64,000 nucleotides of DNA, taken from assembly GCF_009711165.2 (NCBI RefSeq), contig NZ_WMID02000003.1, forward strand, positions 62,001 to 126,000, written 5' to 3'. This document shows, piece by piece, positions 1 through 64,000 of the stretch (the stretch's first letter is position 1; each line of letters begins with the position of its first letter). The position numbers and the translations under genes are program-made. The notes under the pieces were generated by a model. The model did not search any database, was not told the DNA's origin, and worked only from the letters and a program-made list of their open reading frames with translations. The stretch comes from Flavobacterium sp. MC2016-06 (GTDB taxonomy: Bacteria; Bacteroidota; Bacteroidia; Flavobacteriales; Flavobacteriaceae).

Positions 1-13
1 GAAACACACTGTA

Positions 14-39
14 TAGAGACGCACTGCAGTGCGTCTCTA
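14..39. repeat. 26-bp perfect palindrome
   Basis: TAGAGACGCACTG is followed directly by its reverse complement CAGTGCGTCTCTA. It is intergenic and would form a strong hairpin. It resembles the short palindromic repeats scattered in flavobacterial genomes; no further copy was seen in this window. Confidence 0.7.
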
Positions 40-54
40 CGATAATTTCAGCGA

Positions 55-195
55 TTGGAATTTGGAATTTCAGCGATTGGAATTTTATTTAGAAGCACTC
101 TTCTACAATTGGAATTTGGAATTTAAAAAATTGGAATTTTATTTAGAAGTACTCTTCTACAATTGGAATTTGGAATTTAAAAGATTGGAATTTTA
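55..195. repeat. 54-bp tandem repeat, about 2.6 copies
   Basis: Copies begin at 55, 109 and 163. Each starts TTGGAATTTGGAATTT, then a 6-nt variable part, then TTGGAATTTTA; the first two continue through an AGAAGYACTCTTCTAC hairpin, and the third ends at the stop codon of the following minus-strand gene. The same TTGGAATTTGGAATTTAAAAGA block recurs as one arm of a palindrome near 48945-49010, so this is a genome-wide intergenic repeat family. The open frame across it is not a gene. Confidence 0.85.
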
Positions 196-1206
196 TACTT
201 CATATTTATCAAGTGCCTTCTGCAGTATTTTTTTCATTCGGTTTCGAAGATATTCGGGTTGAATGACTTCAATTCCATCACCAAAACCTAAGAGAATACG
301 TTCCATTTCATAATTTGGAGAAAGAAACAAATGCACAATAATACTTTTATCTTCGTTTTCCTTAATGACTCTTTGAGTGTGATGTAAAGGTTTTGTTATA
401 ACATAAGGAGCATTTACGGCATCTATCCAAAGTGCAATTTTTCTAGGCTGTAAACCCGTATTTACGGTAACGCCAATTACATTTTTATAAAATAAGTCAG
501 CATCAAAATCTTCCTCTATATAAGGTAGATTAAAATCGTAGTCTATAGCAACAATTCTGTCCAGCGCTAAATTGGTGATAGCAGCACCACTTTTTTGTTT
601 TCCGATTAAAAACCATCTGTTATTAAACTCCTTTAAAATAAAAGGATGAAAATGAAATTTAGTTTCTTCTCTAGATTTAAATGATTTGTAGGTAATAATC
701 AAAACCATTTTTTTAATAATTGCCTGATAAACTTCATCCAAATAATGTAAACCTTTCAAGCCTTCATTTTTATCCAGATAAATAACGGGTTTTGTGTTCG
801 ATTTCTCAGCGTATATTTTATCTTCCAAACGCTGTAGAATATCCGATACATCGCTGAATAAAGAGAAATCTTTAAATTGTTTCAGCATCGAAACCGTTTC
901 AGTCAAAACATTAATGTCAGTTTCTGTAAGCGGAATATCAGTTATCGAAAATTCATCATCTTCATATTTATAAAACTTCTTTTCGTAAACAACAATAGGC
1001 GCATTGTAGCCGAGTTTTTCGCTACGCATCATTTGTATATCCAGCTGAACAGTTCTTTTGCTTACTGGGTTTTCTTTTCCTTCATATTCATACAAAGCAT
1101 CCGAACACGCATTCATTAAATCCTCTAAAGTCCAAGTTCTGTAAGAATTTTGCAGACATTTGTCTATCGTTTTATATCTGATAAGGGCATTTTTATTTTG
1201 AGCCAT
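193..1206 (-). CDS. WYL-domain transcriptional regulator
   Basis: A 337-residue protein of the HTH-WYL family, usual length for the group. Residues 1-75 form a winged-helix DNA-binding region (SKRTVQLDIQMMRSEKLGY resembles the recognition helix and wing). Residues 150-330 hold the WYL ligand-binding domain, with the name-giving motif as RWFLIG, and a C-terminal WCX-like segment. WYL proteins are known to bind nucleic-acid-derived ligands and to regulate DNA-damage, phage-defence and RNA-repair loci. It lies beside the TROVE/RtcB cluster in the opposite direction, with the HD gene between. I infer, without direct proof, that it is the regulator acting on the palindrome repeated at 2109, 3728, 4543 and 22586. 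No copy of that operator is seen before its own start. Confidence 0.85.
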   Translation of the reverse strand: MAQNKNALIRYKTIDKCLQNSYRTWTLEDLMNACSDALYEYEGKENPVSKRTVQLDIQMMRSEKLGYNAPIVVYEKKFYKYEDDEFSITDIPLTETDINVLTETVSMLKQFKDFSLFSDVSDILQRLEDKIYAEKSNTKPVIYLDKNEGLKGLHYLDEVYQAIIKKMVLIITYKSFKSREETKFHFHPFILKEFNNRWFLIGKQKSGAAITNLALDRIVAIDYDFNLPYIEEDFDADLFYKNVIGVTVNTGLQPRKIALWIDAVNAPYVITKPLHHTQRVIKENEDKSIIVHLFLSPNYEMERILLGFGDGIEVIQPEYLRNRMKKILQKALDKYEV

Positions 1207-1210
1207 AATT

Positions 1211-1345
1211 TTTTGGTTTTGGCGTTAAGGCGCAGAGGTTTTTTTGTTTCACGCAGATTTTGCAGATTTTTTTCGATCCTTTTTAATCTTTTAATCTGTG
1301 GCATTAAAAAACTTTGCGACTCCGCGACTTTGCGAGATTATTTAT
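1211..1345. repeat. Flavobacterial intergenic repeat fragments
   Basis: Between the WYL gene and the structured element lie partial copies of repeats found elsewhere in the window: a TTTCACGCAGATTTTGCAGAT piece (also 10821, 41973, 57250), an AATCTGTGGC piece (also near 4515 and 46003-46210) and an AAACTTTGCGACT piece (also 6500 and 20600). No coding sequence is supported here. Confidence 0.55.
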
Positions 1346-1359
1346 GCGTTTAATTTTTT

Positions 1360-1456
1360 GGGCGTGTCCCAAGGGCCGGGCTGTACACTATATCTTTTGT
1401 GGCTCCCGATAGCTATCGGGACCGCCACAAAAGGATGCCGTTTCCATCCCTCACGC
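1360..1456. repeat. Structured GGGCGTG...CACGC repeat element
   Basis: A 97-bp GC-rich island between two minus-strand genes. The ends GCGTG and CACGC pair. A nested long hairpin has arms TTTTGTGGC and GCCACAAAA, enclosing a perfect CCCGATAG/CTATCGGG palindrome. The composition is quite unlike the AT-rich surroundings. It looks like a dispersed, structured flavobacterial repeat (element or RNA); the family name is not known to me. It also lies at the 3' end of the HD gene, so it could act in termination. Confidence 0.55.
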
Positions 1457-1458
1457 AT

Positions 1459-2073
1459 TTACGTTAATAAAGAAATCTCTTTTTTAATATTGATTCTCGC
1501 TTTTTCTTCATACAATCTTCTAAATTCCTCCGTCTGAAAAATAAATTCATTTTCCAGAAAATGTTCCAAAGCCTTTTTTCTACCGGGTTGATATAGAAAA
1601 TCAGGATAAATGCGATATTCTTTTCTAATCTGGTTAAAGTAAACTTGATAATCTTCCCATTCTTTAGAAAGGATTTTCAAATCAAAATCAATAAGCCAGT
1701 TGATATCTTCAATTTCATTCTGCTGATGAAGCTGTGTCGCGCAGATCGCATCAAAAATCAAATTCTTATTTAAAGAATCATTTTTAGATAAAACTTTCAG
1801 TGCCAATTCAGCACTTTTGAGTTCATTATCCTTTTTTGTTGCTTTATAAATATAGTCGTGATAGAAAATACTAAACAATACTTCATCAGGGTCTTTAAGG
1901 TTATTTTGATATTCATCAAATAATTCGATCATTTCTTTTAAATGATTCAAATTATGATAATGTCTTGATTTGGTAGAATATGTTTTTTCTAAATCAAGCC
2001 ATAAAAGCCTAATTTTATTAGGATCAAAGCCAATTTTGGAAAGCAGATTTGAATACTTTTCTTGTAGATTCAT
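1459..2073 (-). CDS. HD-domain metal-dependent phosphohydrolase
   Basis: A 204-residue protein of the predicted metal-dependent HD superfamily. Metal-ligand motifs are visible: RHYHNLNHL (about residues 37-45), then FYHDYIY (the HD pair, about residue 70), and further acidic residues in the helices that follow. The family resembles small cytosolic HD hydrolases of unknown substrate. Its start faces the TROVE gene across a 125-bp gap that contains the 23-bp operator palindrome, so it may be divergently co-regulated with RNA repair. Read on the minus strand, an AAATTTG box lies about 10 nt beyond the operator. HD enzymes can process nucleotides or 2',3'-cyclic phosphates; such a role here is inference from context. 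Confidence 0.75.
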   Translation of the reverse strand: MNLQEKYSNLLSKIGFDPNKIRLLWLDLEKTYSTKSRHYHNLNHLKEMIELFDEYQNNLKDPDEVLFSIFYHDYIYKATKKDNELKSAELALKVLSKNDSLNKNLIFDAICATQLHQQNEIEDINWLIDFDLKILSKEWEDYQVYFNQIRKEYRIYPDFLYQPGRKKALEHFLENEFIFQTEEFRRLYEEKARINIKKEISLLT

Positions 2074-2108
2074 AAGTAAGATTTAATCAAAAATACAAAT
2101 TTTATTTT

Positions 2109-2147
2109 ACTGCGCAGAATAATTGCGCAGTAGTTTTGAAATCTTTG
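2109..2147 (+). promoter_or_regulatory. Operator-promoter 1 (upstream of TROVE gene)
   Basis: The palindrome ACTGCGCA-GAATAAT-TGCGCAGT (2109-2131) is perfect. The -7 TTTG lies at 2144-2147, 13 nt further on. The TTG in the right arm falls about 20 nt before the -7 element, where a Bacteroidota -33 TTG belongs, so a bound regulator would overlap RNA polymerase. The symmetric site also faces the divergent HD gene. The same arrangement recurs at 3728, 4543 and 22586. Confidence 0.85.
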
Positions 2148-2198
2148 TAATGTCAAAACGAAACAACACAGATTGTTTAATTTTAAAAACCAGAAATT

Positions 2199-3716
2199 AT
2201 GAAATTCAATTTTATATCAAAAGAAAAAACTACTATAGTTAATCACGAAAATGCTATTGCTTTTCCGTTAACACCAGAATACGAATTGTATGCAGCAGTT
2301 GTAACAACAAGTTTAAATGCTTCATTTTATGAAAAAGATACAACACGTTTGGAGAGAATTCAAAACCTAATCCAAAAATGCAATCCAGTATTTGTAGCAA
2401 AGCTGGCAGTTTATGCACGTAACGAAATGCACATGCGTTCAGTACCATTAGTTTTGGTTGTAGAATTGGCAAAAATATATTCTGGTGATTCATTAATCAG
2501 TAAAACAATCACACATGTTATACAGCGTGCCGATGAGATAACAGAATTATTGGCCTATTACCAAATGGCAAATGACCGAAACGGTGTAAAAAAATTGAAT
2601 CGTTTGTCAAAACAAATCCAAAAAGGTTTGGCAGTTTCGTTCAATAAATTTGACGAGTACCAATTGGCAAAATACAACCGCGACGGTGCAGTAAAATTGA
2701 AAGATGCTTTGTTTTTGGTACATCCAAAAGCTAAAGATGAGGTGCAGCAAGAATTGTTCAATAAAATTGTAAACGATACTTTGCAAACACCTTATACTTG
2801 GGAAACAGAATTGTCGCAATTAGGTCAAGTTAAATTCTACAATGAAGAGGAAAAGCAAAAAGCATTCACTCAAAAATGGGAAGAACTGATCGAAAGCAAC
2901 AAATTGGGTTATATGGCTTTGCTTCGTAATTTGCGAAATATATTAGAAGCCAATGTTTCTGGTTCTCATATTATGAAAGTGTGTGATTTTCTTTCGAATG
3001 AAAAAGCAGTTTCGAATTCAAAACAATTGCCATTCCGATTTTTAGCAGCGTACCGAGAACTAAAATTAGTAAACTCTAAATATACTGCTTCCGTTTTAGA
3101 TGCATTAGAAAGTGCGGTAATGGTAAGTGCTCAAAACATAAAAGGTTTTGATGTAAATACTTCGGTAGTTATTGCCTGCGATGTTTCGGGTTCGATGCAA
3201 AAAGCGATTTCTCCAAAAAGTAAAGTAATGCTTTACGATATTGGTTTAATGCTGGGTATGTTAATGCAAAGCCGTTGTCAAAATGTAGTGAGCGGTATGT
3301 TTGGTGATTTTTGGAAAATAATCAATATGCCAAAACGAAGTGTATTGTCTAACGTAAACGAATACTACCGACGCGAAGGTGAAGTAGGTTACTCAACCAA
3401 CGGTTATTTGGTTTTAGAAGACTTAATAAAACGAAATGAAATTGTAGATAAAGTAATGTTGTTTACCGATGTACAAATGTGGAACAGTAATGGAACTAGC
3501 AATACTTTTAGTAATTCTTGGATGAAATACAAAAGAATAGCTCCAAATGCTAAATTGTATTTGTTTGATTTGGCAGGTTACGGTCAAGTGCCAATAAACG
3601 TTCAAAAAAATGACGTTTATTTAATCGCCGGTTGGTCAGACAAAGTGTTTGATGTATTGCATGCTTTAGAAGATAAAAGCAGTGCTTTAAATTACATCAA
3701 TCAAATAGAATTGTAA
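2199..3716 (+). CDS. rsr: TROVE (Ro60/Rsr-like) RNA-binding protein with vWA domain
   Basis: A 505-residue protein, close in length to bacterial Rsr/Ro60 proteins. Residues about 15-300 form the helical-repeat TROVE ring, which in the family binds Y RNAs and the 3' ends of misfolded RNAs. Residues about 320-500 form a von Willebrand A domain with an intact MIDAS motif DVSGSM (about residue 328) and FTDVQMW (about residue 421). Bacterial Ro works with Y RNA and PNPase in RNA decay and stress survival. Here it is followed by a structured non-coding array and then rtcB, the same order as the enterobacterial rsr-yrlBA-rtcBA locus. The start at 2199 sits about 45 nt after the expected transcription start of operator-promoter 1. 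Confidence 0.93.
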   Translation: MKFNFISKEKTTIVNHENAIAFPLTPEYELYAAVVTTSLNASFYEKDTTRLERIQNLIQKCNPVFVAKLAVYARNEMHMRSVPLVLVVELAKIYSGDSLISKTITHVIQRADEITELLAYYQMANDRNGVKKLNRLSKQIQKGLAVSFNKFDEYQLAKYNRDGAVKLKDALFLVHPKAKDEVQQELFNKIVNDTLQTPYTWETELSQLGQVKFYNEEEKQKAFTQKWEELIESNKLGYMALLRNLRNILEANVSGSHIMKVCDFLSNEKAVSNSKQLPFRFLAAYRELKLVNSKYTASVLDALESAVMVSAQNIKGFDVNTSVVIACDVSGSMQKAISPKSKVMLYDIGLMLGMLMQSRCQNVVSGMFGDFWKIINMPKRSVLSNVNEYYRREGEVGYSTNGYLVLEDLIKRNEIVDKVMLFTDVQMWNSNGTSNTFSNSWMKYKRIAPNAKLYLFDLAGYGQVPINVQKNDVYLIAGWSDKVFDVLHALEDKSSALNYINQIEL

Positions 3717-3725
3717 AACAAAAAT

Positions 3726-3766
3726 CTACTGCGTAAAATAATTGCGCAGTAGTATTTGAATCTTTG
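3726..3766 (+). promoter_or_regulatory. Operator-promoter 2 (upstream of ncRNA array)
   Basis: Core ACTGCGTA-AAATAAT-TGCGCAGT at 3728-3750, extended on both sides by CT/AG, with -7 TTTG at 3763-3766. It starts 10 nt after the TROVE stop codon, and no coding frame follows, only hairpin and tRNA-like units. The non-coding stretch therefore has its own copy of the regulon promoter. Confidence 0.85.
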
Positions 3767-3789
3767 TAATAGAAAAATAATGAAACAAG

Positions 3790-3930
3790 TGTCGTAGATA
3801 AGTGTTACTTCGATCCAAACGTCTCGGTCGGGAGTTCGAATCTCTCCATTTTTGTTAGTAATAAAAATGTAGCTCAGCGGTTAGAGTAAGATGAACAGTT
3901 ACTTATTGCCATTTACCTTGTTTTTTTTAA
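3790..3930 (+). ncRNA. Y-RNA-like unit 1 with tRNA-like arms
   Basis: Begins with the repeated hairpin motif TGTCGT...ACTTCG (3790-3812), in which AAGT pairs with ACTT. A good T-arm follows: GGGAG, loop TTCGAAT, CTCTC (3830-3846). Then comes a tRNA-like 5' half: AAATG acceptor piece, TA, a GCTC/GAGT D-arm with AGCGGTTA loop, and a GTAAG/CTTAT stem, ending near CATTT and a run of eight T (about 3921). Bacterial Y RNAs are known to combine a Ro-binding stem with a tRNA-like module, and this unit fits that plan. The exact ends are not known. Confidence 0.65.
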
Positions 3931-3939
3931 AAAAAAGAA

Positions 3940-4072
3940 TGCCGTAAGTAAGAGATACTTCGTCAATATTTAGGGGAGGAATAGCGAAGTTGTAAAAACA
4001 GCAAGGTTATCCAGTTCGACTCTGGCACACGCACGCCCCGTTTCTCTTATTGCTTTTGCTTCTTTTTAAAAA
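3940..4072 (+). ncRNA. Y-RNA-like unit 2 with tRNA-like T-arm
   Basis: Motif TGCCGT...TACTTCG at 3940-3962 with AAGTA pairing to TACTT. Downstream is a T-arm CCAG, loop TTCGACT, CTGG (about 4011-4026) and a T-rich tail at about 4063-4072. The layout is the same as unit 1. Confidence 0.6.
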
Positions 4073-4080
4073 CTGAAAAA

Positions 4081-4137
4081 TGTCGTGTGTTAGCGCTACT
4101 TCGTTCCAAAAAATAACGCTGATCAATTATTACTTTT
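4081..4137 (+). ncRNA. Y-RNA-like unit 3 (short)
   Basis: Motif TGTCGT...CTACTTCG at 4081-4103, directly followed by TTCCA as in unit 1 (ATCCA). The unit is short, ends in a T-run, and has no clear T-arm. It may be a decayed copy or a hairpin-only module. Confidence 0.5.
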
Positions 4138-4151
4138 TCAAATTTATAAGA

Positions 4152-4236
4152 TGCCGTTTATAAGTGCTACTTCGCGGCATGATAATATTAGGTTCGAATC
4201 CTTAAAGTCACTTGTAAAATTATTGCTCTTAAAAAA
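4152..4236 (+). ncRNA. Y-RNA-like unit 4 with closing stem and T-arm
   Basis: Motif TGCCGT...CTACTTCG at 4152-4174. This copy shows an outer stem: TGCCG (4152-4156) pairs with CGGCA (4175-4179), inside which AAGT pairs with ACTT. A T-arm-like TTAGG, loop TTCGAAT, CCTTAA follows. It is the clearest copy for the structure of the repeated module. Confidence 0.6.
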
Positions 4237-4245
4237 ACAAAAGAG

Positions 4246-4320
4246 TGTCGTCAGGAAATGGTTACTTCGCCTTACATGAAAAAACAAACCATTCCTAAAC
4301 ATTACCTCTTTTATAATTAT
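4246..4320 (+). ncRNA. Y-RNA-like unit 5
   Basis: Motif TGTCGT...GTTACTTCG at 4246-4269, one base longer in the spacer than the other four copies. No T-arm is visible after it; a T-rich stretch lies near 4310. The array seems to end here, before the palindromic repeat at 4384. Confidence 0.5.
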
Positions 4321-4383
4321 AAATTAAAAAATGAATGTAGTAAAAAGACACCATGTAAATAAGATTAAAACGAATTGATTGTT

Positions 4384-4482
4384 CATTTCGACGGAGGAGA
4401 AATCGCACTAGAAGATCGACAATCAAGATCGCCAAATCTTTGAGGAAATACTAGTGCGATTTCTCCTCCGTCGAAATGACAT
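4384..4482. repeat. REP-type palindrome, copy 1
   Basis: The arms TCATTTCGACGGAGGAGAAA and its complement TTTCTCCTCCGTCGAAATGA enclose about 55 nt with further pairing (ATCGCACTAG/CTAGTGCGAT). Related copies lie at 6321-6421 and 44253-44352. This one separates the ncRNA array from the rtcB promoter. Confidence 0.85.
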
Positions 4483-4542
4483 AAAATGAGGAAAAAATCA
4501 TTTTAATTCTTTAAATCTGTGGCAAAAAACAAATTAAAGTTA

Positions 4543-4580
4543 TCTACGCAAAATAATTACGCAGTACGAAACAACCTTTG
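4543..4580 (+). promoter_or_regulatory. Operator-promoter 3 (upstream of rtcB)
   Basis: Core TCTACGCA-AAATAAT-TACGCAGT at 4543-4565, the most diverged copy, with the AAATAAT spacer conserved. The -7 TTTG is at 4577-4580, 12 nt after the core. Because this promoter lies inside the upstream in-frame extension of rtcB, it argues for the rtcB start at 4603. Confidence 0.8.
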
Positions 4581-4602
4581 TACTATCAAAAAAATAGAAA
4601 AC

Positions 4603-6024
4603 ATGAATACACAAATCAACGGATTTGAATTAATAGCATTAGGATTCCCACAAGGCCAAGCAATTGGCGTTGCCTTAAAAATAAACAGCAAAAGACATGG
4701 ACTTAAACGTGAAGAAATGATGACTAATTTCAAGAACGTTTTAGAAAATCCAGAACACTATATAGACGATGCTATTTTTAGCAAACTGGCAGTTGTTTTA
4801 ATCGAAAAAGCAAATGAAAAGCCAGAAGATTTTATTGCCTTAAATCCAACCCCAAATGCTTATTCGGCTTACGGATTAGAGCATATCGAAGACGGCGCCA
4901 GAAAACAAATGGAAGTTGCAATGCAATTGCCTGTTACCGTTGCCGGCGCTTTAATGCCAGATGCTCATCAAGGTTACGGATTACCAATTGGAGGTGTTTT
5001 GGCAACCAAAAATGCTGTTATTCCGTATGGCGTTGGAGTTGATATTGGCTGTAGAATGGCTTTGTCGGTTTACGATATTCCAGAAGGTTTTTATTTTGAG
5101 AACGAAGCTAAATTTAAAAGAGAATTAATTGCACATTCTAAGTTTGGAGCTGGACACGGTTTTCAAGGACAGTACAAAGCAGATCACGCCGTTTTGAGCG
5201 ATGAAGCTTTTAATATGAATCCGTTTGTGAAGAACTTAAAAGATAAAGCTTGGTCACAATTGGGGTCTTCTGGAGGAGGAAATCATTTTGTTGAATTCGG
5301 AATTATGGAGTTTGCCCAAGACGATACGATTTTGAATATTCCGAAAGGGAAATATGTGGCTTTGTTAACGCATTCTGGTTCTAGAGGAATGGGTGCAACT
5401 CTTGCGGGACATTATACCAAAATTGCGAAAGATGTTTGTAAATTGCCAGAAGTGGCAAGAAACTTAGCCTACTTAGATATGAATTCGCAATTAGGTCAGG
5501 AATATTGGCTGGCGATGAATCTTGCAGGAGATTACGCTTCGGCTTGTCATGAAGTTATTCATACCAAAATGGAAAAAGCTTTAGGCGCCGTAGTTTTGGC
5601 AAAAGTCGAAAATCACCACAACTTTGCTTGGAAAGAAATCTGGAATGGCGAAGAAGTAATCGTGCATAGAAAAGGCGCAACTCCAGCAGGAAAAGGCGTT
5701 ATGGGAATCATTCCCGGAAGTATGACCGCGCCTGGGTTTTTGGTAAGAGGAAAAGGCCAGGAGAACGCCATCAATTCGGCTTCGCACGGAGCAGGAAGAC
5801 AAATGAGCCGAACACAAGCCATAAAAAACATCACTAAAAGTGAAATGCAGTCGATCTTAAAAGATCACGGCGTAACGCTTATTGGTGCAGGTTTAGACGA
5901 AGCGCCAATGGCCTACAAAGATATTAACCAAGTTATGGCATCACAACAAGAATTAGTTGATGTTGTAGCAAAATTTACTCCAAAAATGGTCAGAATGGCC
6001 GATGACGGAAGTAGAGAAGATTAA
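4603..6024 (+). CDS. rtcB: RNA-splicing/repair ligase RtcB
   Basis: A 473-residue GTP- and Mn2+-dependent RNA ligase. RtcB joins 2',3'-cyclic phosphate (or 3'-phosphate) ends to 5'-OH ends, as made by anticodon nucleases. All family motifs are present: DIGCRM (about residue 147), HSGSRGMG (about 258), ENHHNFAW (about 338), HRKGATPAG, IPGSMTAPGF (about 371) and SHGAGRQMSR (about 394), which holds the histidine that becomes guanylylated. I chose the ATG at 4603 because the in-frame extension upstream contains the promoter. It is the last gene before a strong terminator. No rtcA (cyclase) or archease gene is seen in the window. Confidence 0.96.
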   Translation: MNTQINGFELIALGFPQGQAIGVALKINSKRHGLKREEMMTNFKNVLENPEHYIDDAIFSKLAVVLIEKANEKPEDFIALNPTPNAYSAYGLEHIEDGARKQMEVAMQLPVTVAGALMPDAHQGYGLPIGGVLATKNAVIPYGVGVDIGCRMALSVYDIPEGFYFENEAKFKRELIAHSKFGAGHGFQGQYKADHAVLSDEAFNMNPFVKNLKDKAWSQLGSSGGGNHFVEFGIMEFAQDDTILNIPKGKYVALLTHSGSRGMGATLAGHYTKIAKDVCKLPEVARNLAYLDMNSQLGQEYWLAMNLAGDYASACHEVIHTKMEKALGAVVLAKVENHHNFAWKEIWNGEEVIVHRKGATPAGKGVMGIIPGSMTAPGFLVRGKGQENAINSASHGAGRQMSRTQAIKNITKSEMQSILKDHGVTLIGAGLDEAPMAYKDINQVMASQQELVDVVAKFTPKMVRMADDGSRED

Positions 6025-6027
6025 GCA

Positions 6028-6063
6028 AACCTAACAGGTTTTTAAAGCCTGTTAGGTTTTTTT
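6028..6063 (+). terminator. Rho-independent terminator of rtcB
   Basis: CCTAACAGG and CCTGTTAGG form a 9-bp stem around a short A/T loop, followed by a T-run, directly after the rtcB stop codon. The CCTAACAGGTTT sequence recurs near 12187. Confidence 0.85.
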
Positions 6064-6079
6064 AGGTTCAAAAGATTCA

Positions 6080-6223
6080 ATCATTAAAACAGAAATCTAC
6101 AATGAGTTTATTAAAGAGAACTACTTTGTAGAGTTTGTTTTGGACGATAGAAACCAAGTGGTTGATACCTGGAGAAATGACTTAAGACTGCCTTGTTTCC
6201 AGGTTTATTATGGAGATTTTTAG
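6080..6223 (+). pseudogene. Possible 3' remnant of a lost gene
   Basis: An open stretch of 47 codons without a start reads as a protein-like C-terminus, with segments such as KENYFVEFVLDDRNQVVD and RLPCFQVYYGDF before a stop. It lies just after the rtcB terminator. The composition is more protein-like than the flanking repeats. I do not recognise the family, and it may be chance. Confidence 0.3.
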
Positions 6224-6320
6224 GCGTAGATTTAACCGTAAAGTTCGTAATCCCGATAACTATTGGGATACGCAAAGGTTCGCAAAGGTTTGTTTCACGC
6301 AAAGATTTATCCTCATTTTT

Positions 6321-6421
6321 ATGTCATTTCGAGGGACGAGAAATCGCACGCGGAACTCCATAACGACAAGCTTCAATCTTTGTAGACAATCTAATGTGAT
6401 TTCTCGTTCCTCGAAATGACA
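6321..6421. repeat. REP-type palindrome, copy 2
   Basis: The arms GTCATTTCGAGGGACGAGAA and TTCTCGTTCCTCGAAATGAC, with ATCGCAC and the related AATGTGAT inside, are the same family as 4384-4482 and 44253-44352, with compensating changes in the two arms (GGGACGAG versus CTCGTTCC). Confidence 0.85.
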
Positions 6422-6427
6422 AATATT

Positions 6428-6536
6428 ACGCTTAAAAAACTTTGAGAATTAGCGCTTTAGCGGCAAAAACAAAAAAACAAAGCAAAGAATAAAAAAAAAC
6501 TTTGCGACTTAGTGCCTTAGCGGCAAAAATAAAAAA
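6428..6536. repeat. AAACTTTG...CGGCAAAAA tandem fragments
   Basis: Two consecutive degenerate copies of an AAACTTTGnGAnTTAGnGCnTTAGCGGCAAAAA unit precede tatD. Related copies occur near 1310, 20600-20720 and 44440. They are typical intergenic repeats. No promoter could be singled out for tatD inside them. Confidence 0.5.
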
Positions 6537-6538
6537 AT

Positions 6539-7339
6539 ATGAAAACATACATAGACATAGGTATTAACCTAACCAATAAACAATTCCAAAACGATACAGA
6601 CGATATCGTACAAGACGCACAAGATGCCGACGTTACAAAAATGATCCTTACAGGTACAAGCGTACGAAATAGCGAAGAATCAGCTAGAATAGCCAAACAA
6701 TATCCGGGCGTTTTATATGCCACAGCAGGAATTCATCCGCATGATGCGAAGAGTTTTGACAATCAGAGTATTTCAAAACTAAAGAATTTATTGCTGCAGC
6801 AACATGTCGTTTCGGTAGGCGAGTGCGGACTCGATTTTGATCGTGATTTTTCGCCTAGAAACGTACAAGAATCGTGTTACAAAGCACATTTAGAATTAGC
6901 GATCGAAATTCAGAAACCTTTGTTTTTGCACGAAAGAGCTGCTTTTACTCGGTTTATCAGTATTACGAGCGAATATCTGCCGAAACTGCCAAAAGCCGTT
7001 GTACATTGTTTTACAGGAACTTTGCAAGAAGCTAAAACGTATCTCGATAACGGATTTTATCTGGGGTTTACAGGAGCAATTTCAGACAGTAAACGTTTTG
7101 AACATTTAAAAGAAGTCATTCAATATGTTCCGCTGGACAAAATGATGATCGAAACCGATGCGCCGTTTATGCTTCCAAAAAATGTTCCGAATAGTCTTTT
7201 AAAAAAATACCACGATCGTAGATGCGAACCTGCGTTTCTGCCTTATGTTGCGGGAACAATTGCGCAGTTTAAAGGAGTATCTTTGGATAGAGTGGCGGAA
7301 CAGACAACATTAAATTCTAAAGTTTTTTTTGGGATTTAG
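6539..7339 (+). CDS. tatD: TatD-type metal-dependent nuclease
   Basis: A 266-residue TIM-barrel hydrolase that matches E. coli TatD closely in motif order: DIGINLTNKQF at the start, then TAGIHPHDAK, VSVGECGLDFDRDFS (metal-binding Glu), HERAAFTRF, VVHCFTGT, and MIETDAPFMLP with the final Asp. TatD is known as a 3'-5' exonuclease on DNA and RNA. The usual flavobacterial housekeeping relative is of the YcfH type, so an E. coli TatD-like enzyme beside rtcB suggests trimming of damaged RNA ends in the same island. That link is inference from position only. Confidence 0.9.
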   Translation: MKTYIDIGINLTNKQFQNDTDDIVQDAQDADVTKMILTGTSVRNSEESARIAKQYPGVLYATAGIHPHDAKSFDNQSISKLKNLLLQQHVVSVGECGLDFDRDFSPRNVQESCYKAHLELAIEIQKPLFLHERAAFTRFISITSEYLPKLPKAVVHCFTGTLQEAKTYLDNGFYLGFTGAISDSKRFEHLKEVIQYVPLDKMMIETDAPFMLPKNVPNSLLKKYHDRRCEPAFLPYVAGTIAQFKGVSLDRVAEQTTLNSKVFFGI

Positions 7340-7392
7340 AAAAAGAACATAATTGTTTATTTGGTTAATCTGAAAATTTAAAAATATCAAAC

Positions 7393-8409
7393 ATGGATGA
7401 GATAATAATAGTTGAGAATGGAAAAAATATCATTGATGTCGTTTGGGATGGTTTCATTACCTGTCTTAAAATTAAGAAACCTGTAGCTTTTGATAAACAT
7501 GAATACTGTACAGAACAAGATTCTTCTAAACAATTTTGGTTAAATGGAGATCATGAAAAAATTGACGATATATATAATTTCGATGAAATCTTAATCTATG
7601 GAAATGAAGAAGAAATCAAAAAAGAAGTTTATTCTTTTCTAAATATTTTTTTGTCTGGTCGATATATAGTAAAGTTGGAAAGCTGGGTTTTGTCAAAATT
7701 TGAGTTACATAGATATTATGATAAAATTCAAAATTCAAATAATTTTTCTTATCCATATGAAAGTAGAATGAAAATAGAAGACCCTTATAATGTAATGTTT
7801 ACAATACCTTTTTATGATATATCACATGAAAGAGTTAAGTTCTATAAAGAATTAATTGAAAAAGGGATTAGACCAAAAATTATAACGACAGGATGTTTAG
7901 ATGTAGTTTTTATTTTAGATGGACATCATAAATATTTGGCTTATATGGCAGCGCAGGTTCCTGCAGAGATTATTTCAATTAAAAAAAATGAAGATGATAG
8001 TGATGAGGCAATGTTAGATTTATATTTAGATGCTCAATTTATGATGTCTGAAGATGAAAAACAATATTTTATTTCAGAACAACCTCTTTTATTTACAGAC
8101 ACAAGTGACAAAGCATTAAGGTATAATACAGAATTGGATAAATATTTACTCAAATTTGAAAGGCATATTTCTTATATGGTTTTTAGATTAATACTTAAAA
8201 GTATTATTTCAGATAAAGAAGAAGAGAAAAATTGGGGATTAGAAAAATTAGCTATTATTAGAAATAAAGATTTTGAGAATAGACCAATATTTTTGAATAA
8301 AATTCTTTCAGATGGATCGATATCATCTGGAATAATAAATTCTAAAGAGGAATTCGATACTCGTATCGATGAGTTTTTAAACAATAAAACACATTTTTTT
8401 TTTAATTAG
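7393..8409 (+). CDS. Unknown protein with ParB-like DGHHK motif
   Basis: A 338-residue protein, AT-rich compared with its neighbours. The middle part (about residues 150-205) contains PKIITTGCLDVVFILDGHHKYLAYMAAQ, which resembles the ligand loop of the ParB/sulfiredoxin fold (DGHHR type); the rest is not recognised. The C-terminal half is charged and probably helical. There is no signal peptide or membrane segment. It lies between tatD and a close pair of genes leading to the tRNA-like array. Its function is unknown; the base composition suggests acquisition separate from rtcB. Confidence 0.7.
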   Translation: MDEIIIVENGKNIIDVVWDGFITCLKIKKPVAFDKHEYCTEQDSSKQFWLNGDHEKIDDIYNFDEILIYGNEEEIKKEVYSFLNIFLSGRYIVKLESWVLSKFELHRYYDKIQNSNNFSYPYESRMKIEDPYNVMFTIPFYDISHERVKFYKELIEKGIRPKIITTGCLDVVFILDGHHKYLAYMAAQVPAEIISIKKNEDDSDEAMLDLYLDAQFMMSEDEKQYFISEQPLLFTDTSDKALRYNTELDKYLLKFERHISYMVFRLILKSIISDKEEEKNWGLEKLAIIRNKDFENRPIFLNKILSDGSISSGIINSKEEFDTRIDEFLNNKTHFFFN

Positions 8410-8433
8410 TAATATTATCAACAGCGAATAAAA

Positions 8434-9126
8434 ATGCACCCAATTCAGCTTCAAAATGCTATAAAAGCCGTAATTCCCAACTTGAATAAAGAATGGAAAG
8501 AAAAATATGCTTTGTTTTTAACAGACGAAAATCTGTATCTTTTCGCAGCCAATTTCATTGCCTTTTACAGTCAAAATACAGAAATAGTTAGAAAGCCTTA
8601 TTTCAAAGACGAAATTATAATTTCGATACAAGAAAACAGGATTTATTTCGAAGCGGTTTTCGAAGCTTTTAAAAACAATTTAGACCAATTAGAATTTCAA
8701 ATTATAAAAATGTTTGAAGAAACGCCTTTTGACGTTATTTTACTTATTTTAGGACAGCGTTTAACTTCGGCCAGCAGACGAGACGAAACGGGAATTCCGC
8801 CTTCAAAAAGTACTCTTTTTGAAAGTTGTTTCGAACCTTATAACAGTGAAATATCTATTGTAGAAAGAGCTTGGGAAAAACACGTTGGCAGAACAAAAGA
8901 CAGTAATAGTGTTTTGGGAGAGATAAAAGGAAACCGAAGCGAAAAACGGTTAAAAGTAGAAAGACTAGTTTATCACATCATAGGTTATAAAACCTGGTGG
9001 AATACATTTTACCATTATAAACACGGTTTGGTTTACGAAGTAAGAGTAGAAAACGGACAAGGATTACGATGGTCGGCTGATGGAAAACAATTTATCGGGT
9101 TTTTAGAACATTTTTTAGAAGAATAA
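8434..9126 (+). CDS. Unknown cytosolic protein upstream of SDR gene
   Basis: A 230-residue protein without recognised domain, signal peptide or membrane segment. The N-terminal 100 residues look helical. The C-terminal part is rich in W, Y, K and R (GYKTWWNTFYHYKHG), which would suit nucleic-acid contact but proves nothing. Its stop codon is only 2 nt before the SDR start, so the two are almost certainly co-translated, and the SDR gene in turn leads straight into the tRNA-like array. Confidence 0.75.
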   Translation: MHPIQLQNAIKAVIPNLNKEWKEKYALFLTDENLYLFAANFIAFYSQNTEIVRKPYFKDEIIISIQENRIYFEAVFEAFKNNLDQLEFQIIKMFEETPFDVILLILGQRLTSASRRDETGIPPSKSTLFESCFEPYNSEISIVERAWEKHVGRTKDSNSVLGEIKGNRSEKRLKVERLVYHIIGYKTWWNTFYHYKHGLVYEVRVENGQGLRWSADGKQFIGFLEHFLEE

Positions 9127-9128
9127 TA

Positions 9129-10499
9129 ATGAAAGAAAATACAAAGTATACTTTTAGTGCCGAAGAATGGGAAAACTGCATCAAGGTTTTAAAAGCTTTA
9201 AAAGACACTCCGTTTGAAAATCCAGACAATAATTTGTTTGCCGGATTGATTACCAAAATCCATAAAAATGCAAAAAAGAACCTTCGCAGCACAAGTTATA
9301 GTTCTAAAAGGAAAGAAGATCTGCAAACAAGTCTAAATGCAACATTGGTAAGCAAAGCCCTAGAAGGTGAAACAATGTATGCCGAAAAAGAAAATCCAGA
9401 TGAGCAGCAGTTTACAGCATTAAATATTCCTAAAAATTGTTATTCCTGCGGACAGTCGTACAAATTGGCACATAGTTTTTATACACGCCTTTGCCCAGAT
9501 TGTGCTGCAGAAAATTACGAAAAACGTTTTCAGAATATCGATCTAAGAGGCAGAAATGCAATCGTAACCGGCGGCCGCGTAAAAGTAGGATTTGCAACGG
9601 TGCTGAGGTTATTACGAAACAATGCCAATGTAGTTTTAACAACACGTTTTCCGGCTTTGGCTTTAGAACAGTTAATGCAGGAAAATGATTTTGAGCAATG
9701 GAAAGAAAACCTGATTGTTTATGGTTTAGATTTAAGAAACCTAAATGCCATCAACGATTTTATTGCTTTCTATAAGTCAAAATTTGACAGCTTAGATATT
9801 TTAATAAATAACGCGGCTCAAACCATAAAATATACAGACGAACATTATGTGCCTTTAATGAAAATTGAAGAAAAATTATTAGATAAATTTAAAGCTAATG
9901 TAAATTTAATTGGCAATAAAACACCCGTAACAAAAGAAGTAAAAGCCTTAGAATACAGCGCTGGAGAAGAAACCGAAGTACAGCTTACTCGTTTTGGACA
10001 ACCTGTAGACAATAGAGAAAAAACAAGCTGGAATTCGACTCTAGAAGAAATAAGCATGTACGAGTTGGTTGAGGTAAATTTAATCAATCAAATTGCGCCT
10101 TATTTTTTAATAAAAGAACTGAAACCGTTTTTTTTAAACTCAGCATTTAAAGAGCGTTTTATCATCAACGTAACATCGTCTGAAGGGATTTTCAGTTATA
10201 CCAACAAAACCATATTTCATCCGCATACCAATATGACAAAAGCGGCGCTGAATATGATGACGCTTACTTCTGCCAAAGAATTTGCGGTTGATAATGTTTT
10301 TATGACCAGTGTAGATGTCGGCTGGATTTCGACAGGAGCAAAAGAAAGTCTGCGTAAAAAACAATTTGAAGAAGGCTATATTCCGCCATTAGATTCTGTA
10401 GACGGAGCCAGCAGAATTTTTGATCCAATATTTCAGGGAATCAACGGAAAAACTATATTTGGAGTATTATTAAAAAACTACAAAGTTTCTGCTTGGTAA
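9129..10499 (+). CDS. SDR-family protein with zinc knuckle and altered active site
   Basis: A 456-residue protein. Residues 1-100 are a helical extension. Residues 104-125 hold a CxxC...CxxC knuckle (CYSCG, then CPDC), probably zinc-binding. From residue 140 a Rossmann-fold short-chain dehydrogenase domain follows: VTGGRVKVG replaces TGxxxGxG, and NNAAQT replaces NNAG. The usual YxxxK reads TNMTK, so the catalytic tyrosine is Thr while the Lys stays. About 70 residues (about 235-310) are inserted in the fold. Dehydrogenase activity is therefore doubtful; it may bind a nucleotide or RNA instead. It stops 5 nt before the first tRNA-like gene, which suggests a joint transcript with the array. 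Confidence 0.85.
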   Translation: MKENTKYTFSAEEWENCIKVLKALKDTPFENPDNNLFAGLITKIHKNAKKNLRSTSYSSKRKEDLQTSLNATLVSKALEGETMYAEKENPDEQQFTALNIPKNCYSCGQSYKLAHSFYTRLCPDCAAENYEKRFQNIDLRGRNAIVTGGRVKVGFATVLRLLRNNANVVLTTRFPALALEQLMQENDFEQWKENLIVYGLDLRNLNAINDFIAFYKSKFDSLDILINNAAQTIKYTDEHYVPLMKIEEKLLDKFKANVNLIGNKTPVTKEVKALEYSAGEETEVQLTRFGQPVDNREKTSWNSTLEEISMYELVEVNLINQIAPYFLIKELKPFFLNSAFKERFIINVTSSEGIFSYTNKTIFHPHTNMTKAALNMMTLTSAKEFAVDNVFMTSVDVGWISTGAKESLRKKQFEEGYIPPLDSVDGASRIFDPIFQGINGKTIFGVLLKNYKVSAW

Positions 10500-10504
10500 A
10501 ATTT

Positions 10505-10576
10505 AGGATGGTAGTTTAATTGGAAAAACCGCTCCCACCACGGGGAATGTTTTGGGTTCGAGTCCCAACTGTCCTA
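10505..10576 (+). ncRNA. tRNA-like gene A (Gly/Glu-like, degenerate)
   Basis: The acceptor AGGATGG pairs with CTGTCCT (two wobbles), the D-arm GTTT/AAAC is intact, and the T-arm TTGGG-TTCGAGT-CCCAA is perfect. The anticodon arm is damaged: GCTCC faces GGGGA around a 6-nt loop. Gene B at 10673 is a diverged tandem copy whose stems differ by compensating changes, so the fold appears to be kept. Confidence 0.65.
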
Positions 10577-10578
10577 CT

Positions 10579-10651
10579 AAGGTGTTAGCTCAATTGGAAG
10601 AGCGTCTGTCGGCACAACAGAAGGTGCGGGTTCGAGTCCTTGCACACCTTT
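10579..10651 (+). tRNA. tRNA-like gene C (GCA loop, no U33)
   Basis: Acceptor AAGGTGT/ACACCTT, D-stem GCTC/GAGC and anticodon stem TCTGT/ACAGA are all fully paired. The loop CGGCACA has G where U33 is invariant in working tRNAs; the anticodon position would read GCA (Cys). The T-stem contains a 1-nt bulge. It lies 2 nt after gene A. I take it as a tRNA-like RNA that is unlikely to serve in translation, although a scanner may call it a tRNA. Confidence 0.65.
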
Positions 10652-10672
10652 TTATAAGAAAAATACAAATAT

Positions 10673-10744
10673 GGGATAATAGTTTAATTGGAAAAATTAC
10701 TCCCATTCACGGAGTGGTTTTGGGTTCGAGTCCCAATTATCCTG
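10673..10744 (+). tRNA. tRNA-like gene B (Glu-like, no U33)
   Basis: A complete cloverleaf: acceptor GGGATAA/TTATCCT, D-arm GTTT/AAAT, anticodon stem ACTCC/GGAGT, T-arm TTGGG-TTCGAGT-CCCAA. The anticodon loop CATTCAC carries TTC (Glu) but A in place of U33. It is the second copy of the A-C tandem unit. Confidence 0.7.
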
Positions 10745-10746
10745 CA

Positions 10747-10951
10747 AAGGTGTTAGCTCAATTAGAAGAGCACTTGCCTGTTGAGCAATGTCATTAAGTT
10801 AAGAAATAAATAAAAAAGTTTCACGCAGATTTAGCAGATTTTAGCAGATTTTTTATTCCTATTCTGCTAAAATCTGCTAAATCTGCGTGAAAAAACAGCT
10901 TAACTTAATGACATTGCGCGAGCGGTTGCGGGTTAGAATCCTGCACATCTT
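10747..10951 (+). ncRNA. tRNA-like gene D (Asn-like), interrupted in the anticodon arm
   Basis: Acceptor AAGGTGT/ACATCTT, D-stem GCTC/GAGC, and T-arm GCGGG-TTAGAAT-CCTGC. The anticodon arm reads CTTGC-CTGTTGA, then a 133-bp palindrome (10785-10917), then GCGAG. Removing the palindrome exactly restores a 5-bp stem with a 7-nt loop carrying GTT (Asn) and a cloverleaf in which every arm has standard length. The D-loop has lost one of the two conserved G and the T-loop has A for C56. Confidence 0.7.
10785..10917. mobile_element. 133-bp palindromic element inserted in tRNA-like gene D
   Basis: Terminal arms of 19 bp (GCAATGTCATTAAGTTAAG and its exact complement) and inner arms of 29 bp (beginning TTTCACGCAGATTTAGC) with a 14-nt A/T-rich centre. 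No coding capacity and no obvious target duplication. A partial relative with the same inner CACGCAGAT repeat and a CTTAACTTAATAACATTG end lies at 57249-57347. It behaves like a non-autonomous MITE/REP-type element. Confidence 0.75.
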
Positions 10952-11009
10952 TATTTTACAGTATTTCAATTTTCAGATTTCGATTTTAATTTTAATAAAA
11001 CAATAAAAA

Positions 11010-12155
11010 ATGTATTGTCAAAAGAGTAAAATAATGTTGCTTTTAGTAGTATCTGTATTGATGTTTTCATGTCAAAAGGAGGTAAAAACAGAGAAGAAAA
11101 AAATTAAAAAAGATACCGTTACAGCTGTTGAGCCCGAAGAAGAAAAAATAATTTTACCCGAAGAAGAAAGTAATTTTTTAAAGAGACTTATAAAAGAAGA
11201 AATCGGAAAACAAAAGTACGATGATTTACAAACCAAATATTCACCTTATTCAGTACATTTTGCCAACGACGGCGATCCGTATTCGGTTTCGTATTCAATT
11301 GTAAAGAAAAGTGATTTTAATAATGATGGCGTTATAGATTATGTAGTTGATATTTCATCTGAAGGAATGTTGGGAGGCAATGCAAATACGAATCAAAGAT
11401 TTGTTTATTACATTATGATAAATGAAATTACGCCAAGAGAGGAACATTCTATTTTAGGTTACGCGCCTTTTTCTTATAATATAATTGATAAAGCAAATTT
11501 TGTAGGAGATAAATTTAAAGTAGATGTTACACAAAATTTTAGAACTTATAGCTCTAATGTAGAAGATTTAAAATCGACATCGCTTTCCTTTGTATACAAG
11601 AATGATAATTTATATGAAGAATCGTATTTGTCTGATTGTAAATTGGCAAAATTAAAGTCGAAAATTATTTTTAAATATATCCCTGACGTATCAATGCGTA
11701 AGCGAAGTATAGATATGCACAATTATACCGAAACTATTGACGAGAGTTATAGTAACAATGACACCTTAATTTCAGCAAGTTTAACGGGCTGCGATAATTT
11801 GTCTTTAAGTTTTGATACGACTTACAAAGTTGACAGCAGTGACATGGATGATGCCGATTTTAGAAAAAATACGTCCTTACAGTTTTTAAGTTTTTTATCG
11901 AAAAATACACTGTTTTCTAAAGAAATTGATATCGTAGCAAATTATTTCAGCGAAAACCCTATTACAGATGAATATATCAAGAAAGTAAAAGGGTATGAGT
12001 TTAGAATTTTAATTCAAAAAGATAGAGAAAACAAAAACGATTTAAGGTTTTTAATTAACATTGATAAAATTGATAATCCTTATCAAAAAGAAAATTGGGA
12101 AATTGCTACACGCCAAAAAACAGCACCAAAAGAAGACGAAGAATATGACGACTAG
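11010..12155 (+). CDS. Predicted lipoprotein of unknown function
   Basis: A 381-residue exported protein. The N-terminus has a hydrophobic stretch ending in the lipobox LMFSC (Cys about residue 21), so it should be lipid-anchored. A Lys/Glu-rich linker follows (residues 22-60). The segment SDFNNDGVIDYVVDIS (about residues 104-119) looks like an EF-hand-like/VCBS calcium loop. The rest is not recognised. An alternative start at 11034 would give a shorter signal peptide. There is no visible link to the RNA island on either side. Confidence 0.75.
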   Translation: MYCQKSKIMLLLVVSVLMFSCQKEVKTEKKKIKKDTVTAVEPEEEKIILPEEESNFLKRLIKEEIGKQKYDDLQTKYSPYSVHFANDGDPYSVSYSIVKKSDFNNDGVIDYVVDISSEGMLGGNANTNQRFVYYIMINEITPREEHSILGYAPFSYNIIDKANFVGDKFKVDVTQNFRTYSSNVEDLKSTSLSFVYKNDNLYEESYLSDCKLAKLKSKIIFKYIPDVSMRKRSIDMHNYTETIDESYSNNDTLISASLTGCDNLSLSFDTTYKVDSSDMDDADFRKNTSLQFLSFLSKNTLFSKEIDIVANYFSENPITDEYIKKVKGYEFRILIQKDRENKNDLRFLINIDKIDNPYQKENWEIATRQKTAPKEDEEYDD

Positions 12156-12186
12156 AAATATATAAATAACAAGAAAGCGTTTTCCT

Positions 12187-12217
12187 AACAGGTTTCCAAA
12201 ACGGGTTAGGTATTATT
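12187..12217 (+). terminator. Weak inverted repeat after lipoprotein gene
   Basis: CCTAACAGG faces CGGGTTAGG about 9 nt later. It resembles the rtcB terminator but lacks a T-run, so its termination strength is uncertain. Confidence 0.35.
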
Positions 12218-12379
12218 CCACAAGCTTTTAAATCAGGTATTTTTACTTGGCTTAAAGGCTTTTTGTTTTAGGTATATTTGAGAATGCTTTGTTTTTTGGA
12301 TTTGTGGAAATCCGTAGTATTAGTAATGAAATTGAGTTTAGATTTGTTAGAAAAATTTTAGATATTAAATATAAAAAAG

Positions 12380-14629
12380 ATGAGTTTTAAATTGTTAGCA
12401 ATTAGACCTTTAGCAGGAGATGGTTTTTTAAAAAATCTTAAAAAAAATGAGTTTTATACTTTTTACAATGACTATGGATTTGAAATAAATTCTGAAAATA
12501 ATTTAATAACAATAAATCATAACCCTACAGTTCCTTTAGATTTATATTATGATGATATAGGTAATAAGATTAATATATCTGCGATTGTAGGAAAAAATGG
12601 AAGTGGAAAAAGTAGCATTATGGAATTATTGTATGCTACAATATATAATTATTCTGTTAAAAAAGGCTTGATTTATAATGAAGTTAAAGATATTGAAGAA
12701 AATGATTTCTCACGTGATGAATTTAAAATAATTAGCGATGTAATACAAAAATCTAATTTTGATAATGATTTAATCGACTCGATTGATAGTAGTATTGAGG
12801 TTCTTAACAAATTAAAAGAGCATATAAAATCGAGTTTACCAACAATTGAATCTAATATTGAATATTTAGATATTCATGTTCAATTGTTTTATGTTCTTAA
12901 AGGTTTACCAAGAATGTTGCAGGTGAAAAAAGATTTTGTAGAAATTTGCGATTTTGAAGAAGAAAATTCTTTAAAATTTAATTTAGATTTAAGGGAAAAA
13001 TCAAAAGAGTTCAGTGAAAATCAGGTAGAAAAAAATGCTTTAGAACTTTTTTTTTATAATATAGTTAATAATTATTCTCTATATGGATTAAATTCAAATG
13101 AAATAGGAGATTGGATTTCATATATTTTTCATAAGAATGATGAATACCAAACACCAATTGTTATAAATCCAATGAGAACTGAGGGGAAAATTGACATTAA
13201 CACTGAAAATGATTTATCAAAATCCCGTTTATTGTCTAATGTTTTAACTTTCGTTCCGGAAGATGAAAAGCTGACCAATAGCTTTAGATGTTTAGTTCAA
13301 GATAAGATTGCAAGTAGTTTAATTTTAAATTTAAAAGTCAAAAAATATACAGACAAAAAGGACCAATTAGAATTTAAATATTATGATTTACATAAAGAAA
13401 TTTTTTTATTGAATATTTTAAATTCTTTTACAAGCCATGAATATGAAAATGAAGTTTCAAAAAATGAATTAGCACAAAGGTTAGAAGAAAATAATCTTAT
13501 AGATAAATTTATCATTGAGTATATTTTTAGAAAGATTGAAAAAATAGCAAAAACATATAAGATTGGAAGGTATAAATATAAAGATAAATTCTCGTACGAT
13601 AACTTACATGTTGTAACGGATTTTATTACACAACTAAAAAGTAAACAAACCCACATTACCTTTAAATTACGTCAAGCTATTAATTTTTTTAAATATTATA
13701 GAAATTATGCAAGCTTGAATAATTTATTGAATTTTGAAACAGACATTAATTATGTTGCAAATATTTCAATTAAAGATTTATCGGATGACATTAATAATCA
13801 GATAAATGAGCTGGCTAAGCTTTATTCTAACAATAAAAGTTTTGTTGCGGCGGATAAAAAAGAGTTTTATTTTAAACCATCTGCGCTTTCATTAATAAAT
13901 TTTATTATTCCTTCTATTTTTGAAATTGATATAAAGTTTGAAAATAATATGGGAAGTTTTAACTTTTTAAGTTCTGGTGAGAAGCAAAGTGTATATAGTA
14001 TTAATACAATTTTATATCATATAATGAATATTGAGTCAATACATAACTCAGATAATTTGAAAGAATATAGATATATAAATTTAATACTTGACGAAATTGA
14101 ACTATATTTTCATCCCGAAATGCAAAGAAGTTTTGTAAAAAAATTACTTGATAAAATAAAAAAAATTAACACTTTAAATATCGATCTAAATATAATCTTT
14201 ATAACTCATTCTCCATTTATATTATCTGATATTCCAAAACAAAATGTATTATTTTTAGAAATAGATGAAATAAGTAAACAAGCAAAACCAAGTATTTATG
14301 AAGGATACAATACTTTTGGAGCTAATATTCATGAAATGTTAACAAATGGTTTTTTCCTAGAAAGTACGAAAGGAGCTTTTACTATTTCTAAAATAAATGA
14401 TTTTTTAGATTTTTATAAAAAGAAAGATGAAAAGACAAAAGAAGATTTTATTGAAAAAAAAGCAAGTTTTAAAGGATTAATTTCGTTGATTGGTGAAGAT
14501 TATGTTAGAAAGATATTGGAGAATCATTTTGATGAATTAGAAAGTTTATATATGGGTAAAAATTTATTGACTTTAGAAAAAGAAAGATTAATAGGAAGGT
14601 TAGAAGAAATTGAAAAATTGAAAGGATGA
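12380..14629 (+). CDS. Septu-like ATPase (PtuA-type, ABC/RecF fold)
   Basis: A 749-residue ABC-type ATPase. Walker A is VGKNGSGKSS (about residues 70-80), the ABC signature FLSSGEKQSVYS (about 529), Walker B LILDEIELYFHPE (about 568), and the switch histidine THSPFILSD (about 609). A long helical insert lies between Walker A and the signature. Together with the overlapping HNH gene this is the plan of Septu-type anti-phage systems (PtuA ATPase plus PtuB nuclease). It is longer than many PtuA proteins. The gene is strongly AT-rich compared with the flanking genes, which suggests horizontal gain. A TATATTTG box lies at 12273-12280, about 100 nt upstream. Confidence 0.85.
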   Translation: MSFKLLAIRPLAGDGFLKNLKKNEFYTFYNDYGFEINSENNLITINHNPTVPLDLYYDDIGNKINISAIVGKNGSGKSSIMELLYATIYNYSVKKGLIYNEVKDIEENDFSRDEFKIISDVIQKSNFDNDLIDSIDSSIEVLNKLKEHIKSSLPTIESNIEYLDIHVQLFYVLKGLPRMLQVKKDFVEICDFEEENSLKFNLDLREKSKEFSENQVEKNALELFFYNIVNNYSLYGLNSNEIGDWISYIFHKNDEYQTPIVINPMRTEGKIDINTENDLSKSRLLSNVLTFVPEDEKLTNSFRCLVQDKIASSLILNLKVKKYTDKKDQLEFKYYDLHKEIFLLNILNSFTSHEYENEVSKNELAQRLEENNLIDKFIIEYIFRKIEKIAKTYKIGRYKYKDKFSYDNLHVVTDFITQLKSKQTHITFKLRQAINFFKYYRNYASLNNLLNFETDINYVANISIKDLSDDINNQINELAKLYSNNKSFVAADKKEFYFKPSALSLINFIIPSIFEIDIKFENNMGSFNFLSSGEKQSVYSINTILYHIMNIESIHNSDNLKEYRYINLILDEIELYFHPEMQRSFVKKLLDKIKKINTLNIDLNIIFITHSPFILSDIPKQNVLFLEIDEISKQAKPSIYEGYNTFGANIHEMLTNGFFLESTKGAFTISKINDFLDFYKKKDEKTKEDFIEKKASFKGLISLIGEDYVRKILENHFDELESLYMGKNLLTLEKERLIGRLEEIEKLKG

Positions 14630-15732
14630 GAAAAATGAATATCATTGCTGATAATGTTATGTTGGATAAATATTATTCTGCAATTTTTGATTCAAATAAA
14701 GACAAACGTTATATACTTTATGATAAAGAATCAAAAATTGATGATAAGCTAAAGTTGATTGATCCTTCTTTATGTTTGAAAAAAATTGTTCTTGGAAGCT
14801 TTTCAGAGTTATTAGTGATAAATGAAATTTTTGAAAAATATATTCAAAATGATATTAAAACTGATGTTATCAATAAGTTTGCTAATGAAAGAGATTATAT
14901 AATAAGCTTTTTTGAAAATAGGATAAATAAAGAAATTGAACTTAAAAAAGAAATTGAGAAAGAAGAGAAAAAAAAAATTAATAAATATATAGAAGATCAG
15001 ATTTGTGGGATTTTAGATGTAACAAGTATTTTATATGAGAATGGTACAATTTCGAAAATTATTTCGGAATTTTTTATGAGACAAAATGATTACCTAGCTA
15101 TAAAAGGATGTTATTATTGTAATATTGATTTTGTTAATGTTTTTGATAAAAATAGATCATATCATTTTACTTTGGATCATGTGTTACCTAAAAATAAATT
15201 TCCTTATTTTTCAATTTCCTTATTTAATTTAGTACCTTCTTGCTATCCATGTAATTCTAAGTTTAAACATAATAAAGAATTTACCATAAATAAAGAATTG
15301 AATAAAATATGTCCTAGTTCAGATTTATGTGATGTTGATGAATTAATAGAATTTAAAATGAAGTTTGATGTTAATAATTCTAGTTTTGAAGAAAAAATAA
15401 AAAAAAATATTGAAGTTGATGATGTACTAGTTAAATTGGAAAATAAGCTTTCATTAGAAGGAATAGATGAATATATTCAAATCTTTAAGTTGCAATCAAG
15501 ATATGAGTTTCACAAGAATATATCTTTTGATTTGATTGAAAAAAGAAAAATATATTCGGATTCTCAAATAGATGAAATTGAAAAAATTTTTCAGAATGAA
15601 GGAATTCTAATTGATAAAGAAACATTCAAAAAACAAATTTTTGGCTCAGTAATTTTTGAAAAAGAAAATACAAATGAGCCGTTTGAAAAATACAAAAAAA
15701 ACATAGCAAAAGAATTAGGAATAATAAAATAA
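14626..15732 (+). CDS. HNH endonuclease (PtuB-type, Septu-like partner)
   Basis: A 368-residue protein. The HNH/zinc core is visible: CYYCN (about residue 163), FTLDHVLPKNKFPY (about 181-194, catalytic His), and LVPSCYPCNSKFKHNK (about 203-218). The first 150 residues are helical and charged, and so is the tail. The start codon overlaps the stop of the ATPase by 4 nt (ATGA), a sign of translational coupling. In Septu systems the nuclease is held in complex with the ATPase and acts on phage infection; that role is inferred from the pair. An ATG at 14635 is an alternative start. Confidence 0.87.
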   Translation: MRKMNIIADNVMLDKYYSAIFDSNKDKRYILYDKESKIDDKLKLIDPSLCLKKIVLGSFSELLVINEIFEKYIQNDIKTDVINKFANERDYIISFFENRINKEIELKKEIEKEEKKKINKYIEDQICGILDVTSILYENGTISKIISEFFMRQNDYLAIKGCYYCNIDFVNVFDKNRSYHFTLDHVLPKNKFPYFSISLFNLVPSCYPCNSKFKHNKEFTINKELNKICPSSDLCDVDELIEFKMKFDVNNSSFEEKIKKNIEVDDVLVKLENKLSLEGIDEYIQIFKLQSRYEFHKNISFDLIEKRKIYSDSQIDEIEKIFQNEGILIDKETFKKQIFGSVIFEKENTNEPFEKYKKNIAKELGIIK

Positions 15733-15734
15733 AA

Positions 15735-15766
15735 AAAGCGCAAACATTCAAAAGTTTGCGCTTTCC
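15735..15766. terminator. Bidirectional terminator between HNH and XRE genes
   Basis: AAAGCGCAAAC and GTTTGCGCTTT form an 11-bp stem with an 8-nt loop between two convergent genes; A-runs and T-runs flank it. Confidence 0.85.
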
Positions 15767-15791
15767 CAATTTTATATAAAGAAAAAGAATA

Positions 15792-16196
15792 TTATTTCCC
15801 TTTCATCAACTTCTCTAAATACTCAACCTTATCTTTTTCAGCCTGAACCAAACGTTCGTAAAGTTCCACAACTTTATCAAGAGGATTGAAAGTACAACAA
15901 TTGTGATTAGTGTTTCCATTTCCCTGACCATTATTAGCACTATTATCATAAAAGTTATTGAAGAAATTAAAAACAGATTCTTCTGTAAAATTTTCAATAG
16001 CTTCTACTGTAACGCCAAGTGCTTTTGCAATTTGTACCAGTTTTTCAAAATCAACAGTTTCGCTGGTTTCAATGCCGGAAATAGTCTGTTGGCTTGTGCC
16101 AATGGCATCAGCAAGTGCTCCTTGTTTCATACCGCGAAGCTCTCTTATTCGGCTGATATTTCGGCCTATGTGTTTTGGTCTAGTTTCTGTGCTCAT
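15792..16196 (-). CDS. XRE-family HTH regulator
   Basis: A 134-residue protein. Residues 8-65 are a typical Cro/C1-type helix-turn-helix (IGRNISRIRELRGMKQGALA, then SQQTISGIE in the recognition helix). The tail contains a short Asn/Gly-rich stretch and a Lys/Glu-rich helix that ends with RLVQAEKDKVEYLEKLM, which could form a dimer coil. It is convergent with the Septu-like pair and shares its terminator. Such small XRE proteins are common in flavobacteria; a control role over the defence pair is possible but not shown. Confidence 0.85.
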   Translation of the reverse strand: MSTETRPKHIGRNISRIRELRGMKQGALADAIGTSQQTISGIETSETVDFEKLVQIAKALGVTVEAIENFTEESVFNFFNNFYDNSANNGQGNGNTNHNCCTFNPLDKVVELYERLVQAEKDKVEYLEKLMKGK

Positions 16197-16564
16197 AATT
16201 CAAAGGTATTTATTTTTTTTGATAAAAACGGCTATCCGTAAAATACAAAATCGATTTGGTAAATTACGTTTTAGATATTTTTTTCAGGAAGTAAATATAT
16301 TCTTTTTCTTACTTTAATAAAAGCAATATTTCTGCCGACAAATAATGATTTTTAATTTCAAATTAGCCTCTTATCAGAAATGTTTTTCGAGCAAGTATTG
16401 TTGGATTTATTTTTAAATAATTGATTTATAGTGTTTTAGAGTAAAATAAATCAAGATTTTTACTACAAAATAGGGTATTTATACGCTGTCTCAGAATATT
16501 CTTTAATTCTACATTTGAATCTTAATATTTAACAAATGAGTTGAATAGTAATTCAAGTTTAGAA
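16197..16564. other. Gene-free interval before the exported cupredoxin gene
   Basis: About 370 bp of AT-rich sequence. The only signal I can support is a TACATTTG box at about 16509-16516 that fits a Bacteroidota -7 element for the gene that follows; no convincing -33 TTG was seen. A TTG start at 16541 is possible for that gene but less likely than the ATG at 16565. Confidence 0.4.
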
Positions 16565-17503
16565 ATGAAAGCGTGCAATAAAGTTAAATTGGTATTTTCT
16601 TTTTTATTGGTTAGTACATTTTTGTTTTCTCAAAACGAAAAATTAATTATTGGCAGAACAACAGGAAAACTGTCCGTTACCAAAAATGTAACGATACGAA
16701 CTTTTGGCTTTACAAAATCGCTTTCGGCACAAGTTACTTTGCCGGGTTCTAGTATTGAGGCAAAAGAAGGAGAGAATGTAAGTGTCGATTTTTGGAATAT
16801 TTCGCAAGGAAATCCAGTCTCATTGTATTGTAAGGAAATAGATTTTGTACAGCGTGATAAAGAAAACGTGATAATGCAAAAGAAAGAATCCATTCACCAT
16901 ATGGAACATGGGTTTTATTCTTTTCTTGCCCAAAAAGCAGGAACGTATCTTTATTATAGTCCAGAAAATTATCCTTTCAATCTTCAGGCTGGTATGTTTG
17001 GCGTAATTATTATTCGCCCAAAAGAAGATTATTCTTTGGCCGTAAAACCCAGCGAAATGCTCTGGTGCAGTTACGAAATAGATACCAAATGGCATACAGA
17101 TGCGATTATGGGTACAGAATACGATTCTTCAAATAAGCCAATTGTTATTCCAAAGTATAAGCCTGCTTATTTTTTAGTAAATGGCAGAACACTACCAAAC
17201 AGCAAAGGTTTACAATCGATACAGCACAAAAAAGAAGCAGTGTTTCTTCGGTTGGTTAATTCGGGATTATATGTTCATGAAATTCTGTTTCCAGCAAATA
17301 CAAAACTGCAGTTAATTTCGGGAAAAGAGACCAGCATAACGGCATTTTCTAACGGCTTTAAAGTATCGCTTCATTCGGGAGAATGTCTCGAGTTGCTTGT
17401 CTCTTTAGAAAACACAGCCGATAAGGAAGAGATTGTATATCATTTTATAGAACCCATTTCAAACCAAATACTTTACAAGGCTGGTATTCCAGTTTTTTAT
17501 TAA
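16565..17503 (+). CDS. Exported cupredoxin-like protein (copper ligands missing)
   Basis: A protein of about 312 residues with a signal peptide (KLVFSFLLVSTFLFSQ). Two cupredoxin-type domains are suggested by multicopper-oxidase-like segments: VSVDFWNISQGNPVSLY and GTYLYYSPENYPFNLQAGMF, where active oxidases have HWHG and YHSH-type motifs. The histidines expected there are replaced (YYSPEN, EIDF), so copper oxidase activity is unlikely; it may be a structural or accessory copy. It is followed 18 nt later by a small Cys-containing exported protein and then a tyrosinase, which look like one operon handling copper or phenols. Start chosen at the ATG directly before the signal peptide. Confidence 0.7.
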   Translation: MKACNKVKLVFSFLLVSTFLFSQNEKLIIGRTTGKLSVTKNVTIRTFGFTKSLSAQVTLPGSSIEAKEGENVSVDFWNISQGNPVSLYCKEIDFVQRDKENVIMQKKESIHHMEHGFYSFLAQKAGTYLYYSPENYPFNLQAGMFGVIIIRPKEDYSLAVKPSEMLWCSYEIDTKWHTDAIMGTEYDSSNKPIVIPKYKPAYFLVNGRTLPNSKGLQSIQHKKEAVFLRLVNSGLYVHEILFPANTKLQLISGKETSITAFSNGFKVSLHSGECLELLVSLENTADKEEIVYHFIEPISNQILYKAGIPVFY

Positions 17504-17521
17504 AAATTAAACTCCATAATT

Positions 17522-17950
17522 ATGAAAAAAATAATGTTTTATCTCGTTATGCTGCTGTGTTTTTCTTTCGCTTCAGCGCAAAAGAAACCCACTTTTTCTG
17601 TAGTAGGCAATGCTGTAAATAAAGAAAGTGTACTAAAAAATAAACGACTTGATATTTCTAAGATCAAAGTCGAAAACATTTCTAACAAACCCATATTTCT
17701 GGTTTGGGAAACGGTATCGAATACATTTCCAAAAGAATGGGACTGCTCTATGTGCCAGCATGGCGCGTGCCAGATCGGAATTCCAAAAGGTTCAGCTTTT
17801 AATAAACTCAATGCAGACCAGCAGGGATTTATTGCTATACATGTAATTCCTGGTGACAAAGGAGGAAACGGTATTGTAAAATTTAAAATCTACGACAAAG
17901 CAAATCCTGATTATGCTAAAATATTAACCTTTGAAGTCGAAGCACTTTAA
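17522..17950 (+). CDS. Small exported protein with CSMCxxxxC motif
   Basis: A 142-residue protein with a signal peptide (IMFYLVMLLCFSFASA, cleavage near residue 20). The remainder looks like a single beta-sandwich domain (SKIKVENISNKPIFLVWETV), comparable with DUF1573-like fibre domains. The segment WDCSMCQHGACQIGI contains three cysteines that could bind a metal or form a disulphide. Its place between the cupredoxin-like and tyrosinase genes suggests a copper-delivery or assembly partner; this is inference. The CSMC tetrapeptide reappears in the small peptide encoded at 19568. Confidence 0.7.
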   Translation: MKKIMFYLVMLLCFSFASAQKKPTFSVVGNAVNKESVLKNKRLDISKIKVENISNKPIFLVWETVSNTFPKEWDCSMCQHGACQIGIPKGSAFNKLNADQQGFIAIHVIPGDKGGNGIVKFKIYDKANPDYAKILTFEVEAL

Positions 17951-17990
17951 GGGAAATAAATAATTGAATACTCATCCAAAAACAAACAAA

Positions 17991-19466
17991 ATGAAAAAAT
18001 TTACTTTATCCTTTATTATTTTGATTTCGTTGTTATCCCACGGTCAAAATAGAGCCAATGTGCAGTATGTAAGAAAGAATGCCAATACGCCCGGAGCGCA
18101 GGCAGATCTTGAAGCAATGAATGTGGCTTTTAAAAAAATGCGTGAAATGGGCTGCGAAAAAGGGCTTTCGTGGTATTATCAAGGCGCGATACATAATATT
18201 CCGCTGGAAATCAACGGAAAAAATGTTCTTTGTCCAGAATATCAAACCGAGAAAGACAAACTATGGGCATGGTCAGATTGTACGCATAAAAGAAATTCTG
18301 AAAGTGCTTCTTTAAATTTTCTTTTATGGCATAGAATGTACACTTGGTATTTAGAAAAAATTATTAGAGACTTATCTGGAAAAAAAGATTTTGCGCTCCC
18401 ATATTGGAATTATGGAAATGAAGGCACTGTAGATAACACTTTGCCGGAAAAAGTAAGCAGCAAGGATGGTTCTTTGTATACTGCAGCGCGATATACTGTG
18501 CTTAACGCCGGAAAACCAATTCCGGAAAGTAATGTAAAAGATATTCAAGCTTCACTTAATGAATTAAAAACGAATCCTTCTTTTTCGGGTTCGGCTGGAT
18601 TTAGTAAAAGTCTTGAAATCGCGCCTCATGGTTATATGCATGATCTTATAGGAGGAGAGTATGCTACGCCATCTCCTGAAACGTATTATAATGAAATATA
18701 TCAGAAAGATTTTTCGGGTTTAATGGCAAACGTTCCTTCGGCAGGATTCGATCCCGTTTTTTGGTTACACCACAGTATGATTGATCGTATTTGGGAATCT
18801 TGGGATGTTTCGGCTTATGGCCAGCGACCAACATTAGAGCAGCTAAAAGCCAATCCTTGGCCTTACGAGTTTATAGCGCCAAACGGAGATCATGTTACGT
18901 ACACAATGGAAGAAGTATATAATATTGTTTTCAATTTAGATTATACTTACGATACGTTGCTTTATGGATCTAAAGAACCTCCTGTTTTGGCTTCTAATGA
19001 ATCGAAAACAAAAAAACTGATTGCATTTCAGGATTCTAAAGAAAAAATTATCTGGGAGCAAAAAATAGGAAAAACACTTGAAAGTACTGGTTTTACACAT
19101 AAAGTAACGACGACTTTAGCTAAAAGTACCAATAAAGTTTTTAAGACTGAGGTAAATTCTAAATTAGTGCTAAATTTAGACGTAGTGGTTTACAAAGAAC
19201 CAAAAGATTTCTACACGGTTTATCTTCGTTATCCTGGCAAACCAGATCAATATGTTGGAGCAATGACTTTCTTTGGCGTTGCTCACGATCATGGTATGGT
19301 TGGTACTCACGAAATAAGTGAAGAAGGTGTAAAACTTAATTTTGCGTATTATATTTCAGATGATTTAACCAATTCGGACAAAGATTTTGAGATTATTATT
19401 AAAAAAACAGGAAGCGGAGACGCTAAAGTAACACTAGAAAAAATTAGTGTTACGAAGCTTAATTAA
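17991..19466 (+). CDS. Exported tyrosinase-family copper protein
   Basis: A protein of about 491 residues, beginning with a signal peptide (KKFTLSFIILISLLSHG). The tyrosinase copper centres are visible: CuA region with CTHKRNS and NFLLWHRMYTWYLEK (about residues 95-120), and CuB region with PHGYMHDLIGG (about 210) and DPVFWLHHSMIDRIWESW (about 252-270). A C-terminal domain of about 150 residues of beta type follows, as in catechol oxidases. The family hydroxylates or oxidises phenols to quinones. I chose ATG 17991 over the TTG nine codons upstream because it starts directly at the signal peptide. It is the last gene of an apparent three-gene exported operon. Confidence 0.9.
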   Translation: MKKFTLSFIILISLLSHGQNRANVQYVRKNANTPGAQADLEAMNVAFKKMREMGCEKGLSWYYQGAIHNIPLEINGKNVLCPEYQTEKDKLWAWSDCTHKRNSESASLNFLLWHRMYTWYLEKIIRDLSGKKDFALPYWNYGNEGTVDNTLPEKVSSKDGSLYTAARYTVLNAGKPIPESNVKDIQASLNELKTNPSFSGSAGFSKSLEIAPHGYMHDLIGGEYATPSPETYYNEIYQKDFSGLMANVPSAGFDPVFWLHHSMIDRIWESWDVSAYGQRPTLEQLKANPWPYEFIAPNGDHVTYTMEEVYNIVFNLDYTYDTLLYGSKEPPVLASNESKTKKLIAFQDSKEKIIWEQKIGKTLESTGFTHKVTTTLAKSTNKVFKTEVNSKLVLNLDVVVYKEPKDFYTVYLRYPGKPDQYVGAMTFFGVAHDHGMVGTHEISEEGVKLNFAYYISDDLTNSDKDFEIIIKKTGSGDAKVTLEKISVTKLN

Positions 19467-19508
19467 GCTTCCAAAACAGTTGTTGAAAAGTTAGTGAATA
19501 TAAAATTT

Positions 19509-19559
19509 AACAATTTTAACATAAATTGTTAAGACATTGCCTAAAAATAATTACATTTG
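19509..19559 (+). promoter_or_regulatory. Palindrome plus -7 box before small peptide gene
   Basis: AACAATTT-taacat-AAATTGTT (19509-19530) is a perfect 8-bp inverted repeat; the TTG in its right arm could serve as -33, 23 nt before TACATTTG at 19552-19559. The peptide start codon at 19568 is only 8 nt after the -7 box, so the message would be nearly leaderless. Confidence 0.6.
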
Positions 19560-19567
19560 TCCTCGAA

Positions 19568-19693
19568 ATGAAAACTAAAAACATACATATCAACCTGTCT
19601 TTTGGACAAAAAAGTGATCGTTTAGCCGGAGAATATCCAGCTGCCGATTATGGATGTAGTATGTGTGGTATAGAATTGAAATGTAAAATGTAA
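19568..19693 (+). CDS. Small Cys-rich peptide (41 residues)
   Basis: A short frame from ATG 19568 to a TAA, encoding a polar N-terminal half (begins MKTKNIHINLSFGQK), an AGEYPAADYG middle, and a Cys-rich tail CSMCGIELKCKM. It has its own -7 box directly upstream and a strong terminator directly downstream, which supports a real gene. A leader-plus-core layout would suit a RiPP precursor, and a Cys-rich tail would also suit metal binding. The CSMC motif matches the exported protein at 17522. No dedicated modification enzyme such as a radical-SAM gene is nearby. The function is unknown. Confidence 0.55.
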   Translation: MKTKNIHINLSFGQKSDRLAGEYPAADYGCSMCGIELKCKM

Positions 19694-19716
19694 TTTCAAA
19701 TTCAATATAAACATAG

Positions 19717-19749
19717 AAAAGCGTCCTGGTATCAGGACGCTTTTTTTTT
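19717..19749 (+). terminator. Strong terminator after small peptide gene
   Basis: AAGCGTCCTG and CAGGACGCTT form a 10-bp stem with a 4-nt loop, followed by a run of nine T. Confidence 0.9.
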
Positions 19750-19754
19750 GTTGT

Positions 19755-19890
19755 TACATTGAGCGAAGCCGAAGCGCTTTAACGTTCAAATTACACTTCG
19801 ACTTCACTCAGTGTGACAGAAAAGTGGTTTAGTGAGATAAAAAAGCGATAAAAAGTAGTTTAAAAAAAGACACTTCGACTTCGCTCAGTG
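19755..19890. repeat. CTTCGACTTCGCTCAGTGTGACA repeat copies
   Basis: Three copies or fragments of a CACTTCGACTTCRCTCAGTG unit, the first partly inverted (TTGAGCGAAGCCGAAGCGC), spread over 135 bp. This is a dispersed intergenic repeat type; no coding sequence. Confidence 0.6.
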
Positions 19891-20006
19891 TGACAAAAAG
19901 AGCGCTAAAAGTGAGAGAAAGAAAATTAAATTAAAATAATGAAAAAAATAATCGGAAAAATGTTTAATGCATAGAACTAATATTGAAATATAATCTTGAA
20001 AAGTAA

Positions 20007-20099
20007 TCTAATGATAAACAGTCATTTGATACAATTGAGAATCTGCCTTACTACGCGGACAGGTATTTCTATGGTTTTGAATTAGGCGTAACTGATTGA
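20007..20099 (+). pseudogene. Possible C-terminal gene remnant
   Basis: A start-less open stretch ends in a protein-like sequence, SFDTIENLPYYADRYF then YGFELGVTD, before a stop at 20097. It lies among repeats and has no start or promoter. It may be what remains of a deleted gene; the family is not recognised. Confidence 0.3.
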
Positions 20100-20128
20100 T
20101 AGTCAATAAAATAAATCGAAAAAAAGAT

Positions 20129-20160
20129 TTGGATAATTGATTTTTTAGACTTTATCTTTG
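20129..20160 (+). promoter_or_regulatory. Promoter of a short transcript
   Basis: TTG at 20129-20131 and TATCTTTG at 20153-20160 are separated by 21 nt, a good Bacteroidota -33/-7 pair. A terminator lies at 20355-20383, so the predicted transcript is about 220 nt. Confidence 0.6.
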
Positions 20161-20231
20161 CCGAAGAAAAATGGGAACAAATAAAATTCCTATAAGAACT
20201 AAGATTTTAAAAATATAACACATCATATAAA

Positions 20232-20327
20232 ATGAATTTTAATAAAAACATATATAACGCAAAACTAGCCATCTCAAGTCTGGATCTTGGATGTTTAGCA
20301 ATGCAGGTGCATGAATATAGGCAATAG
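20232..20327 (+). CDS. Small peptide (31 residues) in short transcript
   Basis: ATG 20232 to TAG 20327 gives a peptide beginning MNFNKNIYNAKLAISSLDL and ending QVHEYRQ, with one Cys. It is framed by a good promoter and terminator, as is the peptide at 19568, although the two are not similar. An even shorter frame of 15 codons precedes it at 20171. The transcript could also be a small RNA whose frame is accidental. Confidence 0.4.
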   Translation: MNFNKNIYNAKLAISSLDLGCLAMQVHEYRQ

Positions 20328-20354
20328 GATAGGTATATCTTATTAGATCTCATG

Positions 20355-20383
20355 AAAGCACCTTTAATCGGGTGCTTTTTTTA
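20355..20383 (+). terminator. Terminator of the short transcript
   Basis: AAAGCACC and GGTGCTTT pair around a 9-nt loop, followed by a T-run. Confidence 0.85.
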
Positions 20384-20400
20384 TGTCCAAAAAATAAAAT

Positions 20401-20471
20401 GATTTTGTAGTGAAACTGGTATAATGCAGGTTTTTTAACTAGTGATGAAGGTTCGAGTCCTTCCAAAATCA
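20401..20471 (+). ncRNA. tRNA-like gene E (degenerate centre)
   Basis: Acceptor GATTTTG/CAAAATC and T-arm GAAGG-TTCGAGT-CCTTC are perfect, but the D-arm is weak and no normal anticodon stem forms around the T-rich TTTTTTAA loop. It resembles a tRNA reduced to its acceptor/T-arm half. It starts the second tRNA-like array, which ends 29 nt before the RNA ligase gene. Confidence 0.65.
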
Positions 20472-20492
20472 CACTGTTCTCTAGAAAGAACT

Positions 20493-20565
20493 GGCTCATT
20501 GGGGTTACTGGCTAACCTTCCCGACTGTCTCTCGGGAGAAACGGGTTCGACTCCCGTATGAGCCG
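20493..20565 (+). tRNA. tRNA-like gene F (Asp-type, GTC)
   Basis: Acceptor GGCTCAT/ATGAGCC, D-arm GGTT/AACC with one extra base before it, anticodon stem CCCGA/TCGGG with loop CTGTCTC (GTC, Asp), and T-arm ACGGG-TTCGACT-CCCGT, all fully paired. Position 37 is U instead of the usual purine. It is a near-normal cloverleaf that could be read as a true tRNA-Asp, but the odd D region and its place in an array of aberrant tRNAs suggest a mimic. Confidence 0.7.
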
Positions 20566-20727
20566 CAAGTGAAATTAAAAATTAAAAATTAAAAGTTGAA
20601 AATTAAAACTTAGCGACTCTGCGACTTTGCGAGAAAAAGAAGCTGGATTGTTAAAAAAAAGAATCTCGCAAAGTCGCAAAGACGCAGAGAAAATTAAACT
20701 TAGTGTCTTTGTGGCAAAAAATAAAAT

Positions 20728-20800
20728 GGTGTTTTTAGTTTATTTGGTAAAACGGCGGTTTGTGGATCCGCAGAACAGGGTTCGATTCCCGAAGACACCC
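20728..20800 (+). tRNA. tRNA-like gene G (His-type, GTG)
   Basis: Acceptor GGTGTTT/AGACACC, D-arm GTTT/AAAC, anticodon stem GCGG/CCGC with a T-T mismatch closing the loop TTGTGGA (GTG, His), and a weakened T-arm where only three pairs remain. It lacks the clear G-1:C73 arrangement of the normal tRNA-His at 48800. Probably a mimic or decayed copy. About 160 nt of AAACTTAGnGACT-type repeats separate it from gene F. Confidence 0.6.
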
Positions 20801-20805
20801 CAAAT

Positions 20806-20881
20806 GTATGAGAGGAAAACGATGGTCGTTTGCCCGCCTTATATGCGGGAGGCTGCAGGTTCGAGTCCTGTTTCTTATACA
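20806..20881 (+). tRNA. tRNA-like gene H (Ile-type, TAT)
   Basis: Acceptor GTATGAG/CTTATAC, anticodon stem CCCGC/GCGGG with loop CTTATAT (TAT), and T-arm GCAGG-TTCGAGT-CCTGT are good. The D region is replaced by an AACGA/TCGTT hairpin, with two extra bases between the T-arm and the acceptor. It lies 6 nt after gene G. Confidence 0.65.
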
Positions 20882-20884
20882 AAT

Positions 20885-20961
20885 GCAGGAATGGTGAAAT
20901 TGGTAAACGCAGCTGACTTAGAATCAGTTTTTTGAGAGTTCGAGTCTCTCTTCCTGTACCA
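20885..20961 (+). tRNA. tRNA-like gene I (Leu-type TAG, short variable arm)
   Basis: Acceptor GCAGGAA/TTCCTGT, anticodon stem GCTGA/TCAGT with loop CTTAGAA (TAG, Leu), T-arm GAGAG-TTCGAGT-CTCTC and an encoded ACCA end. The variable part is only about seven T-rich bases, whereas tRNA-Leu needs a long variable arm, so charging by normal LeuRS is doubtful. It lies 29 nt before the RNA ligase start. Confidence 0.7.
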
Positions 20962-20989
20962 AAAATAAATTTAATTAAAAAAATTAAAG

Positions 20990-21559
20990 ATGAAAAAGAT
21001 AAGTACATTATTTGCTAAAAATCCGAGTGATTTAGCAAGGGTAGTTAATAAAATCAACGTAGAAAATGCGTGGGTAATAGATGGAGAAGCTATTGCAACA
21101 AGAAAATTTGACGGTACTTCTACAGCCATTATCAATGGCGAATTGTACAAACGATTTGATGCCAAGAAAGGAAGAAAAATTCCCGTTGGCGCAATTCCGT
21201 GTCAAGAAGCCGATTTAATTTCTGGACATCACCCGCACTGGTTAAAATGCGATCGTACCAAAACCGAAGATAAATTTTTCTTTGAAGGATTTGATGCTTT
21301 AGAAAGTAAAGAAGACGGAACGTACGAGTTATGCGGACCAAAAGTACAAGGAAATCCAGAAAAGTTAGCAACACATACTTTGCTTAAACACGGTATTGAA
21401 GTGTTTGACTTTTTAAGTTTTGAGTTTGATGACTTGAGAGATTTCTTAACAGAAAATGACATTGAAGGCATTGTTTTTCACCACAAAACGGATGGAAGAA
21501 TGTGCAAATTGAGAAAAACGGATTTCGGTATTAAAAGATTAGAATTGGAACCCGTATAA
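20990..21559 (+). CDS. Minimal ATP-dependent RNA ligase (nucleotidyltransferase core)
   Basis: A 189-residue protein containing only the adenylyltransferase core of covalent nucleotidyltransferases. Motif I is TRKFDGTS with the probable adenylated Lys39; the motif III/IIIa region has FFFEGFDAL (Glu99) and YELCGPKV; motif IV is IEGIVFHH (Glu159); motif V is CKLRK (Lys173, Lys176). It resembles the small RNA ligases of the DUF5565 kind and lacks a C-terminal accessory domain. Such enzymes seal 5'-phosphate/3'-OH ends, opposite to the ends sealed by RtcB, so the island would cover both chemistries. It directly follows the tRNA-like array and probably shares a message with the ATP-grasp gene 34 nt downstream. 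Confidence 0.87.
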   Translation: MKKISTLFAKNPSDLARVVNKINVENAWVIDGEAIATRKFDGTSTAIINGELYKRFDAKKGRKIPVGAIPCQEADLISGHHPHWLKCDRTKTEDKFFFEGFDALESKEDGTYELCGPKVQGNPEKLATHTLLKHGIEVFDFLSFEFDDLRDFLTENDIEGIVFHHKTDGRMCKLRKTDFGIKRLELEPV

Positions 21560-21593
21560 AAAAGTAGATTAAATAACATTAAAAATAGAAACC

Positions 21594-22382
21594 ATGAAAC
21601 AAGATTACAATCGAATAGCCTTAGTTGGTATCGAACAAGAAGAATACGATCATATAAAAGCCCATTATTCTGGACATATTATCTGGCACCAATCTATTCC
21701 GAAAATTGTAGTTAAGGATCAGGTGCTTTTTATGGAAAAATCTAACGGCATTGGAATGCTTCCTGTAGATAAAGTAGTTTATTACGGCATCTATGATAAT
21801 GATTTTGATTTTATTGCAGGTTTAGCCATCTGGAAAGGAGATTGTTACCCAAATGCAGCAGCAATGCTGGATTGCAGATTTAAGATTCCTTGCTTAGTTA
21901 AAGCCTTGGCACTTTCGCAGTTTAGCGCGCCTAGAGGTTTTGTAAGTGCTGGAGCTTCTGTAAATGTAACCGAAGATACGGTTGCAAAATGGGGCAACTG
22001 GCATTGCGGTGAAAATAAAAACCGTTTTACAGGCGAATGGGAAAGCGAATTTACAGCAACGATTGAACCTTATTACGAAGGGGAAGCTGTGCGTATTATG
22101 ATGATTGGCGATATATACTGGCAGATAAAATTAGAAGGTGATGACTGGTTAAAATCTATTCATCCAGATAATGCACAATTTATGACTGTTGATGAGGATT
22201 TGCTTGCCGATACGATGCATATTAAAAATGCTTTACAGATGGACATGATTGGGAATGATTATATCGTTGCAAAAGACGGTTCTAAATATTTATTAGAAGT
22301 AAATCATATTCCAAACATCACTCGATTTGAAGCCGTAAGAGATGTTTATTTATCGACTGTTATAGAATGGCTTAATGATTAA
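21594..22382 (+). CDS. ATP-grasp domain protein
   Basis: A 262-residue protein with the signs of an ATP-grasp fold in its C-terminal two thirds: VRIMMIGDIYWQIKLEGDDW (nucleotide-binding strand region), LQMDMIGNDYIVAKDG, and the metal-binding strand YLLEVNHIPNITRFE (E-x-N type). The N-terminal 90 residues would be the pre-ATP-grasp domain. ATP-grasp enzymes join carboxylates to amines or thiols; the substrate here is unknown. It sits between the RNA ligase and the fourth operator-promoter, so a role in RNA or tRNA modification is possible but only inferred. Confidence 0.8.
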   Translation: MKQDYNRIALVGIEQEEYDHIKAHYSGHIIWHQSIPKIVVKDQVLFMEKSNGIGMLPVDKVVYYGIYDNDFDFIAGLAIWKGDCYPNAAAMLDCRFKIPCLVKALALSQFSAPRGFVSAGASVNVTEDTVAKWGNWHCGENKNRFTGEWESEFTATIEPYYEGEAVRIMMIGDIYWQIKLEGDDWLKSIHPDNAQFMTVDEDLLADTMHIKNALQMDMIGNDYIVAKDGSKYLLEVNHIPNITRFEAVRDVYLSTVIEWLND

Positions 22383-22387
22383 ATGTA

Positions 22388-22562
22388 GTGTGTGTAATTT
22401 TTTTAGCACATAGAAATATAGATTTTATTAATAAAAAGAGAATGCAAAAAGAAACACGTTTCCTTCCTATAGACAAAGCTATGTGTGTGTTTAAGAGGTG
22501 AAACGACTGTTTTTAAGCTTACAAAATCTATGTTTCTATTGTGTTAGATAATTACTCACAAC
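22388..22562. repeat. MITE-like element with about 39-bp imperfect terminal repeats
   Basis: The left end (22388-22426, ending CACATAGAAATATAGATTTT) and right end (22523-22562) are reverse complements at most positions. The 96-nt centre has no coding potential. It lies directly after the ATP-grasp gene and before operator-promoter 4. Confidence 0.55.
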
Positions 22563-22585
22563 GAATTAAATTCAATAAAAATACA

Positions 22586-22624
22586 CCTGCGTAAAATAAT
22601 TGCGCAGTTGTTTTAAAATATTTG
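22586..22624 (+). promoter_or_regulatory. Operator-promoter 4 (before decayed phosphoesterase)
   Basis: Core CCTGCGTA-AAATAAT-TGCGCAGT at 22586-22608 with -7 TTTG at 22621-22624, the same 13-nt spacing as copies 1 and 2. It lies 18 kb from copy 3, which ties the second half of the island to the first. Confidence 0.85.
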
Positions 22625-22689
22625 TAAAGTAAAAAAAGGAGCTATTAGCAGTAAATGCGGGTAGTTTAGTTTAAAAATAAAATTTAAGA

Positions 22690-22872
22690 ATGAATCAAAA
22701 AATAGTATTTACGGTTAACCTTTATTTTGGTCAAATAAATATAATTAAGTTTGGTGAGTGTTTGTTTGCTTCGGTAGAAGTAATGAATTTGAAACTCATT
22801 AAACTATGGAATGAAAACGTAAGTTCACGGGAAAGACTATATCATTTAGTTGATATTTCTCTGGTAAAGTAA
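22690..22872 (+). pseudogene. Truncated, decayed calcineurin-like phosphoesterase
   Basis: The 60-codon frame aligns along its whole length with the first 60 codons of the intact phosphoesterase at 31265 (MNQKIVFT versus MNQNIFFT, NIIKFGE versus NIIKFSE, YHLVDIS versus YHLGDIS). The metal ligands are lost: SDHHFGH became VNLYFGQ and GD became VD. It then stops. This is a relic of a duplicated gene. Operator-promoter 4 lies 66 nt upstream and is intact. Confidence 0.85.
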
Positions 22873-22958
22873 AGAGGCTTTTGAACCTTTGCAGATATTA
22901 GATTCCCAGAATTCCTGCGTTTTCCTGAGATTCTCAAGAATTTCTAAAAAGAAATATC

Positions 22959-23534
22959 ATGCACAACAATACATTAGAAAAATATAAAAAAGCGATTAAA
23001 ATTAAATATGAGATAGAAAAAGGCGGCGAATACTTTGATTATCTGCACAAGCCTTCTCGTGGAAAGCTTCGCGATTTTTGCTGGCTCATTTTTGAAAATA
23101 ATCCAACTCAGGATGATCTAAATGTTTTTAGAAATTTATTTTCTTTAGATTTTGATCATACCAAAAAGAATAAGTTTAAAGAGAAAAAAGATAAGTTTAG
23201 ACCTATTGAAACCTTCTTTAAAGGAGAAACAGATCCAGCAAATATTGATGCAATAAATCTGGCGGCAATTATGGTTGATTTTCAACCGCGTCCTTTTAAA
23301 AAGTTTCATGAAAAGTGTAAAACTGAAAAAGCAAAACCGATTAAAAGTCTTGGTAAAGCTAATGCAGCTGCTAAAATAGAGAAAGCAATTATAGCAAGAG
23401 AGCGCTTTGCAGGAAACGAAAATGAAGTGTCAGGAAATCATCTTAAACAAGGAAATCTTTTTTTACATTTTAAAAATATCTTTTCTAAAAAAATAGAAGA
23501 GAAAATATATTCAAGAAAAGTAATGACGATTTAG
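22959..23534 (+). CDS. Unknown basic protein in RNA-repair island
   Basis: A 191-residue cytosolic protein, rich in Lys, probably helical, without recognised domain. The N-terminus is polar (EKYKKAIKIKYEIEKGGEYF); the C-terminal third has Lys-rich stretches (KTEKAKPIKSLGKANAAAKI) that could touch RNA. With the phosphoesterase relic stopped, it is the first intact gene after operator-promoter 4 and may be its real target. A hairpin at 23585-23610 separates it from the exonuclease gene. Confidence 0.65.
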   Translation: MHNNTLEKYKKAIKIKYEIEKGGEYFDYLHKPSRGKLRDFCWLIFENNPTQDDLNVFRNLFSLDFDHTKKNKFKEKKDKFRPIETFFKGETDPANIDAINLAAIMVDFQPRPFKKFHEKCKTEKAKPIKSLGKANAAAKIEKAIIARERFAGNENEVSGNHLKQGNLFLHFKNIFSKKIEEKIYSRKVMTI

Positions 23535-23584
23535 AGCGGCAGAAACTTCATGGGACAAATGAAAGAGATTTTTGCAAAATAAAA

Positions 23585-23610
23585 AAACACTGGTAAAAAG
23601 GCCAGTGTTT
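23585..23610. terminator. Hairpin between unknown gene and exonuclease gene
   Basis: AAACACTGG and CCAGTGTTT pair with an 8-nt loop and are followed by a short T-stretch only, so it could be a partial terminator. Confidence 0.6.
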
Positions 23611-23639
23611 TAAATGTACAATTACAAATAAAAAGAAAA

Positions 23640-24185
23640 ATGAAAACTACAGATAAAATTATTATTATCGATTTAGAAGCCACATGTTGGCAAGGTGCTG
23701 TTCCTGCGGGGCAGGAAAATGAAATTATTGAAATAGGCATTGCCGTTTTAGATTCGGAAACAGGAGAAATCAGTAAAAACAAAGGAATTCTTATTAAGCC
23801 GAAGCGCTCAAATGTAAGTGAGTTTTGTACAGAACTAACCACGATTACACAAGATTTGCTGGATAAAAACGGAGTAAGTTTTGAAGATGCTATCGAAAGT
23901 TTAGCCGATCAATATCAGCCCGATTTATATACTTGGGCAAGTTACGGTCAGTACGATTTGAATATGCTTAAAAAACAATGTAAATCGTTTGGTGTTTCTT
24001 ACCCAATGGGAGACGAACACATTAACGTAAAAGAATGGTTTGCAGAAAAATTTGGTCTGCAAAAATCAACCGGAATGAATGGTGCGCTGCATTTGTTGAA
24101 TATTCCGCTGGAAGGAACACATCATAGAGGTATTGATGATGCAAAAAATATTGCTAAAATTATGCATTGGTGCCTGAAGAATTAG
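23640..24185 (+). CDS. ERI1-like DEDDh 3'-5' exonuclease
   Basis: A 181-residue DEDD-family exonuclease. Motif I is IIIDLEATCW (residues 8-17), with the D-x-E-x-T-C-W form typical of the ERI1/KapD-type exoribonucleases; IIEIGIAVLD follows, motif II is ASYGQYDLNML (about residue 99-109), and motif III is THHRGIDDAKNIAKI, with the His and Asp of the DEDDh type. ERI1-like enzymes trim 3' ends of structured RNAs, including rRNA and stem-loop ends. In this island it would trim ends before ligation; that is an inference. Confidence 0.87.
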   Translation: MKTTDKIIIIDLEATCWQGAVPAGQENEIIEIGIAVLDSETGEISKNKGILIKPKRSNVSEFCTELTTITQDLLDKNGVSFEDAIESLADQYQPDLYTWASYGQYDLNMLKKQCKSFGVSYPMGDEHINVKEWFAEKFGLQKSTGMNGALHLLNIPLEGTHHRGIDDAKNIAKIMHWCLKN

Positions 24186-24427
24186 AATTTGTTTGTTTAA
24201 CAGCTGTTACCATTAGGTGATAGTTGTAGAGAGAGACTGCAGATATTTTTATTTGCAGCTCTTCTTTTTACTGTAAAGAAACAGGTTTTGAGGATTTTTA
24301 GAATAAAATACTATTTTAATAACCGTTGAGATTTAATGATATATTTGTTAGAATACAATTTTTAAAATAAATTTTTAATTGATCCTCGCAAGAATAAATT
24401 GATTTAGAAAAGGATAATTAACCCATT

Positions 24428-25054
24428 ATGAATAAAGCGAAAAGACCTTTTTTGGATACCATTTATCATCTCAGAACTATTGAGCAGGTTATTTTGTACA
24501 ATAAGCTGATGACTATTTCTAAAGAAGAAGAAAAAGAAACAATCTCGTTTTTAGAAACTCAATATGAAAGGGAAACTTTAGATTATCCGTGCCAAGCACC
24601 CAAATTTAGTGCAACAGCAGCATTTTGGGGAGCCAAAACAGTATATTCTGCCGCACAGCTGCTATTGTACAGAGAACATAAAATAGAAGAACTCGATGTA
24701 TTTCTACCTCCGTATAATGGCGAAATAAACGCTTCGGTTATACTCTCTGCCGATTTATGCCTGCGATTTCTGCCTCAGGTTGTAATGGAAATGAAACGAA
24801 TAGATGCAGAAGACGCAGCAATTGTTATTTTAGAAAAACATCTAGAATACTTTCATTATGCCGCAATAGGTTTTGATGTAGTTTCTGAAAATATAAACCT
24901 AGAAGTTGTTTTTTCAGATCCATGCTTTAAACAATTATATCTAAATCGTGTAGTAGAAAGAAAGGCAAAAAAAACAGCCGAAATAGAAACTGTAAAAGGA
25001 GCGTTAATGGCAGGGTTTGGAGATTATAAACAAGTATTTTGGAAAGAATTGTAA
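24428..25054 (+). CDS. Unknown protein heading the MoxR/vWA operon
   Basis: A 208-residue helical protein without signal peptide. Segments such as ATAAFWGAKTVYSAAQLLLYREHKIEELDVFLPP suggest packed helices. It is not recognised by family, but proteins of similar size stand first in MoxR-vWA 'ternary' type NTP-dependent conflict operons. The MoxR gene starts 48 nt downstream. The 240-bp gap upstream shows no operator copy, so this operon may have a separate promoter. Confidence 0.65.
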   Translation: MNKAKRPFLDTIYHLRTIEQVILYNKLMTISKEEEKETISFLETQYERETLDYPCQAPKFSATAAFWGAKTVYSAAQLLLYREHKIEELDVFLPPYNGEINASVILSADLCLRFLPQVVMEMKRIDAEDAAIVILEKHLEYFHYAAIGFDVVSENINLEVVFSDPCFKQLYLNRVVERKAKKTAEIETVKGALMAGFGDYKQVFWKEL

Positions 25055-25102
25055 AATAAAAAGCAGCGTATTTATAAAATAAAATTACCTCAGATAAAAG
25101 AA

Positions 25103-26233
25103 ATGAAATCTACAGAAAAGTTAAATAACGTCTTACAGCACATTAAAGATGTTTTTGTTGGAAAAAATGAAATTATAGATCTATTAGGAATTGGTTTATT
25201 GGCAAGAGAAAATGCCTTTTTGCTAGGCCCTCCAGGAACGGCAAAAAGTGCTTTGGTAAGAGCATTGTCAAATGGAATTGAAGGAGGTAAAAACTTTGAA
25301 TATCTTTTGACTCGTTTTACAGAACCGAATGAAATTTTCGGGCCTTTTGATATTCGTAAATTGAAAGAAGGAGAATTGGTTACCAATACAGAGGGAATGA
25401 TGCCAGAAGCATCGATGATCTTTTTTGATGAAATATTTAATGCCAATTCGGCTATTTTGAATAGTTTACTGATGGCCTTAAATGAGAAAATATTTCGTAG
25501 AGGAAGGGAAACTAAAAAACTTCCTGCATTAATGTTTATCGGTGCGAGTAATGTTTTACCAGAAGATGAAGCGTTGAATGCTTTGTTAGACCGTTTTCTT
25601 ATTCGTGTAAAATGTGATTATGTAGATCCAGATTTGCTGAACGAGGTGCTTTTGGCAGGTTGGAAAATAGAAAGTAATGGTAGTAAAGAAACGCCGACTA
25701 TTTCTGCAGATGAAATTAAAGAGCTGCAATCGCTCTGCCGAACTGTAGATCTAACTGGAATTCGTAAACAATATGTAGATATTATTCATAACCTTAGAAA
25801 TACAGGAATAAAAGTATCAGATAGACGTGCCGTAAAACTTCAGAATTTAATTGCTGCAAGTGCTTTAATGTGCGATCGTAAAGAAGCTATATTGTCTGAT
25901 TTATGGGTATTGAAATACATTTGGGATAATGAGGAACAAATCGAAATCCTGGAAGGAATCATTAATCATATTATTGAGAAAGATGATTCTACATCTCAGC
26001 ATCCTCAGGCTTTGTACAATAAAACGCCAAACCCTGAAGAAGTAATGAAAGAGATGCAGCATTTAACCGAAAGATGGCAGGATGAATCTCTTTCTTTTGA
26101 AGAACAAAATGTGATAAAAGATAAATTGAGGTATCTGCAAAGTCGATGTGATTGGATTAAAAACAACGATCAGAAACAATATATTCAAAAAGAAATAGAA
26201 GCCTTATGGCAAAAAATTCTTCAAACCGTTTAA
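25103..26233 (+). CDS. MoxR-family AAA+ ATPase
   Basis: A 376-residue AAA+ protein of the MoxR/RavA class. Walker A is LLGPPGTAKSAL (about residues 41-51), Walker B is MIFFDEIFNANSAILNSLL (about 108-125), sensor 1 is FIGASNVLPED (about 148) and an arginine-finger region LLDRFLIRV follows. The C-terminal part has the lid and a helical tail. MoxR ATPases act as chaperone-like remodelers with vWA partners, and two genes downstream there is a vWA-like protein. It overlaps nearly end to end with the next gene (1-nt gap), so the operon 24428-31195 is tightly coupled. Confidence 0.92.
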   Translation: MKSTEKLNNVLQHIKDVFVGKNEIIDLLGIGLLARENAFLLGPPGTAKSALVRALSNGIEGGKNFEYLLTRFTEPNEIFGPFDIRKLKEGELVTNTEGMMPEASMIFFDEIFNANSAILNSLLMALNEKIFRRGRETKKLPALMFIGASNVLPEDEALNALLDRFLIRVKCDYVDPDLLNEVLLAGWKIESNGSKETPTISADEIKELQSLCRTVDLTGIRKQYVDIIHNLRNTGIKVSDRRAVKLQNLIAASALMCDRKEAILSDLWVLKYIWDNEEQIEILEGIINHIIEKDDSTSQHPQALYNKTPNPEEVMKEMQHLTERWQDESLSFEEQNVIKDKLRYLQSRCDWIKNNDQKQYIQKEIEALWQKILQTV

Positions 26234-26234
26234 A

Positions 26235-26933
26235 ATGTACTTTTTAGAAATAAATAAAAAATATACCGATTTTTTAGGAGCAATTAGAAATTGGGACACT
26301 GTAAAAGCAGCTTTTGATGAGCAGACTGTCTGGCTAAAAGATTTTTTGCCAGAACAATTGAATTCCATAGAAATTCAGCAGATTCCGTTTCATATTGTTT
26401 ATGAATTGAAAGCCAATTTGTTGTTTAAAAAAGGAAGTTTACTGCCGTCAAAAAAACTTCCTTCAGGTTTGTTATGGACACCAATTATGCGTGCATTTCC
26501 AGTTAAATTGCCAAAATTCAATCACAATTATTTCGGCATTGATCAAACGCTTCAAATACAATTAAAACCGTCAGAAACAGCACATCAATCTCATGCATTG
26601 CTTACAGATTATAAAGAAATGAAGGCCTATATAGAAACAGCGCCAGATTTTAGACTAAAACCTTTAACATGGGTTGTTTTAGACCAAAATATACTCGTAA
26701 TAGGAAATCCGTTACTGCCTATAAAAGGCGAGACTTATTGGTTTAAAAATGATTTTTTACTGCCTGCAGGTTATGATCTTGAATGGTCTGTTTTATCTAA
26801 AACAATACAGCAGAATTTGAATCCTTTCAGCGAAGAAATCCTGATTTGGAACAAAGACAACAGCTGTATTAAAATTGCTAAAAATAAAATGAAACAACTT
26901 TCAATAAGTTCGTTTCGATTAACTTTTTTATAA
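26235..26933 (+). CDS. Unknown MoxR-operon component (bpX-like)
   Basis: A 232-residue cytosolic protein, mostly beta-rich by pattern (LKPLTWVVLDQNILVIGNPLL), with a HIVYELKANLLFKKGSLLPS stretch. No catalytic motif is seen. By gene order it would be one of the small 'bpX' type partners of MoxR-vWA conflict systems; I cannot assign which. It lies 1 nt after moxR and 7 nt before the vWA gene. Confidence 0.65.
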   Translation: MYFLEINKKYTDFLGAIRNWDTVKAAFDEQTVWLKDFLPEQLNSIEIQQIPFHIVYELKANLLFKKGSLLPSKKLPSGLLWTPIMRAFPVKLPKFNHNYFGIDQTLQIQLKPSETAHQSHALLTDYKEMKAYIETAPDFRLKPLTWVVLDQNILVIGNPLLPIKGETYWFKNDFLLPAGYDLEWSVLSKTIQQNLNPFSEEILIWNKDNSCIKIAKNKMKQLSISSFRLTFL

Positions 26934-26940
26934 ATTAATA

Positions 26941-29478
26941 ATGGAATTACAAAAATACATTCAATCTTTTGAGGATTATTTTTGGGAATGGGAGAGTAAT
27001 CTTTTTTCTAAAGAACCAGGTTTAGATACCATAATAATTCCTGATGGAAAAACGATTGCTTACGAGAAATTTGTTTTTGAAATTCTAGAATTTCTTTCAG
27101 ATGACAGTCTTCCGCCGTTCGGATCATTACTGCTGGTTATTATAGCTACAAATCAAGAAAGTTTAGATACAATCGAAGATATATTTAAATTGGCTAAGGA
27201 AAGAATAAACAAAGAGCCTTTCCAAAAACCTGATGGTAATTTTTTTAGAGCAAGTGCCGCAATTGATTTTCTAAAAATATTGTCTTCTTTACCAGAAGAA
27301 TATAAAACAGGACAAAAACGTTTACAACTTTTTCAGACCATATTTCACGATTGTCATAACAGGATTTCTTTCGAAAAAACAAAAAAAATTCTGCAAGAGT
27401 ATAAAATAAATAATGCTTTTGTAAGACGAGCTAAAAATAAAATTCCTTTTAATGAAGCTAATTTTATAAAGGATTTTAGAACTATTGCTTTATTGAAAAC
27501 AAAATTCCCAACGGTTCAATCTGTTATAAAAGCAATGGAGGAACTACCTCAAGAAAAAATCAAAGCCGAATTGAGCGACGAAGTTTTTGAAGCGCAAATC
27601 ACTGATAAGCCTTTAGATTTTATCGAAGAGCTTATTCGTGAAGAAAGAACATTTCAGGTAGGAAGTCTGGTAAAACGCATTTGGTCAGGATTAAATATTC
27701 CGTTACATCATAATATGCCAAGCGCGCAGCCTTTGGGCGGGATTTCAGATTTAACCAATAAAGGAGATTTTGATAAACTTGTAATTTCTGAATTTGCCAA
27801 TGACGATGATGTTTTTATGTCTAGAATTGCCAACAATGAAGCGTTGTATATTCAGAGAGAAGTGCCGCCGGAAGCAGATAAATTTGAAAGGGTTTTATTG
27901 ATTGATACAACATTAATCAATTGGGGAAACCCTAAGATTTTAGGTTTTGCATCGGCAATAGCAGTTGCGACACATCCTAAAACAGATATTCAATGCAAGG
28001 TTTTTGCAGTTGGAGATACGTATCAGGAAATTCATGTCGAAAATGTACATCAAGTTATTAGTGCTTTAAGTGAGGTAAGCGGAAAATTGACCTGTGCAGA
28101 AGGATTAGATTTGTTTTTCTCAGAAAATTCTATTGATGAAAAAAGTCAAGAAGTTTTCTTTATTTCTTCTGATGAAAGTCTGAAACTACAGCTCATGCAA
28201 AAAGCAATGAGTGATTATTTTACAAGTATCAAATATGTTTTTGTTACCAATATAGAAGGAAGTATCAGTATTTATAAAAATCAGAATAAAGGAAAAAAAC
28301 TGTTGCAAGAAATCGTAATGCCACTTGAAGAGCTGTGGAGGAGAGAAGAAGTAACATATGATAATTTTATTTTTGATATAAACAAAGACAACAGTATTCC
28401 ACTGTTGTACCCAGTCGAAAGAAATTACCAGAACATTTTTCATAATCACGGTCAGTATTATTTGTATGTAAACGGCAGCTTGTTTTTGTTTAATGATGAA
28501 GGATTTGACAAAGGATTTTCTAAGATAGCTTCAAATCTTCCATTTTATATGGGAGAGTTTGCGATAAGAAGCAATCAAAAAGGAGAGCTTTTACTCTTGA
28601 ATTATTCGTATGGTACTTCGCAGAATATTACGGTTGTGAATTTAACGACAAATCAATCTCAAAATCATAAAGCTTTTTCTGAAGAACAGCAAAATACAAA
28701 ATTCAGCTTTTTTGACTATAATCAGGTATTTTATTTTACCAACAATATTAATTTCTGGAGCATAAAAAGTAATTGCCAGATTGAGTTAAATTACGATCCA
28801 ATGGTTGTAAGTGCTTTTGATGATTATTTTACCCAACAATCTCTTTTTGTACAGAATTTTAAAAACAACAGATCCAAATATGGTATTATCAAACGATTAA
28901 CTAATGTATCAATTGAAAATGGTCAAATTAGGATAAATAATTATCTTCTGGAAAAATGTCAATTAAAAAAAACAACAAATCGAGCGAACCGTAGAAATAA
29001 ATTTACAGCCAAAGGGAATCTAATTTTAAAGAATAGAGGACAAAATGCGCTAACTGTTCTTAAATTAATACGTGAAAAAACGGGTAAAACTTTAAAAGAG
29101 GCCAAAGAAATTGTAGATCAAAAAATGAGTGTCATTTATGAAAATGTAGAAATCAGTTTTGCTGAAGATTTGAAAAAGAGATTAGAAAGTAACGGAGCAG
29201 TCTGTTATATAGAAACGAATTGTTTTGAATCTGCAGATGGAAGCAGAATTACAATCAAAGACGGAATTTTAATTTTTGAAAGCAGTGACAAACAACTGCC
29301 TTTATTTTATATTCCTTTTATTTTTGATAAAAACACAATTCTGGCTACAGCAGCTGAATATACAGGGAATACTTATTTTGTTTCAAAAGAACTTGCACAG
29401 GAATACATTGAATATGAATTGTTTGAACAAAAGTATCTCAACCCTTTTATTTCGAAAATAGTAGAATATGGAGCTTAA
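26941..29478 (+). CDS. Large vWA-like protein with L7/L12 C-terminal-like domain
   Basis: An 845-residue protein. Residues 1-300 are helical and unknown. Residues about 310-460 look like a von Willebrand A fold (FERVLLIDTTLINWG, then EVFFISSDESLKLQ, KYVFVTNIEGSISIY), but the MIDAS DxSxS is altered to DTT. Residues about 490-670 show short repeated beta strands like a propeller. Residues about 690-760 match the ribosomal protein L7/L12 C-terminal domain (ALTVLKLIREKTGKTLKEAK, then EDLKKRLESNGAVCYIE), the part that recruits translational GTPases. The joining of these modules suggests a MoxR-driven machine acting at ribosomes or on translation factors. It overlaps the next gene by 11 nt. Confidence 0.82.
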   Translation: MELQKYIQSFEDYFWEWESNLFSKEPGLDTIIIPDGKTIAYEKFVFEILEFLSDDSLPPFGSLLLVIIATNQESLDTIEDIFKLAKERINKEPFQKPDGNFFRASAAIDFLKILSSLPEEYKTGQKRLQLFQTIFHDCHNRISFEKTKKILQEYKINNAFVRRAKNKIPFNEANFIKDFRTIALLKTKFPTVQSVIKAMEELPQEKIKAELSDEVFEAQITDKPLDFIEELIREERTFQVGSLVKRIWSGLNIPLHHNMPSAQPLGGISDLTNKGDFDKLVISEFANDDDVFMSRIANNEALYIQREVPPEADKFERVLLIDTTLINWGNPKILGFASAIAVATHPKTDIQCKVFAVGDTYQEIHVENVHQVISALSEVSGKLTCAEGLDLFFSENSIDEKSQEVFFISSDESLKLQLMQKAMSDYFTSIKYVFVTNIEGSISIYKNQNKGKKLLQEIVMPLEELWRREEVTYDNFIFDINKDNSIPLLYPVERNYQNIFHNHGQYYLYVNGSLFLFNDEGFDKGFSKIASNLPFYMGEFAIRSNQKGELLLLNYSYGTSQNITVVNLTTNQSQNHKAFSEEQQNTKFSFFDYNQVFYFTNNINFWSIKSNCQIELNYDPMVVSAFDDYFTQQSLFVQNFKNNRSKYGIIKRLTNVSIENGQIRINNYLLEKCQLKKTTNRANRRNKFTAKGNLILKNRGQNALTVLKLIREKTGKTLKEAKEIVDQKMSVIYENVEISFAEDLKKRLESNGAVCYIETNCFESADGSRITIKDGILIFESSDKQLPLFYIPFIFDKNTILATAAEYTGNTYFVSKELAQEYIEYELFEQKYLNPFISKIVEYGA

Positions 29479-31195
29479 GTTAAAAATACAGGTTAAGAAT
29501 TCTTTCCCAAAAGAAGGAATTTTTATTAAAGGCAGCTTGATATCTTTTTGGCTGCAGGAAATTCAGAATATGGGTTTATCGTTAGATGCTGTAAAAGTTT
29601 TCCCTGTACCTGGTACAACTGCAAATGAGTTGTACGGATGCATTGTTTTTTTAAACTCTACTAATGCTGCTGTAAAAGATATAGGGAAGAATAATTTTTG
29701 CCAGCTTATAGAAAATAAATTGTTTATTCCAGAAAATACAACAGTTTTTCCGGCTTTGGCAAAAGAAGAATGGAATAATTTGTTTTCTGAAAACTATCAT
29801 TTTCTGCATCCAGAAATAGGATTTGTCGCTTTAGAAGATGAAGTAATCTGGTCTAATTTGATAAAGAAACCTAATTTTAGTACTGTTGAAATTCTAGAAC
29901 CAAATAAAGGCATTTCTATACCTAAAAGTATTGTTTCTTTGAGAATTGAGGTTGATAAAGAAGAACTCTTAAAAGAAATTGAAAATCCTTTTTCTGAGGA
30001 AGAAATGAATGAAAAACTACCTTTTGATCTAAAAAAACTGATGAATGGCAATAATAAAGAAATAGATAAATTCCTGGCGTACTTAGCGAAAAATCCTGAA
30101 AAAGCAATGAAACTGGCAATTCCGTTAGATACAATTGGATCTGGAAGAGGTGGAAATGAAGGAGTTTTTCGTTTTAATTCTGGATTTGGCAGTGATTCAT
30201 CTTACAGTGATACAGACAAAGGGATCTTCAAATATGGTTTTATATTAGTATTTGTTCTTTTCGCTAGAAGCAGCATTCGTTCTGTTCTGGATTCAAACTC
30301 TTCAGGAGTATATCTTTTTATACTTATAGCAGTATTAATTGGAGTATTTGTTTTATTCATGCGTATGAACAAATCTAATTCCCCAAGCACAGGAACAGGA
30401 GGTGCCGCTATAGTTGATTCTGATAGGTTTACAACATTACAAAACACGTATGAAAAACTGGCAGAAGATTTTGTGTCTAGAAACGAATATGAGAAAGCAG
30501 CGCATGTTTACCTAAAGCTTTTGAAAAATAATCACAAAGCAGCAGCAACTTTAGAAAACGGAAAATTGTATCGTGAGGCTGGTGCAGTTTATTTAAAATA
30601 CCTTCAAAATAAAAGTAAGGCAGCAGAATGTTATGAAAAAGGACATGCTTATGGTGAAGCTATAGTGCTTTATAAAGAAGTCAACGAGTATGAAAAAGTG
30701 GGGGATTTGTACACTATTTTGAATAATAAACCAGAGGCGGACAAAAATTATTACAGCGTTGTTGAAAATTATAAAAGTAATTTTCAGTATGTAAAAGCAG
30801 CTTTGGTTTGTAAAAAAAAGATAGAAAATGTGAAAGAAGCTCAAGATTTGTTAATCGAAGGCTGGAGAACGGATAAAGATGCATACAATTGTTTGAATAA
30901 TTATTTTGCGAATATTAGTCTGGAAGAATTGCCTGATGCCTTAACTGATATTTACAAGAATGAGATGAAAACAAGTAATAAGGAAAAATTCCTTGACCTT
31001 TTAAAGCACGAATATGAGAAAGATAAAACAATGGAAGATCTTACGAGAAACATTGCTTTTGAAATTGTTGCAGACAGAATTGACAAGAACCCAGAAATTG
31101 CCTCTAGATTGATTTATTTCAATAAAAAGAACACGTCAATGACAAAGGACATTATGAAGTTTAAATTGAAGAAAAGAAATAGCCCTAAGGACTAA
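29468..31195 (+). CDS. Membrane-anchored protein with TPR-like repeats, MoxR operon
   Basis: A 575-residue protein. Residues 1-200 are an unknown globular domain that resembles partner proteins of MoxR systems. A Gly/Ser-rich linker leads to two membrane segments (about residues 253-272 and 278-297), and residues 320-480 contain tandem helical hairpins with TPR-like spacing (EYEKAAHVYLKLLKNNHKAA, REAGAVYLKYLQNKSKAAE). It would place the MoxR-vWA complex at the inner membrane. The start overlaps the vWA gene end. Confidence 0.75.
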   Translation: MELKLKIQVKNSFPKEGIFIKGSLISFWLQEIQNMGLSLDAVKVFPVPGTTANELYGCIVFLNSTNAAVKDIGKNNFCQLIENKLFIPENTTVFPALAKEEWNNLFSENYHFLHPEIGFVALEDEVIWSNLIKKPNFSTVEILEPNKGISIPKSIVSLRIEVDKEELLKEIENPFSEEEMNEKLPFDLKKLMNGNNKEIDKFLAYLAKNPEKAMKLAIPLDTIGSGRGGNEGVFRFNSGFGSDSSYSDTDKGIFKYGFILVFVLFARSSIRSVLDSNSSGVYLFILIAVLIGVFVLFMRMNKSNSPSTGTGGAAIVDSDRFTTLQNTYEKLAEDFVSRNEYEKAAHVYLKLLKNNHKAAATLENGKLYREAGAVYLKYLQNKSKAAECYEKGHAYGEAIVLYKEVNEYEKVGDLYTILNNKPEADKNYYSVVENYKSNFQYVKAALVCKKKIENVKEAQDLLIEGWRTDKDAYNCLNNYFANISLEELPDALTDIYKNEMKTSNKEKFLDLLKHEYEKDKTMEDLTRNIAFEIVADRIDKNPEIASRLIYFNKKNTSMTKDIMKFKLKKRNSPKD

Positions 31196-31264
31196 TGAAT
31201 TCTTCATTGAATAAGAAAATCACTTGAAAAAATACAAGCGGTTTTTAGAATAATTAAAATAAAA

Positions 31265-31831
31265 ATGAATCAAAATATATTTTTTACGTCTGACCATCAT
31301 TTTGGTCATACAAACATAATTAAGTTTAGTGAGCGGCCGTTTTCATCGGTCGAAGAAATGAATGCTGAACTCATTAAACGCTGGAACGAAAAGGTAAGTC
31401 CAAGAGATATTGTCTATCATTTAGGTGATATTTCTTTAGAAAGGCCAGAACTAGTTAAAGAGACTTTAAACCAATTAAACGGTTCTATTTTTCTAATAAA
31501 AGGCAATCACGATAAATCGGCTTTAAGCTTTCACAAACGATTTGAGTGGATCAAAGATTATTATGAATTAAGTGTTGAAGATGCAGATGCACCAAACGGA
31601 AGACAGAAAATAATTTTGTTTCACTACGCAATGAAAGTCTGGAGGAGTTCTTTTAGAGGAACATGGCATTTGTATGGCCACTCACATGGTAATTTGCCCG
31701 ATGATCCAACTTCGCGTTCTTTTGATGTAGGTGTTGATTGTCATAATTACGCACCACTTTCTTATGATGAGGTAAAAGCCATTATTTTACAGAAAGATTG
31801 GAAAGCGCCTTTTGGTGATAGAGAAGATTAA
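31265..31831 (+). CDS. Calcineurin-like metallophosphoesterase
   Basis: A 188-residue enzyme of the YfcE/small phosphoesterase kind. Metal motifs are complete: SDHHFGHTN (D-x-H), HLGDIS (GD), IKGNHDK (GNH[DE]), HYAMKVW and YGHSHGN (GHxH). Such enzymes act on phosphomonoesters, phosphodiesters and 2',3'-cyclic phosphates; removing a 3'-end phosphate would suit RNA repair. It is the intact relative of the relic at 22690 and lies 70 nt after the MoxR operon. No operator copy is seen before it. Confidence 0.9.
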   Translation: MNQNIFFTSDHHFGHTNIIKFSERPFSSVEEMNAELIKRWNEKVSPRDIVYHLGDISLERPELVKETLNQLNGSIFLIKGNHDKSALSFHKRFEWIKDYYELSVEDADAPNGRQKIILFHYAMKVWRSSFRGTWHLYGHSHGNLPDDPTSRSFDVGVDCHNYAPLSYDEVKAIILQKDWKAPFGDRED

Positions 31832-31853
31832 TCTCTAATTAATTTATTTAATT

Positions 31854-31887
31854 AAAACAGATAATAGTAATGTTATCTGTTTTTTTA
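31854..31887 (+). terminator. Terminator closing the RNA-repair/MoxR island
   Basis: AAAACAGATAA pairs with TTATCTGTTTT around a 7-nt loop, followed by more T, downstream of the phosphoesterase. Confidence 0.85.
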
Positions 31888-31897
31888 TGTCTTGAAT

Positions 31898-32323
31898 TTA
31901 GGTATTAAAAAAAAGAGGAGAGATGTCCTGTGCTGTTTCCGTATTAGTCAAAAAATCGTTTTGATTGATTGTTTTATTTTCGTGTTTGTGCACAAGAAAA
32001 TCTTCAAAATAAACAGCAGCTATTTCTATAATGGCTTCTTTGGTTGTAAAATGAATTGTCATTCTCTCATTCAAAATATATTTATCTCCGAGTACAGGAT
32101 AATAGAGTTTATCATCAAAAGGAAAGCATTTAAGAATCGTGTGCCAATGATTTCCGTCTTTGTCCTTAAAAGCATACGAAGAATCGTGTGAGATATGAAA
32201 TAAAGTACCGTTTTCGGTATTGATAATAGTTATCATTTTATCTAAATGGCTCCCAAATACCGCTATTGGCGAAATGTATTTTTGAGTTACTAATTCTATG
32301 ACTTTTTGGTTTAATTGAGGCAT
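31898..32323 (-). CDS. Unknown small cytosolic protein
   Basis: A 141-residue protein without signal peptide or known domain. The sequence looks like a single alpha/beta domain (SPIAVFGSHLDKMITIINTE, DGNHWHTILKCFPFDDKLYYP), His- and Tyr-rich. It is convergent with the phosphoesterase. Similar small proteins are often labelled hypothetical in flavobacteria. No role can be given. Confidence 0.65.
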   Translation of the reverse strand: MPQLNQKVIELVTQKYISPIAVFGSHLDKMITIINTENGTLFHISHDSSYAFKDKDGNHWHTILKCFPFDDKLYYPVLGDKYILNERMTIHFTTKEAIIEIAAVYFEDFLVHKHENKTINQNDFLTNTETAQDISPLFFNT

Positions 32324-32461
32324 TGTTAGATTTGGGTTAGATAGTTTGGGACTACGGTTTTTGTAAATATATAATTAAGCTTATTATTAAAACAAGACCA
32401 ATAAGTTATAAAAGTATTAAAATAAGACTTTTTTTAAATTAACGGAAATTTCAGTTCAATA

Positions 32462-32494
32462 AAAAAGGGCTGTCTTATTAAGACAGCCCTTTTC
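32462..32494. terminator. Strong hairpin terminator of the acyl-CoA synthetase gene
   Basis: AAAAGGGCTGTCTTA faces TAAGACAGCCCTTTT, a 15-bp stem with a 2-nt loop, between the minus-strand genes 31898-32323 and 32518-34296. Confidence 0.9.
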
Positions 32495-32517
32495 CGTTGG
32501 TTATTTTATTTTGATTT

Positions 32518-34296
32518 TTAATTATGATCGTAGATTTTTGCGTAAAGATCTTTATAGATTTCTTTGATAATTTTACGTTTCAATTTTAAAGTAGGAGTAA
32601 GCTGTCCGCCGTCAATAGACCAAACATCTGGAGTCAATTCAAAACGTTTGATTTGTTCCCAATGTCCAAATTTTTTGTTTATTTCTTCCACTTCACTATC
32701 GATACGCTTAATTACTTCTGGATTTGCAGCAATTTCAGCATCGCTGCTTCCTAGAGTTACTTTATGAAGTTTAGCCCATTCTTTTACAAATTCAAAATTA
32801 GGCTGAATAAAAGCAGCCGGCATTTTTTCGCCTTCACCAATAACCATGATCTGCTCTACAAAACGAGATTGTTTCATTGCATTTTCGATTAATTGAGGAG
32901 CAATATATTTTCCGCCAGAAGTCTTGAACATTTCTTTTTTACGGTCTGTAATTTTCAAGAAACCTTCACTGTCAATTTCACCAATATCTCCCGTATGGAA
33001 ATATCCGTCTTGCAAAGCTTCGGCAGTTTTTTCAGGATCTTTAAAGTAACCTAACATTACGTTTGGTCCTTTGCAGAGAATTTCGCCGTCTTGAGCAATT
33101 TTCACTTCAACGTTTTGAATTACTTTTCCAACAGTTCCAATTTTAAAACCTTTATTTCTCTGGTCGTTTACAGCAATTACAGGCGAAGTTTCAGATAAAC
33201 CGTAACCTTCCATAACTGGGATTTCTGCAGCAGCAAAAACTCTCGTTAATCTTGGTTGTAAAGCTGCACTTCCAGAAACCATTAAATCTAAATTTCCTCC
33301 CAAACCTTCTTTCCATTTGCTGAAAATAAGTTTACGGGCAATTTTTAATTGAAATTCATACCAAGCTCCATTTGCTCCGTAAGGCTCATATTTTAAACCT
33401 AAATCAATAGCCCAGAAGAATAGTTTTTTCTTTATTCCGGTTAACTCAGCACCTTTTGCATAAATTTTATCGTAAACCTTTTCCAGAAGTCTTGGTACAG
33501 CCGTAATAACTGTAGGACGTACTTCTTTTAAGTTGTCACTGATTTTGTCGATAGATTCTCCAAAATACACCGAAACACCATAATATTGGTAGATGTACAA
33601 AATCATTCTTTCAAAAATATGGCAGATTGGTAAGAAGCTCAATGCTGTACTTTTTCCAGCATCAAACGGAATTCTTGGCGCACTGTCTAAAACATTAGAA
33701 ACAATATTTTTGTGCGAAAGCATAACTCCTTTTGGTCTTCCTGTAGTTCCAGAAGTATATATTATAGTTGCTAAATCGTCTGTATGAATACTTTCTTTTC
33801 TAGCTTCAACTTCATTCTGATTGCTTTGGTCTTCACCAGACAATAATAAATCAGACCAATGTTTACAGCCAGGAATTTCGTCAAAAGAATAAACCTCTTT
33901 TAAGGTAGGAACATTTGCTTTAATAGCATTTACTTTTTGAAGCACTTCTGTGTCAGAAACAAAACAGTAAATACTACCGCTGTGGTTTAAGATATATTCA
34001 TAATCTTCTTCTGCAATTGTTGGATAAATAGGAACGTTTTGCGCACCAGTCTGCAGGATACCAATATCCATGATATTCCATTCGGTGCGGTTATTTGAAG
34101 TAATTAAAGCTATTTTATCATCTTTCTGAATACCCAAGCGTAATAATGCCCTCGAAACAGCATTTGCCTTTGCAATATATTCCTTGCTGGATGTTTTTTC
34201 CCAAGCTCCATTTTTTTTGGTTGCTAAGGCAACTGGAAGGTCGTAAGTTTCTTGTTGATAATAAGGAAAATCAAAAAGGCGTGTGATTGAAACCAT
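32518..34296 (-). CDS. Long-chain acyl-CoA synthetase (AMP-forming)
   Basis: A 592-residue member of the ANL (AMP-binding) superfamily, FadD/FAA type. The P-loop motif IIYTSGTTGRPKGVMLSH (about residues 180-197), VMEGYGLSETSP (about 357) and FHTGDIGEIDSEGFLKITDR (about 433-452) are complete. The length and the DRKKEMFKTSGGKYIAP segment are typical of long-chain fatty-acid CoA ligases that activate fatty acids for breakdown or lipid synthesis. It is a single-gene unit with its own terminator. Confidence 0.93.
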   Translation of the reverse strand: MVSITRLFDFPYYQQETYDLPVALATKKNGAWEKTSSKEYIAKANAVSRALLRLGIQKDDKIALITSNNRTEWNIMDIGILQTGAQNVPIYPTIAEEDYEYILNHSGSIYCFVSDTEVLQKVNAIKANVPTLKEVYSFDEIPGCKHWSDLLLSGEDQSNQNEVEARKESIHTDDLATIIYTSGTTGRPKGVMLSHKNIVSNVLDSAPRIPFDAGKSTALSFLPICHIFERMILYIYQYYGVSVYFGESIDKISDNLKEVRPTVITAVPRLLEKVYDKIYAKGAELTGIKKKLFFWAIDLGLKYEPYGANGAWYEFQLKIARKLIFSKWKEGLGGNLDLMVSGSAALQPRLTRVFAAAEIPVMEGYGLSETSPVIAVNDQRNKGFKIGTVGKVIQNVEVKIAQDGEILCKGPNVMLGYFKDPEKTAEALQDGYFHTGDIGEIDSEGFLKITDRKKEMFKTSGGKYIAPQLIENAMKQSRFVEQIMVIGEGEKMPAAFIQPNFEFVKEWAKLHKVTLGSSDAEIAANPEVIKRIDSEVEEINKKFGHWEQIKRFELTPDVWSIDGGQLTPTLKLKRKIIKEIYKDLYAKIYDHN

Positions 34297-34444
34297 TGTT
34301 TAATATATTGAATTTTATCGCAAATTAAATAAAAAATAGGTATTATTTTATATTTTATGAAATTAAATGCTAAAAATTATATGTACTTTCAAAATTCAAC
34401 GAAAACGTTTTCTTTTTTGTAATATTTTTTCAAAAAAACTAGAA

Positions 34445-34894
34445 TTATTTATTTGAAGCACTTTGAGACACATAGTCTTCTTCATATTCTTTTACTCTTT
34501 CGCCCATTATATACATTTTTTTCTTGTTGAAATGGATCGAAAACTGTGTATACATCCAATCTTCAGTACCTTTTAGTTGATACCAGAATGTATAGGTTGC
34601 GCTATTAAAGCCCTCTTTAAATTCAGGAACACCTTCTTCAGAACATTCAATACCCCAATTGATGTTTTTTTTGCTTAAATCTTCGTATTGAAAAACACCT
34701 GTTCCGTCTGAATTTAAAACAATTGTAGGATCCTTTTTTCCTTCAGAATAATAAGTTCCAATTACATCATAACCAATAGTTGTTGCAATGTAATGATCGT
34801 GAATTTTATAAGTAATCTGTTGTACTTTAATTTGAGAATACGATTGTGCTGACACTAAAAATAGTGCAAAAAGAATAACTTTAAGGGTTTTCAT
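34445..34894 (-). CDS. Exported protein of unknown function
   Basis: About 149 residues with the signal peptide KVILFALFLVSAQSYSQ at the N-terminus. I prefer this start over one 28 codons upstream, which would put a charged stretch before the signal. The mature part is beta-rich and shaped like a small lipocalin-type flavobacterial 'lipocalin family' protein (GTYYSEGKKDPTIVLNSDGT, WMYTQFSIHFNKKKMYIM). No enzyme motif. Confidence 0.7.
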   Translation of the reverse strand: MKTLKVILFALFLVSAQSYSQIKVQQITYKIHDHYIATTIGYDVIGTYYSEGKKDPTIVLNSDGTGVFQYEDLSKKNINWGIECSEEGVPEFKEGFNSATYTFWYQLKGTEDWMYTQFSIHFNKKKMYIMGERVKEYEEDYVSQSASNK

Positions 34895-35032
34895 TCTATG
34901 TAGATTTTTTAAATGTTTTTGGAACGCAAAAAAAATCCTGTGGCTGGATTTTTTTTGCGAATATAGTTCAAATTTCAATAGAAAAAGAAATCCAAATTAC
35001 AAGAATGATTTTTTACTCTTTTTGTGCGACTA

Positions 35033-37435
35033 TTATTCAGTCGAGAACTGATTTTCTAATAACTTTTCTTTAAAATCAGATTTAAAAGTATAAGCAAATG
35101 TAAGCAGGAATGCTCTTGTGTCTGATTTAGAGGTTCTATTACTGCCAAAAAGAGCTGTATTGTTTTTGTAACCGCTTTCGAGTGTGTTAAACATATCTGT
35201 AACAACCAATCCTAAACGTGCATTTCCTTTGCCTAATTTTTGCTGAAAACCCATGTCGACATTATAAATCGGAATTCGTTTACCCTGTGCAGTAGCCAAA
35301 GACGAATTGTAATTTCCTATTATTTGCAGTTTTCCGCCTTTCCACGGCACAAAATTATTAATCATTTTTCCGTACCAGCTAAAAGCATTGTTTACAACAT
35401 CCTGCGCCAGATTTGAAGCATTTATATTTTGCTCAAAAGCAGTTATGCTAATATTAGCATCGTAAAAGCCAATAGGTTTTAGACTGAAAATAGTTTCTAA
35501 ACCATAAGTTATTGTACTTCCAATATTTTCTGGTTTCAATAAAATCACTCCATTATCTTGAAGCTGTGCATATTGTTTTATTGTATTATTGGCATTTCTG
35601 TAGAAAGCATTGGTAGAGAAAGAATATTTATCCCATTCTTTATTATAACTCGTTTCTATGATATGAATAATTTCTGGTTTTAAATACGGATTTCCACTAT
35701 GCGGATTTAATGCATCGGTAATATCTACAAACGGATTCAGTTCGTCTAAATCTGGACGGTTAATACGCTTGCTGTAGCCAAATTTTATAAATTCATCCGA
35801 TTGTAAATTCAATTGTAGAGAAGCCGAAGGAAAAAGCTTTATATAATCATTCGAAAAATTATCACTGTTATTTTTTGTGCTTCCAGTATTTGAAACCTGC
35901 TCGGCACGAAGCCCTAAATTGTATTTCCATTTAGGGTTTTCAGTGTTTCCTATAGTCGAGTTCATCATTCCATAAACGGCATTTATCTGCTCGTTAAAAT
36001 CAAATATATTGCTCGCTGACGGATTAATTACATATTCATTATTAACTTGGTCGGCACTTTGAAAATCGGAATTAAAAAAGCGAAATGTTCCTTTGTAACC
36101 TGTTTCGATTATTGATTTTTCTGAAATCGGGAAAGCATAATTTAAAATAGCATTCGAGATGTTTTCTTTTTCGTAATTATGAGTTCGCTGCCAAAAAGTA
36201 TCTCCAATTAATGCCTGATTTTCATCATAATTATTCGTGTCAATATTCGTGTTCTCTCTACCGAAATTATAAGAGGAAGTAATACTCGCAGTCAGACTTT
36301 TTCTGTCATCAGAAAATTTTCGATCATAAGTAAAAGCCAATTCTGCAGCTTTAGAACGTTCTAATTCTAAAGAATGCCTGATATTGTCAGAGTAAAAGCT
36401 GTCTGTATTAGTATTAACTTTTGTGTGTAAAGTTTCATCATTATCCTGACTTTCCATGTTTCCAAGCGCTTCAAAAGAAAAAGAATTTCTTTCGTTTGGA
36501 GAAAAATCAATATTCAATTTTAAATTTTGTAAACCTTCCGTACGTTCGTCATTTCTGTTTTGATGAATAAAATGTTCATCATCAATAAAATAATTCGTTC
36601 TATCACCTTCTATCTTTTTAGTTCTTCCTGCAAAACGATTATCATAGCCCAAACCAAAATTCCATTTATCTGTTTTCTGATTCAATTGTACAGAACTATT
36701 CATTCTACCTTTAGCTCCAAAACCGCCACCTAAAACCACCGCGCCATTCAGGCCACTTTGATCGTTTTTTTTAAGTTTGATATTGATGATGCCGCTTTCT
36801 GCATTAGCATCGTATTTGGCTGTAGGATTGCTAATTACTTCAATGCTTTCGATACTGCTCGCAGCAATTTGATCCATGTTGGTAATCGCCGAGTTTTTTC
36901 CGTTAATTAAAATCATTGGTGTTTTTCCTCTTAACGAAATAGCACCATCGGCATCAACAGCAACTGTCGGAATACTTTTTAGCATATCTGTTGCAGTACC
37001 GCCAGTTTGAGAAATATTAGAAACAGCATTAAAAACAAAACCTCCTTCTGTTCTCTGAATTTGTTTTTTCTGAGAAGTTACCACAACAGTATTCAATAAA
37101 TTAGTATCGTTTTGTAAAACGATATTTCCAAGATTTATAGCAGCATTATTGATTTTTAATTTTTGAATGGACGATTTAAACCCTATTAAATTTAATTGCA
37201 ATTTATAATCTCCAGGAAGAATTTGATCTAAAGAAAAATTTCCTGCAGCATCTGTTACAGCATAAGCGGCAACTTTAGTAGAATCTGAAATGCTTTTTAA
37301 AACAACATCAACAAATTCTACAGGTAATTTCCCATCAGAAACAGTTCCTTTTATTTGTTGTGCTTTTTGCCCAAAAGAAAACTGACACATAAATACGATA
37401 AACAAGAAAGTCAGTTTTTGAATAATATTTTTCAT
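35033..37435 (-). CDS. TonB-dependent receptor, outer-membrane beta-barrel
   Basis: An 800-residue protein with signal peptide (KLTFLFIVFMCQFSFG). Residues about 25-110 are a carboxypeptidase-regulatory-like domain (KGTVSDGKLPVEFVDVVLK), about 125-225 a plug domain (GGTATDMLKSIPTVAVDADG, SIEVISNPTAKYDANAESGI), and the rest a beta-barrel of the OMP_b-brl_3 kind with a C-terminal FAYTF strand. Such receptors import nutrients or act in surface interactions. No SusD-like partner is next to it, so the substrate is unknown. Confidence 0.92.
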   Translation of the reverse strand: MKNIIQKLTFLFIVFMCQFSFGQKAQQIKGTVSDGKLPVEFVDVVLKSISDSTKVAAYAVTDAAGNFSLDQILPGDYKLQLNLIGFKSSIQKLKINNAAINLGNIVLQNDTNLLNTVVVTSQKKQIQRTEGGFVFNAVSNISQTGGTATDMLKSIPTVAVDADGAISLRGKTPMILINGKNSAITNMDQIAASSIESIEVISNPTAKYDANAESGIINIKLKKNDQSGLNGAVVLGGGFGAKGRMNSSVQLNQKTDKWNFGLGYDNRFAGRTKKIEGDRTNYFIDDEHFIHQNRNDERTEGLQNLKLNIDFSPNERNSFSFEALGNMESQDNDETLHTKVNTNTDSFYSDNIRHSLELERSKAAELAFTYDRKFSDDRKSLTASITSSYNFGRENTNIDTNNYDENQALIGDTFWQRTHNYEKENISNAILNYAFPISEKSIIETGYKGTFRFFNSDFQSADQVNNEYVINPSASNIFDFNEQINAVYGMMNSTIGNTENPKWKYNLGLRAEQVSNTGSTKNNSDNFSNDYIKLFPSASLQLNLQSDEFIKFGYSKRINRPDLDELNPFVDITDALNPHSGNPYLKPEIIHIIETSYNKEWDKYSFSTNAFYRNANNTIKQYAQLQDNGVILLKPENIGSTITYGLETIFSLKPIGFYDANISITAFEQNINASNLAQDVVNNAFSWYGKMINNFVPWKGGKLQIIGNYNSSLATAQGKRIPIYNVDMGFQQKLGKGNARLGLVVTDMFNTLESGYKNNTALFGSNRTSKSDTRAFLLTFAYTFKSDFKEKLLENQFSTE

Positions 37436-37683
37436 TTGGCAAATATATTTATCAGTTGAAAAATATTTAGAAAAACCAGCTTAAGATAGTATTAAATTAG
37501 CCTTAGACCTTATTAAGGTATTTGCTGAATTTAATAGTTGAGATGAAAAAAGGGTATTTTTCCCCTAATAAAAACAGGAAATCGCATAACGAATTGTTTT
37601 GAAGTACAGAGTAGTTTTGGAATGAGTTTAATGCGTAGGCCGAAAAGCAAAAGAGTAGGTATTATTTTATAAATATAAATATC

Positions 37684-37968
37684 ATGGGAACATTATTTTT
37701 TGCCGCAATGGGAATTTGCGGAACATTGTATCCGGGTTGGTGGAGACGTTTTTTTAAAATACCGCCGCCACCTCCAGATCCGGAACCTTGGTGGTATATT
37801 GGTGCAATTGGTTTGGGGACTATTGCTGGGCTGGCAGGAGGAACTTTGTTTCATAACAGAATTGTAGACGATCAGCTTTTTGCTGGACAAGCTGCAATCG
37901 CTTCGGGACTAGTTGCTTTTGCTGCCGCCAGTATCGTTACAGGTCTCGTTTCCTCGTTAAAACGATAA
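37684..37968 (+). CDS. Small membrane protein with proline-rich loop
   Basis: A 94-residue protein: hydrophobic N-terminus (GTLFFAAMGICGTLYPGWW), a basic FFK followed by PPPPPDPEP, and two further membrane segments (YIGAIGLGTIAGLAGGTLF and AAIASGLVAFAAASIVTGLV). No known family. It is followed by a terminator 1 nt after its stop region, which supports a real gene. Confidence 0.7.
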   Translation: MGTLFFAAMGICGTLYPGWWRRFFKIPPPPPDPEPWWYIGAIGLGTIAGLAGGTLFHNRIVDDQLFAGQAAIASGLVAFAAASIVTGLVSSLKR

Positions 37969-38011
37969 AAAAATGCCTCGACCAATAGGGATAGTGTCGA
38001 GGCATTTTTTT
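37969..38011. terminator. Terminator of the small membrane protein gene
   Basis: AAAATGCCTCGAC pairs with GTCGAGGCATTTT, with a 13-nt loop and a T-run. Confidence 0.9.
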
Positions 38012-38030
38012 TATACAAAGAATATTTTTT

Positions 38031-38125
38031 TCGCCACGAATTACACTAATTTTCACAAATTAAATTCGTGCCAATTCGTGAAATTCGTGGCAAAAAAAAC
38101 GCCCGATAAATTCGAGCGTTTTGTT
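38031..38125. repeat. CGTGAAATTCGTGGC repeat palindrome and purL terminator
   Basis: TTCGCCACGAATT pairs with AATTCGTGGCAAA (38031-38095), a palindromic flavobacterial repeat. Directly after it AACGC(CC)GATAAATTC(GA)GCGTT forms a weaker hairpin before the 3' end of purL on the minus strand. Confidence 0.6.
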
Positions 38126-38138
38126 AAAATATATTTTT

Positions 38139-41100
38139 TTAGTTTTTTTCAATCCATTTTCTAGCATTAACAAAAGCTTCATGCCAAGGCGAAACTTCAT
38201 CATTTCTGTCTTTTGGATAATGTGCCCAGTTCCATTGGAAAGTAGAACGCTCAATATGAGGCATCATAACCAAGTGTCTTCCTGTTTTATCACACATCAT
38301 TGCCGTGTTGTAATCAGAACCGTTAGGGTTTGCAGGATAACCTTCGTAAGCATATTTAGAAACAATGTTGTAGTTTGCTTCTGGTTCAGGTAAATTGAAT
38401 TTTCCTTCTCCGTGAGAAACCCAAACTCCTAAAGTGCTTCCAGCTAAAGTAGATAACATTACTGAGTTATTCTCCTGAACTGTTACAGAAGTAAAGATAC
38501 TTTCGTGTTTGTTACTTTCATTATGAAGCATTTTTCCGTGAACTTCATGCTCTGGATTAATAACTTCCAATTCCATAAACAATTGGCATCCGTTACATAT
38601 TCCAACAGAAAGCGTATCTTCTCTTTTGAAGAAATTATCTAAAGCTGTTTTTGCTTTTTCATTGTATAAGAAAGCTCCAGCCCAACCTTTTGCAGAACCC
38701 AAAACATCTGAATTAGAGAAACCTCCAACTGCTCCGATGAATTGAATATCTTCTAAAGTTTCACGACCCGAAATTAAATCGGTCATGTGAACGTCTTTTA
38801 CATCAAAACCTGCTAAGTACATAGCGTTTGCCATTTCACGCTCAGAATTACTTCCTTTTTCACGAATAATAGCTGCTTTTGGTTTTGGTTTAGAAGCATC
38901 GATTACTGGTTTTTTCCCTGTAAAGTGTGCTGGGAAAGTATAATTTAAAACTTGATTTTTATAGTTTTCAAAACGTGCCTGAGCTCTTCCGTTTTTAGAT
39001 TGTTTTTGATCTAATAAATAAGAAGTTTCAAACCAGATATCTCTGTACTTCGCAATGTCCAAATTATAAATTCCAAATTCCAAACTTGGTGTACTTTGAA
39101 CTGAACCAATTTTGAAGAATTCAACATTGTTTGCTTTTAATTTAGCTTCAACAGCTGCATCTGTTTTTGCTTGGAAAACAATTCCGATGTTTTCTGCGAA
39201 AAGTATTTTCACTAAATCTTTTTCAGCGAAAGCGCTAAAATCAATTTTTGCTCCAAGATTTACATCAGCAAAACACAATTCTAATAAAGTTGTGATTAAA
39301 CCACCACTTCCAATATCATGTCCAGCAAGAATTTGATTTTCTAAAATTAATTCTTGAATCGTGTTAAAAGCATTTTTGAAGAAAGAAGCATCTTTAATTG
39401 TAGAAGTTTCATTTCCGATTGTGTTTCTAATTTGTGCAAAAGAAGAACCTCCTAATTTGAAAGCATCTTGAGACAAATTGATATAATAAATAGAATCTCC
39501 GTTTTTCTGTAAAACTGGCTCCACTACTTTTCTAATGTCGATACAATTTCCTCCAGCAGAAATAATAACCGTTCCCGGCGCTATTACTTCGTCGTTTGGA
39601 TATTTTTGTTTCATTGAAAGTGAATCTTTTCCAGTTGGAATATTGATTCCCAATTCGATTGCAAATTCAGAACAACCTTCAACAGCAGCGTATAAACGAG
39701 CGTCTTCACCTTCGTTTTTACAAGCCCACATCCAGTTTGCCGATAATGAAATACCTTTCATTCCGTCTTTAATCGGAGCCCAAACAATGTTTGATAAAGA
39801 TTCTGCAATTGCATTTCTAGATCCCGCAACCGGATCAATCAAAGCAGCAATAGGAGCGTGCCCAATCGAAGTTGCAATTCCTTCTTTTCCTAAATAATCT
39901 AAAGCCATTACACCAACATTATTCAATGGCAATTGTAACGGACCTGCATTTTGTTGTTTTGCTACTTTTCCTCCAACACAACGGTCAACTTTGTTGGTTA
40001 ACCAGTCTTTTGAACCAACCGCTTCTAAACGTAAAACGTCTTGTAAATAACTTTCGAAATCTGCGGCGTTGTAAGCAACGTCAGCATATTTTCTATCGAT
40101 CGTTTTATCGTTCATAACCGTTTTTGGAGAACTTCCGAAGAAATCTTCCAAAGCGTAATCCATTGGTTTAGAACCATTCGATTGTGATTGAAAAGTAAAA
40201 CGGTGATCGCCTGTTACGTCACCAACTTGGTACATTGGAGAACGCTCTCTGTCGGCAATTCTTTGTAAAATATCAATATCTTTTTGACCAATAACCAATC
40301 CCATTCTTTCTTGAGATTCGTTACCGATAATTTCTTTTGCAGAAAGTGTCGGATCTCCAACTGGCAATTTATCTAAATCGATTAAACCTCCAGTTTCTTC
40401 CACCAATTCAGAAAGACAATTTAAGTGTCCGCCCGCACCATGATCGTGAATAGAAACAATTGGGTTATTGTCGCTTTCTACTAAACCACGAATGGCGTTT
40501 GCAGCACGTTTTTGCATTTCTGGATTTGAACGCTGAATTGCATTCAACTCAATTCCTGAACCAAAAGCTCCTGTATCTGCAGATGAAACTGCAGCACCAC
40601 CCATTCCGATTCTATAATTTTCTCCACCCAAAATAACGATTTTGTCGCCTTCTTGTGGTTTCTTTTTTATTGCTTGATCTAGTTTTCCGTAACCAATTCC
40701 ACCAGCTTGCATGATTACTTTGTCGTAACCAATTTTGCGGTCGTTTTCTTGGTGTTCGAAAGTTAAAACTGAACCTGTAATTAAAGGCTGACCAAATTTA
40801 TTTCCAAAATCAGAAGCTCCGTTTGAAGCTTTGATTAAAATATCCATTGGTGTTTGGTACAACCATTTTCTTTCTTCAACAGCATTTTCCCATTTTCTGT
40901 CATCGTTCAAACGAGAATAAGAAGTCATGTAAACTGCAGTTCCTGCCAATGGTAACGAACCTTGTCCACCTGCTAAACGGTCACGAATTTCTCCTCCAGA
41001 TCCTGTTGCAGCACCGTTAAAAGGCTCTACAGTTGTTGGGAAATTGTGCGTTTCTGCTTTTAAAGATAAAACCGAATCAAATTCTTTTACCTCGTAAAAA

Positions 41101-41792
41101 TCTGGTTTGTCAGCTGTTTTTGGTGCAAACTGCTGCACTTTTGGTCCTTTTACAAAAGCAACGTTGTCTTTGTAAGCAGACACAATATCGTTAGGATTTT
41201 CCTGTGATGTTTTTTTGATTAATTTGAATAAAGAAGTTTCTTTTTCTTCACCGTCAATAACAAAAGTTCCGTTGAAAATTTTGTGACGACAGTGCTCTGA
41301 ATTGGCTTGCGAGAAAGCGAAAATTTCAGAATCAGTTAATTTTCTTCCTAGTTTAAGCGCTAGATTATCTAAATAATCTACTTCTTCTTGGCTTAAAGCC
41401 AAACCTTCCACTTTATTGTATGTTGCAATATCATCGATTTCCAAAATAGGTTCTGGCTGTACGTTGATAGTGAAAATTTCTTGATCTAATTGTGTGAATT
41501 TTTGAGAAAGCATCGGATCAAAATCATTAAAATCTTCCGTTGCTGGATGAAATTCTTCAATTCTGATAATGCCCGGAATACCCATATTCTGAGTAATTTC
41601 TACAGCGTTTGTGCTCCAAGGAGTGATCATCGTGGCGCGAGGCCCAACAAAAAAATCCGTCAATGCGGATTTTTCGATCTTATTAGAGTTGGCAAAAAGC
41701 CAATTTAGTTTTGAAATGTCTTGAGCTGAAATTTCGTTTTGCGTTTGTACTGCAAAAACAGTTTTGCTTTGGTTTTCAAAGAAATGGATCAT
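38139..41792 (-). CDS. purL: Phosphoribosylformylglycinamidine synthase (FGAM synthase, large type)
   Basis: About 1217 residues, the single-chain proteobacterial/eukaryotic-type PurL. It converts FGAR, glutamine and ATP to FGAM in purine synthesis. The N-terminal linker, the two AIRS-like ATP domains (LKAETHNFPTTVEPFNGAAT; GAGGHLNCLSELVEETG; SAGGNCIDI), and the C-terminal class I glutaminase (SVGICNGCQLFMEL with the nucleophile Cys; MPHIERSTF with the His) are all present. I chose the start MIHFFENQSK over an in-frame ATG 13 codons upstream, as the family begins there. Confidence 0.96.
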   Translation of the reverse strand: MIHFFENQSKTVFAVQTQNEISAQDISKLNWLFANSNKIEKSALTDFFVGPRATMITPWSTNAVEITQNMGIPGIIRIEEFHPATEDFNDFDPMLSQKFTQLDQEIFTINVQPEPILEIDDIATYNKVEGLALSQEEVDYLDNLALKLGRKLTDSEIFAFSQANSEHCRHKIFNGTFVIDGEEKETSLFKLIKKTSQENPNDIVSAYKDNVAFVKGPKVQQFAPKTADKPDFYEVKEFDSVLSLKAETHNFPTTVEPFNGAATGSGGEIRDRLAGGQGSLPLAGTAVYMTSYSRLNDDRKWENAVEERKWLYQTPMDILIKASNGASDFGNKFGQPLITGSVLTFEHQENDRKIGYDKVIMQAGGIGYGKLDQAIKKKPQEGDKIVILGGENYRIGMGGAAVSSADTGAFGSGIELNAIQRSNPEMQKRAANAIRGLVESDNNPIVSIHDHGAGGHLNCLSELVEETGGLIDLDKLPVGDPTLSAKEIIGNESQERMGLVIGQKDIDILQRIADRERSPMYQVGDVTGDHRFTFQSQSNGSKPMDYALEDFFGSSPKTVMNDKTIDRKYADVAYNAADFESYLQDVLRLEAVGSKDWLTNKVDRCVGGKVAKQQNAGPLQLPLNNVGVMALDYLGKEGIATSIGHAPIAALIDPVAGSRNAIAESLSNIVWAPIKDGMKGISLSANWMWACKNEGEDARLYAAVEGCSEFAIELGINIPTGKDSLSMKQKYPNDEVIAPGTVIISAGGNCIDIRKVVEPVLQKNGDSIYYINLSQDAFKLGGSSFAQIRNTIGNETSTIKDASFFKNAFNTIQELILENQILAGHDIGSGGLITTLLELCFADVNLGAKIDFSAFAEKDLVKILFAENIGIVFQAKTDAAVEAKLKANNVEFFKIGSVQSTPSLEFGIYNLDIAKYRDIWFETSYLLDQKQSKNGRAQARFENYKNQVLNYTFPAHFTGKKPVIDASKPKPKAAIIREKGSNSEREMANAMYLAGFDVKDVHMTDLISGRETLEDIQFIGAVGGFSNSDVLGSAKGWAGAFLYNEKAKTALDNFFKREDTLSVGICNGCQLFMELEVINPEHEVHGKMLHNESNKHESIFTSVTVQENNSVMLSTLAGSTLGVWVSHGEGKFNLPEPEANYNIVSKYAYEGYPANPNGSDYNTAMMCDKTGRHLVMMPHIERSTFQWNWAHYPKDRNDEVSPWHEAFVNARKWIEKN

Positions 41793-42118
41793 TTTGTGTA
41801 GTTTGTTGTATTGAGCTGCAAATTTAGTCATTTCAAATCAAAAAAAAAAGTAACAATTTGATGCTTTTTAATTATTGAAGATTTCTTTTTGAATCTTGCA
41901 AAATGCTGATTTTTCGTCAAATATTATAGTTTTGATTTTTTGTTGCAAAGACACAAAGTATTATTTTTTTTGCACGCAGATTTTGCAGATTAAGCAGATT
42001 TTTTATTCTCGCAATCTTGATAGTCATCGTGAGTAAAAGCGCAAAGATTTAAAAAAAAAGAAATCTGCTTAATCTGCAAAATCTGCGTGAAACAAAAAAC
42101 GATTCGAGATCATAAAAC
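41793..42118. repeat. Gene-free interval with CACGCAGATT palindrome
   Basis: The gap between purL and the endonuclease gene holds a long palindrome: CACGCAGATTTTGCAGATTA near 41974 pairs with TAATCTGCAAAATCTGCGTG ending near 42088, with about 75 nt in between. It is of the same family as the element inserted at 10785. No gene or clear promoter was seen otherwise. Confidence 0.65.
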
Positions 42119-42125
42119 AAAACAA

Positions 42126-42153
42126 AAAAAGCGGCAAATTGCCGCTTTTTAAT
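42126..42153. terminator. Terminator of endonuclease gene
   Basis: AAAAAGCGGCAA faces TTGCCGCTTTTT in a near-perfect palindrome, 20 nt after the minus-strand stop. Confidence 0.85.
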
Positions 42154-42174
42154 GAATCAAAATCTAATTTTCAA

Positions 42175-44025
42175 TTAGTTGATTACTATTTTTTTAATCA
42201 AAGTTTTTTGGCCTTTGGTTATTTTAACAACGTATATACCTTTAGAAAGATTACCTGCAGATACAAAAGGAATAGTTGCGTTTTGATTTTCGTATACTTT
42301 TTGTCCTGCAAACGAAATAATTTCGATTGAGTAAGAAGAAGTATCAGAATTATTAAAACCAATATTGAAATTTCCGTCTGAAGGATTTGGAAAAATTGTT
42401 ATTTCATCAGATTCTGTAGTGATTTCAGCTGCTTCAACTTCAACTTTTTTGCTTGCTAAGTTGCTGCAAGTATCTGTTGCATAAGAATCCCATTGAGAAC
42501 TTAAGTTGAACGTTGTAGTTGGAGCAGTTACCGTAGATTTTCTTCTTAAAGTTACGTCAGCAGCAAAGTTTGCCGTCCCGCCGCTAAAAGTTCCGATAAT
42601 GTCAATTAAAACGCCATTTTTGAATAAACCTACAGCGTCATTTCCATTAAAAGTAAGTTCAGTTGCAGTTGTAGAAATATTAGCAGCACTTGTTAAGAAA
42701 CAAGTTGAAGAGATAGAACTGTTTACTACTACATATTTACCACCACTGGCCAATGTACCTGTTAGAGCCAAACCTGTACTCCAAGCACCTGCGCCATTAG
42801 TTTGTTTTTTAATAGTATAAACAGACATGCTTACAGAACTTCCTGTATTATTGGCAATTTCTAAAGCCTTGTTGTTTCCAGAACCTTCAATATATTCAGA
42901 GAAAAGTAAATCGGTTGCTGTTCCGCCAGTGCCGCTGCTGTTTGTTGTTACTGCAATTGTACTGCTGGAAGCAGAAGTGTTTCCTGCTGCATCTCTTGCT
43001 TTTACATAAATAGAATAACTTGTAGAAGCAGTTAAACCTGTTATCGTTGCTGTTGTTCCTGTAACAGTTGTTTTTAAAACGCTGTTAGCATACACATCAT
43101 AACCTGTAACGCCTACATTATCTGTAGAAGCTGTCCAGCTCAGTGATATAGAAGTAGCCGTTTTTGTAGTTGAAGCTAAACTTGTTGGAGTAGTTGGAAC
43201 CTGCGTATCTGAAGAAGAAGTTCCTCCCCAAATTTGAGCTACATATTCTGGATGATCTATGTATGGATTTCTATTTCCCTGACGTGCATAAACGGCATTG
43301 TTTCTTGCAATTTCTCTTGCGCTTACAGGATCTTGTGTATTCCAAGCCAAAAGCATATTTAAGAATGCAGTGGTAAATACTTGATTGCTTGTACCATTAA
43401 ACATTGCGTATGAATATCCTGCAACTGTATTCTCATAACGTGTTGCAAAGTAGAAATACATTCTAGCAATATCACCTTTAAAAGCATTGATTGGTTCAAA
43501 AACAGTTCCTGTATATCCAGATACACCGCTAGAACCTAATTTACTTCCGTTTTGAGAAGTGTAGGTTGCAGAACTTACAGTTCCGTGTGGATAATTAGAA
43601 CGCATTCCGTTTACTTTTCCATCTGTTGGAGTAATAAAATGGGCATCGGCAACCATTGGTGATGCTTCATTAAAAACAGATTGTGGAATAATATGCTCTC
43701 TATTGTAACAATCGCCCTCAACAGAATAATTACCACATCTCTGTGTAGCTCCTGTACTATAATTATAAGGATCTGTTCCTGATGGATTTTCAGAATACAT
43801 GTCTAAAACAGTTCCGTCATTTTCGTAAAAATTATCAACATCAGAAGTTTGGTAGGTTGTATATAAACCTGCGTAACCATTATCGGTATGACCTTTAATA
43901 ATGTTGTACAATTGAGTTTTTAAAGTGTAGCCTGTTCCGGTTGCGGTGTTGTAATAACCACTCGGAATCTGGGCAAAACTTACCGTAAAGACCAATAAGA
44001 ATAAAAAAGAGTAGAATTTTTTCAT
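42175..44025 (-). CDS. Secreted endonuclease I with FN3, lamin-tail-like and T9SS domains
   Basis: A 616-residue modular exported protein. A signal peptide (FYSFLFLLVFTVSFAQ) is followed by an EndA-type nuclease (residues 20-270) with the motifs RCGNYSVEGDCYNREHIIPQ (catalytic His) and HFITPTDGKVNGMRSNYPHG. An FN3 domain spans about residues 280-365 (PTTPTSLASTTKTATSISLS), a lamin-tail-like beta domain about 370-520 (LLFSEYIEGSGNNKALEIAN), and a T9SS type A sorting domain ends the chain (ITIFPNPSDGNFNIGF, then GIYVVKITKG). It should be secreted through the gliding-linked T9SS and degrade extracellular DNA. Confidence 0.93.
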   Translation of the reverse strand: MKKFYSFLFLLVFTVSFAQIPSGYYNTATGTGYTLKTQLYNIIKGHTDNGYAGLYTTYQTSDVDNFYENDGTVLDMYSENPSGTDPYNYSTGATQRCGNYSVEGDCYNREHIIPQSVFNEASPMVADAHFITPTDGKVNGMRSNYPHGTVSSATYTSQNGSKLGSSGVSGYTGTVFEPINAFKGDIARMYFYFATRYENTVAGYSYAMFNGTSNQVFTTAFLNMLLAWNTQDPVSAREIARNNAVYARQGNRNPYIDHPEYVAQIWGGTSSSDTQVPTTPTSLASTTKTATSISLSWTASTDNVGVTGYDVYANSVLKTTVTGTTATITGLTASTSYSIYVKARDAAGNTSASSSTIAVTTNSSGTGGTATDLLFSEYIEGSGNNKALEIANNTGSSVSMSVYTIKKQTNGAGAWSTGLALTGTLASGGKYVVVNSSISSTCFLTSAANISTTATELTFNGNDAVGLFKNGVLIDIIGTFSGGTANFAADVTLRRKSTVTAPTTTFNLSSQWDSYATDTCSNLASKKVEVEAAEITTESDEITIFPNPSDGNFNIGFNNSDTSSYSIEIISFAGQKVYENQNATIPFVSAGNLSKGIYVVKITKGQKTLIKKIVIN

Positions 44026-44252
44026 AAAAAGCAGTTTAAGATTTGGTTTGATTAATAGTATAAATTAAAAAACCAATGGATTGATTATTAATTATTTGTA
44101 TCAAAAATACTACTTTTATGTATACGCTGTATTAAGAGATGTTTAAATTTTAGATATATTTTCTTACTTGCTTGAGTTTTGCCGCGAAGGCGCTAAGGCA
44201 CGAGGTTTTTTAACTGTAATAAACTCATTAGAATGCTTGTTTCTCATTTTTG
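44026..44252. other. Upstream interval of the endonuclease gene
   Basis: About 230 bp. It contains an A/T-rich stretch next to the endonuclease start and a TTTGCCGCGAAGGCGCTAAGG repeat piece near 44178. No gene is seen. A -7-like TATTTGTA lies on the plus strand near 44095 without a gene to serve. Confidence 0.35.
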
Positions 44253-44352
44253 TCATTTCGACGAAGGAGAAATCGCACTAGAAACTCCACAAAAAAAGAT
44301 ATCCAATCTTTAGCGATTTACGAGTGTGATTTCTCCTTCGTCGAAATTGACA
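44253..44352. repeat. REP-type palindrome, copy 3
   Basis: The arms GTCATTTCGACGAAGGAGAA and TTCTCCTTCGTCGAAATTGAC, with AATCGCACTAG and CGAGTGTGATT inside, are the same family as 4384 and 6321. A CGGCAAAA repeat piece follows up to 44470. Confidence 0.85.
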
Positions 44353-44472
44353 AGATTGTGGAAAATGGATGCGAAATATTCGTTACCGAAATAAGTAACC
44401 TTTACAGAAATGACAAATACTACGTAATTATTGCAAAAAAACTTTGTGTCTTAGTGCCTTCGCGGCAAAATC

Positions 44473-45984
44473 CTACTTAGGAAAATCAGCACTTTGATAA
44501 GCGCCTAAATCGGGTGGAGAAGTTCTTGTTTTTCCAATAATATCCAACGGAATTATATACGTCTGATTTCCTTTCGCGAAAGCGGCAGAAGTTTTATCAA
44601 TATTAAATTTGTTTTCGGAAACGTTGTAAAACTTCGGATTTTCGTTTAAAATGATTTGGTTGTAATGAACTGCATCCGTTTTAAATTGATAATCTGGATT
44701 GGTGCTTGAACTGCTGAATTTTAAAAGACAATTATTCAATTGATACACAAATTGAGCATTTGTATTTTTACTTAAATTAAGTTCGTTGGTGTTAGAACCA
44801 TAAATAATACAATTGTTAAATGTAGCCTGAGTAAGATTGTTGGCTTCTGGAGTTGCTCCAGCCAAACTATTACTTAGATTAACAGCAACCGGCGAATTGC
44901 TCTGCCAATTGTTGTTGAATGTACAATGTGTAAAACTATAATTACCGCCGTAAACACAAGATAAACTCGCCAACCCGGCATAATTAATAACGATGTTTTC
45001 TCCGATAATTTGGGCATTCTGAGCCAAAATTCCGTATTGTGCACAATTGTAAAGCTGCGTGTTTTTTATTTGAATTGTATTGTTCGGACTTTTTATATCC
45101 AGACCAATAGTTGCATTTTTTAAAGTCAGATGATTTACAGTATGATTTGTACTTCCGTTAGCGAGAATAACAGAGCTCCATTGTCCAGGAATATCTTCGT
45201 ATAGAGATTCTAATCGATCACCTTCAAATACAACTTCATTTTCTAATTTTTCAGTTGTAGAAACAGCGCCGTTAATTTGAAGTGATGCGTTTGGAGCGAC
45301 ATAAAGCCCAGAATTAGAATGAAAATACACCTTTGATCCCGCTTCAAAACTCACCGTTTTATTGGCAAGAACTCCCGCATATCCATAAATAACGTAAGGT
45401 TTGTTTTTAGTAAAAACCAATTCATTTCCGTTTACAGCATCATTTTCATCCAAATAAAAACCATCAACATCTTTACCGTCAATCTTTATTTTTTCTTTGC
45501 TTCCGTCAGAATTTTGTTTCGGATATAAAAATACAGCATCCTGAATTAGCGTAACCAAAGCTACTTCTTGAAGATTGGCGCCGCTGTCAAATTCAATTTC
45601 GTCTGTGTATAAAAAATCAGTAGGATCAGCATCTGTAATGTCAGCCGTAGTTTCGATAAAAATATACAAACTGTCTTTGGCTAAAAGAGTCACATTATTG
45701 AAAATTTTACCTTGATTGCCACTCATTCCGTCAACCGTCATTCTGTATTTAGAGTTCAAACCTTTTTTTAACTGTACAACTGGAATCGAAATATCATTTT
45801 TGCTTTTGTTATACACCATAAGCTGGTAGGTACTCGAACCAATGTTTTTAAAAACAGTATCTAAATAAACGGTGTCTTTTGAAAACTTTAAATCTCCTGA
45901 ACTGACAACAGTGTCAAAATCAGTTCGACATGAACTGAAGGCTAAAATTATTGTAAGAATGAAGAGTGCAAAATAATGACGCAT
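44473..45984 (-). CDS. Lipoprotein with right-handed beta-helix
   Basis: A 503-residue protein with a lipobox signal (FALFILTIILAFSSC, Cys at about residue 19). Residues 40-200 look like a beta-sandwich region; residues 200-480 have the short Asn-rich repeats of a parallel beta-helix (LTLKNATIGLDIKSPNNTIQ, YNCAQYGILAQNAQIIGENI). It ends with RTSPPDLGAYQ, a signature of proteins with polymorphic outer-membrane/choice-of-anchor type repeats. Probably surface-exposed; no catalytic residues could be assigned. Confidence 0.8.
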   Translation of the reverse strand: MRHYFALFILTIILAFSSCRTDFDTVVSSGDLKFSKDTVYLDTVFKNIGSSTYQLMVYNKSKNDISIPVVQLKKGLNSKYRMTVDGMSGNQGKIFNNVTLLAKDSLYIFIETTADITDADPTDFLYTDEIEFDSGANLQEVALVTLIQDAVFLYPKQNSDGSKEKIKIDGKDVDGFYLDENDAVNGNELVFTKNKPYVIYGYAGVLANKTVSFEAGSKVYFHSNSGLYVAPNASLQINGAVSTTEKLENEVVFEGDRLESLYEDIPGQWSSVILANGSTNHTVNHLTLKNATIGLDIKSPNNTIQIKNTQLYNCAQYGILAQNAQIIGENIVINYAGLASLSCVYGGNYSFTHCTFNNNWQSNSPVAVNLSNSLAGATPEANNLTQATFNNCIIYGSNTNELNLSKNTNAQFVYQLNNCLLKFSSSSTNPDYQFKTDAVHYNQIILNENPKFYNVSENKFNIDKTSAAFAKGNQTYIIPLDIIGKTRTSPPDLGAYQSADFPK

Positions 45985-46367
45985 TGAATCGTTTTTTTGT
46001 TTTAGCCACAGATTAAAAAGATTTAAAAGATTTTTTTAATCTGTGGCGATATTTTTTTGAATTGCTTTATTTTTTAGCCACAGATTAAAAGGATTAAAAT
46101 GATTTTTTAAATCTGTGGCTATACTTTTTTGAATTGCTTTATTTTTTTTGCCACAGATTTAAAAAGATTTTTTTACCTTTTTTTAATCTGTGCTAATCTG
46201 TGAAATCTGTGGCAAAACTTTTATTAGTTCTGTCACAGCTTTAATTATTGTTTTTGTAAAAATAGCAAAAAACTTACATGTTTGAAGTCTATTTTTAATA
46301 TTACAATTGTATTTTCTAATTTGTATCTCATCTTTTCTTTAATTTTACGATTTTAAAGCTTATTTTA
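45985..46367. repeat. Three GCCACAGATTAAAA palindromic repeats
   Basis: Copies near 46003-46045, 46075-46120 and 46150-46215, each made of GCCACAGATT arms and AATCTGTGGC partners with poly-A/T-rich centres. The rest of the interval (46220-46367) is AT-rich with no clear gene; the promoter of the thioesterase gene should lie here. Confidence 0.75.
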
Positions 46368-46796
46368 ATGAATTACACAAAAGAACAAATTTTAGCCCGC
46401 TGCAATGAGTTTTCTAAAAACACATTAATGGAAACGCTGAAAATAGAATATATAGATGCTGGAGAAGATTTTTTGACGGCAAAAATGCCAGTAAATCCAG
46501 CAGTTCACCAACCAATGGGATTGTTACACGGAGGAGCTTCGGTTGCTTTGGCAGAAAGCGTAGGAAGTGCAGCATCTTTTTTCTTTATCGATCCAAAAGT
46601 ACAGGAAGTTCGTGGAATCGAAATTTCTGCAAATCACTTAAAAAGTATTCGCGAAGGTTTTGTTTACGGTACAGCGCGCATTATTCATAAAGGACGTACG
46701 CTGCATCTTTGGGAAATTAAAATTACCGATGAAGAAGGAAATTTGATTTCGCTCTGCAAACTGACGAATATGGTTTTGGATAGAAAGAAAAGTTAA
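46368..46796 (+). CDS. PaaI-type hotdog thioesterase (probable DHNA-CoA thioesterase)
   Basis: A 142-residue single hotdog domain. The motif MGLLHGGASVALAESVGSAAS (about residues 47-66) is that of PaaI/MenI-type acyl-CoA thioesterases, with the HGG turn and the acidic residue on the helix. It starts a two-gene unit with isochorismate synthase, 9 nt apart, which supports a function as 1,4-dihydroxy-2-naphthoyl-CoA hydrolase in menaquinone synthesis. The function assignment rests on context, the fold on sequence. Confidence 0.85.
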   Translation: MNYTKEQILARCNEFSKNTLMETLKIEYIDAGEDFLTAKMPVNPAVHQPMGLLHGGASVALAESVGSAASFFFIDPKVQEVRGIEISANHLKSIREGFVYGTARIIHKGRTLHLWEIKITDEEGNLISLCKLTNMVLDRKKS

Positions 46797-46805
46797 TTGG
46801 AAACT

Positions 46806-47885
46806 ATGAATAATTTCTTTTCTAAAATTATACTGCATAAAGAACAAAATTTGCCTTTTGTTCTTTATTCTAAACCCAATTCGACTAAAATAATTGGGCT
46901 TTTACAGCAAAATGATACTTTACATACCGTTTCGGATTATACCGAAAAAGGTTTTGTTTTTGCTTCTTTTGATGAAAAACAATTGATTCTGATTCCAGAA
47001 AACGAATCTGAAATTATAACGTCTGAACAGGAAAATATCGAAATCAATTTAATTGAAAATAATGATTTGGGTTTTGATGAAAAGGCCAAAAAACAATATG
47101 AAGATTTAGTTGAGAAAGGAATCAAGGCGATTAAAAACGAAGAATTCAAAAAAGTAGTTTTGTCGAGAAGTGAAACTGTCGATTTAGCCGATTTTGATTT
47201 TGTAACGACTTTTCAGCAGTTAATTCAATTGTATCCTACGACTTTTTGTTATTGTTTTTTTCATCCTAAAATCGGATTTTGGATGGGAGCTACTCCCGAA
47301 CAATTATTGAAAGCCAACGGAAATGCTTTTGAAACTACAGCATTAGCAGGAACACAGAAAGCAACGGAAGCAACCGAAATTTCTTGGGAACAAAAGGAAA
47401 AAGACGAACAGCAGTATGTAACCGATTTTATTGTAAAAAGATTACGCGAAGTAGCTTTTTCTGTTGAATTAACAGAGCCTTACAGCATAAAAGCGGGATC
47501 TATCTGGCATATTAAAACAGATATTTCGGGAGTTTTAAACGAAAATTCGACTTTGGAAGAAGTGATAGATACTTTGCATCCAACGCCCGCAGTTTGCGGA
47601 CTTCCGAAGAAAAAAGCAAAAGCTTTTATTATAGAAAATGAAAATTACGATCGAACTTTTTATACCGGTTTTCTGGGTGAATTAAACAGCAGTCTCGCAT
47701 CTAGTGCCGTAAGTTCTGATTTATTTGTAAATTTACGAAGCATGCAGATTCAAGACCATAAAGCTATTTTGTACATGGGCTGCGGTATTACCAAAGAAAG
47801 CATTTCCGAAAAAGAGTGGGAGGAAAGTGTCAATAAATCAATGACGATGAAAAGAGTCTTGAGAGTCTTGAGAGTTAGGAGTTAG
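46806..47885 (+). CDS. menF: Isochorismate synthase (chorismate-binding family)
   Basis: A protein of about 359 residues, of the MenF/EntC family, converting chorismate to isochorismate, the first step of menaquinone synthesis. Visible motifs: FKKVVLSRSETVDL (start of the catalytic domain, about residue 113), FWMGATPEQLL, TTALAGTQKA, HPTPAVCGLPKKKA, YDRTFYTGFLGEL and the final YMGCGITKES. The ATG at 46806 is preferred over a TTG three codons earlier. The last codons (VLRVLRVRS) are made by a 9-bp tandem repeat that continues past the stop. Confidence 0.92.
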   Translation: MNNFFSKIILHKEQNLPFVLYSKPNSTKIIGLLQQNDTLHTVSDYTEKGFVFASFDEKQLILIPENESEIITSEQENIEINLIENNDLGFDEKAKKQYEDLVEKGIKAIKNEEFKKVVLSRSETVDLADFDFVTTFQQLIQLYPTTFCYCFFHPKIGFWMGATPEQLLKANGNAFETTALAGTQKATEATEISWEQKEKDEQQYVTDFIVKRLREVAFSVELTEPYSIKAGSIWHIKTDISGVLNENSTLEEVIDTLHPTPAVCGLPKKKAKAFIIENENYDRTFYTGFLGELNSSLASSAVSSDLFVNLRSMQIQDHKAILYMGCGITKESISEKEWEESVNKSMTMKRVLRVLRVRS

Positions 47886-47990
47886 GAGTTAGAAGTTATG
47901 AGTTATGAGTTATGAGTTATGAGTTTTGACCGAGACACAAACTTGAAACCTGAAACTTGAAACCTGAAACAAAAAAAACTTGAAACAAAA
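47848..47990. repeat. Simple tandem repeats spanning the menF stop
   Basis: GAGAGTCTT units, then GAGTTAG, then four GAGTTAT units, and then ACTTGAAACCTGAAAC-type units. They encode the end of MenF and fill the gap to bshB1, which makes the menF C-terminus prone to slippage. Confidence 0.75.
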
Positions 47991-48006
47991 AAAAACAAAA
48001 AGAAAA

Positions 48007-48723
48007 ATGAAATTAGATATATTAGCCTTTGGTGCTCATCCAGACGATGTAGAATTGGGTTGTGCTGGAACAATTTTAAAAGAAGTTTCGCTTGGAAAAA
48101 AAGTTGGAATTGTAGATTTAACGCGTGGCGAGCTTGGTACACGCGGTACAGCCGAAACTAGAGATAAAGAAGCAGCAGATGCAGCAAAAATATTAGGCGT
48201 TTTGGTTCGTGAGAATCTTGCCATGCGTGATGGTTTTTTTACGAATGATGAAAATCATCAATTAGAAGTTATTAAAATGATTCGAAAATACAAACCAGAA
48301 ATTGTATTGTGTAATGCTGTAGACGATCGTCATATTGATCACGGAAAAGGAAGCAAACTAGTTTCTGATGCTTCTTTTTTATCTGGATTAGTAAAAATTA
48401 AAACTTTGATCGACGGTGTGAATCAAGAACCATGGAGACCAAAAGTGGTGTATCATTACATTCAATGGAAAAACCTTGAACCCGATTTTGTTGTAGATAT
48501 CACTGGTTTTGAAAAAAAGAAAGTAGAAGCAATTCTTGCCTATAAAACACAATTTTATGATGCCAATTCTAAAGAACCAGCTACTCCAATTACGAGTAAA
48601 AACTTCTTAGAAAGCTTAAATTATCGTGCGCAGGACTTAGGAAGGTTAGTTGGAACCGAATTTGCAGAAGGTTTTACTATTGAAAGATGTTTGGCAGTCA
48701 ATAGCTTAGATGATTTGATGTAA
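48007..48723 (+). CDS. bshB1: Bacillithiol biosynthesis deacetylase BshB1
   Basis: A 238-residue LmbE/PIG-L-type zinc deacetylase. Motifs: FGAHPDDVELGCAGT (residues 8-22, His and Asp-Asp metal site), RGELGTRGTAETRD (typical of BshB1), and CNAVDDRHIDHGKGSKL (second His pair). It removes the acetyl group from GlcNAc-malate in bacillithiol synthesis, which is the low-molecular-weight thiol of many Bacteroidota. The ATG at 48007 fits the family start; an upstream TTG frame runs through simple repeats. Confidence 0.92.
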   Translation: MKLDILAFGAHPDDVELGCAGTILKEVSLGKKVGIVDLTRGELGTRGTAETRDKEAADAAKILGVLVRENLAMRDGFFTNDENHQLEVIKMIRKYKPEIVLCNAVDDRHIDHGKGSKLVSDASFLSGLVKIKTLIDGVNQEPWRPKVVYHYIQWKNLEPDFVVDITGFEKKKVEAILAYKTQFYDANSKEPATPITSKNFLESLNYRAQDLGRLVGTEFAEGFTIERCLAVNSLDDLM

Positions 48724-48769
48724 ATTTCATGTAAATTTTTTCAAATTTTTCTTTGTAGAAGTAAACCTT

Positions 48770-48782
48770 TGTTGTATATTTG
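48770..48782 (+). promoter_or_regulatory. -7 element of tRNA-His promoter
   Basis: TATATTTG at about 48774-48781 fits the TAnnTTTG consensus, about 20 nt before the tRNA-His gene. Confidence 0.6.
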
Positions 48783-48799
48783 CAACCGCAAAGAAAAAT

Positions 48800-48874
48800 G
48801 GTGGTTGTAGCTCAGCTGGTTAGAGTATTGGTTTGTGGTGCCGAGGGTCGCCGGTTCGAACCCGGTCAGCCACC
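48800..48874 (+). tRNA. tRNA-His (GTG)
   Basis: A standard cloverleaf: acceptor GTGGTTG/CAGCCAC with G-1 (48800) facing C73, D-arm GCTC/GAGT, anticodon stem TTGGT/GCCGA with loop TTGTGGT (GTG), T-arm GCCGG-TTCGAAC-CCGGT. This is a proper tRNA and a good contrast to the aberrant His-type tRNA-like gene at 20728. Confidence 0.95.
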
Positions 48875-48885
48875 CAGAAATTTAA

Positions 48886-48914
48886 AGCCTTGAAGAAATT
48901 CAAGGCTTTTTTTG
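48886..48914 (+). terminator. Terminator of tRNA-His
   Basis: AAAGCCTTGAA and TTCAAGGCTTT pair with a 4-nt loop, followed by T-run. Confidence 0.9.
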
Positions 48915-48939
48915 TGCAAAAAAAATAAAAAATAAATAA

Positions 48940-49011
48940 ATTCCAATTTTTTAAATTCCAAATTCCAAGAAGTACAAGTTTGGAATTTGGAATTTAAAAG
49001 ATTGGAATTTC
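48940..49011. repeat. Palindromic copy of the TTGGAATTTGGAATTT repeat
   Basis: An AAATTCCAATTTTTTAAATT... arm and its complement, with GAAGTACAAG between. The right arm equals the third copy of the tandem repeat at 163-195. Confidence 0.8.
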
Positions 49012-49050
49012 AAAAAAAAACACAACTGCTAAGTTGTGCTTTTTTGGTTA

Positions 49051-49905
49051 TTATCTTATTTCTTCAAAAGTAGTTCCTTCTTTAATATCACCGGTATTAA
49101 AACCTTTTTTAAACCAATACATTCTCTGTTCAGATGTACCATGAGTAAAGGAATCTGGAACGACATGACCTTGCATTTTACTTTGTATAGCATCGTCACC
49201 AACAGCATTTGCAGCGCTCAAAGCTTCATCAATATCACCAACATCTAGATTTTCTTTATTATAGTGTGCCCAGACTCCAGCATAAAAATCAGCTTGCAAT
49301 TCTAGTGCAACAGAAAGTTTATTGGCTTGAGCTTCGCTTTTTCCTGATTGTTCCTGACGCATTTTGTCTGAGGTTCCCATTAAGGTTTGAATGTGATGTC
49401 CAATTTCATGCGATATAACATATGCAATAGCAAAGTCACCACCTTTGGCGCCAAATTTAGTTTTTAGTTCCTCAAAGAAGCCTAAATCCATGTATACTTT
49501 ACGGTCGCCAGGACAATAAAAAGGTCCAGAAGCAGATGATGCTCCACCACAGGCTGTTTGAACAGAACCTCTAAAAAGTACTAATTTTGGTTTTTCATAA
49601 ACCATACCGTGTTCTTCAAATATTTTGCTCCAGATGTCTTCGTTATCGGCCAATACAACCTTAACAAATTCCCCCATTTCTTGGTCTTCTTTACTTAAGG
49701 GAGCTGCAGCTTCAGTTTGTGTTTGTTGTCCACCTTGCATTTGTTGTAATACAGATCCTACGGTTTGACCAGTTTCACCACCAAAAACATTTAACAACAA
49801 AATAATAATACCAATAACACCGCCGCCTATAAGAGTTTTTCCTCCTCCGGATATTCCTCTTCTGTCTTCAACATTATCACTTTGTCTTCTGCCTTGCCAT
49901 TTCAT
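49051..49905 (-). CDS. Neutral zinc metallopeptidase (YpfJ/KPN_02809 family)
   Basis: A 284-residue protein. It opens with MKWQGRRQSDNVEDRRG, the conserved N-terminal signature of the family, then a membrane segment (GGVIGIIILLLNVFGG, about residues 30-45), and a peptidase domain with YVISHEIGHHIQTL (HEIGHH zinc motif, about residue 165) and a second acidic region LELQADFYAGVWAHY. Probably anchored with the catalytic part in the periplasm. The substrate is not known. Confidence 0.9.
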   Translation of the reverse strand: MKWQGRRQSDNVEDRRGISGGGKTLIGGGVIGIIILLLNVFGGETGQTVGSVLQQMQGGQQTQTEAAAPLSKEDQEMGEFVKVVLADNEDIWSKIFEEHGMVYEKPKLVLFRGSVQTACGGASSASGPFYCPGDRKVYMDLGFFEELKTKFGAKGGDFAIAYVISHEIGHHIQTLMGTSDKMRQEQSGKSEAQANKLSVALELQADFYAGVWAHYNKENLDVGDIDEALSAANAVGDDAIQSKMQGHVVPDSFTHGTSEQRMYWFKKGFNTGDIKEGTTFEEIR

Positions 49906-49996
49906 ATTCTATTGCAATTAAGTTTGTTATATTTTTTAATGTACGAATTTATGTATTTTTATGGAATTTTACGATAGTAGAAACAAATAAGTTGAA

Positions 49997-52900
49997 TTAT
50001 TTCAGCCATTTTATCAAAGTCTCTTCTACACTTCCTCTCATGATAGGTTTTGAGATATAATCATCCATTCCGGCTGTTATGCATTTGTCTCTTTCTTCTT
50101 TCTCAGCACCAGCAGTTACTGCAATAATCGGAATTTCTTTGCCCGATGCCATATTCCTAATTGCTCTTGTAGTTTCGTAACCATTCATAATTGGCATTTG
50201 AATGTCCATAAAAACAATACTTGGATTAATGCTTTCAAATTGCTGTATGGCTTCGTAACCATTTTCACATTCATAAATATAAGCATTGGAATACAAATTT
50301 CTAATAATAGTTTTTAACAGTAACATGTTGACTTTGTTATCTTCTACAATTAAAAATGTGACTAGTTCACTGCCAAAATCTGGGTTCTGGTCTGGATCTA
50401 AGTTTGTTTTCTTGAGCTCGGCATTGTATTTTTCGTTGATACTTTGATTGCTCGTTTTTAGATTTAAATCAAAATAAAAATTACTGCCAATATCTATTTG
50501 ACTTTCCAATTGCAGACGACTTTCCATTAACGCTAATAACTGATTAGAAATTGTTAATCCCAAACCAGTTCCTCCAAACTTTCTCGTTGTAGAACTATCT
50601 TCTTGTGAAAATGCTTTAAAAATTTTCTTTTGGTTCTTTTCGAGAATTCCAATTCCAGTATCAATTACAGAAAATCGAATGACACAATTATTGTTTTTAT
50701 TTTTTTCTAAAACCGAAACATTAAGTTTAATCGAACCTTCGTTGGTAAATTTTACAGCATTTGAAAGCAGATTTATCAAAATTTGTTTGATTCTAACAAT
50801 ATCTGTCCAAATGTATTTAGGAACATCAGGATCAACGTTAAGTTCCAACTGTAAATCTTTCTGATTCGATTCGTAAACAATTAAATCAAAAACCTGTCCG
50901 AGCACTTTTTTAATGTCATATAAATCAATAAATAATTCAAGTTTTCCAGCTTCAATTTTAGAAAAATCAAGAATATCATTGATAATTTCCAGAAGCGAAT
51001 GTGCCGATTGATTTATAGTGGTCATGTATTTTTCCTGAATTTCTTCAAGATCAGTTTTCATCAATAAATGCGTAAAACCGATAATACCGTTTAATGGCGT
51101 TCTAATTTCGTGCGACATATTGGCCAAGAAATCAGATTTTGATTTATTAGCCGCTTCTGCCAATTGTTTGGCTTTTATGGCATCTTCCGTTTCTTTTTTG
51201 TTGGTAATGTCAAAGTAAATACCGCCTACAAACTCAATTTCATCTTCTTTTTTAATAACATCGCCAAATTCTTCAATCCAAATATATTCGCCTGTTTTAC
51301 GTCTAATTCTGTAAACGCTGTGCAGAGGTACACCGCTTTGTAAATTATTAACTTGATTGCTGATTACTTCTTCTTTATCATCATCATGAATTAATGATAA
51401 AAACGATAAATTATTCTCGATAAATTCTGATTTAGAATAACCTGTTAGATTAAAAATTTCATCGTTCAAGAATATTTTAGTCGAAAGAGCATCAAATTTA
51501 GAAAGGTAAACAGTTCCCGGGATGTTATTGGCTATTAATTTAAATTTCTCTTCACTTTCTACAATTTTAGCCTCGTTTCGGTTTCTTTCTAAAGCAGATG
51601 AAATGTTGTTGGCAAGAACCTGAAAGATATAAATCTCTTCTTCAGACCATTTTCTTTCTTTGGTACAATCATCAAAACCTATAAATCCTGTAAAAACATC
51701 ATTGATATAAAGCGGTAAAATCAAAATCGATTTGATTTCGTTGTTAACTAATAATTGTCTGAAAAAGGTATTTTCGAGTTTTCGAGTAAAGGTATTTAAG
51801 ATCTTTTTATTTTGAGCTGCATCGTAAATTTCATTAAAATCTTCTTTTGAAAAGTGTCTAAGTGCCGTTATTTGATGATCTATTCCTTCTCTAGACCATT
51901 TGTGTTTTTGGCTGATGGTATTGGTTGTAAAATCTTTTTCATAATAAAACATGTGATCTACTTTGGCTGCTTTTCCAATTAAATCATAAGTTTCCTGAAA
52001 CATTTCCTGAGTAGATTTGCTCAATAAGAATTTTTCTGTACAAAGCGAAAGTGCATAAAGCAGCTGACTTTTAAATTCGAGTCTTCGCTCTGCTTCTAAA
52101 CGCATCTGTGAAGAAATAGCCAGCGAAATTACATCAGAAATTGTTCGAGCATAATTGATGTCTTCATTGTCCCATTCTCTTTGAATTTCAGTACTTTCAA
52201 AACAAACTACACCCGCCAGCTGTCCGTTTGAAAAGATCGGAACATCGAGCATAGACCTGATGTGGTTTTTGGTAAAATAAAGTTTTTGAAATTCTGAAGT
52301 TTCTAATTTATTAAAAACATCGGGCGCATTGATAATGGCTTTGTTTTTAAGCGTTTCAAAATAAATAGGATAAGATTGTTTATCTAGAATGTTTTTGTCG
52401 TTTAGGTTTTGATTGTCAACACTAAAGAGATTTTTGCAAGTAATTAAATCTTTGTAATATTTCCAGAAACTTACGCGATTTGCTTTGCTGACTGTTGCTG
52501 CTTCTTTAATGATATAATCGATAACCGAGTTTAAATCATCGTATTTGCTGAAGTCTGTAGTCGATAATTTTTTTGTGGAATTATTGTAAGATTCAATTTT
52601 TTCGAGACGTCTTTTTTTCTCGTTTTCGATATTCTTAATTTCTGTAATGTCCCTCGAAATTCCGGCAAAACTAATGGTTTGTCCTAAATCATTTTTGCGG
52701 ACAATAATTTTTTGAGAAACCCATAATTTATCACCGCCTTTCTTTAAAAGCGGAATTTCGATTACTGGGAAGTTGTTATCGCGAAGTTCTAAATTTTCGT
52801 AAAAATCGACCGCATTACGCAGATAATGTTCGTGAATAAAATTAGAATAATGCTGGTGCATAATTTCTTCTTCAGAATAGCCTAAAACAGAATAAGCAAA

Positions 52901-54046
52901 ATCATTTACAAACGTAAAATAACCTTGAGTATCGATCTCAAAAATAATATCGGTTGCCGTTTGAATTAGGTTTTTGTATTGATCCTGAACAATAATTTGT
53001 TCGGTAACATCTTGTCCGATACTGATTATTAGGTCGTCAGAGAATTTTTTATCTTTCCATTGAATGTATTTGTATTCTCCATTTTCGGCTTTTAATTTCC
53101 GTATGTAAAGTTTATTTTCTTCATGATTGATGATTTTTATTTTCTTTTGAAACTCTTCATCTTTGGTTAATTTCCAAAAATTAATACCCATAACTTCCTC
53201 TGGATTGTATCCTAAAATAGCAGTTATGGTTTCGCTGCAGAATAATATTTCACCTTTCTTATTGGTTGCAATTGTTAGTGAATTTCCTTTATGTACAATT
53301 TCATTTGCAAATCTAAAGTTATCACGATTATTAAGTAAAACAGCATATTTTACCTGATTGATGATGAAGATAAGAATGCAGAAATTAATTAGTAAAATGG
53401 AAGATTTTAACGGTATTAAACTAAAAGCAACTGTAATAATTAAAAAAGTAAAAACAAGCCCAATAAAAAGCCAGTACACTTTTATGGGTTTTAGAATGTT
53501 GTAGGAGAAGAAAAACGAAATTAAAAAAACAATAATCGGAACAACATCATTGGTAAGAAGAATGATATTGCTGATTACATAAGATATATAAATAAAAAAA
53601 CTGACGATGAATATTTGCGGGATTTTATCTCGCAGCCATTTAACTCGGTCTGTTACCACATAAATAAGCAGTACAAAACAACCAATTGAAACATTTAAAA
53701 CTAATAGACTTTTGGGTCTGATTTTAAAGATTTCATTTATAATTTCGATTACAATTACAGCAATACCAAAAAATAAAATGTAGAGTTGGTATTCTTTGCT
53801 TGTCGTATCGGTATCTCGTTTTTTATCAATGAAATTTCCAATTTTAGCTTTAATTCTAAAAAACTGGTAAACCAATAAAGCAAGAAATCCAAAAAGAGAT
53901 AATCCTAAGATAATGAGTTTAGGATTGTTGTAAAAAATAATATCTGAATGATATACATACCAATTTACAATGAATGATTTCAGGGCATCGCCAAAAAAAG
54001 CAATTCCTGAAATCAATGTATTGAAAAAACTATAGTCAATTGCCAT
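49997..54046 (-). CDS. Hybrid sensor histidine kinase with PAS and GAF domains
   Basis: A 1349-residue protein. About eight membrane segments lie in residues 10-235; then two PAS domains (about 255-470; GEILFCSETITAILGYNPEE, YFTFVNDFAYSVLGYSEEEI), two GAF domains (about 510-830), a third PAS (about 850-960), a HisKA domain with NMSHEIRTPLNGIIGF (phospho-His about 980), an HATPase with DTGIGI and GGTGLGL boxes, and a receiver domain with FMDIQMPIMNGYE (phospho-Asp about 1275). It senses an unknown signal. It is monocistronic with no adjacent response regulator. Confidence 0.95.
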   Translation of the reverse strand: MAIDYSFFNTLISGIAFFGDALKSFIVNWYVYHSDIIFYNNPKLIILGLSLFGFLALLVYQFFRIKAKIGNFIDKKRDTDTTSKEYQLYILFFGIAVIVIEIINEIFKIRPKSLLVLNVSIGCFVLLIYVVTDRVKWLRDKIPQIFIVSFFIYISYVISNIILLTNDVVPIIVFLISFFFSYNILKPIKVYWLFIGLVFTFLIITVAFSLIPLKSSILLINFCILIFIINQVKYAVLLNNRDNFRFANEIVHKGNSLTIATNKKGEILFCSETITAILGYNPEEVMGINFWKLTKDEEFQKKIKIINHEENKLYIRKLKAENGEYKYIQWKDKKFSDDLIISIGQDVTEQIIVQDQYKNLIQTATDIIFEIDTQGYFTFVNDFAYSVLGYSEEEIMHQHYSNFIHEHYLRNAVDFYENLELRDNNFPVIEIPLLKKGGDKLWVSQKIIVRKNDLGQTISFAGISRDITEIKNIENEKKRRLEKIESYNNSTKKLSTTDFSKYDDLNSVIDYIIKEAATVSKANRVSFWKYYKDLITCKNLFSVDNQNLNDKNILDKQSYPIYFETLKNKAIINAPDVFNKLETSEFQKLYFTKNHIRSMLDVPIFSNGQLAGVVCFESTEIQREWDNEDINYARTISDVISLAISSQMRLEAERRLEFKSQLLYALSLCTEKFLLSKSTQEMFQETYDLIGKAAKVDHMFYYEKDFTTNTISQKHKWSREGIDHQITALRHFSKEDFNEIYDAAQNKKILNTFTRKLENTFFRQLLVNNEIKSILILPLYINDVFTGFIGFDDCTKERKWSEEEIYIFQVLANNISSALERNRNEAKIVESEEKFKLIANNIPGTVYLSKFDALSTKIFLNDEIFNLTGYSKSEFIENNLSFLSLIHDDDKEEVISNQVNNLQSGVPLHSVYRIRRKTGEYIWIEEFGDVIKKEDEIEFVGGIYFDITNKKETEDAIKAKQLAEAANKSKSDFLANMSHEIRTPLNGIIGFTHLLMKTDLEEIQEKYMTTINQSAHSLLEIINDILDFSKIEAGKLELFIDLYDIKKVLGQVFDLIVYESNQKDLQLELNVDPDVPKYIWTDIVRIKQILINLLSNAVKFTNEGSIKLNVSVLEKNKNNNCVIRFSVIDTGIGILEKNQKKIFKAFSQEDSSTTRKFGGTGLGLTISNQLLALMESRLQLESQIDIGSNFYFDLNLKTSNQSINEKYNAELKKTNLDPDQNPDFGSELVTFLIVEDNKVNMLLLKTIIRNLYSNAYIYECENGYEAIQQFESINPSIVFMDIQMPIMNGYETTRAIRNMASGKEIPIIAVTAGAEKEERDKCITAGMDDYISKPIMRGSVEETLIKWLK

Positions 54047-54135
54047 AGAATTTGGGGTATGTTGGTTTCGTAAATAGCAATTTTGAACCTTCTAAGAGAG
54101 TAGGTTAGGCTCTTCTTTTTCTTAGAGTTCTCTTT

Positions 54136-54930
54136 TTATTCTAAATCCGACTGCCCGATTGAGTCAATCGCATCTTTGTGGTCATCCATATTGATGATTG
54201 AAAAATAAGTTGCATAGGTAATACAAGTATTAAATACAATAGTAAATAAGACTCCAATGCAGCATCCGGCAAGACCTACAAGAGATCCCAAAATACCAGT
54301 CATAAATAAAACAAAAATCATTACAGGATTTTTATTGACAACTATTAAACTTGACTTAATGGCGTCTATGGCTTTTAAATCTCCAAAAATCACAAAAGGA
54401 ATTGCCAGAAATGTTAAAAATGAAATCATAAGTGAGAGTGCGGTACCTAAAAACAAGATTCCGAAGCTATCAATAACAGCTCCAATAGAAGAACTTATTA
54501 AGGTAATAATAAAAGCAGTAATAAATATTTGTCCAAAATAAGAGCTTTTATAGTAAGTGAAAATAGTCGAAAAATCAAAAGGTTCATCTTTATCTGCAAG
54601 GTCGCAAATTTTAAGAAATCCAGCGCCAAATGGCGCCAATAATGCTGTTCCCACTGTAAGTACAATTGTGGTAACCAGCAATTCGATATACGATTGTTTT
54701 TGAACGGCAAGGTTTTTAAAAAAATCTTCGGTTAGACTTGATGCTCCATAATAGGCGACAACTATGCCCATAAATGCAAATGCAAATATTATTGAAAATA
54801 CTAGAATTATAAGCCCAGAATAAAGTGCTACTTTTTTGTAGTTTTCGAATGCATGGTTAAAGACAGTTGCAAAATCTATGGTATAGCCATCTCTTTTGAT
54901 GTCCTCAATTTGGTCAAGTGTAGATTTCAT
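54136..54930 (-). CDS. Integral membrane protein of unknown function
   Basis: A 264-residue protein with a cytosolic N-terminus (about 25 residues) and about six membrane segments (ALYSGLIILVFSIIFAFAFM, LLVTTIVLTVGTALLAPFGA, IFITAFIITLISSSIGAVID, ALSLMISFLTFLAIPFVIFG, MIFVLFMTGILGSLVGLAGC and the following). The pattern fits the widespread flavobacterial membrane family related to the GDPD membrane domain/YciC-like proteins. No catalytic motif. Confidence 0.75.
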   Translation of the reverse strand: MKSTLDQIEDIKRDGYTIDFATVFNHAFENYKKVALYSGLIILVFSIIFAFAFMGIVVAYYGASSLTEDFFKNLAVQKQSYIELLVTTIVLTVGTALLAPFGAGFLKICDLADKDEPFDFSTIFTYYKSSYFGQIFITAFIITLISSSIGAVIDSFGILFLGTALSLMISFLTFLAIPFVIFGDLKAIDAIKSSLIVVNKNPVMIFVLFMTGILGSLVGLAGCCIGVLFTIVFNTCITYATYFSIINMDDHKDAIDSIGQSDLE

Positions 54931-55051
54931 TTTAATAAGTAGAATTGTTTTATTTTATTGTGATTTAATATTATTAACTTGACGTAAATATAATATTTTT
55001 AATCAATTCTGTATGAAAATCCATGAAACATTCCGAAATTGTTTTTGTTTT

Positions 55052-56380
55052 TTAGATCCAGTCTAAAATTCGTTTTATTGCTGTCAATTTATCTTTGTAA
55101 GGCGCGTATCGCATAGGTAAGTCGATCCAGTTTCCTTTTTTAACAACTGCTTTATGATGCGAGAAAGTGTCAAAGCTTAATTTTCCGTGATATGCACCAA
55201 TACCACTGTGCCCAACGCCGCCAAAAGGCAGTCTTTTATTAGAAAAATGAACCACTGTGTCATTGATACAGCCGCCGCCAAAAGAATAGGTTTTGATTAA
55301 TTTTTTGGCAAAGGAATTATTTTCGCTAAAAACATAAAATGCAAGAGGTTTCTCATAACGGCTTACAACCTTGTCAATATCATTTTCTGTTTCGTAAGTC
55401 AAAATAGGTAAAATTGGACCAAAAATTTCTTCTTTCATTACAGCACTATCCAAACTTGGTTCATCGAGTAAAGTTGGTGCCATATAAAGTTTATTAGCAT
55501 CTGTTTCTCCTCCAAATATAATTGTTTCAGATTCGATCATATTCATTAAACGCAGCCAGTTTTTAGTATTAATAATTCTAGCAAAATCTGGCGATTTGTC
55601 TATTTTCTTGCCATAAGCTTTTATGATTTCTTCGATCATGTAAGTAATAAAATTGACTTTCATGTTTTTCTGAATCAAAATATAATCTGGTGCAATACAA
55701 GTTTGTCCTGCATTTATAAATTTTCCCCAGACAATTCTTTTAGCAGCTAATTTTAAATCTGAAGTTTCATCAATAATGCAAGGATTTTTACCACCCAATT
55801 CTAATGTAATCGGAGTTAAATTTTCGGCAGCAGCTTTTGCTATGATTTTACCAACGGCAACACTTCCTGTAAAGAAAATATAATCCCAGCGCTGTGCTAG
55901 TAATTTATTAGAAACTTCTACACCGCCTTCAAAAACTTCAACATGATTGATGTGAAATGTTTTTTCGATGATTTTGGCAATGATGGAAGAAGTGTGAGGA
56001 GTAAGTTCTGAAGGTTTTAAAACAACTCGGTTTCCAGCTGCGACTGCAGCGATTAAAGGACATAAAGCTAATTGAAAAGGATAATTCCAAGGGGCAATCA
56101 CTAAAACATTTCCGTAGGGTTCCTTATAAATATAATCGCTAGAAGGGAAGTTAAGAAGCGAAGGGAAGACACGCTTGGGTTTTGACCAGCTCTGTATGTT
56201 TTTAATGGTATTTTTTAAATCCGAAATAACATAATTGGTCTCGGTTAAAACAGCTTCAAATTCAGGCTTTTTAAAATCATCGTATAAAGCTTTAGCGATT
56301 AAATCTTCGCTTTTCTGAATGTTATGCAATAACTTTTTAAGAGTTTCTTTTCTATAACCAATGTCGCTTTTGTAGTCCAT
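55052..56380 (-). CDS. Aldehyde dehydrogenase family protein
   Basis: A 442-residue enzyme, of the shorter ALDH3-like type. Motifs: VIAPWNYPFQLALCPLIAAV (Asn region, about residue 96), FFTGSVAVGKIIAKAA (NAD loop), TLELGGKNPCIID (catalytic Glu, about 193), NAGQTCIAPDYIL (catalytic Cys, about 228), and EEIFGPILPI. ALDH3-type enzymes oxidise fatty or aromatic aldehydes; the exact substrate is open. Single gene. Confidence 0.92.
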   Translation of the reverse strand: MDYKSDIGYRKETLKKLLHNIQKSEDLIAKALYDDFKKPEFEAVLTETNYVISDLKNTIKNIQSWSKPKRVFPSLLNFPSSDYIYKEPYGNVLVIAPWNYPFQLALCPLIAAVAAGNRVVLKPSELTPHTSSIIAKIIEKTFHINHVEVFEGGVEVSNKLLAQRWDYIFFTGSVAVGKIIAKAAAENLTPITLELGGKNPCIIDETSDLKLAAKRIVWGKFINAGQTCIAPDYILIQKNMKVNFITYMIEEIIKAYGKKIDKSPDFARIINTKNWLRLMNMIESETIIFGGETDANKLYMAPTLLDEPSLDSAVMKEEIFGPILPILTYETENDIDKVVSRYEKPLAFYVFSENNSFAKKLIKTYSFGGGCINDTVVHFSNKRLPFGGVGHSGIGAYHGKLSFDTFSHHKAVVKKGNWIDLPMRYAPYKDKLTAIKRILDWI

Positions 56381-56455
56381 TTTATGATCAGCTTGTTTTT
56401 TTGACTATGCAAGTTAATCGATAAAAATTAAAAAAATAAGAATTTAATCATAAAA

Positions 56456-57145
56456 TCATAAAGCATTCCAAATTGTTTCGTCTGGAGTTGGCGCAATAAT
56501 TACGATATTCTCTTTAGAAACAGGATGCGTAAAAACCAGTTTTCTGGCATGAAGATGAATACCGCCGTCAGGATTACTTCGGTCAGCGCCATATTTTAAA
56601 TCGCCTTTTATTGGAGATCCAATTGCTGACAATTGTGCACGAATTTGATGATGACGACCTGTATGCAGATTAATTTCTAAACCCGTATAATTTTGAAGCT
56701 CTTTGATGATTGTATAATCTAAGCTCGCCATTTTACTGTCTGGAACTTCTTTTAAATGCGCTTTTGAAGTATTATTTTTTTCATTTCTTTTTAGGAAATG
56801 AACCAATTTGGCTTTTGATTCCAGAGGTTTATTCTTTACAACAGCCCAATATGTTTTTTGTGTTTCGCGATTAGAGAACAATTCGTTCATACGCGTTAAC
56901 GCTTTGCTCGTTCTGGCAAAAACAACAATTCCGGTTGTAGGTCTGTCTAAACGATGAATTACGCCCAAAAAAACATCACCAGGTTTATTGTATTTAGCTT
57001 TAATGTATTCTTTCACAACATCAGACAAAGGTTTGTCACCCGTTTTATCACCTTGTACAATATCTCCAACGCGTTTATTCACTACAATAATATGGTTGTC
57101 TTCATGCAGTACTTGGAGATTGTCTTTATTAGAAAGAATTTTCAT
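56456..57145 (-). CDS. RluA-family pseudouridine synthase
   Basis: A 229-residue protein without an S4 domain. The catalytic motif is GVIHRLDRPTTGIVVFART (Asp in HRLD, about residue 67); the KTYWAVVKNKP and TGRHHQIRAQLSAIGSPIKGD segments complete the RluA fold. It isomerises uridine in rRNA or tRNA; the short form is like RluC/TruC types. I cannot name the target. It is convergent to nothing in particular and has an independent promoter region upstream. Confidence 0.9.
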   Translation of the reverse strand: MKILSNKDNLQVLHEDNHIIVVNKRVGDIVQGDKTGDKPLSDVVKEYIKAKYNKPGDVFLGVIHRLDRPTTGIVVFARTSKALTRMNELFSNRETQKTYWAVVKNKPLESKAKLVHFLKRNEKNNTSKAHLKEVPDSKMASLDYTIIKELQNYTGLEINLHTGRHHQIRAQLSAIGSPIKGDLKYGADRSNPDGGIHLHARKLVFTHPVSKENIVIIAPTPDETIWNAL

Positions 57146-57248
57146 TTAGATGAGTGAAATTTTAGATTTTAGAGCTTAGATTTTAGATTGAAAAAGTACT
57201 GAGGTTAAAATTAATCTATTACTCCCGTTAAGGCGCAATAAAGATATT

Positions 57249-57347
57249 TTTTCACGCAGATTCTGCAGATTTGGCAGATTTTTTTATTCCTAATTCCGCT
57301 AAAATCTGCGTGAGTATTTTTATATTTCTTAACTTAATAACATTGAG
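57249..57347. repeat. Partial relative of the palindromic element at 10785
   Basis: TTCACGCAGATTCTGCAGAT, then TTCCTAATTCCGCTAAAATC and CTGCGTGA, then CTTAACTTAATAACATTGAGC. The right end has the same terminal sequence as the element in tRNA-like gene D, while the left outer arm is missing. Confidence 0.65.
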
Positions 57348-57413
57348 CTAAAGCAGGAGTTTATTCAGCTAAAAAAACTTAGAACCTTAGTTTCTAAGAA
57401 CCTTAAAAAGAAA

Positions 57414-58232
57414 TTAATATTGTTCCTTTTCGTTAGGGAAATCGCTAGATTTTACATCTGTTACATATTGACTGATTGCAGAAGTCATTTCTTGGAATAA
57501 ATTTAAGTAACGACGTAAAAAACGCGGACTAAATTCATTGTTCATTCCTAACATATCGTGAATAACCAAAACTTGTCCGTCAACACCGCCGCCAGCACCA
57601 ATCCCGATAACAGGAATCGAGATACTTTTAGCAACTTGCTCCGCTAAATGTGCAGGAATTTTTTCTAAAACAACACCAAAGCATCCTATTTTTTCAAGTA
57701 GTTTAGCATCTTCAATTAATTTTTCTGCCTCTTCCTCTTCTTTAGCGCGCACTGTATACGTACCAAATTTATAAATAGACTGCGGTGTTAAACCCAAATG
57801 TCCCATAACAGGAATTCCAGCGTTTAATATTTTCTTGATAGATTCTTTAATTTCTTTTCCGCCTTCTAGTTTTACAGCGTGTCCGCCGCTTTCTTTCATA
57901 ATTCTAATAGCAGAACGCAAAGCCTCTTTAGGATCAGATTGGTAACTTCCAAAAGGTAAATCAACCACAACCAAAGCTCTTTCTGTAGCACGAACCACAG
58001 ACGAAGCATGGTAAATCATCTGGTCTAAAGTAATTGGCAAAGTCGTTTCGTGACCAGCCATAACATTTGATGCTGAATCACCAACAAGAATAACATCAAT
58101 TCCTGCGGTGTCAACTATTTTTGCCATCGTATAATCATAAGCCGTAAGCATAGAGATTTTCTCTCCGTTGCTTTTCATTTCGATTAACGATTTTGTAGTG
58201 ATTCTTTTGTAATCTTTTTTTGCAACTGACAT
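57414..58232 (-). CDS. panB: 3-methyl-2-oxobutanoate hydroxymethyltransferase
   Basis: A 272-residue TIM-barrel enzyme for the first committed step of pantothenate synthesis (ketoisovalerate plus methylene-THF). Motifs: [39 protein letters not shown] (Mg-binding Asp), [22 protein letters not shown] and [19 protein letters not shown]. The length is normal. Its neighbours have no link to the pathway. Confidence 0.96.
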
Positions 58233-58323
58233 TCTGAGTGAGTTTTTAGTTTTTTTAAATGGTTTAAAAAGCGGTATTAACTTTTAAAACGAAAAATGTG
58301 GGTGTAAATTTAAGTAATATATT

Positions 58324-59751
58324 CTAACAATCGGCCATATTTACAGCAATTGCAAGTCCACCTTCAGAGGTTTCTTTGTATTTAGAGTTCATGTCTTTTG
58401 CAGTCTGCCACATCGTATTGATTACTTTGTCTAAAGGCACTTTTGCATTTTTAGAATCAGTTTCAAGAGCCAGCTCGGCTGCATTAATGGCTTTTATAGC
58501 GCCCATAGTATTTCTTTCGATACACGGAATCTGTACTAAACCGCCAATTGGGTCGCAGGTTAAACCAAGATGATGTTCCATGGCAATTTCGGCAGCCATT
58601 AAAACCTGAGCAGGAGTGCCGCCCATTAATTCGCAGAGTGCCGCAGCGGCCATTGATGACGAAACACCAATTTCGGCCTGACAACCTCCCATTGCGGCAG
58701 AAATAGTAGAACCTTTTTTAAAGATACTTCCAATTTCTCCAGCAACCATCAAGAATTGTTTGATTTCTTTTTCTCCGGCATCGTGGTTTTCAATTACCAA
58801 GTAGTACATTAAAACAGCCGGAATTACACCAGCACTTCCGTTAGTTGGTGCTGTAACTACACGGCCTAAAGAAGCATTTACTTCATTCACGGCAAGTGCA
58901 AAACAACTTACCCATTTTAGAATCTGGCGAAATTTTACTTCGGTTTTTCTAATTTCCTCCAGCCATGTTTGCGGCGAATTATAATTTGATAAACCAATTA
59001 AATTTTGATGCATATCAAAAGCTCTTCGGCGTACATTTAAACCACCCGGAAGAATTCCTTCAGAATGACAGCCAATGTACATACATTCTAGCATTGTGTG
59101 CCAGATGCGCATTAATTCAGAATGAATTTCTGCTTCTGGACGCATTGATTTTTCATTCTCATAAACAATTTCAGAAATCAATTTGTTTTCAGAAATCGTA
59201 TAATTTAAAAGCTCAACAGCATTTTGAATCGGAAACGGAAAAGCACATTTTATTTCCTCTTTTATTTTGGCATTTGTGCGTTCTTCTTTAACCACAAAAC
59301 CACCGCCGATAGAATAAAAAGTAGATTCGTACTCAGAATCATCTGCTTTAAAAGCTGTAAATTTTAATCCGTTGGCGTGAAAAGGAAGGAATTCTTTATT
59401 GAAAACAATATCTTGTAGAAAATAAAACGGAACAGCATGTTGATCTGCTAGAATAATTTCGTTTTTATCTTCGATTGTTTTAATAATTCCGGCAATATTC
59501 TCAACCGGAATATATTCAGGATCTTGACCGCTTAACCCCAGCATAACAGATAAATCTGTAGCGTGGCCTTTACCTGTTAGAGAAAGCGAGCCGTACAAAT
59601 CGACTTTTACACGCTTAATCTCTTCTAAAATAGATTCGTCTTTTAACTCTTCTAAAAAACGTTCGGCAGCTCTCCAAGGACCTAAAGTATGTGAGCTTGA
59701 AGGGCCAACCCCAATTTTAAGCATATCAAAAACAGAGATACATTCTTCCAT
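58324..59751 (-). CDS. sdaA: L-serine ammonia-lyase (single-chain, iron-sulphur)
   Basis: About 475 residues. It deaminates L-serine to pyruvate, using a 4Fe-4S cluster. The beta-domain signature [20 protein letters not shown] is near the N-terminus; the alpha-domain has [55 protein letters not shown] and [20 protein letters not shown], with the cysteines for the cluster. I chose [14 protein letters not shown] as start; an upstream ATG 16 codons earlier would add a Cys-containing extension not usual for the family. Confidence 0.94.
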
Positions 59752-60063
59752 TGTGCAATTTTTGTTATCACAAAGATAATTGAATAATGCAACGAACATT
59801 TAAATTCGTTTGTTAATGTTGCACATTTGTTAAAATAAATATTAAATATTAATAATTCGGCAACGAAATAAATTTAATTCCTTAATATGCAGTTTACGTC
59901 AAAAGTTCATGTTTTTTAGGTATTTTTGTAGAAGGACCAAGAACAAAAAGAGCTTGATTATTTGAGTTTTTTTAAATTATTATGCCTTCAGTGATCTCAT
60001 TTTGATTCTAAGAAATATCTTTTGTAAAAGTCAATGATACCACAAAGAAGTTAAAGTTACAAT
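59752..60063. promoter_or_regulatory. Divergent promoter region sdaA / antiporter
   Basis: About 310 bp with no gene. A TATTTTTG box at 59921-59928 on the plus strand would fit the -7 consensus for the antiporter, 136 nt before its start, leaving a long leader. No convincing -33 or operator was seen. Confidence 0.4.
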
Positions 60064-62211
60064 ATGATAGAATTTTTCAAGCATTTTTTACACGAATTCG
60101 AATTACCCCTTGTTAATCCAGTATTAATTTTCTCGTTGATACTTTTTATTATTCTGCTGTCTCCTATTTTATTAAAAAAGATCAACATCCCGGGAATTAT
60201 AGGATTAATTATTTCGGGTGTAATAATAGGGCCGCACGGTCTTAATATTTTGGCAAAAAATTCAGCAGTCGATTTATTTTCAACAATTGGTCTTTTATAT
60301 ATTATGTTTATCGCGGGTTTAGAACTCGACATGAATGAGTTTAAAGCCAACAGAAATAAGAGTTTATTATTTGGATTTTTTACTTTTATTTTTCCGCTTT
60401 CTATAGGATTTCCCGTTTGCTTTTATCTGTTAAAATATGATTTTAACGCCAGTTTTTTAACCGCAAGTATGTTTGCAACACACACTTTGGTTGCTTATCC
60501 TATTGTAAGTAAATTAGGAATTGCAAAAAATCAAGCCGTTGCCATAACAGTTGGAGGAACAATCTTAACAGATACTGCTGTTTTGATTATTCTTGCCGTA
60601 ATTATGGGAAGCAGTCAAGGAAATCTAAATCAGGCTTTCTGGATAAAATTGACCGTTTCATTAGCAATTTTCTCTGCTATTATGTTTTTGGTCATTCCGA
60701 GAATTGCAAAATGGTTTTTTAAGAAACTAGAAAGTGAAAAACATGCCCATTATATCTTTGTATTATCAGTCGTTTTTTTTGCAGCCTTTTTGGCCGAAGC
60801 TGCAGGAGTAGAGCCTATTATTGGAGCCTTCGTTGCAGGTTTAGCATTAAACCCATTAATACCGCATTCTTCTGCATTAATGAATAGAATTGAGTTTATT
60901 GGTAATTCATTATTTATTCCGTTTTTCTTGATTTCTGTTGGAATGCTGGTCGACATCAGCGTAATTTTAAGCGGGCCGACTGCTTTAATTGTTGCGGGAA
61001 CTTTGAGTGTTGTGGCTATTTTTGGAAAATGGATTGCAGCATTTTTTACACAGGTTGTTTTTAAATATACTAAAACCGAAAGACAGCTTATTTTCGGATT
61101 AAGCAGTGCACACGCTGCAGCAACTCTGGCTGTTATTTTAGTTGGATTTAAAGCAAAAATTCTAGATGAAAATATCTTAAACGGAACTATTATTTTAATT
61201 TTAATAACGTGTATCGTTGCTTCTTTTGCAACCGAAAAAGCGGCTAAAAAAATTGCAATCTGCGAAGAAGAAATTTCACATGAAGATGCTAATAAAGAAC
61301 ATATTTTAGACGAACATATTTTAATTCCGTTAGCCAAAACTTCTGCAACAGCAAGTTTATTGGATTTTGCTCTTTTAATAAAAGACAAAAAATCTTCAAA
61401 TCCAGTAACACTGCTTACGATTGTTCCAAATAATGATCAGGCCGAAAAAAATATATTGAAGTACCAGAAAGCTGTTGATAAATTTGTTATACAAGGTTCT
61501 GCATCAGAAGTAAAAATAAATACCATTGCCAGAATAGATCATAATCCTGCTAGTGGAATTGCGAGAACGTCTAAAGAAATTATGGCGGATATTGTAATTG
61601 TTGGCTGGCCGAGAAAAACAGGATTCTTAGATAAAATTTTTGGTGAAAATGTAGATTCTATAATCAACAACGTCGATAAAAGTTTATTTATCTGCCGTTT
61701 TGAAAAAACATTTATAGACGAAAAAAGGCTAGTATTTGTTTGTCCGCCTTTTTCAGAAAGAGGTGTTGGATTTCATCTTTTACTGCAAAAAATTTCTAGA
61801 TTATCGCAGGAATTAAGCATTGCGATTGTAATTTATGCCGAATATAAAACACATCAAACTATTGTTCAAATAGCAAGTAATTTGAAATTAAATGCAAAAT
61901 TAGGATTCAAAAGTATTTTGGATTGGGATGATTTTGAAGCAATTTCAGACGAAATAAAACCAACAGATTTAATTGTTTTTAATTTATCTCGAAAAGGTTC
62001 TGTTTCCTATCAATCTATCTTTGATAAATTACCTCAGAAATTCGAAAAATCATTTAACGATAACAATTTAATTTTGGTTTATCCGCAAGATGATCGTAAA
62101 GAAAGCGCGATGGATGCTTACGAAGATTTTACGGCAACTCCGCTTACAAAAGGTATCGAAGCAATCGAACAGATTGGTCGTGGTTTGGGAAGTATCTTGA
62201 AGAAGAGTTAA
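60064..62211 (+). CDS. CPA2-type cation:proton antiporter with USP-like tail
   Basis: A 715-residue protein. Residues 10-395 hold about 12-13 membrane segments of a KefB/NapA-like exchanger (LIISGVIIGPHGLNILAKNS, TLVAYPIVSKLGIAKNQAVA, LTDTAVLIILAVIMGSSQG, with the Asp of the transport site, EPIIGAFVAGLALNPLIPHS). Residues 420-700 are a soluble tail with two regions of universal-stress-protein fold (ILIPLAKTSATASLLDFALL, IVIVGWPRKTG, LVFVCPPFSERG). It exchanges Na+ or K+ for protons across the inner membrane; the tail may regulate it. It may be co-transcribed with the small lipoprotein 15 nt downstream. Confidence 0.92.
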   Translation: MIEFFKHFLHEFELPLVNPVLIFSLILFIILLSPILLKKINIPGIIGLIISGVIIGPHGLNILAKNSAVDLFSTIGLLYIMFIAGLELDMNEFKANRNKSLLFGFFTFIFPLSIGFPVCFYLLKYDFNASFLTASMFATHTLVAYPIVSKLGIAKNQAVAITVGGTILTDTAVLIILAVIMGSSQGNLNQAFWIKLTVSLAIFSAIMFLVIPRIAKWFFKKLESEKHAHYIFVLSVVFFAAFLAEAAGVEPIIGAFVAGLALNPLIPHSSALMNRIEFIGNSLFIPFFLISVGMLVDISVILSGPTALIVAGTLSVVAIFGKWIAAFFTQVVFKYTKTERQLIFGLSSAHAAATLAVILVGFKAKILDENILNGTIILILITCIVASFATEKAAKKIAICEEEISHEDANKEHILDEHILIPLAKTSATASLLDFALLIKDKKSSNPVTLLTIVPNNDQAEKNILKYQKAVDKFVIQGSASEVKINTIARIDHNPASGIARTSKEIMADIVIVGWPRKTGFLDKIFGENVDSIINNVDKSLFICRFEKTFIDEKRLVFVCPPFSERGVGFHLLLQKISRLSQELSIAIVIYAEYKTHQTIVQIASNLKLNAKLGFKSILDWDDFEAISDEIKPTDLIVFNLSRKGSVSYQSIFDKLPQKFEKSFNDNNLILVYPQDDRKESAMDAYEDFTATPLTKGIEAIEQIGRGLGSILKKS

Positions 62212-62225
62212 TTATTTTTTATGTA

Positions 62226-62660
62226 ATGAAATATTCTAGACTAGTTATTCTTGCGGCGTTTACTTTCGTTTTGGTTTGTTGTAATAAAAGCCAAGAAAAG
62301 TCAAATCTAGATATTCAGTCTAAAAAGATTGAAAATATAAAGGCAGAAAATTTCGATGCCTTTAATGCAAAATTCCATTCCGATTCTGTTTTTCAAATTT
62401 CAAGAGTTGATTTTCCTATTGAAGGAACTCACGTTTCGGGTTTTGAACGTTATAACTGGACACGAAAGAATTGGCAGTTTTTACCTGTTCCTGTTTCAGA
62501 AAAAAATGAGTTTCAAGAATATCAGCATACTTTGGTAAAAACAGATACTTTGATAACAGAAAAATTTTGGATTCCAGATAGCGGTTTTGAAGTCGAAAGA
62601 CAATTTAAACTAATTGATAAAAAGTGGTTTTTAATCTATTATAATGATATAAACTTATAA
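62226..62660 (+). CDS. Small lipoprotein of unknown function
   Basis: A 144-residue protein with a lipobox signal (LVILAAFTFVLVCCNK, Cys about residue 19-20). The mature part has the shape of a DUF4348-like small domain (DSVFQISRVDFPIEGTHVSG, WTRKNWQFLPVPVSEKNEF). It lies between the antiporter and the glyoxalase-fold gene with gaps of 14 and 3 nt, probably one operon. Confidence 0.75.
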   Translation: MKYSRLVILAAFTFVLVCCNKSQEKSNLDIQSKKIENIKAENFDAFNAKFHSDSVFQISRVDFPIEGTHVSGFERYNWTRKNWQFLPVPVSEKNEFQEYQHTLVKTDTLITEKFWIPDSGFEVERQFKLIDKKWFLIYYNDINL

Positions 62661-62663
62661 GAA

Positions 62664-63029
62664 ATGGAACATAAAGTAAAATCAATAAGACCTTTTATTG
62701 GCGCAAAAGATTTTGAAGTATCAAGAAGTTTTTACCGTGATTTAGGATTTGAAGAAGGCGTTTTAGAAGCTAATTTTTCTGTTTTTAAAACAGATAATAC
62801 TGCCTTTTATCTGCAAGATTATTACGCAAAAGAATGGATAGAAAATACGATGATTTTTTTAGAAGTCGATGATGTTGATCGTTATTATCAAGAACTTGCA
62901 GCTTTAAAACTTCCAGAAAAATATGCAGGCGTAAAGCTAACTCCAATTCGTAATCTAGATTGGGGAAGAGAATGTTTTCTGCACGATCCGTCGGGTGTTT
63001 TGTGGCATTTTGGCGAGTTTAAGAAATAA
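62664..63029 (+). CDS. Glyoxalase/bleomycin-resistance-fold protein
   Basis: A 121-residue VOC-superfamily protein with two beta-alpha-beta-beta-beta units: RPFIGAKDFEVSRSFYRDLG at the start and TMIFLEVDDVDRYYQELAAL in the middle, ending DWGRECFLHDPSGVLWHFGE, as in bleomycin-binding and glyoxalase-like proteins. Substrate and activity are unknown. Confidence 0.87.
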   Translation: MEHKVKSIRPFIGAKDFEVSRSFYRDLGFEEGVLEANFSVFKTDNTAFYLQDYYAKEWIENTMIFLEVDDVDRYYQELAALKLPEKYAGVKLTPIRNLDWGRECFLHDPSGVLWHFGEFKK

Positions 63030-63035
63030 AAATTA

Positions 63036-63716
63036 CTATAAACGAAATTCTCCTAAAACCTTCGTAGTTTTTTCTCTTTGATACCAATCATTATAAACCA
63101 ATTCTAAATTTTCAACATTAAATTCTCCAAAATCAAAATCACGAAATTTTGCAGCAACCTGCATTAATTTTTCAGGATCTTGAAGTTTTTCTTGAAAACG
63201 GACAACCGTTGTATGTGCAGTAGAAATGGTATATCTACTGTCGATACTTTGCTGTAAATTCAAATTTTTAAAGTTATCACGCAGTTTATTGCGTAAATTA
63301 TCTAGAGAATCATCTGTTGGGAAACCTTGAATCATTAAAGCAGAAGTAGAAGCTGTAACGCCTTTAAAATGAATTTTAATTTCATCTAACTCTACAAGAC
63401 TTCTGCAAATAGTTTCGATATAATCGTTTGAAGCAATTTGGTCTAAACGAAAACCTTCATAACAAGAAATAATTGACATAACTGTAATATGAATGTCGGA
63501 ATCTGGATAGTAATACTGCGCTGCATCAACTTTTTTTAATTCTTCTAAAAAAAGCTTCATATTGGCTTTAATTTCTTCGCTTGGGCGAATGAGCAATGTT
63601 ATCCCAAAACGAGAATCAGAAGTATTATTTATTTGCGTGTCTAAATTATAATTAGAGGCCAAAATGGCTTCAGAAGATTTTTTGTAAAGTTGATTGTAAT
63701 GCTCGGTTAAGTTCAT
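63036..63716 (-). CDS. 2H phosphoesterase (2'-5' RNA ligase-like)
   Basis: A 226-residue protein with the two HxT motifs of the 2H superfamily: DIHITVMSI (about residue 91) and AHTTVVRFQ (about 168). Such proteins hydrolyse cyclic phosphodiesters or 2',5'-linked RNA ends. It is far from the RNA-repair island and has no operator copy, so a link is not supported. It lies 6 nt after the DUF1801-like gene, likely the same operon. Confidence 0.85.
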   Translation of the reverse strand: MNLTEHYNQLYKKSSEAILASNYNLDTQINNTSDSRFGITLLIRPSEEIKANMKLFLEELKKVDAAQYYYPDSDIHITVMSIISCYEGFRLDQIASNDYIETICRSLVELDEIKIHFKGVTASTSALMIQGFPTDDSLDNLRNKLRDNFKNLNLQQSIDSRYTISTAHTTVVRFQEKLQDPEKLMQVAAKFRDFDFGEFNVENLELVYNDWYQREKTTKVLGEFRL

Positions 63717-63722
63717 TTGCGT

Positions 63723-64000
63723 TTATTTCTTTTTACCTTTTTCAAGGTTTTCTTTTACTCTAAAGTGTACAATTTTGGTAATTAAATCAAAAGGCATTGG
63801 CTCTTTTAAAGGAAACTGCACAGAACCTTTCCCAGATTTATATTTTGAAAGTGCTTCCGCAAAAGCTCCATGACCGCTTGGCAGTGCATACAAACCAATA
63901 TGATTTTTGAAAGCAGCAAAATACACCACAATTCCGTTTTGCTCAAAAGCCGGCATCGAATAACTGATTTTCTCTTTGGCTTCTGGTGCTGCTTTTTGAA
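63723..64000 (-). CDS. DUF1801 (YdhG-like) protein, cut by window end
   Basis: The visible C-terminal part of about 92 codons stays open to the window edge. It reads EKISYSMPAFEQNGIVVYFA, HIGLYALPSG and GSVQFPLKEPMPFDLITKIV, typical of the DUF1801/iron chaperone-like YdhG family of about 120 residues. The true start lies beyond base 64000; the internal Met at MPAF is not the start. Confidence 0.85.
   Translation of the reverse strand, partial: QKAAPEAKEKISYSMPAFEQNGIVVYFAAFKNHIGLYALPSGHGAFAEALSKYKSGKGSVQFPLKEPMPFDLITKIVHFRVKENLEKGKKK

Follow-up and report, generated by a model that had tools for sequence, protein, structure and literature searches.

The question of what purpose the heads of bacterial Y RNAs serve can be approached through an array of five short units in Flavobacterium sp. 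MC2016-06. The array sits between the gene of a Ro60/Rsr-like TROVE protein and the RNA ligase gene rtcB, in what we call the window, meaning the whole 64,000-nucleotide stretch of DNA that was analysed, and its units tile positions 3781-4314 of the plus strand; encoding near a Ro60/Rsr gene, as expected of bacterial Y RNAs, is thus seen here. The TROVE gene (2199-3716, plus strand, 505 aa) scores 101.7 bits with Pfam TROVE, its product matches the PDB entries 9l5y, 9kop, 1yvp and 9nen, and residues 328-332 (DVSGS) are identical in all seven sequences of alignment A1, the window's own included. On the other side, rtcB (4603-6024, plus strand) scores 271.7 bits with Pfam RtcB, and upstream of TROVE a divergent regulator gene with Pfam WYL and WCX matches occupies 193-1206 of the minus strand. 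No frame longer than 61 codons (stop to stop) is open in 3717-4600. An earlier, sequence-only reading had proposed a Y-RNA-like array built on five copies of a local hairpin motif at 3790, 3940, 4081, 4152 and 4246. All five copies were found at these positions, and of the 15 TACTTCG strings in the window, where 4.75 would be expected, five lie in the array. Homologous loci lacking the motif would have spoken against the proposal, but each of the 20 relatives' loci holds two to six regex copies, a count that excludes one extra match inside rtcB of locus L054; the later regex does not catch two copies of L054 whose middle is longer.

The motif itself turned out to be something other than a local hairpin. 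When 91 units, the window's included, were read side by side, the stretch 5' of TGYCG paired with the stretch after UURC, and the variable middle, between TGYCG and TACTTCG, paired with the segment just 5' of the UURC-side partner, so that its partner is a distant 3' segment with which it covaries. The Y-R pair, which played no part in placing the 3' element, is U-A in 43 units, C-G in 40, U-G in eight and C-A in none. At least five of the six outer-stem pairs are formed in 88 of the 91 units versus 81 of 320 pairs swapped within a locus, figures that lean towards the structure because the outer stem guided the placement; at least six contiguous base pairs of the inner stem are formed in 80 of 91 units versus 149 of 320 swapped and 684 of 1820 shuffled, which is a weaker contrast. 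Sequence comparison thus replaces the local hairpin by a long-range stem that has the form of a Y RNA. In it the repeated motif supplies the 5' strand, and every unit amounts to an entire predicted Y-type RNA. It is very unlikely that a local AAGNGNTACTT hairpin in five copies is the TROVE site, as had been suggested. Its AAGT/ACTT can pair in some copies, and in the type-1 class the program RNAalifold chooses a local GUAG/UUAC helix where it does not choose the inner long-range stem; nevertheless, three of the four pairs of that helix are near-invariant and none has a double-sided change, whereas the alternative long-range partner shows double-sided changes at nine of nine pairs of the inner stem in two further alignments. 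Of the outer TGCCG/CGGCA stem attributed to the fourth copy, the CGGCA half is in place in loci L044, L048 and L057 but not in L041, L046, L050 or L052, where TTGGTTGAT stands instead. Single-sequence folding gave z-scores of 0.43, -0.31, 0.14, -0.09 and -2.11 for units 1-5, so units 1-4 fold no better than their shuffles and the structure is visible by comparison only.

Covariation carries the case for the long-range stem. Because the aligned units were chosen by their motif, conserved letters carry no information here and double-sided changes do. In alignment A5, made of 32 mixed units, the covariation score was 0.808 versus 0.255 when shuffled and at most 0.194 when slid; 90.4% of cells were paired versus 62.5% shuffled, and doubly changed cells numbered 168 versus 53.6. 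The number of pairs with double-sided change (16 versus 13.8) was equalled by 16 of 500 shuffles and the remaining covariation measures by none or one of 500. The outer helix of A5 is paired in 99.6% of cells and the inner in 82.3%; in roughly half of the rows, two of the nine inner pairs are disrupted. Alignment A3 (class 2, 23 rows) had 95.6% of cells paired and scored 0.460 versus 0.214 shuffled and at most 0.138 slid, and A4 (type 1, 26 rows), in whose count the local helix and the inner stem are omitted, had 95.5% paired and scored 0.489 versus 0.201 and at most 0.152. The cells-paired figures lean towards the drawn structures, since that of A5 was drawn by hand from the units, that of A3 is RNAalifold's own and that of A4 is RNAalifold's minus the local helix. 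From the alignments alone, RNAalifold recovered the outer stem with the Y-R pair in A2, A3, A4 and A6, and the T-arm, capped acceptor and D-arm in A4; the inner stem was found in A2, A3 and A6 and missed in A4, where the near-invariant local helix was preferred. The units thus share with bacterial Y RNAs a closing stem between their 5' and 3' ends that is kept in relatives. From A5 a covariance model, R1, was built, with units 3-5 of the window in its training set and units 1 and 2 outside.

The common stem that, by sequence comparison, each unit can form consists of two helices, with conserved U-G-Y-C-G opposite U-U-R-C and UACUUCG on the head side. What the stem carries differs among the five units: a permuted tRNA, a second T-arm fold, a T-arm only, or no head. 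Unit 1 (type 1; 3784-3922, plus strand as all units) combines the outer stem AACAAG/CTTGTT, UGUCG..UUAC, the inner stem and UACUUCG with the permuted tRNA-like head, and was matched by R1 from outside its training set (3781-3925, 54.8 bits, E 7.6e-12). The T-arm of this head (GGGAG-TTCGAAT-CTCTC, 3830-3846) forms five of five pairs and corresponds to helix 2 of A4 (97.7% of cells paired). It is followed by an acceptor-like stem (CATTTTT/AAAAATG, 3847-3869) that is closed by a loop instead of having free ends and, as helix 3 of A4, has double-sided changes at seven of seven pairs with 93.1% of cells paired. The D-arm (3872-3887; helix 4, 96.2% paired) is without covariation support because helix 4 is almost invariant, and its place 3' of the T-arm means that the tRNA order is permuted. 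With its T-arm, capped acceptor and D-arm, unit 1 supplies the at least one tRNA-like domain looked for in a set of Y RNAs. Unit 2 (class 2; 3934-4065) has a head of GGGGAGGAAUAGC..GUUAUCC, the T-arm CCAG-TTCGACT-CTGG and CCCC, in which GGGG and CCCC enclose the T-arm as a second T-arm fold, and it too was matched by R1 from outside the training set (3931-4068, 54.6 bits, E 8.7e-12); a class 2 unit of locus L123 belonged to no known Rfam family, giving weak, sub-threshold matches alone. The other three units were in the training set. Units 3 (4075-4139; R1 4072-4142, 68.7 bits, E 1.4e-15) and 5 (4240-4311; R1 4237-4314, 68.5 bits, E 1.6e-15) are minimal, unit 3 being a stem with a short loop. 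Unit 4 (4146-4232; R1 4143-4235, 45.4 bits, E 2.5e-9) has a head of a T-arm only (TTAGG-TTCGAAT-CCTTAA, four of five pairs). With a T-arm defined by a TTCRANB loop and at least four of five base pairs, units 1, 2 and 4 are positive and units 3 and 5 negative, in agreement with the three T-arms originally reported.

The tRNA-like parts could also be read as remnants, the array being a decaying or diversified array of tRNA genes. T-arms are indeed common, being present in 228 of the 323 regex units kept from a set of 80 relatives' loci versus 3.5 in shuffled heads, and real tRNA genes do lie inside the arrays of L093, L098, L134 and L144 (tRNA-Lys(UUU) in each) and of the viral locus L145 (tRNA-Met); most other loci scanned had no tRNA gene inside the array. 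Against remnants stands the arm order of the same 323 units, in which the T-arm precedes a D-like string in 126 and follows it in one, though about 19 of the 228 T-arm units are expected to show a D-like string 3' of the T-arm by chance. ARAGORN detected no tRNA in 3781-4314, and the Rfam tRNA model reached 17.4 bits with a cut-off of 29, so a canonical linear cloverleaf is not what is encoded. Moreover, the acceptor stems are capped and covarying, and the flanking stem, with pairing maintained at 90%, was found in the genus only in TROVE carriers. We therefore regard the remnant explanation as extremely improbable and already largely refuted. In the permuted heads the closing stem occupies the place of the anticodon arm. 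A likeness to known Y RNAs is seen in that the tRNA-like domain of YrlA resembles the D, T and acceptor arms, as passages of PMC8394870 describe it.

The units cannot simply be assigned to the YrlA family (RF02553). Its gathering score in Rfam is 69 bits, and the best match in the window, at the head of unit 1, is 24.3 bits; the cut-off was unreached in positions 1-12000 of the window, the genomes of the 20 relatives, ten of 74 viral loci and parts of L058, L123 and L125. Among those 20 genomes none had a match over the cut-off, the best being 43.8 bits within an array and 50.2 bits anywhere, and some units of relatives are matched over the full length of the model below threshold (L125 10055-10183, 42.2 bits; L123 8929-9062, 43 bits). 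Such sub-threshold scores are weak evidence, because tandem tRNA genes match the model as well (window 10713-10774) and the top match of 50.2 bits sits on a contig other than that of TROVE. Weak matches outside the array, for example one of 30.8 bits elsewhere in the own genome, were rejected as Y RNAs; 14 control genomes gave weak matches too, in 13 of them by one scan and in 10 by another.

The distribution of the stem was also compared with that of TROVE. A strict DNA motif pattern run on 299 genomes of the family matched 77 of them, scattered and about as often as the reversed control, so it was given up in favour of the covariance model. In the window R1 finds exactly five units, all at E of at most 2.5e-9, with the next best match at 0.19, and on the rest of the own genome nothing further at E of at most 1, where 150 of 1656 first-look candidates were scored. 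A TROVE search of 249 Flavobacterium genomes gave 21 carriers, the own genome included. With E of at most 0.001 and stricter filters, R1 matched nine of 121 Flavobacterium genomes and left 112 without a match; reading the 121-genome draw as G000-G120, the nine are the nine TROVE carriers up to G120, so covariance modelling across the genus, which had been named as a check of the proposal, gives matches confined to TROVE carriers. The 20 relatives' loci yielded 99 matches at E of at most 0.05. In the 80-locus set, which is the best 80 of 287 relatives and is Bacteroidota by label except for L085 (a MAG, Limnohabitans), there were 208 plus 288, that is 496, matches at E of at most 0.05 in 79 of the 80 loci, all on the TROVE strand and including 29 of the 32 training units. 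The lone locus without a match, L120, lies on a contig that stops about 200 nt past TROVE, and the largest array of the set has 12 units (L125). The regex undercounts, with 323 units kept in this set versus 496 by R1, and its total of 414 over the 20 relatives and the 80-locus set holds duplicates because several of the relatives share contigs with the set, which makes 323 the cleaner figure. Among 74 TROVE loci of IMG/VR, some of them near-duplicates, R1 gave 87 matches (E of at most 0.1) in 54 loci, again all on the TROVE strand. Taken together, the counts from the own genome, the relatives, the 80 loci and IMG/VR mean that the stem accompanies TROVE over a wide range. It is plausible that the common element is the TROVE-binding site, as it is carried by all heads and found genus-wide only in TROVE carriers. 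A Y-RNA-like array beside the TROVE gene is thus supported by the covariation, by the finding of these five units only in the genome and by the co-occurrence with TROVE.

Chen et al. in 2014 reportedly found, in over 250 species, Y RNAs lying close to Ro60, with at least one per species being tRNA-like, which implies several per species. The stem of the units recalls the Ro60-binding stem of vertebrate Y RNAs in having a helix, an unpaired C and an asymmetric loop on the opposite strand, and GYCG/UURC here resembles the vertebrate motif GUCCGA/UUGAC; the comparison was made by eye and establishes no sequence homology. In A3-A5 the outer helix of six or seven base pairs is extended by the G-C and Y-R pairs, followed by the unpaired C and the asymmetric loop, and by eye these sizes differ from the vertebrate Ro60 site, which passages of PMC4726728 describe as a helix of seven base pairs with a single bulged C and a bulge of three nucleotides opposite. 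With the YrlA-type Y RNAs (Salmonella YrlA and YrlB, Deinococcus Y RNA) the units share the end-closing stem, the adjacency to rsr/TROVE and a tRNA-like head with T-arm, capped acceptor and D-arm. In contrast to that type, the stem consensus here is UGYCG..UACUUCG, the scores stay below the Rfam cut-off in all stretches scanned, and five units (up to 12 in L125) with several head types stand in one array. The claim that such an array had not been described went too far, as Salmonella already has more than one Y RNA next to rsr and rtcB: according to passages of PMC7790460, rsr, two Y RNAs and rtcBA lie together there as rsr-yrlBA-rtcBA. The adjacency of rsr, Y RNAs and rtcB is the same in both. 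Unlike the Salmonella operon, the locus studied here has a WYL gene, palindromic promoters and a larger array, each part has its own promoter-like element, and no Pfam match to rtcA or RtcR was found among eight proteins scanned between 193 and 10499, so that no RtcR-type operon was seen over that stretch. The array therefore departs from the known Y RNA loci and is yet akin to them, since the Y RNAs of Salmonella also adjoin rsr and rtcB and no unit scanned reaches the YrlA cut-off. A word search of the text of PMC7159879 found neither RtcB nor Y RNA, and 'trove' in a reference title only. What is new in the window is the five units, the mixed heads, a stem class outside the YrlA cut-off and the palindromic promoters. 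In the open-licence literature searched, neither multi-unit Bacteroidota Y arrays nor a Y RNA head resembling rRNA came up, and this speaks only weakly for their absence from print.

The promoters bear on whether the array acts by itself or on its neighbour. On the plus strand the array is preceded by the palindrome CTGCGTA-N7-TGCGCAG (3729-3749) and by TTTGTA (3763-3768), which we take to be the -7-like promoter element of Bacteroidota. The palindrome, 21 nt in length, occurs in the whole genome at four sites when up to two mismatches are allowed, the reversed control giving none: before TROVE (2110-2130, plus strand), before the array, before rtcB (4544-4564, plus strand) and at 22587. The last site is followed by a small ORF, an unknown ORF, an RNase_T-type exonuclease gene, bpX4, bpMoxR, bpX2 and bpX0/bpX1, and all of these would form one operon. 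TTTGTA begins 34, 34, 33 and 34 nt past the palindrome start at the four sites, and from this fixed spacing it follows that the palindrome covers the -33 region, a position that suggests repression. The WYL gene lies divergently upstream of TROVE in 18 of 21 Flavobacterium loci (the window included) and in 37 of 80 loci of the larger set, and from this position its product is a candidate reader of the palindrome. Since the array is placed between TROVE and rtcB, one could suppose that it is a cis leader controlling rtcB through attenuation or structure switching. We hold this to be highly improbable, as a palindrome and a promoter-like TTTGTA of its own precede rtcB (4544-4582), and arrays with no rtcB found downstream in the stretch examined occur in six of 21 Flavobacterium and 54 of 80 loci, some of the latter on short contigs. 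Within the stretches examined, rtcB lies downstream in 15 of 21 Flavobacterium loci (one by a partial match) and in only 26 of the 80, so the link to rtcB is mainly a Flavobacterium feature.

The palindrome also extends beyond this genome. It was seen in 20 of the 21 Flavobacterium loci with up to four mismatches, a count that stands without a shuffled control, and in 18 with up to two, the pattern being taken from the own genome and fitting Chryseobacterium and others poorly. Similar palindromes precede genes identified by Pfam as those of a T4 Rnl1-like ligase and Pnkp in L068 (three mismatches), of Hen1 and a Pnkp-type ligase in L074 (two) and of Hen1 in L086 (two). In L060 a palindrome with four mismatches precedes a gene that resembles the window's bpX4. 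The Hen1-N and Pnkp-type ligase genes behind the palindromes of relatives are reminiscent of Pnkp1-Rnl-Hen1 RNA repair (PMC4411300). In contrast to that system, the window holds just a short pnkp remnant, the Pnkp1-Rnl-Hen1 genes being otherwise not seen in it. In this or related genomes the palindromes thus join TROVE, the Y RNAs, RtcB, the Pnkp/Rnl/Hen1 genes and the MoxR/bpX cluster in one candidate regulon.

It is quite likely that the locus as a whole is best explained as a five-member bacterial Y RNA array, with a stem that loads on TROVE and heads that recruit enzymes. A single promoter, built like those of TROVE and rtcB, would drive the array, and one precursor would yield five Rsr-binding RNAs, each loaded through the common stem onto the TROVE (Rsr) ring. 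Judging from other bacteria, the tRNA-like heads may recruit tRNA-recognising enzymes, such as PNPase and modification or repair enzymes, by which Rsr could handle several kinds of damaged RNA, with RtcB and related enzymes sealing the breaks; units 3 and 5, being minimal, probably serve as simple gates on the ring. Passages of PMC8394870 and PMC4726728 describe YrlA heads as substrates of DusA and TruB and the tethering of Rsr to PNPase by Y RNA, known in Deinococcus.

Related loci show that the heads are not restricted to tRNA-like forms. In 14 loci there is one Y unit of 224-232 nt with a head opening with a segment of 23S rRNA that we take to be H69-H70: L058 and L060 among the 20 relatives, and L085, L099, L102, L103, L106, L110, L125, L126, L132, L133, L135 and L140 among the 80 loci. 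The H69-H70 region of 23S rRNA may be a target of modification or of toxins. The head of L058 is identical to the 23S gene of its own genome at 30 of 31 positions (score 57; best of 200 base shuffles 31), that of L060 scores lower (38 versus 31), and the other 12 heads were recognised by pattern and alignment alone. The similarity is restricted to the first 31 nt or so of the head, the remainder having no significant 23S match in L058 (22 versus 30) or L060, and Rfam assigned the L058 unit to no rRNA family. The 14 units can be aligned end to end and have the same Y stem, and in them what is presumably H71 is reduced to a short tetraloop hairpin. None of the five units in the window is of this kind.

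These heads bear on the main rival explanation, in which the units are decoys whose heads soak up ribotoxins or tRNA-binding factors. The heads copy tRNA arms minus the anticodon arm, and since the Ro stem takes the place of that arm in the permuted tRNA, a decoy could bind an anticodon nuclease and stay uncut. A head opening with the 23S H69-H70 segment in 14 relatives' loci and the repair genes and real tRNA genes in such loci would fit as well, and for YrlA, competitive inhibition has been suggested by Hughes et al. (in passages of PMC7790460). On the other hand, decoys would be required in high copy number, units 3 and 5 are minimal and lack anything with which to mimic an RNA, and a conserved stem tied to TROVE is not explained by decoying alone. 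We therefore think a decoy function rather unlikely, though worth keeping in view, and it may coexist with the recruitment of enzymes to Rsr.

Tentatively, and with somewhat more doubt than confidence, the recruiting array can be taken further. The Y RNA arrays of Bacteroidota would be expandable sets of RNA-target mimics on one Rsr handle, every unit presenting another RNA of the cell, be it one of several tRNA bodies, a T-arm fold or, at 14 loci, 23S H69-H70, and they would be co-expressed with RNA ligases and real replacement tRNAs upon RNA damage. If this is true, Y RNAs would be adaptors or decoys for whichever RNA is attacked, and not tRNA mimics as such. The 23S-like head provides a testable link to the role of Rsr in rRNA maturation and decay reported for Deinococcus in passages of PMC4726728. 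Because members with a permuted tRNA, another T-arm fold, a T-arm only and no head share one stem and one promoter, the array is a natural comparative set for asking which head brings which enzyme to Rsr.

Real tRNA genes lie between Y RNA units in five arrays at TROVE loci of relatives, namely those of L144 (7321-7394), L134 (9157-9390), L098 (6191-6264), L093 (9475-9548) and the viral L145 (6624-6698), and four of the five carry a tRNA-Lys(UUU). Dense tRNA clusters are also present in the TROVE stretches L093, L098, L099, L104, L107, L109, L123, L138 and L144. In the window, a tRNA cluster at 20401-20961 comprises one unassigned tRNA together with Asp, His, Ile(TAT) and Leu(TAG), and is immediately followed by a gene for an RLIG1-like RNA ligase (20990-21559). 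In five other Flavobacterium genomes (G191, G201, G120, G169 and G079) the YrlA model gave matches of 35-49 bits about 18-19 kb downstream of TROVE, and these are possibly junctions of tandem tRNAs. The distance corresponds to the place of the tRNA cluster in the window.

A fourth copy of the array's palindrome was found at 22587-22607. After it (22690-29478) come two ORFs, one small and one unknown, then a gene for an RNase_T-type exonuclease and the genes of a MoxR/bpX ternary system. The relative's locus L060 has a site with four mismatches to the palindrome, followed by a bpX4-like gene. Closer to the array, a Flavo-1 RNA (Rfam RF01705) lies near the TROVE locus at 1370-1469 on the minus strand, its 48.8 bits exceeding the cut-off of 42. 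Between the array and rtcB, an inverted repeat at 4383-4479 (40 nt, 88% complementary) has the appearance of a dispersed element of the REP or MITE type, and a second, similar element was judged by eye at about 6320-6420. A short remnant after rtcB (about 6070-6224) resembles the C-terminus of the L068 polynucleotide kinase-phosphatase (Pnkp).

At the relative's locus L058, two pairs of Y units (4989-5283 and 5945-6239) are spaced 956 nt apart, each with a similar ORF ahead of it (4354-4974 and 5339-5932); the arrangement is a tandem duplication of gene and Y units. Some Y heads may be unpermuted tRNAs, because in each of two viral contigs, L180 (357-499) and L188 (6829-6966), one Y unit overlaps a match to the linear tRNA model, at 55.4 and 32.7 bits, respectively.
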